NCBI GenBank assembly: GCA_019096065.1
Contig: JAGUCH010000007.1
Coordinates: 3,308,501-3,372,500, forward strand
Direction of reading: 5' to 3'
Length of the DNA stretch: 64,000 nucleotides
Source: Paracyclopina nana
Lineage: Eukaryota; Arthropoda; Copepoda; Cyclopoida; Cyclopettidae
Shown: piece after piece, positions 1-64,000 of the stretch
Layout: every line of letters starts with the position of its first letter
Position numbering within the stretch: position 1 is the first letter of the stretch
Translations under genes and position numbers: made by a program
The notes under the pieces: generated by a model
What the model was told of the DNA's origin: nothing
Databases searched by the model: none
What the model saw: only the letters and a program-made list of their open reading frames with translations

Positions 1-1371
1 CTCGCGCGCAGCAAATCGCATAACACCTGACAGTTTGCACCTTCTAAATTCTCTTTGGCACCCACTGAGATGAGCTGGGGCAAAAAAGTGACTTGCCATT
101 GCTCATCTTGGCTGCAATCAATGGAGCTCTTTATTGAAGCCATTTTCGATTTTTGTTCATACGAAACTTTGGCACTCCTGGTTGAACACGTTAGCATAAC
201 ACCATGAAAAATAGACTGTCTTTCATCTCCTTGCTTCCATTTGAGTTGATTCAGCCTAAAAAATCCACTCTCCAGCCTTGGTCTTGGCTGTGATCCATGC
301 TGCCTTTCATTGAACCATTGGCAGCTGAGTTGGCAAATAAGCTCTGGTAGCCCTGGAAGCAGTCAGCTGATGATCACCATCAAAGTTGAACTTGAAATCA
401 TCTCATGGGATGCCAAAGGAGTGATACAGCTCAAAAAATCCTCACCTAATCAGAGAACTTGGCCATCGAGGCCCTCGAAGACTTTCTGTAGCCAAATCAC
501 CAATGCCACAAGTGAACTCCGAGCCCCCTGGATCAAGCTGACCTTGCTGTACCTTGACTGTTAGCCTTGAAATCATCTGTTGGGACCCTAAAGGAGTGAT
601 CAAGGCCAAATGGTCAACAATCTGTCCCCAGAATTGGCAGCAAGGCCCTTGGAATTGCCACTGAATCGAAATGGCCGTCGCGATGGCTCGGCTCCAAGGC
701 TCCTGGCTGGGCCTGGCCTAGCCCTACCAAGGAAGTTGGACCTGATACCAACCACTGAGACCCTAGAGGTCTCCTCCAGACCAAATGGCCCACACTCCAG
801 CCATCAACTTGGCCACTGTGACCAATCAAGAATTTTTGACAGAAGAAAAGTAGCCATTTTGTTACTACTGTGAAAAAGTGAATTTTGTCCAACTTTGAGA
901 GCTCGTAGCGGACAAACGAGGAATAACACCCTCCCAAATTTTTTCTTGGTACTAATTTGGATCTTTATCTGCCATTTGGAGCAAAAAAATCCAAAATCCA
1001 TCCGTGGCCTTTGGAGATAATCAGCCTCAAAGTCGGGTCCAAAAACTCAAATTTTGGCTTTTTTTGGCCTTGCCGAGGACTTTTTCCAACTTTTTTCCCC
1101 TGACATCTGGACACCCCCCAGGGGCCTCAAGAATTGGGGCATAGTTGATTTTGGCTGCCCTCCACTCCTCCAGCCACACCCCCGCAAAGATTTGCCTTGT
1201 TTCAATCAGCTGATAAGACCAGGCCCCATTTGACCCCCTTAGAGCATCCTGGGGGCCGCCAAACTTGAAACCCCATCAAACCACATGGTGACAAGGGGTT
1301 TGGGCCCAAAATTGAAAAATCAAACCCGAATCGATGTATCAAACGAAGCCCTGGCCAAAAAAATCAGTCTG
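1..1371 (+). mobile_element. Foldback transposon, right arm (truncated by window start)
   Basis: This stretch matches the right arm of the complete 3-kb element at 42981-45979 and, in reverse complement, that element's left arm. It ends in CAGTCTG followed by TTAA at 1372-1375, the same terminus and candidate target site as the complete copy. The short open frames inside it recur in all three arms, match no known family, and are probably not genes. In those frames this copy is identical to the left arm at 42981, while the right arm at 44626-45979 differs at several residues. The rest of this element should lie left of the window. Confidence 0.85.
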
Positions 1372-1375
1372 TTAA

Positions 1376-2500
1376 ATTATGCCCCCTTGAAATGATGAGA
1401 TTTTCCCGTGGATCCACCAAAACACTTCCAATTGGAATTCCTCCCTCAGAGAGCCCCAGTTTGGCCTCATCAATGGCAGCTTGAAGCCACTCTGAATATT
1501 TGGCCTCATCACCCATACTTTTTGTTATTGAAAAGAACCGGTTTCAGTCATGAGTTTTGCAAGAAAAAAGCAGTGGTGGCGCCACCTGGTGGTGAAAAAG
1601 AGCACTTTAAGAAAGCCTAATCAGCTCATAAATGTACCTTTATCAATCTAAAACCTATTAGGTTCAAGGAGGAAATCACTCTTCAATCCGATATAATATG
1701 GATACAATCTGGGTAGAGAAAATTGGTAATATCTTTATTAGCTCATTTCTGTTACATCAGACATTCTGCAGCTTAGCTTTGAGCAAAAATCGTCATTTTT
1801 ATTCAACTAGTTTGCTAGTTGAGCATGTACGTATGAGCTTAATTTATTCATTGGATGAGTCTTGCTCCTCCTCTGTCATGGTTCTTCATCCAAACCTCCC
1901 TTGAGCTTGAATAATGGCAGCCATTAGAGCCAGAAAATACAGGACAAGTGCAATTTTCTGGAAAAGAGCAAGCAATGAAAACAACAACTAGTACACCATT
2001 TACAAAGCAAGATTGTTGTGTTCAACAACAGAGCACAGAGTACAATATACACTCATGTGGTGTAGCTGTGGCAACCAGCAAAGAAAGGAAATACAAAATT
2101 GACTTACTTGTAGGCCAGAATCCATTTTGTGTCTGACCAGAGAAAGATGTCTCCCTCCTCAGAACAAAAGAAAAAGCAAGTGCACAAGAAAAACTAGTTT
2201 TGACCAGCAGCATCATAAAACATATAGCACACAAAGCAGAAAATGAATGAGAGTAGCAGGTTTTGAGGCTGTCAAAAATTCTGGTTAACTGTTGTTATTC
2301 ATTGTTGAGTCTAGCAAAATCGCGCCAAAATTCAAATGTTGCTAGCACTTCCAGTTAACCTTTGATTCAGCAAGTAATGCGAGGAACTCTTATCAAATGA
2401 AAAACAAAGTTCAAAGAGAATGAATTCCAGTTAAGTACTTTCACTACTTTGTTGTTAAGCAGCAGAAAAGGCGGCAAAATTCAAAAGAGTCTATTTTGGC
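1376..2500. other. Intergenic; no gene recognised
   Basis: No family or exon chain is recognised here. A compact CTCF-like palindromic motif lies at 1575-1592 (see the separate entry). The remainder is AT-rich and ends at the stop codon of the minus-strand PAN gene. Confidence 0.5.
1575..1592 (-). promoter_or_regulatory. CTCF-like motif
   Basis: Read on the minus strand this is CCACCAGGTGGCGCC plus three bases. It contains the CCASYAGRKGGCR core known for CTCF and the AGGTGGCGC core known for the fly protein. It belongs to a set of similar motifs in this window at 18091, 60091, 60897, 61057, 61204 and 63201. Insulator function is an inference from the motif alone. Confidence 0.4.
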
Positions 2501-3562
2501 TCAATGTTTACAAGTGCACACAACATGTCCATTTTGCTCATTCACGGACACAGAGCCGTAGTGGCAATCAACTGCACAGCAGTACTTGATGCCATTCACT
2601 GAAGACCAAATTGGGCAGTTTTCGCACGCAGAGCCTGAGGCGCAAGCCTCGCCATCTTCATCTGGATCTTCACCACCATTGTCATCATCATTTGGACATT
2701 TGGCCTCAAAAACCCAATCCTCTCTCCATTCCTACAAGTTATTTTATTATTTAGCTTGAGAAAGATCAGATCCTTGATTATTTCACCTCCATCCAGTCCA
2801 CCCAATATTCCCAGTCTCTGGTGGTGTCTTCTGGGCAAAATGGAGATGCTCTGTTGAGAATTCCTCCAGAATCCTTCCCTATCTCCTTTCCCACCATCCA
2901 TACCTATTTTTAGTTGGCAGTGAGCAAAAGCTTTATTCCTTTTTTAAAAATTACTTACACTTTTGGCACTCAGAAAAAAGAGGTAATTGTCTCCACTTTG
3001 CTGCCTATAGACATTTCTGCCATCCTGAGAGTTGCCAATTTTGACATACGTTCCAAGCCTTTCTCCTTGGTAGAAATCAGCCATTCCAGTGGAATCCAGC
3101 TTGAGGCTATCACAACAAGACTCTACAAAGAAAATAAATATTGCCTTTAAGCTGGCTTTATTGCATTTCCTTATGAAATCTTGTCATCTTACGTTGGTTG
3201 CATTCTCTAGGGCCTGAAATTAACCCGTCTTCATTCTTGATCAGAGAATCTCTGGACTTCAAATAGCAATCCTTTCTGTATCTGTGGTCGAAATAGTCTT
3301 CAGTGGCCCAAGTGAAGTAGTAGCAATTTGGCTCTTTTTGGCACAACTTTTGGCAACTTTGTGCATCAGCTGTGCGAATGGAATGCTCAGCATTCAAATT
3401 GGTGCCCTAACACAGAATTTCAATTTTCGTAAATCAAATAAATACATTATTTTGATGGGTAAAATACTACAACTAAAAATGCACCTTGTAGTCCACATTG
3501 TACAAATAGCAGCCAAGTGCAAATGGAGAAAAAAGCAGGCACAAAAAGCCTAATTTCATCAT
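2501..3562 (-). CDS. Secreted PAN/apple-domain protein, 267 aa
   Basis: Five exons: 3562-3485, 3406-3193, 3122-2959, 2903-2787 and 2731-2501. They total 804 nt, all introns are GT-AG and the phases agree. Exon 1 encodes a signal peptide (MMKLGFLCLLFSPFALG). Residues about 35-95 form a PAN/apple-like module, with a SCQKLCQKEPNCYYFTW segment and a later GPREC. Residues about 98-200 form a second module of the pattern GxYVKIG, WMVG, CPEDTT and WEYW, which I know only as an unnamed domain in invertebrate extracellular proteins. The C-terminus is Cys-rich after a short Asp/Glu-rich linker. The protein is likely secreted and binds protein or carbohydrate, but the ligand is unknown. A distant relation to the PAN/kelch genes at 19-23 kb is limited to the PAN-like module. 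Confidence 0.8.
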
Positions 3563-4910
3563 TATAAGGCTGACTTTAAACTCTTACTGAGATTGAAATG
3601 CATCTTGCTATCTTTTTGGACTTCATTTACTCAGGACAAATATGTTATTAACTTATCAGGGCAACTTTTTAATTGGGCTTTGCTTACGGAGGCTCTGTTA
3701 GTAATGATTTTTGCCGCTAGGAGGAGCTAATGATAGCCCAGCTAATAGCAGCGTTGGCTAAGCAGGCTGAAAATTGAATTTCGATCTGTTTCTGTTTGCA
3801 CCTGCTCCGCTACAAGTCCCCGATCTAAAAAAATTGAACCTCCGATCAATTTTTAAAGTCAACAGATTTGATATATTTCAACTAATTTACAAATATTTTA
3901 GTCTTCTAACTTTTTAAAAGTAAGATTTAATCCAGTTTTGTTGCCATTTTATAGGCACAGTGAGTAATAATTGTGTGCTTTGCAGGACAATTTGACCAAG
4001 AAAATCAAGCTTGTTACACGGTGGAGCTTTATGGTAAAGGCAGAAAATCTCTCGTATCTGGAAAAGAACACCAAATATTTCGTTTTTAAAAGTCAAAAAG
4101 CCAAATGATAACGATTATGCGACGAACTAGTTGAAGCGACTTTGAAAAAGAATCGGAGGTTACTCCTAATGCCATCTTTTTTACCTTATTGGGAAAAATG
4201 TAACTACACCGTGAGCAAAGCCCAATTGGAGTACATGTAACCTTAAAAGGCAAAAAAAACCCAGAAATCTGGTTGCTTTTTCTCGGGAAATGAAAGCTTG
4301 CATTTTTTATGAGTCTACTTCAAAAAAATAGAAAAAAGAAGGTAAACCCGCATATAATAGTTAGGAATACAACATAAATCAATCGAGTGCGCAGGTGTAG
4401 CCCACAATAACTCACCTTGATACTCACTCCAGTATTCTACAGTAGATACAAATCAGTATAAATAAGATCAGCAGAATCTGTGCTCATCGCACATGAGATC
4501 GCATGACCTACACGCAACTCTTTTTGGCGACAAAACCACCTGCTTTAAATGGCGGGGCGTTCCATTTACATCTAAAATGTCCTTCAGGCTAATTCAAAAA
4601 TAAGTCCGAAATCCCTCTTCACTTTCGCGTTCCGATTTCTGATGACTTTTCCCAATAAACACTATGAGAACATTCATACATACGAATTTTGTGTGAAGAA
4701 AAATGCTAAAAACATTTTTAAAAAACTTCATTTCGTAGAATGAAGTTTTTTCAGTTCCATGGAAAAAACTTAAAAAAAGATGGAAATAAATTGATAATGG
4801 TATTTGTTCAAGTCAGAGTAGACCATAATTGATGGAAGATGTGTCTGGCACCAAAATGAGGGTACCACATAACATAGCATAGTAGGAGAGCTTTCGAGTC
4901 ATTCCTAATC
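3563..4910. other. Intergenic, upstream region shared by divergent genes
   Basis: This lies between the starts of the minus-strand PAN gene and the plus-strand bHLH gene, so it should carry both promoters. It is AT-rich. I see no coding exon and no motif I can assign with confidence. Confidence 0.5.
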
Positions 4911-6432
4911 ATGGTGGACATGAACGAACATGTGATCTCCTCCACTGAAGAGGTTTCGACCTACCAAAACCTCGATATCGTCGACTGTGCAGTGACAGCC
5001 ACCATATTGGCAGATTTTGACTATTGGCAGCAAACTGAGGAGTTCTATGACATTGAAAATAACATCAACAGTAAGGCCAACATTATAAAAGGTTGAGTGA
5101 CTCCAACTGCCATTGTTCCACATTTTATCTTTGTTAAAGGCGAAGAAGGAGTTGTGTCAACTACTTCATCCACTTCAGGCAATGCATCGGAGAATAACAG
5201 CAGCCAAAAAGCACACCATCACCAGGGTAGAAAAGGCAAGAAGAAGTCCTCGTACAAACATGTGCCACACTGTGAAAAACCGCCCCAAATTGTTGCCAAA
5301 AGGAATGCTCGTGAACGGCGAAGAGTGCATGCAGTCAATCAAGCATTTGTAAGGCTCAGAAACACAATCCCATTTGAAAATAAGGTGCATTTCTAAAATC
5401 TTCCCAATACAAAGAACTAGCTTTCTTTTTTTAAAAGGAAAAAAATAAAGTAGCAATAGCCTTAAGAAATTGGAGCTTTGCTCTATCGTAAAATTAATAC
5501 AGTATTTATTTTTTGGGTATTATTAAATTCTACCACACTGAATGTTTTCAGAAGGGTAAGCGGTCGTGGCCGAGTGGTTAAGGCGTCTGACTAGAAATCA
5601 GATTCCCTCTGGGAGCGTAGGTTCGAGTCCTACCGACCGCGAAATTTTTTTCGCTTTCTCAGAGAAGCCAATTAGTCTATGTTACAGTTTCCGCTTGTAA
5701 TAAGAAAATAATAGGGAATTTGGATTTTTACATACATTTTAATTGCATTAATAGAGAAAAATAATCTATTGATGCTCGCAGCAAATCAAACAAACCAAAG
5801 AAACACACGCGTTTATCCGATTATACCTTAAACCTGATCAAGATACTAATTTTTAAGGTACTGCTAGTCCAGGCACAAAGAGAGGCAAAAAAGCTTTGAG
5901 ACCACATTGGTTCTGAGGTACTCCTTGAAGTGTACTTGAATCTTGTTTTCGTTTAGTGTTTAATTAACTTTTTCCAACTATGTTTACTGTAGCTCAAAGT
6001 TGGGCTTGGGCAATTAAATTTGCTAAAATAATGTCAAAGATTTGAAAAGAAAGACATTTGGCAGGTAAAACGAAAAAGTCTCACAACTTACAACGAACTA
6101 GGAGAGAGAATGTCATTTAATTTATAGTGGCATAAATTCTTATTTTGTTACGCAATAGAAAGGAGTAAGCGGTCGTGGCCGAGTGGTTAAGGCGTCTGAC
6201 TAGAAATCAGATTCCCTCTGGGAGCGTAGGTTCGAGTCCTACCGACCGCGGATAATTTTTTCCCTTTTTTCTTCAGCGCGGAAAACGCATCAGCAAGGTC
6301 CGGGTGCTCCAAAGGGCGATAGACTACATCAACAACTTGCACGACATGGTTTTGGACCACGACGGACTGCCCACGCCTCAGCACCATTTCGACTATCAGC
6401 ACATGAACGATGACAGACTTTTTGCTTTCTAG
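4911..6432 (+). CDS. Achaete-scute-like bHLH transcription factor, 186 aa
   Basis: Three exons: 4911-5070, 5140-5384 and 6277-6432 (561 nt, in frame). A weaker alternative donor at 5091/5092 would add seven residues. The basic region (RNARERRRVHAVNQAF) and helix 1 end exon 2. The loop and helix 2 (RGKRISKVRVLQRAIDYI) begin exon 3, so the intron splits the bHLH domain in the loop. The basic region and the SKV-x-x-L-x-x-AIDYI helix 2 resemble the achaete-scute/ASCL group most, but RERRRV replaces the usual RERNRV, so the subfamily is uncertain. A His/Lys-rich stretch precedes the domain and a short acidic-aromatic tail follows. The role is presumably nuclear, as an E-box-binding regulator with an E-protein partner. 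The 892-bp second intron contains two tRNA genes. Confidence 0.8.
5560..5641 (+). tRNA. tRNA-Ser(AGA), copy 1
   Basis: An 82-nt type II tRNA. Acceptor GCGGTCG pairs with CGACCGC, followed by discriminator G. The D arm is GCCGAGTGGTTAAGGC, and the anticodon stem TCTGA/TCAGA holds loop CTAGAAA with anticodon AGA at 5593-5595. There is a long variable arm, and the T arm is GTAGG/CCTAC with loop TTCGAGT. CCA is not encoded, as expected for a eukaryotic nuclear gene. It sits inside intron 2 of the bHLH gene in the same orientation. Confidence 0.97.
6169..6250 (+). tRNA. tRNA-Ser(AGA), copy 2
   Basis: Identical over all 82 nt to the copy at 5560-5641 and only about 0.5 kb downstream, in the same bHLH intron and orientation. 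The immediate 5' flank (GTAA) is shared, but wider flanks are not obviously similar. The copy ends 26 bp before the acceptor-side exon of the host gene, so its Pol III termination zone overlaps the host's polypyrimidine tract. Confidence 0.97.
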
Positions 6433-6539
6433 TCCACGATTGCAACTTTTGTAACAAAAAAGGCTCATGCATTTTTGATCATTTCGCCATTGATTACGTT
6501 GATCGAAGGTACTGCCAACGAGTTGCAAAATGGCTTTGC

Positions 6540-7330
6540 ACTCAATTAAAATGGACTCGTCCGTATCTTCGAAGAGCTGTCACGCCGAAAAACGGCTAAG
6601 CTAAATCGAGTCGCTCAGAATAAAAGTGAGTCAGAAATGACGTTTCCCCGTGGGGAAATTTGCTACCCTCCGTTTCTCCCCCAGTAGTTTTCCACGGCGT
6701 GGAAACGCGACCAAATGTGAACCGCGATGTCCAATGGAAATTTCCAAAAGCGAACGTGGGCCTAATAATGCACGACTCGCCCGCATGATCATCGTCATCG
6801 AGGATAGGAGCATACGCATGCACTAAAAAACGCGACTTCTTATTCGCGATTCGCGCAAACGAAGAAGTGTCATTTGACGGCCGCGAAAAAGAAAGCAAGA
6901 TTGCGACTTCGCGTTTGCGCGCGCATGCGCATTTCCGCGGTCGACGACAACGGCTAGGCCAAAAAGCAGCTATCGCCATTCGAAGCCAGCCAAAATCGTT
7001 GCAAGCCGGCAATCGAAGTTGGAAAGTTACGAAGGCTCTCGTCTGGAAAAATCCAGTGGTGAGCGTTGTCCACTCGCCGAAGAAGCGCTCGATTCCTTTG
7101 AATAGCGCCTAACTCGTCCCTTTGCGCTTAGTTCAGCTCATTCAGTGCGACGCGGTAAACGCATCGACATCGTCGCGGACTTTAATTTATCGCATTGCAG
7201 CATCGCAGCGGTAAGTGACGTTTCGTTCGCGACCACGTGCTTCGGTGACGTCGCCGATTATTTTTCCCGTCAAACGGCGACGCGTTACGCTTTATTTATT
7301 TTTATTCGCGCGACGTCAACAAAAAGTTCG
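6540..7330. promoter_or_regulatory. CpG-rich island with candidate noncoding first exon
   Basis: This block is strikingly rich in CG dinucleotides compared with the AT-rich surroundings. It contains CACGTG at 7234-7239, TGACGTC at 7246-7252 and a strong splice donor GCG|GTAAGT at 7210/7211. Open frames through it match no family and look like by-products of the base composition. It could be the promoter and 5' untranslated exon of the downstream trehalose synthase gene, with the transposon at 7.3-11.2 kb inside the intervening intron. That link is inference; the composition and donor are seen directly. Confidence 0.45.
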
Positions 7331-7341
7331 TCAAATCGGGG

Positions 7342-7368
7342 AGAGACCTTAAACATAACATTAGAATG
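7342..7368 (+). repeat. Candidate left terminal inverted repeat
   Basis: Begins AGAGACCTTAAACATAACA. It matches with a few mismatches and small gaps the minus-strand sequence starting at 11240. No clear target-site duplication is visible next to it. Confidence 0.45.
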
Positions 7369-7593
7369 CCCACTTGCGGATTATCATGGGAAGATATGGT
7401 GTGCAGGCGGAAGTTGAAGACAGTTTTGTTTATAAAACCGTGCGACTTAATTATGGGTCACTGGGCCATGAAAATTAAGTTATGTAAAAGAAAATGAATA
7501 ATAAAACATGCAAAGGTATATTAAATTAAGTTTATCTTGGCAAAATCAATTGCCAATCACATTTTTTCTCCACTTAGGGAAGCTTAAAATATC

Positions 7594-9243
7594 ATGGCCT
7601 GGGGGGAAAAATTGCTACGGGTTTTTTCCGATCGTTGCCATTTGTATCAACATAAACTAGCGCAAGCACAACAAAAACAGCACGGCAGCAAGTTCCAAGT
7701 TGGAGCCATTAACGTGAAGTGTCCAAAAATGTCAGGGAATTGTGTGGTGTTTGGGTGCTCTGGAAATGGGACCAAAAAACAGCGACGCTACTTTCGTTTT
7801 CCTTCTCGTAATGAAGAACAAAAGTTGCTATGGACTGTGGCAATTAATAAAATGCGTGACGATGACTCTTGGACACCGACTGAAAGTAGCAGAATTTGCA
7901 GTGAACACTTTGTCAATGGAAAGCCAAGCTCATCGAGGATAGAGAGGGATTACATTCCAACTGTGTTTTGCTCAAGACACAGGCCTTTCATGCCAAAAGG
8001 GCAACCATGCGACCAGCCATCTATTATTGTTGCTCAACTTCCTGAATCTGAGGTAATATGTCACATTCAAAAAGAAGAGAACATATATACATTATCTGGT
8101 ATTTTACAGGATCCCACAGATCATTTGTATGCTGCTCAAGGCTCAGATTACCTCTCTATGGCAACTCAAACAGAAACTTTGTTTCTCTATGAAGGTCACC
8201 TAATATTTTCATCAGAAGATTACTCAAGGCATCTTCTAGATCCAATGAAGTCTGAAAAAGCCACTCAAGCAAGCATCCCTCCTCCCAAAACCATCCAAAA
8301 TGTCTCAACTTCGACCACTCATTTGGCAACTTCTAACAAGTCTTGTGAAACTGATGACATTATTAGCCGTGTGTGCACTGACCTCAGCAAATTCCTCTCT
8401 GAGCACCATTTTGTGGCATTAATGGGAGTTCAATCCAATTTGTTTGGGTTCCTAGTTGCAGCAATTAAGAGCAAGCTAAAGCTACCTAAGCATCACTCAA
8501 AGAGTGAGAAAATAGCCCATTTCCTTATGAAGTTGAAGCTGAACCTGTCATTTTCAGCATTAAGTGCTCTTTTTGACATAAATGAAGTGACAAGTGCTGG
8601 CTGGTTCTATGAAAGCTTGACAGTTATGGGTGATTTGGCCAAGAAAGGTGTGTTTTGGTTTGACAGGGCTACTATTGACTCAAGGATGCCACCTAGCTTT
8701 CGTGCTCTATATCCAAAGACAAGAGCAATCTTGGACTGCACAGAAATCTTTTGTGAATCACCTGACAACCAAAGAAAGAAAGTGCAACTGTACAGCAGCT
8801 ACAAGGCCCACTACACTGTCAAGTTTTTGATAGCTTGTGCTCCAAGTGGAGAAATTACGTTTTTGAGCAAAGCACATGGTGGTCGTACAACTGACACAGA
8901 GATTGTGAATAAGTCTGGAATACTCAGCTTGATTGAACCTGGAGATGTAATTCTTGCAGACAAAGGTTTTCCAAAGATTAGACAAGACTTGAACAATAAG
9001 GGAGCTATCTTAGTGATGCCTCCTTTCAAGTCTGGAAGCAGACAATTTACTCCTCAAGAAAACAAAGAAGGGTATGAATGTGCGAGTGTCCGGATCCATG
9101 TAGAGCGTTGCATTGGAAGGCTTAAAAACTTTGCAATCTTGAAGCACTTGTCACAAAATCTAGTGAACCACGTTGATCATATCATGAACGTTATTGCTTT
9201 CATTGTCAATATGTATCCTGATCTCATAAATCAAGACAGATAG
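7594..9243 (+). CDS. THAP zinc finger / DDE transposase, 549 aa
   Basis: A single uninterrupted reading frame. A THAP domain begins near residue 46 (MSGNCVVFGCSGNG) and closes with CSEHF near residue 107, giving the C2CH pattern. THAP proteins usually start right at this motif, so the ATG at 7729 is a plausible real start and the first 45 residues may be untranslated. Residues about 385-545 form a DDE_Tnp_4 (Harbinger/IS5-like) nuclease fold: DCTEIF gives the first Asp, ILADKGF the second and HVERCIGRLKNF the Glu. The acidic triad is therefore intact. The middle part contains an HTH-like stretch (LKLNLSFSALSALFDI). It probably binds the element's ends and catalyses cut-and-paste transposition. 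Domestication cannot be excluded from sequence alone. Confidence 0.9.
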   Translation: MAWGEKLLRVFSDRCHLYQHKLAQAQQKQHGSKFQVGAINVKCPKMSGNCVVFGCSGNGTKKQRRYFRFPSRNEEQKLLWTVAINKMRDDDSWTPTESSRICSEHFVNGKPSSSRIERDYIPTVFCSRHRPFMPKGQPCDQPSIIVAQLPESEVICHIQKEENIYTLSGILQDPTDHLYAAQGSDYLSMATQTETLFLYEGHLIFSSEDYSRHLLDPMKSEKATQASIPPPKTIQNVSTSTTHLATSNKSCETDDIISRVCTDLSKFLSEHHFVALMGVQSNLFGFLVAAIKSKLKLPKHHSKSEKIAHFLMKLKLNLSFSALSALFDINEVTSAGWFYESLTVMGDLAKKGVFWFDRATIDSRMPPSFRALYPKTRAILDCTEIFCESPDNQRKKVQLYSSYKAHYTVKFLIACAPSGEITFLSKAHGGRTTDTEIVNKSGILSLIEPGDVILADKGFPKIRQDLNNKGAILVMPPFKSGSRQFTPQENKEGYECASVRIHVERCIGRLKNFAILKHLSQNLVNHVDHIMNVIAFIVNMYPDLINQDR

Positions 9244-9661
9244 ATCATTAACTTATTACAAAACTAAATATAGTCACCAAAATTGGCTTGTTTTGTGTTA
9301 GAAACCTAGTTTTTCCGATGTTTTTTCAATTTACTCAACAAATTTGCCAATTTTTCCATTTGAGTTCTATGATCATGGGTCTGCTGCTGAAATCGAGACG
9401 TACCACAGTGGGTCAAAAAGCCGTTTTCATGTGCGCGAGAAAATCCGCCAAATCGCCAGAATTCTCATTTAACCACTAATTTTCGTCATCTAATTTGGTT
9501 CTAGGCAATGAAAAGAGCCAAAAATGGTTTGAATAAACTGATATAGACTGTAGGCATGTACATAGAGATGTTTATTCAAAAGAAAATCATGTCTCATTTT
9601 GAGAAGCCAGGGCTGGCAAGAGTTCATTAAAGTATAACTGCTCTAAATGGGGGATGTTTTT

Positions 9662-11001
9662 CTATAGAAAGTCATCATCTCTTTCAACTGTGATGAGAAG
9701 ATGATCAGCGCTTGAATATACAAAGAAATGGCCTTTTTTAGCTCTGCAAAGAAAAATTTGCAACTGACACTGAAAGTAGTAAGGGTGTGATCTCTTCAAC
9801 TTATCATTAATTATATAGTCTACTACAATCTTTGAATTTGTGCAAGAAATGGGGCATTTTATTTCCAGAGGAAACATTTCTCCACTTTCTTCTTCAACTA
9901 CGATGCCATCAGGGGTGCAGGCTAGCCAGGGGAGAGTAGGGGAAATTATGAGGCCAGATGGCAGAACACTCCTTCTTTTGGTCCATTGTAAGTATTTTTC
10001 CAGAGCTACGGGTTCCAGAGTTTTTCCGTAGTGCAAATTCTTGTTGGTCATCAGATCATCCGAAAAATACTTCAGACGAGTTTCTGGCTTCCGACCACGG
10101 CTTATGCGATGCGCGATGCTTGCTGTTACGCGGTACTTCCGATATAAGAACCACTCCGGACTTTTTGCTTGCTCAACTGTAGAGTGGAATATTTTGACAG
10201 CATTGGACAAATCCAGCAAGACATTTGACTCAAAGAAGGTCTTCTCTTCTTCTGACTTTTTGTCCATGAGCTATCAAAAAAGTCGTAGTAAAGGTTTGTA
10301 ACAATTAGGGACATATTTGATATAAAGCTTACCTTTTCTAGGTGATTGATTCCAAACATATTTGGAACTAGTGTCTCCATTAGCATGGCAGCTATTCGTG
10401 GCTCAACAAACTTTGGGTTATGAGCCCTGAGCTTTTGAGCAGAATTTTTCTTGCAGTTGATGGACTTAAAGAGGCTACGATTTTGAAGTCCAAATTGTTG
10501 CATTAAAGAGGACAAGTCTTTGAGCTCTTCATCTGCTGGTGGTCGGTAATCATGCTCAAATTTGTTGCACCTCGGATAGAGTTCTTGAATGCTTTCACCT
10601 TTTGGATATAGCTGACAAAGTACTTTGGAAGGCTTTTGAAACTCCTGAGTTTGACTTGTTTTGCTCTCACATCGCTCAGAATTAACATATTGATAGAGAG
10701 CAGCAGAGTGTTTGCACTCACCATCTGCACCTGAGACACAAGAACAATGAGCTAAAACTACTGTTCTGTCACGTTTTATGTCAAACAAAACTGAATATGG
10801 AGTTTCCTTGTATTTCATTGACTTGGCACACTTTGCAGAAATTGTGGAGACATCTCTGTCAACGTAGAAAGTCTCCTTGACATCAAAAACGTGCTGAGAT
10901 TTTGGATCTATGAGTTGCTTTCCATCTTTGAGAGGGTCTGAACGGAAATCTTTCCCAGAAATCTTCTGGAAACCAGCAAAAAGTGTGCACGAAATCGACA
11001 T
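9662..11001 (-). CDS. SWIM zinc finger / YqaJ-like exonuclease, about 425 aa
   Basis: Two exons: 11001-10333 and 10270-9662, with a 62-bp GT-AG intron. I chose the ATG at 11001-10999 because the frame upstream has no other ATG before a stop. A SWIM-type zinc motif (HCSC...CKH) lies in the first half. The second exon carries a YqaJ/lambda-exonuclease-like core: WFLYRKYRVTAS, then CTPDGIV and PLEIKCP, which supply the Asp and the Glu-x-Lys of the PD-(D/E)xK nuclease site. It is convergent with the transposase, and the stop codons are about 420 bp apart. In ISL2EU elements such a nuclease accompanies the transposase, but its exact step in transposition is not established. Confidence 0.8.
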
Positions 11002-11212
11002 ATCGTCTGCTGCCGCCGTTGTTTCATTTGTTTGTTTATGATTAGCAGCGTTATTTTGGGTTTTGATGCAATCAAGCACAAATTAATTAAATCAGTCAAT
11101 TTATCGACTTATTTGAAAAGTTTCAGTAGTTGCAATTTTATCTGGTAGCAATGATTCCTTTTCCGTGGCCACACCAATTTTGCCCATAAAGGCCTGAAGG
11201 AATCCCCATGAT

Positions 11213-11240
11213 CAATGTTATTGTTATGATTTAGGTCTCT
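11213..11240 (-). repeat. Candidate right terminal inverted repeat
   Basis: On the minus strand it begins AGAGACCTAAATCATAACA, the partner of the left repeat at 7342. It lies about 210 bp outside the start codon of the nuclease gene. Confidence 0.45.
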
Positions 11241-11745
11241 ATAGTAGGAATCAGCGGCGAATTGCGAAACGTAAACAAAAATGCAAACTGAGGCCGGAGC
11301 AAGGCGAGAGAGGCCGCGAGGCCCTCGGCTTTCGTTCAGGTACAATTTCTTCATATGGTAGGCCGATATATTCCCGTCAAAATCTTTTTTTGAAGCTAAA
11401 ATGGACGTGAGTAAATCCTAATTTTTTGATGGCCTCAAGCTGACAAAACGGCACAAACCAGCATTCAATCCCGCTTAAATTCATGTCAATTAAACTTTAG
11501 GTTAACATTAGGCCTCATGGATTGGGCAACCACTCGCAACCCCAAAACTTCCGATCATCATTTTTTTTTTTAGTAAAATCGGCCCTGCAAAGTCTCAAAT
11601 CGACCAATCTGGTCTGTCGGACTCTAATGACCACTCGTTTAAGTTGTTCGTGCTTAAAGAGCAAGCTTTAAAGGCCAAAACGTACGTAGGATGATGCGGG
11701 AATCTCATCGCTTTTTTTTTCATTGGTTCCAGCATCGATCCCAAA

Positions 11746-14700
11746 ATGAGTGCCAACGGACAAGTGACGGCTTCCAGCCTGATCGTAGTGAGCAATCGGC
11801 TGCCTTTTGTCCTTCATAAGGACCCGGATGGCAACCTTCATCGGAAATCTTCGGCCGGCGGACTCGTCACCGCCGTCGCCCCCGTCGTCGTCCAGTCCGG
11901 GGGTAAGTACATGAATAAGCAGATTCCGGTTCGAATCGGTTCGCCGGGCTAAGCTGCAAAAGAAACCGGTTTCCATGCTCTGAGAAGCCGCTTCAAGTCT
12001 CCCCCGTGACTTTCTCCTTTCTCCGTCTTTGCACAGCTTATGTTCTGGAATCTTCTTGAGCATGGAATGTCGAAGCAACAAGTACCCCTTTTTGTTGCCC
12101 AAGCTTTCCTCTCATGCTGATACTTCACCTTGCGCTGTAGCGACAATGTCAAATGAGAACTGGATTCGCTCTTAGCAACAACAATTGTCGTTTTTCCACA
12201 TTCTTCTTGTGACATGCAGTTCGCTTCATGTTTCAGGTCTGTGGGTCGGCTGGGCCGGCACCTACTTGGAAGATGGCGTCCAAATTCCAGAGTCAGATCC
12301 CTCTGACACCACGCCCACCGCTGGCATGAAGTCCAGCCAGGTCATGGCCGTCAATCTCAACGACGAGGAGTACGAGGTAGATGCAAATGGCATTTGGATG
12401 ATGCGCACGATGTAAAAAATTCATGATTTTCCAGTTGTACTACAATGGCTGTTGCAACGCAACTTTCTGGCCCTTGTTCCACTCCATGCCTGACAGGGCC
12501 GTCTTCAACCAGACCTGGTGGGACGCCTATGTCAAAGTGAACAAAAACTTTGCCGACCTCACTCTCTCGGCCCTTAGGCGGGCTACCAAAGAGAATCCGG
12601 ATCAAGTGCCACTGGTGTGGATCCATGACTACCATTTGATGCTGGCTGCCAACACCATCCGTCAGGTGGCGGATGAAGAGAACCTCAGCTGCAAAATTGG
12701 ATTCTTCTTGCATATCCCATTCCCACCGTATGACATTGTCAAAATTTTCCCTTGGGTTGACTCCATTCTCCAGGTACGATTGTCTAACTTCGAATGTAGC
12801 TCATTTTTTATGTAACAAATTTGACATTAAAAGGGCATCTTGGGTTGCGACCTGGTTGGTTTCCACATTGAGGATTACTGCTTGAACTTCATCGATTGCG
12901 TGCAACGCGGCCTCGGGTGTCGTGTGGACCGTAAAAACCTCCTGGCCGATCATGGAGGCCGCACCGTGCGGATTCGTCCTCTGCCCATTGGCATCCCTTT
13001 CGAGAGGTTTGAGGAAATGGCCAAGGCGGCGCCCAAGACGCTCAACGACAAAGTCCAGACCATTCTCGGTGTGGACAGGTTGGACTACACCAAAGGTCTG
13101 GTGAATCGCATGCTCTCCATCGAGAGACTCCTTGAGGAGCACCCAGAGCATCTGGAGAAAGTGATGTTTTTGCAAATTGCTGTCCCATCCAGGACTGACG
13201 TGAAAGAGTACCAAGATCTGAAGGAGGAAATGGACAAGTTGGTCGGCCAGATCAATGGTCGCTTTTCCACGCCGAATTGGTCTCCCATTCGGTACATTTA
13301 TGGCTGCATTGCCCAGTCCGAGTTGGCAGGCTTCTACAGGGATGCCGACGTGGCTCTCGTCACTCCCTTGAGAGATGGCATGAATTTGGTGGCCAAGGAG
13401 TACGTGGCATGCAGGGTGGAAAAGCCCGGAGTGCTTATCTTGTCTCCCTTCGCTGGAGCTGGAGAAATGATGCACGAGGCTTTGTCGGTGAACCCCTACG
13501 AGATGAGCAACGTTGCCAATTTCCTCCATAGGTAGAGCTTATCATTTTATAACCGTTATCACATGACAAATCTGATTTTCTTCTCTGTAGGGCTTTGACG
13601 ATGCCTGAGGATGAGAAAGAAGTACGCATGAAGGCTCTCCGTTATCGAGAACGCCAAATGGACGTCAACTTCTGGATGAAGAGTTTCCTCAAGAGCGTGG
13701 GCACCCTCATCGCCGAGGACGGCGAGGAGACCTTGCCCACGACCATGACACCCGTGACAACCACAGACTTTGACGACTACCTCTCCAAGTATGTCGGTGA
13801 CAAGGCCATTTTGGCCTTGCTCCTCGACTACGATGGCACGTTGTCCCCCATTGCCAAGCATCCGGATTTGGCTGTGCTGCCGCCAGACACCAAAAAGGTA
13901 CTTGAAAGGCTGGCCAATCGGCCTGATGTGTTCGTGGCCATTGTCTCCGGAAGGAGCGTCGAGGATGTCAAGGCCAAGGTGGGCATTGAGAACATCACCT
14001 ATGCTGGCAACCATGGGCTGGAGATTCACCACTCCGACGGCACCAAGTTCATGCATCCCTTGCCACTGTCATCCGCCGAGAAAGTACAAGAGCTCAAGAA
14101 GATCCTGGAAGAGGAGGTTTGCACCGACGGAGCTTGGATCGAGGACAAAGGCCACCTGCTGACCTTCCACTACAGGTAAAAGCCTCTTAAGGTTGGAATT
14201 TCATGTGCTCATTTGAGAATGTTGCAGAAATGTCCCTGACAAGTTGAGGCCACCGATGGTGGAGAAGGCCAAAGATTGCATCATCAAGGCCGGATTCAAG
14301 GTCGGCCTCGCCCACTGTGCTCTGGAGTGTAAGCCCAAGGTGACGTGGGACAAAGGCCGTGCCTCCATCTACATTTTGCGAACGGCCTTCGGAGTGGACT
14401 GGGCGGAGCGAATCCGAATCATCTTTGCTGGTGACGACGTGACCGACGAAGATGCCATTTTAGCCTTGAAGGGCATGGCCTACACGTTCCGGATCGTGAG
14501 CCACCATTTGACCAAGACTGCGGCTGACAAGCGTCTCCCCTCCACAGATTCAGTCTACACTCTCCTCAAATGGGTGGAAAGGCACATGAGTGCAAGGTAA
14601 ACTGATCGCAAATTGGCATTCGTTTTGCTCTGCTCCCAATAAAGATATGCACATACTTGACTTTTCATTGAAAATTAGCTAAGCTGCTGGGCTACTTTAA

Positions 14701-14835
14701 AAAACTTTGAATTTCAGGCCAGCCGTTGAGGCTTTAAGCCACAAGATGTCCACGATCGGCGTTCCAGTGACAACCTCCATTGTGCACATCCCAGACTCCG
14801 TTTTGAGCTCAGCCACCGAAGAGAGTAATAACTGA
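11746..14835 (+). CDS. Tps1: Trehalose-6-phosphate synthase/phosphatase (TPS-TPP fusion), 801 aa
   Basis: Seven exons: 11746-11902, 12237-12376, 12435-12773, 12834-13531, 13591-14175, 14228-14596 and 14718-14835. They total 2406 nt with all phases consistent. The N-terminal GT20 synthase half starts with SLIVVSNRLPF and contains LWVGWAG, WIHDYHLML, VGFHIEDY, GVDRLDYTKGL and LRDGMNLVAKEY. It joins UDP-glucose to glucose-6-phosphate. From about residue 520 the HAD-type phosphatase half carries LDYDGTLSP, IVSGRS, GNHGLE and FAGDDVTDEDA, with the nucleophilic Asp and the acidic motif present, so it should release trehalose. The enzyme is cytosolic. A splice acceptor 13 nt before the ATG implies a 5' noncoding exon, possibly beyond the transposon at 7.3-11.2 kb. 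Reading through the exon 6 donor gives a stop at 14598, followed by AATAAA at 14638. Confidence 0.97.
14638..14643 (+). terminator. Candidate intronic polyadenylation signal of the TPS gene
   Basis: AATAAA lies about 40 nt after the stop created by reading through the exon 6 donor (14598-14600). It could end a shorter transcript lacking the last 40 codons of exon 7. No similar signal is clear right after the full-length stop at 14835. Confidence 0.35.
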
Positions 14836-14870
14836 GAGAGGATCTTGGTGTATAATATAAGTTCTGTGTT

Positions 14871-14876
14871 TTTATT
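14871..14876 (-). terminator. Polyadenylation signal of the EFHD2 gene
   Basis: AATAAA on the minus strand lies about 75 nt after the EFHD2 stop codon and only about 36 nt from the TPS stop on the other strand. The two convergent 3' untranslated regions therefore probably overlap. Confidence 0.6.
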
Positions 14877-14950
14877 ACGTCTAGTAAAACATTGGTCATT
14901 ATTGGTTACTATTAAGAGTTGCTCCTTAATATGCTTGTCGTTAAAAATGC

Positions 14951-17865
14951 TTATACTCCTTTGCCACCAAAGAGAGCAGCTCGTTCTTTGAATGATTGCT
15001 GCCGTTGTTTTCGCTCCTCTTCTTCTCGTTTTCGGTCTTCTTGCTCGGCCTTGATTTCCTCCTCGAATTTGCTGGTCTTTCGTATTGCTGCAATCTGTTA
15101 CGGAAAAAAAGTCCCTCAAAAGACAAGAATTTCATTTGAAAGAATAGCAAAAATCATACCTTGGCCTCGAAAAAGTCTTTGGCTCCACCTACGCCAACTT
15201 CCTCAACGTTGACTTCACACTGCTTGGCCAGTACACCTAATCCGGAGTCCTCGTGAAATTCTCCCGCTGCAGCCTTACGAAAAATCAGCATGAACTCTCT
15301 AAAGGAAATCATGCCGTCTCCATCCTCATCAACTTCCTGAGCAGCAAGAAAGTCAACTTGTTATTAGCATATGCGTGAAAGAGCCAAAATAATGATTATC
15401 AACCTTAATCATGGCTTTTAGTCCTAAATGAGTTTGTGGAGCTCCCAATTTCTCCATCATGACTTTGAGTTCCTCCAGGCTGAGTCTGCCACTATTGCTG
15501 ACATTGTACCTACAAGGAAGAATTACATATTCCATTTAGGGATTCTTTTGTGGAACGAAAATGAGCAATTATGGAAATGCGAAGAACGCCTGGTGCAGTG
15601 GGAAATTTTAGGCTCGACGCATGAAGAAGATGATATTGCAACATCACTTAGTAGCTGATTTACGCACACTCAAGAAAATTGCGCTTCTTGCGCTTATTTT
15701 TGGAATGACTTGTACCAAATCAAGGTTTTTATGTTGCACGAGTGATTTTTCTGCTAGCTTTACTTGCAGTACTCGACAGTATGCAATGTTGATGAGGTGC
15801 ATTTTGGCAAAGTGCGCTTTTAACTTTGAAATACAGAATGGCGTCAAGTCGGACGAACTTTTAATAGGATTCAAGACGAGGAAGATGAGATTTCATCATA
15901 TAGCATAAGTTGCTAATTTACAAAGGCTTAAAGGAAAATTGCACATCTGTGCTTATTTTCAGCATGACTTGTGAATTTCAAGAAGATTTTCAATGTCGCA
16001 GCAATAAGTCCGGATTTTAGCCAGAAAAGTGATTAAAAGGCTTCCTCGATGATAAGTAGAATGTTGCAACATCACTTAAGTGCTGATTTGTTCAGACTCA
16101 AGAAAATTGCACAACTTGCGCTTATTTTAGGGATGACTCGTACTAAATTAAGCTTTTTTGATTGCATGACTGATTTTTTTCCTCGTCTTAATGGGCGTCT
16201 GTCAATTTATGCTGCTATCTCACAAATCAATCAGAGAAAGAACTAATGCATTTGATTGACGCGACCAATTTTTCATTTTCAACCACCGATGAAAACTTGG
16301 AGAAACTTTCTTCGCGCGGCCTGAGGAAAAAAGGAGCAATTTTATTCCCACTGTGGCGTGGAAAATCGCTACTTTATACACGAACAAAATTGGTTTTTGC
16401 TAGTGTTATTAAAATAATTGATGGGTCAAAAACATGCCAGGGAAATTTAAAAATATAATATGATATCCCCACCAACCGTGGAAAAAGTGCACCTCGATAA
16501 TGATCCCGACCAACTCACAAAAAATATTGATGGTATTGCCAAAAAAGCGCAGTAATTGGATCCACGCACACAAAAGGAAAATCATTTCAAGAGAATCATG
16601 AAAATGGCCGCAAAACTGATGCAAATTTTACCACCAACCAAAATAAAGTTGTGCAATTCACGAGTTTTTCCATGGGCATAGCAGAGAACAATTTTAGCAT
16701 TATTTGCTTGCTGCAAGGACAAATTTCATTGTGAGATAAAGTTTTGGATATCTCGCATTTCACAGTGGGAATATTGCACAATAGCAAGCAGCAACTTCAC
16801 TTGTGAGAATTTTGGTCAGCAGCATCGAAAATTTCTGTTGACGTTTCACGAATTTCTGCCAAAATCGAAATATTTTACGCGTCCACATTCGACATTTTGA
16901 CGCAGGTTAATCGAGTGGCATTCATGGAACTATTTATATTTTTACTCCATTTTTTGCTAAAACTTCCCAATTTTTTGCTGTGACTTATGAGAAAAGGAAA
17001 TGGGCTTAGTTTTGCTCCATTGCGCTTCGCTCGGTTTTGCTTTTGCTTTTTCTGCAAAATATTAAAATATGGGAAAAAAGAGATGAATTCGACACCTTTA
17101 CACACTTGTAGAGAACGTTTTGACTCATAATACACAAAAAAGAAGGAAACGAAATCTGAAGGTTGCCATTCATAAATGAGAGTTGATTGATCACCATTTT
17201 CTTCTAGCTGCAGTTCAAATCTCACAATCTGAGTACAAATCATTCTCAGCAGTTTTCATCATTAACCGGATAATTTGGAGCACTCACACAACCATTAGGG
17301 CTCCAATTAAGACTTCATATCACATTTTCTTCAAGAAAAGGTGAACTTAATCGCAAATGAGCATTTTACACTACTTTGCTTATCTCCTGACCTACATACC
17401 AAAGAAAATGGAAAAAATATTTCTAATGATTATTCAGATCAAGCAATTCTATAAAAATCAAATGGGATAGCTTTAAAAACTCCTAATAACTTATATAAAA
17501 TTATTTCAGAGCTAGTGTTTCCTAAATGTATTGATCATTTTGATTATGACAAATATGGGAAAACTGATGCCTTATAAGGAAAGTAGCTGTAACATTTAGA
17601 ATGGGAGTTTTATGGGGGCAGCCAATTTGAGCTCCTATTCATCCATAATTCTCAGTGCATTCATATGTAGCGCAATAATAATGCAGGGTGGAGTCGTGAT
17701 TACTTACGATTTGAACTTGGTTTCATAGTCCTTGACCTGTTTTCTTGAGAACTCTGAGAACTCAGTGTACACACTGACTTTTGCTGAACGCTTGCTCACC
17801 TCCAGGCCTTCGTTGAGGTTGCTTCTTCGGTTCAAAATGGCACTCAGTTCATTGTCAGCGGGCAT
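14951..17865 (-). CDS. EFHD2: EF-hand protein EFHD2/Swiprosin-1, 194 aa
   Basis: Four exons: 17865-17708, 15509-15404, 15336-15160 and 15094-14951 (585 nt, in frame). The protein follows Swiprosin closely: VYTEFSEFSRKQVKDYE, then LMMEKLGAPQTHLGLK-like VMMEKLGAPQTHLGLKAMIK, the EF-hand loop DEDGDGMISFREF, then IFRKAAAGE, GAKDFFEAK and a C-terminal coiled coil rich in Glu and Arg (FEEEIKAEQEDRKREEEE). The first EF-hand loop is degenerate (YNVSNSGRLSLEEL) while the second keeps its calcium ligands. The family binds calcium and actin and affects cell migration and immune signalling. The first intron is 2.2 kb and contains a diverged three-copy repeat. The gene is tail-to-tail with TPS. Confidence 0.95.
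15620..16190. repeat. Three diverged copies of an intronic repeat
   Basis: Related blocks start near 15620, 15877 and 16045. Each holds the ordered words GATGA, (TTGCAA)CATCA, CTGATTT, CAAGAAAATTGC, GCTTATTTT and ATGACT. Copies 1 and 3 are the most alike. They lie in the first intron of EFHD2. No coding potential is seen, so this is probably a decayed tandem or transposon-derived repeat. Confidence 0.6.
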
Positions 17866-18090
17866 TTTGTCTGGGGACTATTTTCTTTTGTTGTGGCGCC
17901 AACAAAAAGTAAAAATAAAATCAGCTGACTTTCCGTGTGGTTCTGCTCCTCTGCTATGGAAGAAAGCTTCCCCTCTGCTTCAGTGGAAAGTGTATGATGG
18001 AAAGCCTATTTGGAGAGTAAGTAAGAAAGTGAGAAAACACAAAACTATTAAAACAGGCTTATATTTTACAAAAAAAAAGGTGAAAAACAA

Positions 18091-18105
18091 CTCCATCTGG
18101 CGGCC
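18091..18105 (-). promoter_or_regulatory. CTCF-like motif upstream of EFHD2
   Basis: The minus strand reads GGCCGCCAGATGGAG, close to the CCGCCAGRTGGCG core, about 230 bp upstream of the EFHD2 start codon. Assignment rests on the motif only. Confidence 0.3.
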
Positions 18106-18640
18106 ACTTTTGACACTGACATGCCTTATTAAAAAAGTAAACAAAGCTAAGAAGCGCAATAATTGGTAGTTCAAGTTCAACAAATACAAGTTTACTGTGA
18201 TAAGGAATAGTTATTCAACAAAGTAAGAGTGTGACGACGAGTTTTGACAAAAGTGCATTCATTCTAGTCCCACATCAAGGGTGATTCACTCTTTTTGAAA
18301 CAATGTCACACCCTCAGTTATTATGGAGCGAAAAGCGCTCTCGAAAAATGCAATACTTTTGAAAAAAAAAATCCTTTCATGCTTGACCAATTCTGAACAG
18401 AAGCTTCAAAAACTGGTTTCTTTTTGGGGCATGGCAAAATGCAGTTTCAACTGAATCAATCATATGTATATAGAGAAAAAAACCGAAAAATGGAAAATGG
18501 CTGCTTACCAACAAAATGGAGGCTTTGAGCTGAAGTGGACCAAAAGCTGATTGCCCTGGCTGACTGTAACTGAATTACTGATGGCTTTTTTCGGCGTACA
18601 GGATCATTCACTGTGGGTGACGAAGGCGCCAAAGCTAAAA

Positions 18641-18659
18641 GCGCGCGCGCGCGCGCGCG
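18641..18659. repeat. (GC)n microsatellite
   Basis: Nineteen bases of uninterrupted alternating G and C, followed by GTGTACC. Alternating GC is a classical Z-DNA-prone sequence and is rare in such AT-rich DNA. Confidence 0.95.
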
Positions 18660-19166
18660 TGTACCTATACACTATACACAAATGCATATACTATGCACAC
18701 TGTGTATACTTTATAAAAGAAGCCGACTACTATATGCACACAGTGCAAAATATAAAATAAATGTACTTTTTATCGCAGAAATGTACAAAAAATCAAGTAT
18801 CACTTATTTATTGCTGATTTTCATGCAAAGGGACATTTTTAGGCATTTTTGCCCCACTGTGCATGGCTAAGGCAGGCTTAATTTGAACTGACGCATTGCC
18901 ACCACTGACGCAAAAAGCCCGCGTTATTCAAACATGGTTTTTCATCTGGTGGTCCCAAAACAATTGATTTTGGCAAAAAGCTTTGATTTGCATGATTGTG
19001 TAGCTTCCATTTAATAGCAAAAAGTTGCCTATCCTGGTTTGATCCCTGGGCTGTGGAACAAATATCTATTTATTTCTTAAATCACTTTTTGCATCACAAT
19101 TAAGTACAACATTTTGTGTGCTAGTGAGCATTTATTTGTGCTATTTCATCGATAATCTTTTTTTTT

Positions 19167-20586
19167 TCACGCATTGTATGGTACAACCATTGGAAATCTA
19201 GAAGAGTGCTTCATGTTGCCCACAAAGATCCATTCAGCATCCTTTTCTGGTAAAATTTTCCACACCTCCTTAGAAAGGCCTGAATCTAGTTGACCACCAA
19301 AACATAGATGTACCCCTTCCAAAAAATCAAACTTGTACTTTGAATGGGATCAGGGTGTGATGTCAGGGTCATCCATGATTTGTCATCAATATTGTACATG
19401 TAGACCCTCTTTTCTCTGGGATCACTTGTGGTTCTATATCTCCCCCCATGCACAACCAATGCCTAAATGTCAACAATAATGGAGGAATGTTTAAGTTTGC
19501 ATGACTAGCTTACTTTTTTGTTTCCAGCAACTCGAACACCAGTGCACCCATGAGTCCCAACACCATCATCATTTGGGATAGGAACATTAGCTATCAGCTC
19601 ATATTGGTCTTCCTCAATGTCATACTTGAGAACATGATTTCTTAATATGTCTGTTTTCGGATTTCGCCCTCCAATTAAGTAAACAAAGTAGTTATCATCT
19701 GGAACAAATGTAACACAAACTCTGTCCGATTGATAGCCATTAGCCACTAACTCAGGAACAAACTGGCCATTTTTGTAGATGCTGCTAAGTCTAGGTTCTA
19801 TGTAGAAGCTCTTTAAATGGATATTATTAGCCCTAAATTATGCACTTGCCATTTTCTCCTCCATTTATGAACAGAACATTATTTTGTGCTGCCCATCCAG
19901 CAAAGCTTCCGTGCTTGGGAGCTATACTTGAAACAGTGACGATTGACTGGTTGTCAAAGCTCCATTGGAACATTGATGTTCCACCATTTTCTTGGATCAT
20001 AGTCAGAGTTTTGTTCTCGTCAAGCACATATGCGCTATTTTCTCCCAATAAGCTGTGACTCAAGGGGTAACTCCTAATTGGGGGTGACACATCAGGATCT
20101 TCAGAGAAATCTTCGACTGCACCACCATAATGAATAATCAGGAAATGAGAGGCTACAATATACAGAAGCTAAAATCGTTAATACTCTTGCATAGTTTTCA
20201 TTCTACTTCTTTCAACTGGTGTTGGACTAGCATAAAAGATGTATTTTCTGTTCACACTTAATGGTGAGGTTTCCACCAGGGCTTCAGGTTTCAAGTTTGT
20301 GATTAACAAACATTTATCTCTGATTGATTTGTAAAATCCATTGCAACCAGTTTTCTTATTACAAAGTTGTGAGCAAACAGCTGGATTCCTTAAAAAATTA
20401 CATAAATGGATGCATAACAGTTTTACTTGGGTTAATCTTTTTCAGCTCTCACCACCATTCTTCAGCTACCATTGCTTGTCCAATGATTGAGTCCTCATGA
20501 ACAAGGGCTTTTTGGTACAAAACTTGTGATCCTATTGTCAGATGGGCAATGAATTCAAATACAAGTAATGCCACAAGGAAAGTCAT
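19167..20586 (-). pseudogene. Secreted PAN/kelch protein, paralog 1, frameshifted in last exon
   Basis: Five exons: 20586-20453, 20388-20207, 20152-19850, 19797-19514 and 19462-19167. Exons 2, 3 and 4 have exactly the same lengths as those of the paralog at 21987-23405. The product has a signal peptide, a PAN-like module (VCSQLCNKKTGCNGFYKS) and kelch-like repeats. In exon 5 one base is missing near 19303-19305 compared with the paralog, so translation stops at a TAG at 19288-19286. The lost frame reads on cleanly to the expected TGA at 19169-19167. Exon 3 ends in a GC donor (ATG|GCAAGT). The break may be a recent inactivation, a shortened but functional protein of about 358 aa, or an assembly error. 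Confidence 0.75.
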
Positions 20587-21308
20587 TTTTGCACAGAGAA
20601 ATTATGTGACAGTTGTGGCCCGAGGAAATTGATCACAATTACTTATTTATATCAGAGACTGAGGGGAAAAAACATAAAAACGCTTAGAAGGAAGATTGCA
20701 AAAAATTAAGAATGGGAAAAAAATCTTTATAAGCTGTCTAAGTCAATCCATGAAACTAAAGTAATTTTTTTCTGAAGCAGACTTTAATTGTTGCTCATGA
20801 CTCCAAGCAAGTATTGCAAAAAGTGTAATTTGCCCATCATCCAAGCCCTTTAATTTGGCAAAGTGCAATTTATTACAAGTGACCAAAGCGTAAAATCACT
20901 ATTTAATGAGTGCAGCAACATGAATCAAACAAAGATGACAGATTGTCATAAAAATATTTTTGGGGTTGACAAAGCAAGTCAAGTTGAGCCAGTCAATAAT
21001 AAAATTGGATACATCTGTATACATGGCACTAAATTCAATGCTTGATTTCTTGCCTTAAAATTATATTGGCTTTTTACACTTTTAATATTCTTATTTTATA
21101 TGATGGAAAGCAATTTTCGCATGTATAATTCAGTTTACCAATTCGTCTCAGTTCATATTACTATACATATATAAAAGCTCTGACGTTTAACTTTATCAAG
21201 TGACACGCATTATAAAGTATTTTATAAGGTGTGTTGCTCCTCTGTTTGACCAGAGACCATGATATTGTCCAAGAAGTAAATCCCATGTTAGAAAAAAGGA
21301 GAAAAAAT

Positions 21309-21380
21309 GCCGAGTATGGGGATCGAACCCTGATCATCTAGATTAGGAGTCCAACGCTCTACTGACTGAGCTACCAATAC
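21309..21380 (-). tRNA. tRNA-like sequence or tRNA pseudogene, anticodon CCT
   Basis: On the minus strand the A box (TAGCTCAGTCAG) and B box (GGTTCGATCCC) are intact, and the anticodon loop reads CTCCTAA. The overall form resembles a tRNA-Lys or tRNA-Arg. The acceptor strands GTATTGG and ACTCGGC do not pair in register, and only three T-stem pairs form, so it is probably a pseudogene or the head of a tRNA-derived SINE rather than a working tRNA. Confidence 0.5.
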
Positions 21381-21682
21381 AGACAGAATAATTAATGTCA
21401 GAATTCCTTCTTATTCTTATTCTCAGCTGAGCTAAGCTTAGTAGAACAGTAGAGCCTTTTCAGAGGTACCAGACAAAACTTAATCTAACACATCTTTTAG
21501 CCCCCAAAAATGCCAAATTCTAAATGCACAATTTTTTAATTGATTGATTAACGCTTTCTGTTACTCTTGCACTTCTGTGGGCCTCTCTACCCTAGCCTTC
21601 AAGTAATTTATCAGGTGCTACGTTCAGATCCCCTGGCCTGGTAGCTTCATTAACATTTGAAAATTACTTTCCATCATTTAAT

Positions 21683-21879
21683 ATCGTTTATATATGTATA
21701 AAAATTATTTAACAGTCTTACAAAACATCTGAGCTCATTTTGCAAAGTAAAAATCTCGTGGCATTACTTGGCTCTCGCAAGCTCGAGCCCGCAAAAATGC
21801 CACTCGATTTCTACTTTACAAAATTTGCTCAGCTATTTTATTAGCTTGTTTTATAAATTGTTTACATATATAAATAGAT
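21683..21879. repeat. MITE-like hairpin element, about 197 bp
   Basis: Two arms of roughly 85 bp pair along most of their length, including GTGGCATT with AATGCCAC and CTGAGC with GCTCAG, around a central GGCTC...GAGCC stem. It lies about 110 bp downstream of the stop codon of the PAN/kelch gene. No reading frame is present, so it is either a foldback MITE or a structured transcript. Confidence 0.6.
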
Positions 21880-21986
21880 AAAAGCTCTTGGTGAAGGATA
21901 CCAAGAATACATTTCATAATATGTCAGCTTTATTTTTAAATGTTTTGTTTCCTTTTCTCAACATTTAAAGCATTAAGACACATTGT

Positions 21987-23405
21987 TCAAGCATTGTATG
22001 GAACTATAGAGGCAAGCCTTGTTGAAGAAGACTTCAATTGACCAACTAGAATCCAAGCAGCATTCTTTTTTGGTAGCATTTTCCAAACATTCCTAGTGAA
22101 GCCTGAATCTGTTGCTCCACCAAAACAATAAATATACCCCTTCCAAAAGATAGCTCTTGTATTTGATATAGTTATTGGGTATGAAGTCAGAGTCTCCCAA
22201 GCATTGTTGTCAATATTGTACAGAAAGGCCTGGTTTTTTGATGGATTAGATGCGGCATCATATCTCCCTCCAACTATGACCAATGCCTAAATAGTACAGC
22301 AATTTAAGTTTCAGTCACTTTGCACATATATTAAGTACCCTCTTGTTATCAGCTGTTCGAACACCAGTACATCCATGATTTGATATTCCATAATTGTTTG
22401 GAGTTGGTACATAGGTAATTAGTGTGTAGCTGTCTTCTGCAAAATTATATTGGAACACTTGATTCCTCAGATTCCCTGTAAAAGGATTTTCCCCACCAGT
22501 CAAATAAACAAAGTAGTTATCGTCTGGGACAAAAGTTATACAATGTTTGTTGTTATTATTTCCAGTTAATTGTAAACCAGGTACAAACTCGCCATTTTTG
22601 AAGATGCTGACAAGCTTAGGATCTTGAAGAAAATGATAAAGCTTTGTAAGCAACATTGATGTTATATCTTACTACTGCCTCCACCATTTATGTAAAGAAT
22701 ATTGTTTTGTGTCGCCCATCCAGAATAGCTCCCATGCTTGGGAGCTATACTAGAAACAGTGACGATTGACTGGTTGTCAAAACTCCATTGGAACATTGAT
22801 GTTCCACCATTTTCTTGGATCATAGTTAGAGTTTTGTTCTTATCAAACACATATGGGCTATTTTCACCAATATAAGTGTGACTCAATGGGTAACTCGTAA
22901 TTGGGGGTGAAACAACAGGATCTTCGGAAAAGTCCTCAATCAATCCTCCTTGATAAATGGTGAGGAAATGAGAAGCTATGGCAGAATTTGTTAGTTGCTA
23001 GTATTGAAATTCATAAACCCTATATTCCTACTCCTTTCAACAGAAATGGGACTTGCATAAAAGATGTGCTTAGCATTGACACTCAATGGTGAGGTTTCCA
23101 CCAAAGCAGCTGGTTTTAAACCACTGACTAATGTACATTTGTTTCCAACTGATTTGTAAAATCCATTGCAACCAGGTTTTTTATTGCAAAGCTGAGAGCA
23201 AACTCCTGAGTTCCTAAATAGAAACTTTGAAGCAAGCATAAACTTAATGCCTGTTTTGTCCTCACCACCATTCTTCTGCAATTACAGCTGCTTGACCAAC
23301 AATTGAATCTTCATGAACAAGAGCTTTTTGGTATAATACCTCTGACCCTACAGCCATTTGGGTCAAGCTGAGTGCTCCAACAAGAGTCACACCAAGTAAA
23401 GCCAT
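21987..23405 (-). CDS. Secreted PAN/kelch-repeat protein, paralog 2, 402 aa
   Basis: Five exons: 23405-23266, 23213-23032, 22975-22673, 22622-22339 and 22286-21987 (1209 nt, in frame). A signal peptide (MALLGVTLVGALSLTQMAVG) is followed by a PAN/apple-like Cys module (VCSQLCNKKPGCNGFYKS, residues about 48-70). The rest shows kelch-like blades: YVFDKNKTLTMI, WATQNNILYINGGG, NYFVYLTGGENP, ALVIVGGRY, IFWKGYIYCFGG and VWKMLPKK. Together they suggest a secreted beta-propeller with an N-terminal PAN module, perhaps a lectin-like or matrix protein. The gene is a tandem duplicate of the frameshifted copy at 19.2-20.6 kb and is the intact member. Confidence 0.8.
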
Positions 23406-25156
23406 GTCTTGGCAGACACAATTTGCAGACTGAGCTTTGAATTCATAAGGAAGACTGAAGTTATTTATTTACAACACTCACTGGTTTTGCTGTATCCAAT
23501 GGATACATCACGCTGCAATATTTACAACATAAGTTGATAGATTATTTCTTGTTCATTTCTGCTAGCTAGGAGTTTTGGCCCTAGCTCAGCTCAGCCCAAG
23601 AAAAACAAGCCTGAAATGAAGCACCTTTACAAATATAGAGTGTCAGCTATTCCAAGTTCATGCATAACAATTATATTTACTGATTTACAGAATTAATGAT
23701 TCATGATCTGGAATTTTTATTGTCAAATCATCAAAGCCTCAATTGCTTTGCGTTGAATTTCCTCTGTTTCCAACAAATTCAGGCTCAAATTATAGTGTAT
23801 TACTACTAAATTACATAGAAGGACTTAAAAATCAAAAAGTTGGTGAGCTAACATAGCATAAAAAGTTGCTCTCTCAGAAAGGGACAACAATAAACCCAAG
23901 TACTGTCATAAGATTGGCTTTTCTTTAGCAATCTTCTGAGAGGAATTAAATGAATACATTTCCAAAAGTTTGTTCAAGTCATAAAACAAGACTGAAATAA
24001 CTCAATATATCAAAATTGGCTTTTAAAAAGCAATAACATTTCACACTAGTACAATACTATATTCAAGCTGAATTGTGGTACTATTTTTAGACAAAAACCA
24101 ACAAAAATTCATACTTGTTCACTAAACTGAAAATTCAATGATAGATCTTTAAAATTTCTTTTTCTTCTTTTTCTTTTCTACTTTGAAACAGTTTTGCTCC
24201 CTTATGTTTTCTGGTCTATTTGGTAATCTAGCAAATGGAGAGTAGCAATCATTTGCTCAGTGAGTAGCTTTTAAGCAAGAAAATAAACAAACAATTTGTG
24301 CTCATTCGATCACCAGACATGTTGACATTTGTAAGGAGCAGACAACTTTGGCAGTCGTGTTCAAATAAACCACAATGTTCAACAATTAGTGAAAAATCAT
24401 AATAAAACAAAATTCAAGGAAGAAATGATTTTAGTCAAATTGGCTGCAAATATGATAACTTTATATCAGCAGTGGTGTAGATGATCAGCACATCCTAACT
24501 TATGTGTCAGCACATTTGAGAGAACTCTTTCTGAGTACTGTCTAAAGCGCTGGATGTACGTAGTTCACTCGCTGCATTCTCTAGGCAGTGAGTGACGTCA
24601 CTGACTAACACGTACATACAGGTCTTTAGTACTGTCCCATTATCAAGTTACCTTCTGCCAATTTGACATACAAAATAGCACTTCCCTGCTTTTATTTGAT
24701 GCTACCCTTTTGTACTCAAAAAATCTGCTTTGATCTCCCTTTATATATTTTCATATGAAGCGACTTTCACTTGCATCATTTTCCACCTTACAGATTATGA
24801 AAAGAATATTGACACAAAAGATACAAGCATAATAACAAAAAAGGCATCTTTGTAATATCATCAGAAATAACCAGCAGGAAAAATGATGCTTCCAAGTTTC
24901 CTTGGGAAAACATGGCTTCCTTCAAAGCTTCTTATGAATATTGTTGAAGAAAAACAAACACAAATATGGGGAAAAGGAAATTGATCTTTAATTCATGTCC
25001 ATTACTAGTACAATGGTAAATCTGGTAAAGCTTTTATAATATCACAGATATTGATAATATAATACTATTAAGCTGGCTATTTGTTTAGTACAGGAGCAAG
25101 ATTGACTTTATATTTAAATATTTGTTTTGAACTTTGATTACACAATTTGAGCTAGG
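23406..25156. other. Intergenic; no gene recognised
   Basis: AT-rich. It contains a hairpin-forming sequence at 24533-24634. The left part should hold the promoter of PAN/kelch paralog 2, and the right part the 3' region of the GPCR gene. Confidence 0.5.
24533..24634. ncRNA. Hairpin; candidate small-RNA precursor or MITE
   Basis: An imperfect inverted repeat of about 100 bp. The inner stem pairs GTTCACTCGCTGC with GCAGTGAGTGAC around a loop of about 9 nt. A second stem pairs ATGTACGT with ACGTACAT, separated by a 13-nt asymmetric bulge. It is clearly more GC-rich and more structured than its surroundings. No known microRNA seed is recognised. Confidence 0.35.
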
Positions 25157-28100
25157 CTAATGATTGTTCAAGTCAGAGGACTTCAAGCATAATTTCTCCA
25201 TGAAGAATCTCCTGATGGGTGCTCTAAGTTCCCCATTGAATGCCAAATAAATCCAAGGGTTGACCACACTGTTCAAAGTTAAGAGCCAAAAGAGCCAAAC
25301 CATTGAGTTCACTGAAAAGGCAAATTAAATTAGTCAATAACAACAACAAAAATCTTCTAGGAAAGCAAACACTCCTTGATTGGGTTGAAAAGACATCTTA
25401 TTTGAACCCTGGTGGCTACGCAAGATCAATAATAATGAGCATGACCACAACAATTAAATTCAGCAATTATAGCTGCAGCTAAAAATCTGAGGCAAAAAAG
25501 CCAAAGCAATTACAGAGGCTAATTAGTGACTGAGCTAATTTACAAAAAATCGTCTTGAAATGACGTAAGATCCACTAGAGTGAGAGAGAGCCCTTTAAAA
25601 ACTACCTTTTACTTCATTGGCAGAGTTTGAAACGGTCTAGGAAATCTCGAAGACAATTTTGATGCCAACATGAAATCGCGGAAAAAATTGCACCCTCATG
25701 ATGAAGTGCTGCCAGATTTGCTTTTTTTCTCATCACAGCTCAGTGGGCTTTTTGGGAACGAATCCCACAAAAGGGCACAAAAGCTTTTTATGCATTCCAT
25801 TTAATGATAATTAAAGCATGTGCTGTTCATCCTATTACACAAGTCCAAAGATGTTCTTCCTGCCAAGCTCAGTTCTCTTACATCAGTTCCATTTGAGAGA
25901 ATTTCCTAGCCACTAAAAAAACCTGAGAAAACTTGGGTTTCCCAAGGGGTCCTAAATGAGAGACACATTTGCTTCCACATTCAATATCATGGGAAAAGTT
26001 TTGCTTAAAAAACGATATTTTTTGTTACTTTGATGTTTTTATCAACAAGGTTAAAACCTGGTGCTCATTAGTGTCTACATCAAAGAAAATCATATAACAG
26101 AAAAGGTAACTTTCCTATTTTTGATGCATTATGAAAACAAAGAAAAGTTTTCATAAGAGCTAGTTATCTAACTTAATTCTATAATAAACAACCTATGATC
26201 TTAAATGAGTATAACTAACTTTCATTACATAAAAAGTATCTGAGCCAAAATTATACAAGTCAAGATGAAAAGGATTTCCTTTGGTTCATAAACATTTATA
26301 TGAGATTCTATTGCTATCACTAAATTGTTGCTTTTTGTATTCCTTAATGCTAAGCCATTGGATAGATGGGAAAAATTCCAAGGTTCAAGTGAGTTGCTCC
26401 TTTCTCTCAAAAGAGAGATTAGAGTACTATGGAATTTCTGTGGGACCCGATAGCAAATGTACTCGGAACTCAAAATTGCCAAAGGAACTTTTGCGCAGTG
26501 CAATCTCAAGGATGAAAGGAAATACTCACAGACAGCTTTGCTGGGGCTGCCCCATACTGCCCACAGCTGAGCGAATATAAAGGGAGTGGAAGAAGCCACG
26601 TACGTCAAAATGATGACGACAGTTTGCTGCACAGACCTCATTTTGGCCCTGGAAATGCCTGTCAAGTCTTCTTCTGGCATAACAAATGTTCTTCTTCGAG
26701 TCTCACCCTCGAAAAATGCACCATCAACACAATTTCTAAGAAGAAGTAAACAATATTTATAAGTGTTCAAAAAGCTCACATTATTCAAGTACTTACGTTG
26801 ATGAACTGCCATTTCTGGATCTATTCTGAAACATTATACAAATATTTTTTTAAAATTACTATTAATAATGTTTTTAAAGCTGTCTCATTGATAGATTATC
26901 AATTTTACCTGCATTGGAGGTGGCAAATTGATGGTGATTTTGGGAGCTGCATTGCTTCTGCCCAAAGTTCTCCAGATGGTGACACAAATGCAGGCATTGG
27001 TGAATATTAGCACAGCCAAAGGCACGAAAAAATTCGAAATGGAGAACCAGGTGACATAGGCCTGAAATTAAAAAAGTCATCACAGCAATGTGGTTGAGCT
27101 CGGTAGGTCAATTAAGTTTCAGCTTGGATCAAGAAAATCCAATCTGGAGCCTCTTTTGTCACTCAAGCACTATTGAAAAGAGAAGAGCGCAATTTGGCCA
27201 ATCTGTTTATGCATAACAGCCCAAAAAAGTGCAAGGCTCGTTGAATATCTTTATAAATAGCACTTACCAAGCTAATTATGGCCAAATTAAAGCAGATTTT
27301 CCCCCTTACCTTGACTCCCCAGTTAGGCTCAAAAGATGCATTACAAGATGGCTTTTCCGGGTGCCCAGAAAAGATAAAAGCCTACGGCAGAACAGGAAGA
27401 AAGGTGTCAATTATTCATGCATGTAAGGAGATGTCTACTCTAATTACCTGAGGAATGCACAACAAAGTGGAAATTATCCAGGCAGCTGCTATCATGACAT
27501 GCTGCTTTTTAGAAGTCCACACTTGGTTAGTTAATGGAAAACAAATGGCCTGGAAGTAAGCATTAGTTAATTATTGCAAAAAAGAGTGAGGAAAAAAGCT
27601 TTTGTCTCACTCACTTGGTACCTGTCTAGAGCTGTCATGGCCAAAACATAAGAGCTGAAATGTAAAAGAGTGATTGACAGCTCTGAGTACTTGCTGCTTT
27701 CAACATTCATTCCAGGCCCAAACTATGCCCAATAATTCAATATTCTATCTTGATTCTAAACTGGCAACATACTTTGATGTACACATCCAACTTTTGGCAC
27801 AGTACCATAGATAAGTGAAAGTAGAAGTTTGCTTTGAAAAGAGCCACTTTTATTGCATAAAACCAGGAAAATCCTTCTTCACTGATAACGGCCTAGTGCA
27901 GTTCTAGAAAGCTGGAATTTATTGGTGCAAGAGCTTAGCATATCTAGAAGCTAGAGATCAAAAGTAAAAGTTCAGCAAATGAATCTTTCATTCTGGTCCA
28001 TTTTGATATGGTTGTACCCAAATTGTTGCACAATCTGGTAGCACTGCTACCAAAAGATTAATGCACATAAAGCCTTGTCAAATCAGGATTTGATTTCCTT

Positions 28101-28468
28101 TGAGAGGGCTTTTAGCCAGCATTTCAATTGGGAAAAACTCCTTTTTACCTCAAATATGGGCCCACCATCTGGAGAAATTTGACTGCCTTGCAAATATAGG
28201 TTCCCCCATAGAAGTTGGGAGATGTCAAAGTCCAAATGAATTCAGGCAGTAAAGTAAGAAAAGCAGTGATGACATCAGCTATGCTCAAGTGGAACATGAA
28301 ATAATACACTCTGGTCATGGTGCTCTCTCTTCTGCTCATGACCAAAACCATTATGAGTCCATTGCCAATTAAAGTCAAAATGATGATGGTGGCCAAGACA
28401 TACAACTTGGTCATTTGTCCATCAAGTCCACCACTTGAATTTGTTGATGAGTTGCTCAAGTTGGACAT
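25157..28468 (-). CDS. Neuropeptide GPCR, vasopressin/inotocin-CCAP type, 358 aa
   Basis: Eight exons: 28468-28149, 27654-27615, 27549-27448, 27381-27310, 27061-26909, 26825-26797, 26735-26530 and 25311-25157 (1077 nt, all phases consistent). The N-terminus has several N-x-S/T sites (NLSNSSTNSS). Class A landmarks are GNGLIM in TM1, LSIADV in TM2, ALDRYQAI after TM3, conserved Cys residues before TM3 and in loop 2 (PSCNASFEP), RAKMRSVQQT before TM6, and NPWIYLAF in TM7. The TM6 end (FAQLWAVW) resembles the Q-M-W-S-V-W of vasopressin receptors, so an inotocin-like ligand is my first guess, with CCAP next. An acceptor just before the ATG shows a 5' noncoding exon further upstream. Signalling through a G protein at the plasma membrane is expected. 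Confidence 0.9.
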
Positions 28469-31400
28469 GGCTTCCTAAACTGGAAACAAAAAAATAAAAT
28501 ATGAGCCTTATACCAAAAGAGATTGGCCTACTTAATTGTCTTCCTTTTTGGGGTAACGCAATAAAAGAAAAGTGGGACCATATTGGACTTTTTCAATTCA
28601 GTATAACTTTATATGTCAACAGTTAGACAATAAGGAAAATGGCAAAGTTTTGAAGAGCATATCTGGATTTTCACATATGCCTACTCCAAAAGCAAAGATT
28701 AGAGAGCATATGGAATATCTGAAAAGTTCTCATGTACATATACTTAGAACTGGAAGCTTTCAATATGGAAAATACTGAGATAAAGTTGGCCAAAAAAGGG
28801 CTTTTTCAGAGATTGGCTCTCAGTATCATTACCAATCATATTCTTAGATGGCCAAGAAGAAAAAATGTGATAATGAAAAAATTGCTGTATTTTCACAATG
28901 TGAGTCTAATGCACTTTTACTTTTGCAGACCATATCAAATGTAGGTCTACTTTACTTTTTAAATCAGCTGCAAAACCTCATGAAAGCTGCAGACTTGCCT
29001 CATTTGCAGGCTGCATTGAAGCTCCAGCAAAAATTGTGAGTAGCCATTTAAACTTTTTATAACGGCCAAGAAGGGGACTCAACTTTTATTTGGCCACATA
29101 GTCTTAAATAAGGCCCCAAAAGTCTCAATTAAGTCAGCCCATCTTTTTTATATGAGAAAAACACATAATTTGCTCTCCATCCTTTTTGGATATTTTTTGA
29201 CACACACATCCCTGACATCATCAGAGTTCTGCAAGGACAAACAAAAGCTAGCAAACTCCAGGGATTTCCTTGGTGCTAGTAAACCTATCTCAACTTCACA
29301 ATGAACTTGATTAAGAGCCTCTATTATACTAGAAAGGCTTTTACTATCATACATGATTAATTCCTCAACAAAAGAGAAAGCAATTGAAACTTCTGTAGAG
29401 GAGATATTCCTCATATTTTTATGGCCAAAATATCCCTTTTTTAAAAGGTGTATAAGCAGAAAATTGAGCTGAGGATGAGCAGAACTTTTCAAGAGTTGTT
29501 TGTGCAATGTGGAAAACTCATTACTTTAAGGCTGCCTCAGTGAAAAAAGAATATCAGCCAAAGGATAGAGAACAAAGGGGAAAATAGAGTTCTACATTTT
29601 TATATCAATAACAGATGTGAATCAATCCTGTGCAACTTTGCCAATTTGCAAAAAAGGATGGTATGATTTGTGCATCAGCATTTTTTGGGGTCTCTTTTTG
29701 CAATCTGAGAAATGGTTTTGCATCAGCAAAAGTGGAAATGTTATTCAAGTTTTTTCTCCTCAACAGATGTCAACTTTTGCATTTTCCTCAAATCTATAAA
29801 GTAAAAAATAGCTAATTTGGGGCATTTGTAGGCATTGAAAGAACTTACACACTTGTCCCTTTTTGCTTAGATTCTGTGATTTTTCAGAAATCAAGATGAT
29901 AAAATGTCAAAAGAGGCAATTTCCTAATTCTGCAGGTGCTAGAAGGCTTCAAAGGAATTTTGAACTTTTGAAACCATTTCTCATGCAAAGATAAGGAAGA
30001 GCAAGAATCCAGCTTTTTAGCAGTACATCAAAATGAGATTTTCAGCTTTTAGCCTATATTTTGTGGTCTTTTGGCCACTTCTAATCTCAGCACTGACCAC
30101 AATGATTACTATGGTAAACCTTCTACAGCTCATCAGCAAAAGTAATGTTGTACGTGCCAAGTAGATAAAGCAGAGCCCAAAGATAGACATGAGCTACCCA
30201 ATAATCATCCTTGATGATGAATCACAGAATGTTTACCTGCTTTTTCATCAGTTATAGTGATATTCCAAGTATTTAAGTCCCTGGGCAAATCTGGATGGTG
30301 TAGTTTAAAGCTTAGAAACCCATATGTCAAATTTCAAATCCAGAAGAAAGCTTCCTTATTTTCTGAGGAAAATGCTTTCTTTTCTTTGAAAAGGTAAAAA
30401 CGTTTTCACTTATTTCACTTGGCTGATAATCACCAAAAAGCTGGTTCTATCCAACTAATGAAAAATATTAAGGCAGCATTAGGCCAACTAATTTATCATA
30501 AATCTTAACCATCTATTAATAATTTAGATACAGTTTAAGAAACAGAATAGAATTGTGAAATTGAGCGGATAAAAAGCTGACGAGCTAATCCAAAGTTTGC
30601 TCAAGTTGGGGAACTTTAGAGGGTAGCTTTTACAATTTGGGAATAAAAGAGCTAATGTTAACCATGGGATTCCGAGCAACTTTTGGCAAAAAATGAAATA
30701 GCTACACAACACAATAACAATAAACGATAAAGAAGGAGCACATTGCTACTTCGAAGGAGAGCTATTTTCAGGAGCAGCAAAATGGGCCTCATTTTTGTAA
30801 TGACGCAACAATTTCCAATGATTGTATTCTTCTTTAGGAAGAACAAGCAGTTGGAAATTGAGCAGGATTCAGGGGCTTCAATATGATGAGAAAAGTAGAA
30901 GTTTAATATCTGCAATCTTCACAAATTGCAAGAGAAGATTTGGCAAGCCTCTCTTTTGTGGTAGAAATGGACATGGTGTGCGTTTCCTTCTGAAAATGCC
31001 CTTCTGTCCTTTTTATCAGAAATCTTTTGCCAAGAAAAAACAAAAGCCTTTTCACAGCTCTGCCTGCGTTTTACTGGGCTGAGATGGAAAGGCAAGTAGT
31101 AATTTGTCTTTATTCCTATCATTCATCACACAAATTAAGCCAATATCAGTCGATACAATAGGCTGGTTCTTTTATTCAGAGCATTAATGACTTTTCCTAC
31201 ATTCATTAATTCAGCCTTAAACTATGACACATTTCTCTCCACAAGGTAAAGGGATATGCACAAAGAGGGCTAGCTTGTTTGCCTTTGTTTTGGAGGCAGA
31301 TTTTATTTTTTTAAATTTGTCAGAGCAAAAAACAGAGCAAAAAAAGCAGGCTCATTATTATTTTCATGGCTGTATTCACTCATGAGAGCTCTGAAAGCCA

Positions 31401-33359
31401 AAAGTAATGAGCTGCCTTAGCACACAAGAAAAATATCCCCAATATTTGAATACTTTGACATAAAGAAACTTCGGTTAACTAAATTAGAGTTAAACAATTT
31501 TTTCATTCAAGGAAATAGAGGTACGTGTTTCCTTCTTTTAAAAACTTCTTGGAATGCTACAAACCCAATTAGTTGTTCAACAACCAAAACAAGAAAGCTA
31601 CAAAATATTGGTTAGGTGGAGATTTAAGATCCTTTTTATGCATAACCCCTTGTCAAATCATACCCACACATTTGAATTTTGTACATGCTTTAAATGGCCA
31701 TGTAACAATCTAATGAGAATTAACATTCTGAAAAATTGGCTTCAGAGCTTTCAAAGCATCAAAAAAATCTTTCTCAGCATGAGAATATTATTTTAACTTG
31801 AAAAGCTGAGGATATACAAGCATTTCAATAACTTGAAGAATATCAATACATTTCAATTTACAATATGCGGATTGATGTCAATTCTATGTTGACAAAACTT
31901 ACGCCCAGTTTTTTCGGAAAAAGCTTTAAAAGTTATATTGGTGATTCTGAAGAGCAGCGCGGTGATCGACTAATGTTCCGTCCTGCGAACTTCTCTTTTG
32001 CGGCCTCCAAGAGCGACCTCCGAGGTCGGTGATGACCTTCAACGCAGGAGGAGAGGCGAACAAAGTACTGAATGACTCAAATTTCAAGATTTCCACAGAC
32101 AAAATGTGAAATGCACACTATAATGCATTTATGAGATTTTAAGTAATCCATCCAGGAAATGAAACTTGACTTAACTTCTGATGCAATGATTTTTTGGAAA
32201 ATTAGCTTTCTCAGCTTTCAAAATTGAGCTAAAGAAACTTTAAAATTGAAAGAAAGCAAACAATTTAAGAGTACATCTTTTTACCACACTTTTTTTGCCA
32301 TAAACTTTTAGGCTAAGTTATTTTGATCTAGGAATCTTGTTTATATCTTGCTAGATCCATCAAGAAGAGCTTTCCAACTTCTTAAAGCACTTTTGGTGCA
32401 ACAATGCACTCTGGAAAAACATGCTTGCATAAAAAGCCTCAATTTCCTGAAAGATATTATATCCATTTGTCTCCTCCGAAAACTCCTCAAAAAGTAATGA
32501 TTTTTTCAGGAAATTGGACAAGTCTTTCATTTAAAGCAACTTCAGCCAAATGAAAACGGAAATTAACTTAGACGGATCATTCAGAGTTTTTAGAGTCTTC
32601 CAATTCAAAACTATTTCCTGGGGAAAATTAAATTGTTAAATCGGATGAGGATGAAATGCATTTCTAGAGAAAACGGACAGCAAAATTATTTGCAGAGCTT
32701 ACCCAACATGAGTTGACGTTTGATTCAAATTCGGATTTCCACAGAAGAATTTCGATTTTCCAATCATGTTTACGATTTTATCACAGGCTTCTCAGCAAAC
32801 TGAAAAACTTTAAACTACACGCTCAGCATAAATTATGGTGATGTTACACTTGGAATTTTTAGCAGACTTGAAAATTAACAAGAATTGCACAGAAAGTCTA
32901 GTGGGGAAGTAGGTAAAAAGGTTACAGAATTTAAGGCGCACTTAATTCCTCATGATTGACTTTTTAAAACATTTGTTTTACTTATGTGTCATAATGGAAG
33001 TTGCTTTAGGCACAAAAAATTATGATTTTGTTTATATTTAATCTGAAGATATGATTTTTTGGTCAAAACATCTCATATGCAGTTTTAATAAAACAGCTCG
33101 GGTCTATTTATCGATCAGTGTATGTTATGTCGCTCACCTTCTCTAAACCAAAAATCTATGGAGAAAAGCAGATTAAAGAACTCGTCAAAGTGAAGAGCGA
33201 AAAGATTTCAGTTGACGCCGAGCAGAAACTCGTCAAATCGCTGGGGTGAAAACAAAAGTGTAAACAAAGAGCAGCTGAGCTAGTGGATCTTTCCGTGACT
33301 GGCAACATTTTCTCGATCATAATTTGGCCTTGATCCAAAATCCAGTCGAGTGAGCAATC
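28469..33359. other. Long intergenic region
   Basis: Nearly 5 kb of AT-rich sequence. I find no recognisable protein. A compact GC-rich structured block stands out at 31950-32065. The end next to 33360 is the CUL2 promoter side. A minus-strand open frame at 29148-29507 has no ATG start and no recognisable similarity. Confidence 0.5.
31981..32049. ncRNA. Candidate structured RNA
   Basis: Outer stem TCCTGCG (31981-31987) pairs perfectly with CGCAGGA (32043-32049). Inside it CGACCT (32014-32019) pairs with AGGTCG (32023-32028) around a 3-nt loop. A box C-like TGATGA follows at 32030, and CTGA lies shortly after the outer stem. The block is GC-rich inside very AT-rich DNA. A box C/D snoRNA or another small nuclear RNA is possible, but no family is recognised and strand is undetermined. 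Confidence 0.3.
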
Positions 33360-36133
<2,774 letters not shown>

Positions 36134-36184
36134 CCAGTGTGGTTGACACTCCAGCTAATTATGTGCCTCATATTCTAAATTATA

Positions 36185-36190
36185 AATAAA
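36185..36190 (+). terminator. CUL2 polyadenylation signal
   Basis: AATAAA about 50 nt downstream of the CUL2 stop codon. Confidence 0.7.
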
Positions 36191-37161
36191 GTGAAGTGTT
36201 GGATCCTAAAATGCCTTGGAATGTCAGAATGAGTCATCATCATAGGTTCCACTTCTTCCCAGAAATGGAAATTGAGCTCAGTCACCAAACATGATTCGAG
36301 TTGTGCAAAAGCTTTCTGTTCTCCCTTTGAATGGCCACAAAGAGGCAACGAGGTAAAGGTTTAATTGCAAATATTCGCACTATGTGCAATTCGAGACTTT
36401 TGAGAATGTCTTTTTGCTGTAGCTGCTATTCTTACACGTTTGCATGTTTCTAAAAATCAAGGTCAAGCATTTCATAGGTAGCTTTCACCAATTAAGCCAT
36501 TGTGGGTAAGTGAAAGTGGCAAAATTGGCTATTGATGAATTTCACACATCATTAGTTGACAGTAATTCGAACAACATTGTTTGAACTTCTGCAGCAGAAA
36601 TCGAATCTACTATGGCTAACTTTTGCGGCTTTAAAGGACGCTCAACTTGCTGGGAGACAGCCGAACCTTGCTTAAGCAATGTTCAATTATATATTTGCGT
36701 ATTTTTTCAGATTTCTCTACAAATAAAATTCACGCCAATGTATGGCATAATCAATAAAAAATATTATAGGATATTACAGGTAATACCTGAAAGATAATGA
36801 ATTTGGAAATTCTTGGTCATGCAATTTGTGCCAGCAAGCTGTGCACCGGTATTCACATGATGATGTTCATGCACACAGAAGAAAAAAAGAAAGCATTGCA
36901 AGAAAGCAGCTTCTAGAACTAATTCATGGCTATTTTTACACGCGTCATAGTGATGTGTGATTCTTATGCTCTGCAGTGTGCAAAAAAGCACCTTTTATGA
37001 TAGAAATGTCGATAGTTCAGCATATCTACTTCGAGGGTGATTTAGAAAGCTGTTGAATTACAAACGGAGCATTTTTTGTCCCTCCCCTAATAAACGCAGT
37101 TTTTTGTGCCTTCTAATAATGATTTTAAGATTCCAGTCAGCTTCAACCTTTCAATAGAGAG

Positions 37162-37253
37162 AGCTGCTAGCTGCCGGTGTCTTGTGAAAAAGAAAGCCTC
37201 ACACTAAGCAGCTTTCACGTAGAGCATCATAGGTGCTCTAAAAGCTAGCAGCT
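37162..37253. repeat. Nested inverted repeat
   Basis: AGCTGCTAGCT (37162-37172) and AGCTAGCAGCT (37243-37253) are perfect complements. Within the loop TAGAGCA (37220-37226) pairs with TGCTCTA (37234-37240). This would fold as a large hairpin with a small inner hairpin. It may be a short foldback element or a structured RNA. Confidence 0.5.
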
Positions 37254-37655
37254 AGCCTATACTTAGGGCCGTTGAACAGCATCTACGCCCAGATTATGAT
37301 CTACAAGCCAAAAATCGTCCATGCTTCAAGAAACGTCCAATAGATGGCTTGTGATCATATATTATTCATTAAATTAATTAAAGTGTGATATAAGTTATCA
37401 TTTCATTATAGTAACTTTTATTATTAATTGAATTCAATACGTTTCCAAAAAGTTTCTTTGCTAAAATTTTAATTTTTGGCTGGAATTGCATACATTTATT
37501 TATTAATTCTTTATTATTATTTTTGGATTTCACTTTAGAGACTAATTCTTGAGATGGGAAAAATTCAGGCTGAAATTTGAGTAGACCTGAATTAGTCGAT
37601 GGTAATGAGCGAGCCCAAGGTCTGATGATGTGCCCTCGCCGGATTGAGCGAGCTC

Positions 37656-37782
37656 GTGTCTTAGGTCCTCGGCGGCCTCTCTTTTCTCAAGTCTTGAGCA
37701 GGTGGAAGACTTGGACTGACTGATCGATCTTGTTAGGGTGGTTGAGGTGTTCGGCCAAGTGAGAGGTGTCTTCCTAAGACAC
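37656..37782. repeat. Inverted repeat in a GC-richer block
   Basis: GTGTCTTAGG (37656-37665) is the perfect complement of CCTAAGACAC (37773-37782), with weaker pairing on both sides. A second GTGTCTT directly before the right arm forms a competing 7-bp hairpin with it. The surrounding 200 bp differ in composition from the AT-rich neighbours, and no reading frame is recognised. Confidence 0.5.
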
Positions 37783-38786
37783 TGCTCAAATCTTAGCCCA
37801 TCTCAGAAAAAAGAAAATTATTGCCGCACGTGTGATCAAGACACCCTCATCTGCAAAAAGGGCAATTTCATCTCCTGCTAAAAAGTGTAAGCAAAAATTA
37901 CTCTGATAAAAAGCCTATTTTTAAAAAAGGTTGAGAAGATGGCGTCGTGTTGCTTCAGGGTCCAGCTGATGCATCAGCTGACCATGTGCATGATATAGAA
38001 AGCACAATAGCTGCAAAGGCTTAACTTGATTGACTTTAATGGCTGCATAATTTTCAAATGTCATGAACAATTGCTGAGTGAAGGCCAATCTTGATTGTTT
38101 TAGCTCAGTAGCTTTGCTCAGCAAAGGGAAAGTTGTTGGCCATTTTTTGAAAAATATTTCAAGCTCTAGCTTGACCTAGCTACTTGTCTTAGACAAGAAA
38201 GTTTCCACGTGATGAGGGATTGTAGCTGATGCTGCTGATGTTGGGCCACTCTCTTTATATGCAGGAAAACCTAACTTGACCAATTTCCTTTTGAAAAATG
38301 TGTGCACCTAGCTCGACTTGAATTTGTGAAAACTATCACTAGTGAAAATGTACACTACTACATCTACAAGCAAGCACATAAATCAGGATTGTTCTTTTGC
38401 CTTTACCTTGAGCAATTCATGATTTTAGCCAGTGTTTTATGACTTTTGCTGGTTTGAAAGTAAAAATGCCAGGAATTGAGTGAAATGAGCAAAATGTGCT
38501 ATGTCTTTAAGTACCTTAATTATATAGCATTTTTTAATTTCATGTCTATATTCTAATTTCAATTCCATTTAGTTGAACTTTGCAGTATTAGCACTATTGA
38601 ACATTGAGAGTACAACATCTTTGCAGTATTATAGAAAGCCCCAGCTTTTTCAACTGATGTGAATGGCCCACAGCTAAAAGTGTAGTATAAGCCCAGAAAT
38701 GTCCATTCTTGCCTAGTTGTAAACTTATGCTCTCAACTTGGACTTATCAATTCCCTATTAATTGCAGCCCCCCTTTTGGCACCAAA

Positions 38787-41700
38787 ATGGGAACCACGAC
38801 AATAGAGACCATCACGGTCACCAGACCGATGAAGGTAAGCTACACTTCTCATTTTCTTGATTTGCAATAAAAAAGAGAAAGCCTCAATCTGAGCTCAGCT
38901 AGAGAGCTTTTAGGGGAGGCTTTTTACATAGTACTACATACTATAGGGTATACACTGTGAAAAGTAGAAAATTGTGAAGGTCACATTTCCACACTCACCA
39001 TCATTATTATGAACACCCTGCCTAGCTCTTACCATTTTGGTACAAATGTAGGGCTTTCCCCTTTTGCTTCAGTGGGAAAAATCCCTGCAGCCAGTTGGAA
39101 TTCTGATTGTCTGCAGACCCAATGTCCATTTTTCAAATGGTTCTGACATCACGAAAAGGCAGCTTTTTGACTGCATAAAACCACCCAACAAAATGTGTGA
39201 TGCTCCGGTAAGAGGCTCATTTTTTAAATTCTTTTATTCACATCTTTTATGAAGAGCAATTTGACCCACAATCGGAGACGCAAGCTGAAAATTCAGTTCC
39301 ATCAGAGTCAGAGGGACAAAATTTGATGCATTCCTCCAACTTTCCACCTGCACAGTAATTTCCAGATCCTTCACTTTGAACCTTCAAAGGTGCAGCAGGT
39401 GGAGATTTAGGTGCTCCACTTGCAGGTGGATTTTTAGATGGGCTAACATTAAGTGCTGCACCTGCAGGTGCAGTATTAGGTCGACTTCCCCTAGGTGCAG
39501 CACCTCCTGGAAAGTCAGGTGTGATAAGGTGGGCAGGTGCAGGTGCAATGTTGGGGTGTTTCTTGCGCAGGGCATCTAGATTGTTGGTGGGGTAATCCTT
39601 GCCTGGGGTTCCTGGTATTTTCCCCTGGGCAATTTCTTCCTGAAAATCAGCTGATGCTTTTGTGGCCCTTTGAGCCTGGTTGTTGCCCTTCTGCCTTCCA
39701 TTGTTGCTATTGTTGCTCTTATTTGCACCTGAGCTGGCTGCACCTGATGCACCTGAGCCTCCACATTGGCGGGGATTTATTTTACACAAAATATTCACAG
39801 AGTAAATGGGATAATCTTTGCCTGGCTCGCCTGGGATATTTTTCCTATGAAATTGATAGTTAAATAAATAATTATGCTTTATTGTAAATTTTACCTTAGG
39901 CCTTCGAGCTCGTCCTGAGCCTGAATTGCTAAGGCCAAAAAGGCCAACAAAAATGAAGTCAAAGTCACTAAATTAGCCTAAAAGTCAAATAATGATGCAA
40001 GCTTATCTATAAGTTAAATTGGACTTTTTACCATATTTAGTCTACTTCTTACTCCCACTGCTCAAAGGCAACTCAGGAGGGAACAGTACAAAAAATGCTT
40101 TGTTACACAAAGTTGCATGGGTCAGTTTTGAAATATGGTGCCAAAACAAAGAAAAATGCACTTATTGCTGATAAGTGCCAATTATAAAGTGATAATTATT
40201 AGGTAAGCATAGACTCGAAGAAAAAGGGAAGAAAATCATGTTGCATGTCATTTTTGGTGCCAATTATCCCAGTGCATTCACACCTGTGTAATTGTTGTTT
40301 ATATGGTTAGGCAGAAAAACAGGAAAAACAGGTCAGATTTATAATTGGCCCTTGGCTTCAAAGCTGATTAAAAATAGGCTCAAAACAAAGCAAAACCGAT
40401 GATTTTTAGCTATTACAGCTACAGGAGAGAGAATATTGTGGTTAAAAAATCACTTTGACAGCTGTCATAATGCAAATCTTTTTGGATGCATCCAGGCTGA
40501 TTTTGTTTCAGAAATTTTGTACTTTTATTTTCCTTTTACTCTGATTACAGCTTGAACAATCCAATTTGTCAGCAGTCTTCTTATACAATACATGAAAGTA
40601 CAACTCAATCAGTAAAGTTATGAAAAAAGGATGCTTTGTCTTTGACAAACTTTTTTCTACTCTTATGAGGGTCTCTGATTACGCTGAATTTTCCAATATT
40701 AGATTGCCTAGGCTGAAATTGAGCCTGAAAATCCGGAAGAGCAAGCTGTTCCCCAACAAGGACCATTTGTGGGCCTAAAAAGAGCAAAATTAACTATAAA
40801 AACAATTTTTTGAGAAGATAAAAATTACTTGATGATGCAACTTCCTCTGTGACATTTGCAGCCACTTCCACAAAATGGGCAGGATTTTTGGGCACACACT
40901 TTTCCGCCAGCAAAAATGGCACTCGGGACATTTCTCGATGCACCACCGCTCAATGAGAACTGGGCTGAGCTCTCACTAGAGCCAAACAAAATGGCTGATA
41001 TAAACAAAACCTAAACAAACAAACCAGTTACTTCACAACTCCATTTCAAGCTGTAAAAATGGATACAATAGCAAAACTGAAGACAGTTGAAGATTTCATG
41101 GTGTCAGTGTTGTTGCAAGTTTCACCCTTGAAGCTGAAATGAGGCTCTATTTTTGTAAAACGCAAATAAACTGGTTTGGAGGGATGTCACTAAGATATTT
41201 CAGGCCTGATAAGACAATAAGAATCCCATGGAGAATTCCATAGTTTTTTCAAAACACAAAGAGTACATTTTTCCACTTGGCAACTCAAGAGATATGTAGG
41301 TATAGGAATGTGCCCATTTGAATAAAAGCTATTTCAAGGCTTTTAGCAAATTCCTTGAGAAAATCTGTTTTCTCTCTTTTTCAGGTGATTGCCTTTACAT
41401 GCTTGTCCATGACTGTTATAGTAATGGTGGCAGTGGTTGGCTGCTCAGACTGGGTCCAATCTGATGGCTGGAGGGAAGGCCTTTTCACCCAGTGCATCAA
41501 GCCTGGAGCTCCCACTCCTCTTCCATTTGGAGCTGATCCAGTTCCTGGATGCAGGAGGGCTCACAGCGCTGGCTATGTGCGAGCTTCAGCAGCTCTGGTC
41601 ATCATTTGCTTCCTCACTGACTTTTTTGGCACCCTTTTGACTGGCCTTGGACTCAGGAGTACTGACCCCAACAAAAAGTACAAGTACTACAGGGTGGCAA

Positions 41701-44700
41701 TCTACTCCCTGGGACTTGCAGGTAAATTCAAAACCTAAAAAAACATTTTAATTTTCAGTATAGTAAAGTTGATTTCACATAGTTGCTGCTCTCCTGCTGA
41801 CATTGATCATCTACCCTACCTCTTTCACCAAGGATATGGAAAATGGTGAGCATATCTTTTTTCCCCCGTATGCAAAAGCACTTTTGTTGATATCGCGGAT
41901 TCAGCGGGCAGATTCCACGCAGTTGTTTACTTTGGTTTTGCGTTTTGCGGATTTTTTTTCACAATTCCACGTGGCACTGTAAGTTGCCTTGAAAAATACA
42001 TGTGCATTTAGACCCACGCCTTGATGGAGGCCGCGTCCTCCATGCCCAAAACTTTGGATCCCATGACTATGACAAGGATGGCATCCTCGATCATTTGGAC
42101 AATGATGATGACAATGATGGCAAGTCTGACGAGGAAGACAACGATGATGATAATGATGGTATTCCGGATGACATCGATACGGATGATGACAATGACGGCA
42201 TTCCGGATGACCAAGATGGAGATCCGGATGACTTGGATGGAGATGGCATCATTGACAGTGAAGATAATGATGATGATAATGATGGTGTTGATGACAGCAT
42301 TGACACTGATGACGACAATGATGGCATACCTGACAACCTTGACAATGACGATGACAATGATGGTATCCCTGATGACCTTGACAAGGACTCTGATGGGGAT
42401 GGAATCATTGATTCCCAAGACAATGATGATGATGGAGATGGAATCTCTGATGCGGATGAGGCCAAAGCTGACGCCGATGGCGATGGCGTTCCTGACAGCA
42501 TTGACAATGATGATGACAATGACGGTATTCCTGATTCTGAGGATTCTCTTGATTCAGATGGTGATGGCGTTCCCGATGATGAGGATTCTGATGACGATGG
42601 TGATGGCATCCCGGACAACGTTGACAATGATGATGACAATGATGGCATCCCTGATGACAAGGACCTTTCTGGTACAACACCCAATTCCATATGCATTGCT
42701 TGAACCCCGGATATGATGCACGGAGATGAGTTTCATGTGCAAATTAACCAACTTCAAAACTCCTTTATTACTTTTCAGTGATCATTTTTACCTTAAAAAA
42801 TAGTGTGCATTGAAGTTCAGAGCTAAATTAACTTTCTAACAATTGTTGTAGTATTTTGAGCATTTTGAATTTCCCGCCCTTTTCGCCCAACCGCTTAACA
42901 GCCAACAATAACAATAATGAGCAACCAGTTTGCCATTGATAAAAGCTATAAGCAAAGATAGGTGTGCTTTTATGACTTAACAGACTGATTTTTTTGGCCA
43001 GGGCTTCGTTTGATACATCGATTCGGGTTTGATTTTTCAATTTTGGGCCCAAACCCCTTGTCACCATGTGGTTTGATGGGGTTTCAAGTTTGGCGGCCCC
43101 CAGGATGCTCTAAGGGGGTCAAATGGGGCCTGGTCTTATCAGCTGATTGAAACAAGGCAAATCTTTGCGGGGGTGTGGCTGGAGGAGTGGAGGGCAGCCA
43201 AAATCAACTATGCCCCAATTCTTGAGGCCCCTGGGGGGTGTCCAGATGTCAGGGGAAAAAAGTTGGAAAAAGTCCTCGGCAAGGCCAAAAAAAGCCAAAA
43301 TTTGAGTTTTTGGACCCGACTTTGAGGCTGATTATCTCCAAAGGCCACGGATGGATTTTGGATTTTTTTGCTCCAAATGGCAGATAAAGATCCAAATTAG
43401 TACCAAGAAAAAATTTGGGAGGGTGTTATTCCTCGTTTGTCCGCTACGAGCTCTCAAAGTTGGACAAAATTCACTTTTTCACAGTAGTAACAAAATGGCT
43501 ACTTTTCTTCTGTCAAAAATTCTTGATTGGTCACAGTGGCCAAGTTGATGGCTGGAGTGTGGGCCATTTGGTCTGGAGGAGACCTCTAGGGTCTCAGTGG
43601 TTGGTATCAGGTCCAACTTCCTTGGTAGGGCTAGGCCAGGCCCAGCCAGGAGCCTTGGAGCCGAGCCATCGCGACGGCCATTTCGATTCAGTGGCAATTC
43701 CAAGGGCCTTGCTGCCAATTCTGGGGACAGATTGTTGACCATTTGGCCTTGATCACTCCTTTAGGGTCCCAACAGATGATTTCAAGGCTAACAGTCAAGG
43801 TACAGCAAGGTCAGCTTGATCCAGGGGGCTCGGAGTTCACTTGTGGCATTGGTGATTTGGCTACAGAAAGTCTTCGAGGGCCTCGATGGCCAAGTTCTCT
43901 GATTAGGTGAGGATTTTTTGAGCTGTATCACTCCTTTGGCATCCCATGAGATGATTTCAAGTTCAACTTTGATGGTGATCATCAGCTGACTGCTTCCAGG
44001 GCTACCAGAGCTTATTTGCCAACTCAGCTGCCAATGGTTCAATGAAAGGCAGCATGGATCACAGCCAAGACCAAGGCTGGAGAGTGGATTTTTTAGGCTG
44101 AATCAACTCAAATGGAAGCAAGGAGATGAAAGACAGTCTATTTTTCATGGTGTTATGCTCCCTTCTTCAACCAGGAGTGCCAAAGTTTCGTATGAACAAA
44201 AATCGAAAATGGCTTCAATAAAGAGCTCCATTGATTGCAGCCAAGATGAGCAATGGCAAGTCACTTTTTTGCCCCAGCTCATCTCAGTGGGTGCCAAAGA
44301 GAATTTAGAAGGTGCAAACTGTCAGGTGTTATGCGATTTGCTGCGCGCGAGCCCATTTTCATCCGCGAGTAGCAGCATATAGTATAATAGTGGCCATCAC
44401 TCCATAAAACTTTGCCCAGTCCAGAATCATGAAAAATGGAGAACACCCGAAATTTTTCACATTCTACAGCCTCTTTGGCACCCACTGAGGTGATCTAGGC
44501 CAAAAAAGTCAAGTTCCATCCGTGAATTTTTGAGCGCGAGGCGTTTTCCGTTTGCGAGTAGCAGTTGTTATTATAAGAGCTCTGGCTGTCACAGGAAAGT
44601 TTGCGCATCCAGAACCATGAAAGGTGCGCAACACCTGACAGTTTGCACCTTCTAAATTCTCTTTGGCACCCACTGAGATGAGCTGGGGCAAAAAAGTGAC

Positions 44701-46241
44701 TTGCCATTGCTCATCTTGGCTGCAATCAAAGGAGCTCTTTATTGAAGCCATTTTCGATTTTTGTTCATACGAAACTTTGGCACTCCTGGTTGAAGAAGGG
44801 AGCATATCACCATGAAAAATAGACTGTCTTTCATCTCCTTGCATCCATTTGAGTTGATTCAGCCTAAAAAATCCACTTTCCAGCCTTGGTCTTGGCTGTG
44901 ATCCATGCTGCCTTTCATTGAACCATTGGCAGCTGAGCTGGCAAATAAGCTCTGGTAGCCCTGGAAGCAGTCAGCTGATGATCACCATCAAAGTTGAACT
45001 TGAAATCATCTCTTGGGATGTCAAAGGAGTGATACAGCTCAAAAAATCCTCACTTGATCCGAGAACTTGGCCATCGAGACCCTCGAAGACTTTCTGTAGC
45101 CAAATCACCAATGCCACAAGTGAACTCCAAGCCCCCTGGATCAAGCTGGCCTTGCTGTACCTTGACTGTTAGCCTTGAAATCATCTGCTGGGACCCTGAA
45201 GGAGTGATCAAGGACAAATGGCTAACAATCTGTCCCCAGAATTGGCAGCAAGGCCCTTGGAATTGCCACTGAATCGAAATGGCCGTCGCGATGGCTCGGC
45301 TCCAAGGCTCCTGGCTGGGCCTGGCCTAGCCCTACCAAGGAAGTTGGACCTGATACCAACCACTGAGACCCTAGAGGTGTCCTCCAGACCAAATGGCCCA
45401 CACTCCAGCCATCAACTTGGCCACTGTGACCAATCGAGAATTTTTGACAGAAGAAAAGTAGCCATTTTGTTACTACTGTGAAAAAGTGAATTTTGTCCAA
45501 CTTTGAGAGCTCATAGCGGACAAACGAGGAATAACACCCTCCCAAATTTTTTCTTGGTACTAATTTGGATCTTTATCTGCCATTTGGAGCAAAAAAATCC
45601 AAAATCCATCCGTGGCCTTTGGAGATAATCGGCCTCAAAGTTGGGTCCGAAAACGCAAATTTTGGCTTTTTTTGGCCTTGCCGAGGACTTTTTCCAACTT
45701 TTTTCCCCTGACATCTGGACACCCCCCAGGGGCCTCAAGAATTGGGGCATAGTTGATTTTGGCTGCCCTCCACTCCTCCAGCCACGCCCCCGCAAAGATT
45801 TGCCTTGTTTCGATCAGCTGATAAGACCAGCCCCCATTTGACCCCCTTAGAGCATCCTGGGGGCCGCCAAACTTGAAACCCCATCAAACCACATGGTGAC
45901 AAGGGGTTTGGGCCCAAAATTGAAAAATCAAACCCGAATCGATGTATCAAACGAAGCCCTGGCCAAAAAAATCAGTCTGTTAAAAGTGCTCAAAATCCTC
46001 AATGATTTCATTGTTTGATTTCCAATTGAATTTTCGAAGAGGGTTTTCTCATCTGTCGACATTTGTTTTTGCAGGTAACAGGAGGGAATGGGAATTTGGA
46101 TTCGGTTTTGGAGGAGCTTGGTGCTGTCTGATTTTGATGTTTGCTTCCTTGGTTCTTTTGATTTGCGACCGCGAATCTGAGGAGATTTTCTACAAGGAGA
46201 GGGAAGTTGAGGATGGCGAAGAGGAGAAGGAGGAGGCTTAA
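38787..46241 (+). CDS. TMEM47/claudin-like four-pass membrane protein with TSP3-like repeats in loop 2, 424 aa
   Basis: Exons: 38787-38834, 41385-41721, 41783-41845, 42012-42671 and 46075-46241. They sum to 1275 nt in frame. TM1 is VIAFTCLSMTVIVMVAVVGC. The first loop has SDWV and GLFTQC, TM2 is AALVIICFLTDFFGTLLTG, TM3 runs from YYRVAIYSLGLA into LIIYPTSF, and TM4 follows WEFGFGFGGAWCC. The tail is acidic. YYRVA, YPTSF and W-x-F-G-F-G-x-x-W match TMEM47 (181 aa). Exon 4 (220 codons, phase 1 at both ends) encodes about 15 D-x-D-x-D-G repeats and joins in frame between TM3 and TM4. Skipping it leaves a normal-sized 204-aa protein. The exon 4 donor (TCTG|GTACAA) is weak; without splicing there the protein ends at 42703. 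Intron 1 holds two nested minus-strand genes, and intron 4 a 3-kb transposon. Confidence 0.75.
39247..40034 (-). CDS. Secreted low-complexity Gly/Ser/Pro/Ala-rich protein, 227 aa, nested
   Basis: Exons 40034-40032 (the start codon alone), 39977-39895 and 39844-39247 (684 nt, in frame). The single-codon first exon is unusual but has a proper donor (ATG|GTAAAA). A signal peptide follows (ANLVTLTSFLLAFLALAIQA). The mature protein contains the motif IPG-x-PGKDYP twice (near residues 32 and 107), a Gly/Ser/Ala/Asn-rich stretch and a Pro/Ala-rich stretch. The C-terminus holds six Cys (YCAGGKLEECIKFCPS, then CVSDCGSNC). No family is recognised; it could be a matrix, silk-like or adhesive protein. 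It lies in intron 1 of the TMEM47-like gene on the opposite strand. Confidence 0.65.
40708..41099 (-). CDS. Small secreted cysteine-rich peptide, 93 aa, nested
   Basis: Exons 41099-41067, 41010-40829 and 40774-40708 (282 nt, in frame). A signal peptide (MKSSTVFSFAIVLFISAILF) ends near SSESSA. The mature part has a Ser/Gly-rich linker and then eight Cys in about 35 residues (VCAQKSCPFCGSGCKCHRG, then SC, PCW and AC). The spacing suggests a small disulfide-rich fold, but I cannot name the family. A host-defence or signalling role is only a guess. It is the second minus-strand gene inside intron 1 of the TMEM47-like gene, head-to-tail with the gene at 39247-40034. Confidence 0.65.
42012..42671 (+). 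repeat. Exon of tandem TSP3-like calcium-binding repeats
   Basis: A 660-nt exon built from tandem copies of the D-x-D-x-D-G-I-P-D unit, about 15 in number, the pattern of thrombospondin type 3 calcium-binding repeats. It has phase 1 at both ends, typical of exons moved by shuffling. The acceptor is ATTTAG|AC. The same bases make the stop codon (TAG at 42009-42011) of a possible alternative short exon starting at 41905. Confidence 0.85.
42981..45979. mobile_element. Complete 3-kb foldback transposon flanked by TTAA
   Basis: A 2999-bp element with long inverted arms: left 42981 to about 44352, right about 44626 to 45979. The ends are CAGACTGATTTTTTTGGCC and its complement. TTAA flanks both ends (42977-42980 and 45980-45983), as in piggyBac and Kolobok insertions. 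The centre (44353-44625) holds two diverged direct copies of a module of about 185 bp containing GCGAGTAGCAG and CCAGAA-CATGAAA. No transposase is encoded, so it is non-autonomous. It sits in the last intron of the TMEM47-like gene. The copy at 1-1371 is one arm of a second element. Confidence 0.85.
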
Positions 46242-47406
46242 GTAAAGTTCATAGCTAGAGCAACAATTGAACTGCACTTCTTCACCCAAGGGTGGACAAC
46301 ACCTAAACAGTGACTTGAACTCAGCTAGGGAGAACTGCCAGAAAAAATGTCGTACAATTAATTCAAGCCTAAATAAAGTTTTTTCCTTCTATCCCTACCT
46401 CAAACATCACCAAAGAAATTCAAGTTCAACAAGCCCATGGGAGAAAAAGAAAGTTCAAAAGTGAATGTTAGCAAAAACAAGAAAAAATTCTCTCTCAAGT
46501 GTCTTCGAGCTCCATTCCATTTCAACTACTTTTTGGCTGCCAAATTCAAAATTCTGAAGAAAAAAACTACTATTAGCACAAATTCGATCCATCCAATTCT
46601 CAGTATTGTAGCAAATCATCATGAATTGTTCCATTCTGCTGGTCTTGTTCATTTAGGGAAAAAACCTACCATGTAAAAAAACCTGTTGTGAATAACTGTA
46701 TAAAAAATTTGTGACCTCCCACCCATTTGTTTTTTGATAAAACAAATCAACCTTGTCCAATGTTCCAATGTTTTGCTTGAAAGCTACATTTGTGATGATA
46801 TGATGATTGCCCCCCTTCAAAAATATACAAGTTACTTAAATACAGTGAGCGTTTTGATGTCAAGCAAAAAAAGAGAGTCAATTGTGCTTCAATTTTTTTT
46901 CTTTTTGGAAAATACTTTTTCACCAATGTAATAGCAAAAAAAAAAATACTAGTTTCGCATTATTTTCGCAATATTTACCATCAACACCAGGAAAAAGTTG
47001 TTCAATAAGAAAAAAAAAGTGTTCTACAAGCATGTCACTTCACAGCCATTTTTATTACCTTTCATTTTTTTCTTCTCTTTGAAATTTGTTGTACCTTCTA
47101 CCATCACCCTCTTGCCCAATGTTTTAGATCTCTATCCCTCACTCTCTTATTTAATTGCAAAATCCCAATTAATAATGGCTTGCAAAAATGATGATGCAAA
47201 AATAACCACCACCATCCTTGATCAAAGTTGGCCTTCAAATCCTTGTTTGGTTTTTTAAAAATGGAGCACCCATTTGCTGTCTTCTTACATGTTACACTAT
47301 TCTCATCAATGTTGGTCTTGTGTATCCTTATGTTCACATGTTGTCTCTTTTCTAATAAAATCCGACAAAATATTTTTTTCTTAAACACTGATTTTATCCT
47401 CTCTTG
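46242..47406. other. 3' flank of TMEM47-like gene; intergenic
   Basis: An AATAAA occurs near 46373, about 130 nt after the TMEM47-like stop codon. The rest is AT-rich with homopolymer runs, and no gene is recognised before the minus-strand transporter stop at 47407. Confidence 0.5.
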
Positions 47407-48590
47407 TTATTTCAAGCTAAACAGGACTTTGAAAAAACGCAGTTGCTTTATTCTGGCATTCTGGTCCATGATGCCCAATGCTTTTTTCATTCCTGAAGAT
47501 AAAATGGCAAGAAATATCAAAAGGGCACCAAAAATGCTCAGCCAACCGGGAATTTCCTGCAAAATAACCAATTAAGATCAAAGCTGGCCGGCATTGGTAG
47601 GAGCCCGCGCAAAAAAGCGTGTGAGTTGTGGGCGCGCGCTACATACAGTTGAACTTACTTTAAACAAAAATATTTGAAACAGGAATGCATAGAGGACACT
47701 AAAAGAATCCCTTAACATGGCTCCAGTTCCTGCAGTTTCAAATTGGTACAGCAAAACAATTCCAACTTGATTGAGGAATGAAATAAGTGCCACAACAATT
47801 ATAAATCCTCTTTCAAAAGCTGAATACGGCATGCAAGTTTTGTCAAAAATGAATAAAACAGCCATGGTGCAAATGAGTCCCACAGTGGCCAATGCTGACA
47901 TCACTGATGTCCAATGAATATCTTCAGAAAGATTTGTTTGGGTCTGTCAAAAGGCTAATCTTAATGAAACTTTACCTTTTAGAGCTCTTGACAAAACATT
48001 GACACAACTTTGCAAAAGAGCATTTGCAATTATCATTGCAATCACAGCATATACGGCCAATGGATCAGTGGAATACAAGTCTGATGCACCAAACAAAAAT
48101 GGAGGCTTGGCAATCAGAACTATTCCAATAAAAACCAAGACCACATTAAGAACATCTGACATTGCTATGCTTTCTTTAATGAAGAGCCAAGCAAAAATGA
48201 CAGTAAACATTGGAGAAGAAGCTGCAATGACAGTTGCATCTGCCAAGGGTAAATGCTGAAAAAATCACTGTTAAAAATGAAATAATTGATTAGTTTTCTA
48301 TTAACCTGCACAGAAAAGTAATTTGTCATCAGGATGACAACACCTCCAATGGCTCTCAAAATTAGCAAAATCCACTGATGCAAAGTCCATGGAGTTTTTG
48401 AGCTGGCTTTTGTCACAGTAATGGGAGTAGCTATGAGAAACATGACCCAATATCTCACTGTGGACAGCAAGAATGGATCAATGTGATTCAAGTATTTGAC
48501 ACTTGCCATAACAATTCCACCACAAAGGGCAGAAAAAGCACAAATTCCTATTCCTATATAGGGTCTAAGGCAGCCAAATTGTCCAGCCAT
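47407..48590 (-). CDS. SLC35G-like (EamA/DMT) transporter, paralog A, 325 aa
   Basis: Exons 48590-48306, 48255-47976, 47921-47659 and 47556-47407 (978 nt, in frame). The exon plan is the same as in the two neighbouring paralogs. The protein has about ten hydrophobic helices. Drug/metabolite-transporter signatures include LADATVIAASSPMFTVIFAW, IGIVLIAKPPFLFG and the repeat-2 helix LYQFETAGTGAMLRD. This matches the SLC35G1 group of multi-pass proteins; the substrate is unknown. The exon 3 acceptor is TCTGAAG|AT, fixed by alignment with the paralogs. The last exon ends in a basic cytosolic tail. Confidence 0.85.
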
Positions 48591-48676
48591 GTTTCTTCCA
48601 CAAACTGCTGATGCAAAATTATCTAATCAGAGCTTTTGAGGTAAAATGCTAGAAATAAGTGACTGCTGCAAAAACT

Positions 48677-49846
48677 CTAGTCACACAGTATATTTGAGGG
48701 TGAATACAGAAACAAAATAAATGCACTTTTTCTTAGGTAGTGATCTGCCTTCAGATTGGATATAACCTTTTTGAAGCCAGATATCAAAACTGCCAAGAAA
48801 ATTATAGCTGCTCCTATGCAACTCAGCAAACCTGGCGATACCTACTGAGAAAAAGAAGGCACAAAATTGTGCATCAAAAGTAAGGACTAATCAAAAGGAT
48901 TACCTTGAAGAAGAAAATTTGAAACAGAAATGCATAGAGGACAACAAATGACTTTCTGAGTAGGGCGCCAGTAGCAGCAGTTTCAATTAAACTTGGCAGC
49001 CAAAACCATTCCAAACTGGTTAACAAAACTAATAACACCTGTCAGCACTAACAAAAACCTATCCCATCCAGATGCAGGAAAGCAGGTTCTGCCAAGTGCC
49101 AAAATCACTACCAAACTTGTAAGAAATCCAACAACCCCCAATACAGAAACCACTTTTGACCAATGGAGATCTTTGAAAAAGAATTCTTATTGCTTAGTGG
49201 AGCAAGCAAACTAATCAGGTTTGTTTACCTTTTAGGTATCTTAGAATGACATAGACATTGCTCTGTAAAATTGTGGCACTAAGAATCATGCCTATCATCG
49301 CATAAATAGCAGCAGGATCTTTGGCATACATTTCAGAGGTCCCAAAAATGAATGGAGGCTTGGCAATAAGGACAATTCCAGTGAATACTAAGATAACATT
49401 GAGTATATCTGCTATTGCAATAGTTTCCTTGATGAATAGCCTTGCAAAAATCACAGTAAACATGGGAGCAGAAGCTCCAATCATGGTGGCATCAGCAAAT
49501 GGCAAATGCTTTAAAAAGACAAGAATAAATTTAGAATTTGTGAATTAATTTGGAATCTTACTTGCAAAGAAAAGTAATTGATCATTAAAGAAGCTGTGCC
49601 CAAAATTGCTCTTAGTGTGATGAGAACACGCTTGCCAACAGGAAACACTGACTCAGTATTTGATCTCAGAGCTGAGAATGGAGCTGACACTAGGATCATG
49701 ATGAGAAATCTCACTGTGGTTATCAAAAATGAGTCCACATGGCTCAAATGCTTGACCAAAGCACTGGTGCTGCAGCCAAAGAAAGCTGTGATGGCACAAA
49801 TGCCAATTCCAATGAAAGGTGACAAGCAGCTGCTCGTCTTTGACAT
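48677..49846 (-). pseudogene. SLC35G-like transporter, paralog B, frameshifted
   Basis: Exons 49846-49562, 49508-49229, 49170-48904 and 48841-48677. Exons 1 and 2 have the same lengths as in paralog A, but exon 3 is 267 nt instead of 263. Four extra bases lie in 48984-48992 (AAGTTTAATTGAAAC where the paralogs have a QFE-coding stretch). They shift the frame and bring a TGA at 48985-48983. After the insertion the original frame resumes intact (TAATGALLRKSF). This looks like a young pseudogene, a truncated 6-7 helix protein, or an assembly error. Confidence 0.75.
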
Positions 49847-49941
49847 TGTTTTTTGACTCTACTGTGATCTAATGTGGACCACAACAACATACAGCTCTCT
49901 ATTAAGTACAGTTCATGATATGAAACTAGTTATCATTGCTC

Positions 49942-51107
49942 CTAATGATAAGAGGCTTCAGGGATGGAGGAGAACAAGAATGAACATATCCTGTTTTGCT
50001 TCAAGCAATGATCTCCATTTAAACCTTCAAACAGTTTCTTCATTCCAGATGCCAGCACAGCCAGCAAAATTGAGATAGCTCCCAAAATGCTGAGCCAACC
50101 AAGAGGGTCCTAGCAGATATCAGAACTAGGGCTTAAATCAAAGTTCATACTGTATGGAATATTTTACTTGGAAAAATATCAGTTGGAAGGTGAAAGCAAA
50201 GATGACATCAGATGCTTTTCTCAGTAGAGCAACTGTTGCAGCACTCTCAAACTGAGCTGAAATGACCAGACCAATTTGGGCTAGAAAACTCAGCACTCCA
50301 ATAAAGACAAGGTAACTTCTGTCAAGTGCTGAGCCAGGAAGACATGTTGTGCCAACCATCATCACCACAATGAAGCTCTCCAAGAATCCAAAGATGCCAA
50401 AAACTGAGCAGGTAACTGACCAATGGACTTCTGAATGAATAATTTAAGATGGTCAATCAAGGCCTTTCCAAATAATTTTGTTACCTTTTAGAGATCTGAG
50501 GGTGACATAGACATTGGACTGTAGAAAAATGGAAGCCAAGACTAGAATTATCACAGCATTGAGAGCATTGGGGTCATTTAGGTACAACTCAGAGCTTCCA
50601 AACAGAAATGGAGGCTTCACTATCAGCACAATGCCCACAAACACCAATAAAACATTAAGCAAGTCCACAATCATGACTGGCTCTTTGATGAAAAGCCTTG
50701 CAAAAAAGACAGTGAATATAGGAGATGTTGCTGAGATCATGACACAATCAGCCAAGGGCAAGTGCTGAAAAAAGTACATTATTAATACTCAAAAGAAGAC
50801 ATTTTCAAAAATGACTAACCTGAAGACAGTAAAAGTGGATTATGAGATTTGAAGCTCCCAGCAGAGATCTCAGCAAAAGGACACCCCTTTTTCCAGATGG
50901 AAAAGGAGACTCAGTTTTGGATTTGAAAGCAGTGATGGGAGTTGACAACAAGGCCAACACCAAAAATCTTAAGCAGCTAATTGTGAATGGGTCAACATGA
51001 CTCAGTTGCTTTACCATGACATTTGTCATGCAAAAAAACATTGATGAAACAAGTGTTATTAGCAAGCCAAAAAAAGGAGCTAATATTTGTATACATTGTT
51101 CTCCCAT
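49942..51107 (-). CDS. SLC35G-like (EamA/DMT) transporter, paralog C, 332 aa
   Basis: Exons 51107-50820, 50764-50485, 50430-50168 and 50109-49942 (999 nt, in frame). Typical segments are VKQLSHVDPFTISCLRF, LADCVMISATSPIFTVFFA, VGIVLIVKPPFLFG and AQFESAATVALLRKASDV. About ten transmembrane helices and a short polar C-terminal tail are predicted. It is the third member of the tandem array, and its start codon is about 400 bp from the divergent seven-pass gene at 51510, so they share an intergenic promoter region. The substrate is unknown. Confidence 0.88.
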
Positions 51108-51509
51108 GATGATTTTAGGAGTCAGCTGATTGCTTTCTTGAGAAAGCTTTCTAATACGTGTACATCAACTTTTGCATCACTTCAATGAATAAGGTCCAGT
51201 TTTGTAATAATAGTACTATTAATTTCACTTAAGCCTAACATCAGTATCCAAATTGATAATTTTTAACCTGAACACATAGAGCCATTTTTTCAGAACTTCC
51301 AAGAAAAGTGGAATGTTTGCCAATAAGCTTCTTCTTCATCTTTCTGAGTTGATATATATTTATATATTTGGCTTTTTTTTACATAAAGCTCAGTATTTTA
51401 AGGTGTAAGATTAGGTTTTTAAATACCAAGAGTGGTACGTGTTGCCTGCTTATAAAATAAACACTTATTGTAGCAGAGGAACAGTTTTGGCCGCACTCAC
51501 GATTTCACC

Positions 51510-52391
51510 ATGGAGGGAGACAGCCATTATATGAGTTTGGTATTATTTCACACTGTCACAATATTAGCAACATTTCAAGCTTTCATGTTATTTACTTTGG
51601 TTTGGCATTACTTGAACAAAAAGCCTTTTGGCATGCAAACTTCACTTGATCAAGTAATAAAGGATCTTTTGGCATCAACATTCATTACTTCAAGCTTATC
51701 GTCAATCTTGCAATTTAATTGGATCCCATTCTACTTCCTACCTGAATCACTTATTGCCTACTTTTTCATCATGCTAATGATTGCACATTCCATGTTTATG
51801 AATCTGATATGTATCTCCTTGCTGAGATACCTATACATTTTTCATTCGGCATGGATCTTAGAGGTAAATGATGCCTTGATTGTTGGTGCAACACGCCTAA
51901 CAATTTTGGTCAGTTCATTAACATTAGCAACTATTGAAGTCACAGCCAATGACTATAGACAGAGCAAGCTATACTCCTACCTCACTCGCACTCATAATGA
52001 CAGTCCTATTGCAATTCCTGCTCCAACTATAAGTTTCATAGCGTGTGTTGCAGTAGTAGTTGTTTTCACAATTATGATACGAATTGAATTGAGCAAGATC
52101 CTTTGCAAAGAGAAACCTCCAGATTTTGGATACTCTTTTTGGACCATGAGAACAATTGGAGTTCTTTTGTTGATCAGTGGGCTGCTTGCTGTATTGTGGC
52201 TCTCTATTGACATTTCTAACAGCAGCAATGAAAAAGAGAAACGATTACAGATACATGCTATGTCCACAGTGATTCTACTGAACCTAATACCAGCCATAAT
52301 GATCATGAGACACCCACACATGTCAAAATTTGTAGCAAAAGCTATGAAAAAGAAGCTCAAATTCAGAGTTTTTAGGGTGCATCCAAATTAG
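51510..52391 (+). CDS. Seven-pass membrane protein, possible orphan receptor, 293 aa
   Basis: A single exon beginning MEGDSHYMSLVLFHTVTIL. Seven hydrophobic segments are visible. After the third comes LLRYLYIFHSAW, in the place of the DRY region of class A receptors, but NPxxY is missing from TM7 (VILLNLIPAIMIM). The tail is very basic. It is about half identical by eye to the gene at 52851-53702 over its whole length, so the pair arose by tandem duplication. It is probably a lineage-specific chemosensory-like or orphan GPCR. I do not recognise a named family. Confidence 0.75.
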   Translation: MEGDSHYMSLVLFHTVTILATFQAFMLFTLVWHYLNKKPFGMQTSLDQVIKDLLASTFITSSLSSILQFNWIPFYFLPESLIAYFFIMLMIAHSMFMNLICISLLRYLYIFHSAWILEVNDALIVGATRLTILVSSLTLATIEVTANDYRQSKLYSYLTRTHNDSPIAIPAPTISFIACVAVVVVFTIMIRIELSKILCKEKPPDFGYSFWTMRTIGVLLLISGLLAVLWLSIDISNSSNEKEKRLQIHAMSTVILLNLIPAIMIMRHPHMSKFVAKAMKKKLKFRVFRVHPN

Positions 52392-52850
52392 CAATACATT
52401 GTTATTGGAACTCTGCACTGAAAAATATTTCCTTGTTAATATCAATCCTATATAACTAAGAGTTGTGTAATAAATACATTTGACCCTGTAGAGAATTCCT
52501 CCTTTCTTTCTCAAAGATTTATGCTGTTGGATGAAAAACCTTCAAAAAGTCAGGCCTAATCTCTGTACATAACCTATCATTTCTTCATTATGAACTGATA
52601 GTGACATGACATAAATGTAAGACTGGGCTTTCGCGGCAATTAGAGGCAATTTTAGTTCATTCAAGCAATTTGCAACCAGCTAGATTGATTACAGCGCAAT
52701 TGAAACCTTTGATTATATTTAGATCATCAAAAAGAAAGCCATTTTGCCAAGGAGAGTCTGAGCCATTCTTCAACTCAAGTAGCTCATTAGAGTAAAAATG
52801 TTTAAATATCAACAAAATTAAGGTCCAGCATCATCAAAGACATTTTAGCT

Positions 52851-53702
52851 ATGGAGGGAGCAAGTGAGTTTGTGATGCTGCTTTTTCACACAGTCACAAT
52901 TGTTGCTACAATAATAGCTTTTATGCTATTTTCTTTGGTTTGGCATTATTTGAGCAAGAAGCCTTTTGGCATGCAAACTCCACTCGATCAAGTCATCAAG
53001 GATCTCTTGGTGGTAACATTGACAGACTCAACTCTAGCATCACTGAGACAACTGGAGTGGATACCATTCTACTTATGGCCAGATTCTCTGATGGCCTATT
53101 TCTTCACTGAGTTAGTGATAGCGCATACCATGTTTTTGTTTTTGATATGCACAGCCTTGCTGAGATATGCGTACATTTTTCATTCCGTATGGATCTCAGA
53201 GGTGAATGATGCCTTGATCGTGAGCACAACCAGGGTAGCAATCCTCGTCATTTCATTCATGCTGGCATCTATTGAAGTCACAGCCAATGATTATCGGCAA
53301 ACCAAGTTATTCTCCTACTTAACTCGCACTCCAATAGAAAATCCAATCGTAGTTCCTGCACCAACCATAAGTTTCATGGTTTGTACATCTATTATAGTTG
53401 TTTTTTCAGTTATGATCAGGATTGAGGTGAGCAAGTTTCATGGAAAGGAAAAGCTGCCAGACTTTGGATACTCTTTCTGGACCATGAGAAGCATTGTGGT
53501 TCTTTTGGTCATCACAGGACTGCTTGCACTCTTGTGGCTCTCAGATGGATTGATCAGCAAGGAGAGTGAGGGCAAGAAACGATTACAGATTCATTCCATA
53601 TCCACAGTTATTATCTTGAATTTATTGCCAGCAGTAATGATAATGAGACATCCACAAATGTCATCTTTTGTTGTTAAATACATCACCATGTTTTTCCGTT
53701 GA
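52851..53702 (+). CDS. Seven-pass membrane protein, paralog of the 51.5-kb gene, 283 aa
   Basis: A single exon beginning MEGASEFVMLLFHTVTIV. It shares KKPFGMQTPLDQVIKDLL, LLRYAYIFHSVWISEVNDAL, IEVTANDYRQ and DFGYSFWTMR with its neighbour. Seven hydrophobic helices are present. The tail is shorter and less basic. The same remarks on function apply: a receptor-like topology without clear class A hallmarks beyond the RY motif after TM3. Confidence 0.75.
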   Translation: MEGASEFVMLLFHTVTIVATIIAFMLFSLVWHYLSKKPFGMQTPLDQVIKDLLVVTLTDSTLASLRQLEWIPFYLWPDSLMAYFFTELVIAHTMFLFLICTALLRYAYIFHSVWISEVNDALIVSTTRVAILVISFMLASIEVTANDYRQTKLFSYLTRTPIENPIVVPAPTISFMVCTSIIVVFSVMIRIEVSKFHGKEKLPDFGYSFWTMRSIVVLLVITGLLALLWLSDGLISKESEGKKRLQIHSISTVIILNLLPAVMIMRHPQMSSFVVKYITMFFR

Positions 53703-54056
53703 ATAAATAACTCATCTTAATCTTGAACCAGACAAATGATCATTTCATATTTTCACTTAATTTTATGAATAATCAGAAAAAGCATTGCTAGAAAGTTGCT
53801 AGAGCCTGATATCAATTGCACAATGTGAACTAGTTGTGTGCAGTTTCATCCAGTCATGAGAGGTTGCGGTCAGTTTTAAGTGAAATGGTGGCTTTCAATT
53901 TCAATTTAGCTCTGCAGCCAAATTGAGTGTAGACATGAGCATGCTTTCTTTGAAGTATAATTGTCATAGCAACCTTTGCTTTGGCTTAAAGGATGCTCCT
54001 GGGTGAAAACATGTTCTATTCAAGTTACCCATTAGCCTGAAGCACAACTGAGCGAA

Positions 54057-55202
54057 ATGGAAGATATCAAGCTTATCAACTTAAAGATGCTGAGGCCTGA
54101 AAACAGCACTATTTGGCAGCCATTGCTACAATCTTTAGTTGGGCTGATGACCATGATTTTTGGGCTCTTCATACAAATTAGGCTGTATATCTTGATCAGA
54201 AGAAAACGCAACAGGGGAATCAATGATTTCATAAAGGCCCATCAGGTAATTATTCCATGGTTGCTTGTCAGCAATATTTAACTCATAAATTTTTTATCAT
54301 AGACCATGTTTATCTTCATTTATCCATTTGTCATAAGTGATTTGACCATTAAGTCCATCAGTCAATCCCCACATGATGTGCTGGGTGACATTGGTTGTCA
54401 CTTTTTCAGCTTCATCATGAACTTCAACTTTATCTACTTCCAACTCAGATCTTTTTTTCTGGCCCTCTTTCGCTGCCTGTGCATAGTCCACAATGGTCAA
54501 CTAGCTTGCTTGGGTCCAAAGGTATTGTATTTTCTAAAGTATTTCAAAGAATTTTAGGAAATATAAAAATAAGAATTTTTTTAATGAGCTTGATCTCTCT
54601 CTCAGAAGCTGGTTCAAATTGTGACAGTGCTGAGTTTTCTGGTTCCAATCTTCATCACCATAACAACAAGCCTTCCAGTTGATGCTGCAAATGGGGTATT
54701 CATCTTCAAGTGTCAGGGCAGATATGAAAAAGTATTTGACCAAATCACTGGAGAGGAAAGGAGATTGAATTGGTGTGAAAATAAAGGGATTTTGTGCCAG
54801 ATATCAAGAGCCATTTTCTATGCCATGTCCAGCAACCTTCCGGATTTGGCCCTCTTGATTGCCACAGTGCTCACTATCCACAAGCAAACCGAAAAAGTCT
54901 CTGGAATCATGACCCAAACAACATTGGTGAACCGAAGAAAGGACAATGGAGTGATGATGTCCATATCAGTTGCAGAATGGATCCTGGAGCTATTCTTGAA
55001 TATCATTTTCATACTGTATGTGAAATACTTGTATGGATACTCTGCATTTCTGAACAAATTAGCCCTGAACATCCTGAGCTTTGTCCAATTTTCAATTCTG
55101 CCAATGTTTTACTTGATGGGAGACATGTATTTCAGAGCATTGATGTCTCACCATGGCTTTGTGAAAGCTCTATGGATAAGATTGCTCCACTCAGCTGAAT
55201 GA
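54057..55202 (+). CDS. Multi-pass membrane protein, receptor-like, 334 aa
   Basis: Exons 54057-54245, 54303-54521 and 54606-55202 (1005 nt, in frame). About seven hydrophobic segments: LLQSLVGLMTMIFGLFIQI, then IFIYPFVISDL, FFSFIMNFNFIYFQ, IVTVLSFLVPIFITI, AMSSNLPDLALLIATVL, ILELFLNIIFILYV and LSFVQFSILPMFYLM. A Cys-containing loop lies between the fourth and fifth segments. FRCLCIVHNG may stand at the cytosolic end of TM3. It is not clearly similar to the two neighbours, though it shares their orientation and general topology. The family is unknown. Confidence 0.65.
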
Positions 55203-56109
55203 ATAAAATGCATTCTTTTTTTAAAAAAATGTATATAACTATATTATAACTCATCTGTTTCAAATATAATAAACATAATTACTAGAGATAGGAGTGCTAT
55301 TATGAGCCTTAGCACACGTTATAAACCTTAAGAACAAATAGTAAAATCATTGATTTACCAACTTCTGGCCGAATCAATTAACAAAAATTAGATAATTTAA
55401 GCCATGTAATGACACTTGCTCAAGAGAAGATGTTTTAATTTGTATTTTTTAACTCCACAAAATCGTAGTCAGTCCTTTGTGAGAAAATTCATTAAGTATC
55501 CCCGATTTTCATATTCCAAACTTGACTATTTTTTATATCAAATTAACCAATGAAAGAGCTTACCAAGTCATGGCCGGGTTATCTAATTTGAGTAACTCCC
55601 TCGTTAATGTTACTTTCGTGGGATCTTCCAGCCTCAGAGCTTTTGTATTTCAGCTCAACTGAGTTTTTGGCCTCAATAAGCACTGATCAGAGGCAATTCT
55701 GATTTTTGGCGGAATGTTTACACTTCAAATGTTTACTGAAAGTAAGCTGTTGCAGAGTTGCCAGAAAGAACCCTGAAAATCCTCCAGTTTAACTGACTCC
55801 TAAAATATGCAAGAAACCTAATGTTTATGAAACATTATTTCATTCTAGCTTGGCCCCATTTTGGATAAAATTACAAAAAATGAAGAAGTCAGCTAACGCT
55901 AGCAGGGATTTTTTAGCTAATTTTAAGCCAAAAAAACACTTCACGAATTTGCTCCTTCAAATATGAAACCAAAATAGGGTATTTTTGAGAGACTAAAAAG
56001 CACTTTTAAATATTCTGGCCTTTTCAGAAAATATGCTCAAATAACAAGCCCATCATGGCATTTTAAGCTGTTCTCTTGAGTTTTCTATTTGAAGTACAAC
56101 TAACTTTTA
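55203..56109. other. Intergenic
   Basis: AT-rich, with AATAAA-like words just after the 55202 stop (near 55200 and 55267). No coding exon is recognised. Confidence 0.5.
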
Positions 56110-58106
56110 TCACAATGTTGTCTCTTTCCCATACAAAATGCACTTCTCCATTTCTCCATTGATATCAATCATTTGCATTTTCTTATGACTGTGCCTCTTT
56201 TTGTGGTTGGATTGAGGAGCCTTAGGAGGCAAGTCATTCAAGCTTCTTTTTTGCCTACTATGACTATGATTTTGGTAAGAGTTGCTGGAGGTTTTCCTGA
56301 GAAATCCCCCATTTTGCAGAGCAGTCACACCTTCCATTGAAGGTGTTCTCCTGTGTCCAATCCGAGATCCTTCTGAGTGGGCTCTTTTGTGGCTTTTTTC
56401 AAAGCACTCCTCATCTGTGGTTGCAGTGCTGGAATTGCTATTGTAATTAGTTCCATTTTTCTGGCTAGTCATCATGCTAGTTGTTGCCTTAAAAACTTGT
56501 CTGGAACAATTGATTGGCAATGGCACAGGAGGGGGTGAAGGTAATGATGACTCTTCATCTTCTTCCTCATCCTCAATGAATCTGCAAAAAAGTGAAGAAA
56601 AATATTCAATTTGTCCTTATTTGGCTTTTTCCTGCATGTACATACTTTGGCTCTTTTTGCTGCCAGCTCCCAGTGGAATATTTCTTGGAAGGTTTTTGGT
56701 ACTGGTTGCTGTTATTGGTAGTTTTGAAATTCTCCATAGATCTGCTTCTTCTGTGCATCATTCCTCCTGAGGAATTTTGCCTCTTGACTTTCCTCAGAAA
56801 ATGAGCAGGGGGTAAGAGTTCAAACCTGGCCTCAGGCAAAGGCTGATACCTGAAATCATAACCACATGTTTTTTGCAAATGACTCATTTTGGAACAAAGG
56901 AGGGGAAAGTTGTGGCTATGAATTGCAGCTCATTTGCATGGCAATTTCAGCAATTTTTTGGGGATATTATGTGCAGCTGATCTAATGTCAAATTATCTGT
57001 ACCTTCCAACTTGCCCTTCTTCAATGTGAAGGCCATTCTTTTTGTACATGTTGCTGAAGCTACTGCTGAGGGGAAAGTCTTGATTATTGATCACTGATCT
57101 GTCAAAGCTTTTGTCCTCAATCAGAAGCTCATCTTCAGCATCAGACACCAGAGCTATGGTGGACTCTTCATTTTTGGTAGTGAGGCTACTGGAATTTGTA
57201 TTGAGATTCATTGGAGCAGAATGATGATTATGATGATTGGTCATGAATTTCCTGTTGGATTCTTCCACACTAGACACTTTGTAGTTGGAGCAGCCAACTC
57301 CAAAAATGTTCAAGATATTGAAATAATGAGTTGGGTAAAACTGAGGCATGGACTCGGCCACTCCACTGTACTCAAGCAAAATGGGCTCTATGTCTTTGAT
57401 GCTCTCATTGGTATCAACCACTGGCTTTTTTCTCCTTGGAGTTGAAGTCACCACTTTGGCCTCAGACTTATTCTTATGGGGCTTTTTGCCTTTAATGGGT
57501 GAAATATTGGACAGCATGGCATCCACTTCCATGGACTCTACAGTTCTCAAAGTGAAATCCTCATCACTGAGATCATCCTCATCTTCTTCCATAAGTTTGG
57601 TGCTGTTGATTTTAGTGAAAGCAGTCTCTTCATCTTGAGGAGCTTGGAAGTCCTCACAAATTTTGTAGCCTCCCCTCTTTTTCCTGCTGTGACTTCTTCC
57701 GCAACATCCTTTACAAATACCTTTATAAGAGTGTTCTTAAGCAACATTTAAGGCTCAATTTACCTTTCATGAGAAGAAATCTTGAGCACCTTTCAGACTG
57801 AGGACAACATCCCCAAAAGGGATCAGAGCAGCAATCCCAGCATAAGTAGCAACACCTTGAGAAGTAGCAGCATAGGCAAGATAATGTCAGCACTGCCAGT
57901 GACCAGGCCAAAATCTTCCACCAGGTATCAACCAGCACCATAAATTCTTCATCGGCTCTCTCATCATTGGAGATCACTTGAACTTGGATAATAGGAGGCT
58001 CCAAGCCTTCTTCAGTCAAATTTTGTTCCAGAGCTTGGCCAAGCCTTGACTGTCCTATCAGCCAAAGTAGACTACTGATGACTGTTGAACCAGAGCAAAC
58101 TCCCAT
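56110..58106 (-). CDS. Unknown type I single-pass membrane protein with Cys-rich juxtamembrane segment, 578 aa
   Basis: Exons 58106-57764, 57720-57003, 56849-56646 and 56581-56110 (1737 nt, in frame). A signal peptide (MGVCSGSTVISSLLWLIG) leads a short acidic ectodomain of about 40 residues. One transmembrane helix follows (WWKILAWSLAVLTLSCLCCY) and then a remarkable Cys cluster (CCYLCWDCCSDPFWGCC). That cluster suggests palmitoylation or metal binding at the inner membrane face. The long cytosolic part is acidic, then Ser/Asn-rich and finally basic with His-rich patches, and is probably disordered. Possible phosphosites include RRTPS and RRSRS. I do not recognise the family; a membrane-anchored adaptor is a guess. 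Confidence 0.6.
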
Positions 58107-60090
58107 TTTTGAGCCTTATCACAATGGAGGCATTCTGGAAAAAGAGCTTCATTAAATTAGTCTCAGTTCTCTGGTGCCAATTAAAATGTGGAAGGTTCAT
58201 CATCGCATCTCTTTTTTCAAACTCAGCTGAATAACTAGTTCTAATAGAAATTGGATACTCTGGTGCATGGAGTGTGAAAAACAGAGATATAAAACTAAAG
58301 TGTAAAAACTGCTAAGAGCCAGTTTATTAGGGTCAAAAATAAAAAATGCATTTAGATTAGCATTAAGAAGTGGAAGGTCATTTTTCACTGCCATAGTAAA
58401 ACTTCCAAATTTTATTGCTGTCATGACACATTTTTCATCCATTAATTTCTCTTGGCAAGCAGGTGTTATAGAAATCTTGACAGGTTCAGCCTGAGGGCAG
58501 CTTTAACTCTTAAGACAAATGATCAGTGTCAATCTGAAAACTGCAGATTTACAAATACCCAAGAAGCATCAGCCAAGATTTCACAAAATCAAGATGGAAA
58601 TTCTGCTTGCCAATTTCAGATATTTTTTTTTATTTGGGGGCTCATTTGAAAAAATTGATGTGGGCGTCAATACAAAGTTTGCGTGAGCTCTAATGGTGAT
58701 TCAAAAAAAAAAAAAATGTAGTAGAACATCCTTTTTGCGGTTAAAAATGATTGAAAAAACGGTTTTTCTGGGGATACCTAAACTGACAAGGTCTCTTTTG
58801 TTTTTGAAGCATTTCCAGGTACAAAATTGACATTTTAAGGCCTGCTGCTGACTACATTTAGAATTCAGTAAATGGAAACAGGGTGATGAAAAGAGAAGTG
58901 AGCTTTTGTCAATTTTCCCTGAATGGCGGGATGACAAAGTGTTTTGGCAGCTTTTTCTTTCATCCTTTTGACAACTCTTTTTGTATCATATTTTCCACAG
59001 TGTGACAAAGTACACAGAGTAAAGCACCCTGTCCATTTTGGCTAACAAGAGCTCAGGCCCATTTTTGTCAACACTACAAAAATGGACCTTGAGTGGCCAA
59101 ATAGTGCTACAACCTGCCATTATTTCAAGATCTTGAAAATAGATGCTGTAAATTGAGATAGGTGAATTTTTTATGCAAATCACTGTAGAGGTGAATTTTT
59201 CTTTTGGAACCAAGAACCAAGCCTTATTTGTTCTTTTTGCATGTTGAACACATTTTTGGGCCTGCCCCATCTCTTTCAGCCTGGCTAAGTCTGTCTGGAA
59301 GCTAAACAGTTTTTCTCATTCGTGGCTTTAAGTTGTCACATATCTCATTCTGAGAGGCATTTTTATATTCTGTATAGTAGTCCACTGGGGGAGCCCCAAG
59401 ACCAAAAAAGCCCACGTGGGTTTGTGAACTTTTGGCCTTGTCAAATGTCAAAATGCTTCAAGTGTACAAAGATACATAGCAAAATGTAACATTTTTTGTC
59501 AGTGCTATAAAAATATAATTCAGCTTTTTTTTGAACACCTGCTCTTACCTAGATAATTCATTTTTAACTCGAATCTGATCTAGTTCTGATAATAATGCCA
59601 AATTTAATGTCTTGAGCCTAAATGTAAATTGTGGGACTAATATATTCACTGCTGAAGGCTTATTTACAATGCAGCAGTTCACTTTTCCCCATTTTTCAAC
59701 TGAGATGGAAGAAGAAATTTGAATTTTGGAATGTTGATGGCATCAGGAGATTCTTGAGGAGAATTCTCAATGCAATTTTCCAATTGTAGCTAGAGAGAGA
59801 GAGAGACAGAGACTGACCATAAATTACTAAATGGCAGCTTCCATTCAAGCCAAGGCAATTTTGCAATTTGAACTGAATTGTGAGAATTCTGCCCCAGACC
59901 TAATTATAGAGAATGGCTCAATTTTGCTAGCTATTATATGGGAAATTCTATTCAGCTAAGAGGATAAGGATCGTTTTCACTATTTGAACATTTGTCAGCT
60001 ATGAAAAGTATACATACTCTTTAAAGAGGCAAGGTTTAAAGTGATTTCAGCCAGTTCTGCCTGGCGGCCGTGCAGCGTCCACGGAACGGC

Positions 60091-60105
60091 GCGCCATCTG
60101 GTGGC
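60091..60105 (-). promoter_or_regulatory. CTCF-like motif
   Basis: The minus strand reads GCCACCAGATGGCGC, a very close fit to the CCASYAGRKGGC core and the fly AGRTGGCGC core. It lies in a locally GC-rich patch (60061-60110). Confidence 0.45.
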
Positions 60106-60896
60106 AAAGTTGGACATTACTGCATACCTTTTTTATGCAAGGTGGCTCGGTCGTAAATTGTGCGTTTCTTTTTAAGGCTATCAGCTTGGTCCAATTTTAG
60201 GCGTGAAAACCGAACTTGTCATGCAAACAGATGTTGAATTCATGCAATATAAGAGAAGGGCTTCTTTTCTGATTTACGAATTGTTCTTCGAATTTATTAT
60301 GCTTATGTGGGTGTCATGAGTGCAAGCATATACAAGCAAACAGGTGTGAAACGCTTGTGTGTGTATGTCAATCTTTTCTACCCTGAAAACATTGAACTGA
60401 TTTTTCATTTTCAATTACCATCATGTGTGCGGTTTTACTTTTCAATTACACCGCAATGTTCAATAAGCTCACATTCATTTGCATGCAAGAGTGGTGAAAG
60501 AAAAAAAATATTTCTGTATATTCATGTGAAATGGATCAACTTTCAAAAAAATTAGATCCATTTTGAAATATCAATGCAAAACTGGGAAGCAGTAATGCTT
60601 TTCGGAAATGATCATGCATCATCAGAATTGCAGATGATGAGGGCCTCTGAAAATGGCGCAAAAAAGCCGCACCCTTATAGCTCATAGGCAACAAGACCAA
60701 TCACTCTAAAAGTTAGCGTGTTTGCGAGCATCTCATGCAAAGCAGAATAAAATCTCTTTTTCAGTAACAAGAACTTGTTTTTCTGGTTTGCCACAAAACT
60801 GCATCATCTCAGTGCTAGTGCTCAGCTTCTCAGATGCAAAAATTTCACTTTTCTTGGCTCGAAAAAAACAGCTCACCAAGTTGTATCCATTTTAAT

Positions 60897-61218
60897 CTAG
60901 GTGGCGCTACTAGCTGAGACTTTTTTTAAAAAAAAGACCTAAAGGAAATGGTGACTACCTCTTTTTAGATCTAAGATTTTTTACTCCAACTGGAAGCAAC
61001 CTTAATGGATCACACCTACCCTTAACACAAATGCACTTCATTGCATCAATTTGAAACTAGGTGGCGCTACTAGCTGAGAGTTCAAAAAACAATACCAAAC
61101 CTAAAGGAAAAAATGTTTAGATTTCAATTTTTTTGCTCCAACTTGAAGTTGAAGCAAACTTAAAGGATCACACCCTTGACACATTTGGCTGCATCTATAT
61201 TAACCTAGGTGGCGCTAG
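60897..61218 (+). promoter_or_regulatory. Cluster of three CTAGGTGGCGCTA motifs
   Basis: Direct copies occur at 60897-60918 and 61057-61079 (both CTAGGTGGCGCTACTAGCTG) and 61204-61218 (CCTAGGTGGCGCTAG), about 160 and 147 bp apart. The core AGGTGGCGC is that of arthropod CTCF. The surrounding sequence is also partly repeated (CCTAAAGGAAA and GGATCACACC after copies 1 and 2). A diverged tandem repeat carrying a CTCF-like site is the simplest reading. Insulator function is inference. Confidence 0.5.
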
Positions 61219-62005
61219 TTGCCCAAAAACAACAACAAACCTTAGAAGCGAGCAAAGACAAATCCCTTCAAATGTAATGCAAGTCTTTTGACTCACCTGG
61301 TAGCAAAAAGGGTGTATATCCTAGTTAGGCAGAAATGGACGGAAACCGTTGCTGTTTTCGAGATCAGAGTTGGCTTTTGTAGGCTTTTGTTGTAGTTTTG
61401 TTGGCAGTGTGCTCAGTTCAACTGGTGGTAGACACATCAAAGCCGCCATGTGATCCCTGCAGCCGTATACATATACACACGCGCACGCAAGTGCATCGCA
61501 TCGCGCACGTTCCGCGCTAACAGCGCACAGCGGGGCAAACAGGTGGGCAAAATTCTCACCCAGATCGCGCCATTATTTCGTATGCAAGTGTATTTTTATT
61601 GTACCTGCTGTTGATCATTATCATCATCCACTCAGCAACACATATGGAAATTTTCCTTGGAAATCACTATTTTCTATTTTTTTGGTGGGTGATTTCTAAA
61701 AAATGTCAAGAGGACTGAGAAATGATTGGCGCGGTTTCCTCAATAATCGAGAAACAAAGACCCATAAAGAAGCGCCACAATTTATGCCATGAGTGAGTGT
61801 ACAAAGGTGGGAGACTGGAAAAAAGGGGTCATGGAAAATCATGCTTTTATTGACCTCAATGACATTGCAGCTCATTTAACCAGCTTTCAAATCCTGACAA
61901 AAAAATAATTAAACACAATTCTTTGCGCTGAACATACGATGTAAAAGTCCTAATTTCTACATATTTCAAAGATGAAAATTTTTTTTTAGTAGCCAAGACC
62001 AAACT

Positions 62006-63081
62006 TTAAAATTTGCGCAAGTCTTCTGAGAGAGATGCCAAAAGTCGCTCCAATTCATCCTCAGCCTCAGACGGTTTGGTACCAGACAGGCTCTTTTCTT
62101 CCTCCTCTTCTTCTTCAGTGTTTTTTGCCTCAATGTCCAAATCGGGCATGGGTGGAAGCAAGCTCAATCTCATGACATCATGATTGTTGCCTTCCAGCAT
62201 GAGCTGGCGCGAATTCTGCCGCCGCAAATGAGCGCTCTCGCGGTTTGGAATCGTTGGCATCTGCCCATTCTTCAGTTTGCTCATCTTTGGACGTCTCTGG
62301 GAGGTGGCAAACTTCTCCTCCAAAGGCTTGTAAAATATGGCTGGCACTTTTGGCACCAAATTCTCCTCTTTGGCCTCATCCGGAATTTCTTTGGGTTTGG
62401 CAGCAAAAATGCTCTCATTTGGCTGGTAGCATCTCCCAATGTGGTCAAGGTCATCATAATTGATGGGAGTCCTCTGGTAGACCTCGTTATGCTTGTAAGA
62501 TCTTGGCTGATACTTCCAGGCCTTCTTCCCATTTTGAGCTTTTTTGAACTGAGCTTGATTACCTAAATCAATAAAATTATGATTAGCCAGCAAAATTATT
62601 TATAGTTTCTTGCTGAAAACCAAAATTTACCAAAGCCCACTTTCATTTTTTGCAAGGAGGCTTTTTGGTCATAGATTTTGGCTTGGGATGCAATCATGGC
62701 AATGTCATGGCTGAGGTGATCCAGATTCTGGCCCAAGTTGGCCATTTTGGCCTCCAAAAGTTCGGCCATGGAGCAGACATTGAATGCTATTGCATTCAAA
62801 GCTTGCACAGCAAATTCTCCAGTTTCAATGAGCTCCTCGCTTCCAAAAGGTCCATGCAACTCTTAAAAAATCTTAATGCCTCATCATGTAAAAATTAGAA
62901 TTTTTATGATATTACTTGCATTGTCAGCAGTGAGGGGACGATCAGGGACGATTTCTGGCTCTTTGAAGCTCTGCTCGCAAAAATCGGCCAAATTGTTGAG
63001 ATTTTCAGATGCTTCCAAAAGGCCATTTTTGAGGCTCTCAAAAGCATCATCCACTTTCTCGTCTGCTTCTTCAAGCAACAT
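62006..63081 (-). CDS. Abi: Abl-interactor (Abi)-like protein without SH3 domain, 317 aa
   Basis: Exons 63081-62916, 62861-62631 and 62562-62006 (954 nt, in frame). I start at the ATG (63081-63079) giving MLLEEADEKVDDAFESL, which matches the N-terminal helix of Abi proteins (M-L-L-E-E-E-I-P). The frame stays open upstream. Abi-like features are LNNLADFCEQ, then a helix NAIAFNVCSMAELLEAKM and the repeat NLDHLSHDIAM (WAVE-complex-binding coiled coil), followed by PINYDDLDHIGR, the counterpart of PIDYTILDDIG. The tail is proline-poor, has an acidic Glu run and ends at RKF. The usual C-terminal SH3 domain is absent, and no exon for it is seen downstream. It presumably acts in the WAVE actin-regulatory complex. 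Confidence 0.65.
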
Positions 63082-63200
63082 TTCTCTTACTAGTTTATCA
63101 CATAAAAAGAATGACTTCCCTTTTAGAGTGAAGTGCGATAAAACATAGCTATCAGCTATGGCCAATGCTGCCCGCTGCCGTGCAGCCAGCAAGGAAAAAT

Positions 63201-63217
63201 AGCGCCACCTGGCGGCG
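63201..63217 (-). promoter_or_regulatory. CTCF-like motif upstream of the Abi-like gene
   Basis: The minus strand reads CGCCGCCAGGTGGCGCT, a strong match to the CCGCCAGRTGGCG core, about 120 bp upstream of the Abi-like start codon and about 200 bp from the stop of the GRIP-like gene. It therefore sits between two closely spaced genes on the same strand. Confidence 0.45.
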
Positions 63218-63411
63218 AAACTTGTATATAAAGCAAATCTGCATGAAATGCAATGCAATTTATTTCAGAGTTCTGACAGAGTTTTGATGAGTTCATCCAA
63301 TTTGGCCATTTCTGGAGACTCATCTGAAGATGCACCAGCATCGGTCCTTGATGACGAAAAAGCACCATCCCTGATCTCATCATCAGGATCATCAAGGACC
63401 GGGGCTGATTG

Positions 63412-64000
63412 TCAGGATCCTGTATTGGCTGCCAAAGCCTTGAGAGTATCTTCATCCATCCATGGCATGGTGGATCCGGATCCTTGACTGGATCCTCTTC
63501 CAGACCTGAGTGTACAAGATCCATTGTCCTCATGGTTGGACTCTGAGTCATTGCCATCCATTGAGCTAGATCCTCCAGACCTGACTATTAGGAGCTCGAT
63601 TTTGTCACCAGCTGCTGCAATGAGAGGAACAGCCAAGCAGCAATCAAAGTCTTGAGTCCTGGTCTCATTGATCTGCAAGATCTTGTCCATTGGCTTGAGC
63701 AAGTTGACAGCACTGTCAGCTGGCCCTCCAGGCCTGACTCTGGCCACATAGATGCCTTTGTCAAAGAGGCCATCACTGACACTGAATCCAAAATCATCAT
63801 ACACATTGTCCTTGAACAGAGTGATCTTGTGGACTTCAGTGGGTATTGGCTGGCTTCCATTCCTGCAAGATCTAACCCCAGCCAAAAAAGGTTGTTAATG
63901 GTGTACCCTCAAGTTCCGTAACTATTTTACTGACCTTAAAGATGGTGATGACATTAATGAGACTATTGGAGGACCTCTGGACAAGCTACTTGAACAACTG
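63412..64000 (-). CDS. GRIP: GRIP-like multi-PDZ scaffold protein, C-terminal part (continues beyond window)
   Basis: Two exons are visible: 64000-63935 (partial) and 63871-63412, in phase. The last exon encodes one PDZ domain: [20 protein letters not shown], then [39 protein letters not shown] and [17 protein letters not shown]. It matches PDZ7 of GRIP1/2 closely, including [11 protein letters not shown](V/I)YV and the TR(T/D)-DFDCCL-VPLIA pattern. A Ser/Gly-rich tail ends [12 protein letters not shown] proteins are cytosolic multi-PDZ scaffolds at synapses and junctions; PDZ7 binds GRASP1 in vertebrates. The other PDZ domains should lie to the right of the window. Confidence 0.8.

Follow-up and report, generated by a model that had tools for sequence, protein, structure and literature searches.

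Organization of a claudin-type gene with a probable symmetric repeat exon

Known members of the claudin family have a short second loop. A gene at positions 38787-46241 of the window (the whole 64-kb stretch of DNA analyzed here) raises the question of whether a protein of this type can carry a large thrombospondin type 3 (TSP3)-like domain in that loop. The gene lies on the plus strand and comprises five exons separated by four GT-AG introns of 2550, 61, 166, and 3403 nt. Joining exons 1-5 yields 1275 nt, encoding 424 amino acids plus a stop, while leaving out the repeat exon yields 615 nt and 204 amino acids. The features considered below are as follows.

38787-38834, plus strand: coding exon 1, with the start codon and N-terminus; donor AAG/GTAAGC
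41385-41721, plus strand: coding exon 2, with TM1, loop 1 (W..GLF..C..C), TM2, and the start of TM3, from translation and hydropathy
41783-41845, plus strand: coding exon 3, with the end of TM3 and the start of loop 2, ending in phase 1, from splice sites and hydropathy
42012-42671, plus strand: acidic TSP3-like exon 4 of 220 codons, starting and ending in phase 1; proposed cassette exon, loop 2
42701-42703, plus strand: in-frame stop met if the exon-4 donor is unused (alternative three-TM form)
42981-45979, no strand assigned: foldback DNA transposon of 2999 bp, filling most of intron 4, with TTAA on both sides
46075-46241, plus strand: last coding exon 5, with TM4 and an acidic tail, entered in phase 1; stop codon at 46239-46241
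46372-46377, plus strand: AATAAA 3' of the stop codon

The initial annotation had proposed this gene model from the DNA letters, and its coordinates, exon lengths, phases, summed coding length, and skip form were all reproduced by exon joining and translation. Opposite the gene, on the minus strand of intron 1 (39250-41010), we also observed open frames. One of these (39250-39972) contains repeated PG(E/T)PGKDYP motifs and has no Pfam match, and a hydrophobic, Cys-rich stretch lies near 40825-41010.

Claudin-superfamily membership and predicted topology

The 204-residue skip form matches the Pfam PMP22_Claudin profile (PF00822) with 35.8 bits against a cut-off of 26.7, covering profile positions 9-158 of 161. 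In contrast, the 424-residue form reaches only 22.4 bits, below the cut-off, and its match stops at profile position 132. The extension of the match to position 158 upon skipping indicates that exon 5, which encodes TM4, is part of the claudin-type gene, and that exon 4 splits the match to the family at a point between TM3 and TM4.

In the 424-residue form, a hydropathy scan (window of 19) picked out four hydrophobic stretches: residues 17-35, residues 81-101 (from two windows that overlap), residues 120-138, and residues 381-399. The insert is located between the third and fourth of them. By analogy with the topology of the family, the insert would therefore occupy extracellular loop 2. The claudin loop-1 signature is W-GLW-C-C; inspection by eye identified the W and both cysteines, with GLF in place of GLW. 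Against solved claudins, the match was weak (claudin-15, E 0.24).

The Pfam score and the four hydrophobic segments bear out the proposed superfamily membership of the skip form. The PMP22/claudin superfamily includes TMEM47, TM4SF10, and C. elegans VAB-9, and the skip form resembles its members in both respects. The difference lies in the second loop, which is short in those proteins, whereas in this gene it could hold an acidic domain of 220 residues. The narrower TMEM47/VAB-9-like identity is putative; the name TMEM47 comes from the initial annotation. A mosquito claudin-like TMEM47 is described as apical in midgut cells (PMC12892943).

Coding character and strand of the repeat exon

The frame that contains the repeats is open from 41993 to 42700. 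Single-base codon changes between 14 non-overlapping repeat units and their consensus were synonymous in 42 cases and non-synonymous in 16, a synonymous fraction of 0.72; a further 35 codons in these units differ at more than one base. In 2000 simulations the synonymous fraction averaged 0.20 and never exceeded 0.39; the model used is simple and assumes independent changes, whereas repeats spread by duplication are not independent.

One antisense frame gives a near-equal synonymous excess (pairwise counts of 344 to 88 versus 340 to 82), and for this reason the strand was tested separately. Of 101 GAN codons, 95 have T or C as their third base; the corresponding figure at four-fold sites is 51 of 67 (p = 0.001), a difference that favors the plus strand. 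The synonymous excess is a strong coding signal, and together with the third-position bias it indicates that the exon behaves, on the plus strand, like a coding region for aspartate-rich repeats. By its own statistics, exon 4 looks like a real coding exon.

A cysteine-less, TSP3-like insert

The 220-residue insert contains 95 D and 6 E (101 acidic residues), 25 G, 18 N, 7 K+R, and no cysteine. Tandem Dx[DN]xDG repeats with regular spacing are present: 18 overlapping DxDxDG motifs were counted, and 8 of the 17 intervals between them are 13 residues long. In a phmmer search against solved sequences, the insert matched COMP and thrombospondins (E 3e-4 to 5.3e-4). Foldseek with an alignment-based model of the insert also ranked thrombospondins first (2rhp, E 1.1e-9; 1yo8, 6.1e-8; COMP, 4.0e-5), with low TM-scores. 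The insert scored below the Pfam cut-off for TSP_3 (PF02412; 10.4 bits versus 25), as did the exon alone for TSP3_bac (PF18884; 17.2 bits versus 25), and the conserved TSP3 cysteines are missing from all 220 residues. The proposed TSP3-like character is thus supported by the solved-sequence comparison and, in view of the low TM-scores noted above, more tentatively by the fold comparison, although the insert stays below both profile cut-offs and lacks the cysteines. From its sequence, the insert is an acidic and probably calcium-binding domain.

With the TSP3 regions of thrombospondins and COMP, the insert shares the repeated Dx[DN]xDG motif and its best sequence and fold matches. It differs from them in having neither cysteines nor a thrombospondin C-terminal domain and in its proposed position within a multi-pass membrane protein. 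Bacterial and archaeal TSP3_bac-type proteins, with at least 78 loci in the contig database searched (genome_contigs), also carry DxDxDG repeats, a likeness inflated by low complexity, and the periplasmic part of OmpA (5wtl) was among the Foldseek matches (E 8.6e-3); these proteins have no introns and no claudin part. Ilborin was considered and dropped, being characterized as an EF-hand protein with no predicted TM domains (PMC8864356).

Related repeat genes in the genome

The genome comprises 92 Mb in 10 contigs. A 25-mer of TTAGG, the usual arthropod telomere repeat, gave 5073 forward and 4205 reverse matches, and its reversed control gave none, which makes an arthropod the probable source of this animal gene. 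Pfam TSP_3 identified 11 places across the genome, 10 of them above the cut-off, in two clusters on contigs C2 and C3. These two contigs carry very similar thrombospondin-type genes (C2:5763374-5764117 and C3:5308912-5309653) whose open frames contain 7 to 9 Cys. The genome's own thrombospondins thus keep their cysteines, whereas the insert has none.

On contig C1 (C1:16886688-16886867 and around), a three-exon gene with two phase-1 introns encodes a 119-residue repeat protein. This protein resembles the insert in its Cys-less repeat part, its DxDxDG repeats, and its phase-1 introns, but differs in having a signal-peptide-like start and no further membrane part. BLASTP of the insert against it with composition adjustment was not significant (E 0.41), so that no common origin of the two sets of repeats is demonstrated. 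Repeat exons of this type nevertheless exist in the genome and are possible donors.

Proposed joining of the repeat exon to the claudin-type mRNA

The region 41985-42030 contains two AGs, at 42011 and 42029, and because they are 18 nt apart both enter the exon in the same phase. On the donor side, 42640-42705 contains a single GT, at 42672. Phase agreement at both ends would arise by chance in about 1 of 9 cases and is therefore modest evidence when taken alone. Joining is favored by the common strand, by the symmetric phase 1-1 boundaries, by the fitting GT and AGs, and by the polyadenylation-type signal after the TM4 exon.

The splice sites of exon 4 look weak. Pyrimidines make up a fraction of 0.38 at its acceptor, the lowest of the four introns (0.50, 0.69, and 0.94 for the others), and its donor, CTG/GTACAA, is without the G at +5 that the common donor consensus carries. 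Such sites, compared across only four introns, would suit either a regulated cassette or a seldom-used exon, and a cassette exon would fit both these sites and the symmetric phases.

Alternatively, the repeat exon could be part of another gene, nested or overlapping, that encodes a secreted Cys-less repeat protein like that on C1. That gene would have a start exon of its own, and the repeat exon would at no time be spliced to the TM4 exon. This would be in keeping with the C1 locus, where repeats of this type occur as an independent gene with phase-1 introns, and with splice sites that look weaker than those of the neighboring exons. However, a plus-strand scan of 30000-42000 for first exons that resemble signal peptides and end in a GT[AG]NG phase-1 donor yielded none. 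This pattern recovers the C1 gene used as a control, which the strictest donor pattern misses, and it occurs just 6 times along the entire plus strand; only about one place was thus expected in the interval, which makes the scan weak evidence. Accepting any GT as donor let four starting ATGs through under the stricter of the hydropathy cut-offs, including one that lies within claudin exon 2. A further argument against a nested gene comes from A[AT]TAAA signals, which in 42601-46800 occur only at 46372, after the TM4 exon, and at 44217, inside the transposon, leaving none between the repeat exon and the transposon. A nested gene may still begin with a first exon that is non-coding, far away, or atypical. 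Overall, we consider a separate gene unlikely.

It is also conceivable that a captured repeat exon is skipped in practically all mRNA, so that only the 204-residue protein is made. The weak-looking splice sites and the better claudin match of the skip form would agree with this, whereas 220 codons without a stop, the synonymous excess, and the third-position bias argue against it, although part of the coding constraint may predate the capture. We judge an unused exon to be quite improbable. An alternative terminal exon, in which splicing joins 41845 to 42012 and the frame continues past the unused donor as far as the stop at 42701-42703 to give a three-TM protein with the repeats as its extracellular C-terminus, agrees with the frame open to 42700, the weak-looking donor, and the AATAAA at 44217, but this AATAAA is 1.5 kb distant and part of a young transposon, and loss of TM4 would be expected to break the four-helix fold, making this outcome very doubtful.

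A young foldback transposon in intron 4

The element that fills most of intron 4 is young. Its arms, at 42977-44330 and 44630-45983 with the flanking TTAA included, are 98% complementary over 1354 nt. A 424-base piece of the arm gave 40 scored matches of 119 candidates in the genome, 96-100% identical and including the window's own arms. TTAA precedes the terminal CAGACTG at all five ends examined, three in the window and one at each of two other loci (L024 and L025). An end of such an element lies at window position 1371. Subtracting the element and one TTAA leaves an intron 4 of 400 nt, and the exon may therefore have had two short introns around it until recently. Once transcribed, the transposon would form a long hairpin, and this may now influence how the exon is spliced.

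Other features of the window

Elsewhere in the window, open frames were observed for a family-20 glycosyltransferase (12831-13532), a cullin (34901-35470), a THAP/DDE transposase (7588-9240), and, on the minus strand, a PDZ protein (63415-63894). Two tandem, similar hydrophobic open frames of about 300 residues each (51474-52388 and 52806-53699), the first of which has no Pfam match, are possibly a lineage-specific receptor family. Matches to tRNA above the Rfam gathering score lie at 5560-5641 and 6169-6250 on the plus strand, equal in score, and at 21313-21380 on the minus strand.

A model for a calcium-responsive loop

We regard it as reasonably probable that the locus is a claudin-superfamily gene with a symmetric phase 1-1 exon, inclusion of which would place a Cys-less TSP3-type domain in loop 2. 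The computed part of this fused-protein reading consists of the exon order, the frame, the coding constraint, the claudin match of the skip form, the TSP3-like matches, and the separate Cys-less repeat gene; mRNA inclusion, alternative splicing, topology, calcium binding, a junctional role, and an origin by exon shuffling are inferred.

Claudin-family loops decide junction adhesion and permeability. With the exon included, the tetraspan product would have a highly acidic loop 2, whose net charge, from residue counts, would be about -94 without calcium. In extracellular calcium this loop could take up many ions and stiffen to a compact rod or coil, which might then space, sheathe, or bridge the cell-cell cleft and so render adhesion by the loop calcium-responsive. 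With the exon skipped, the product would be an ordinary 204-residue member of the family. The repeat exon itself may have been gained through exon shuffling. More tentatively, regulated inclusion of this one exon could turn loop 2 into a calcium-loaded TSP3-like rod, with calcium and splicing together setting the spacing or stickiness of the cleft.

We found no paper joining claudin or PMP22_Claudin with thrombospondin type 3 or TSP_3 repeats in the open-licence literature. If the fused-protein reading is true, a matrix-type repeat has been joined to a junction protein, and one symmetric exon would switch a large calcium-binding module into loop 2. The gene would then offer a testable case of exon shuffling into a loop of a multi-pass membrane protein and, as a naturally occurring fusion, could be used to probe the limits of added mass in a claudin loop.
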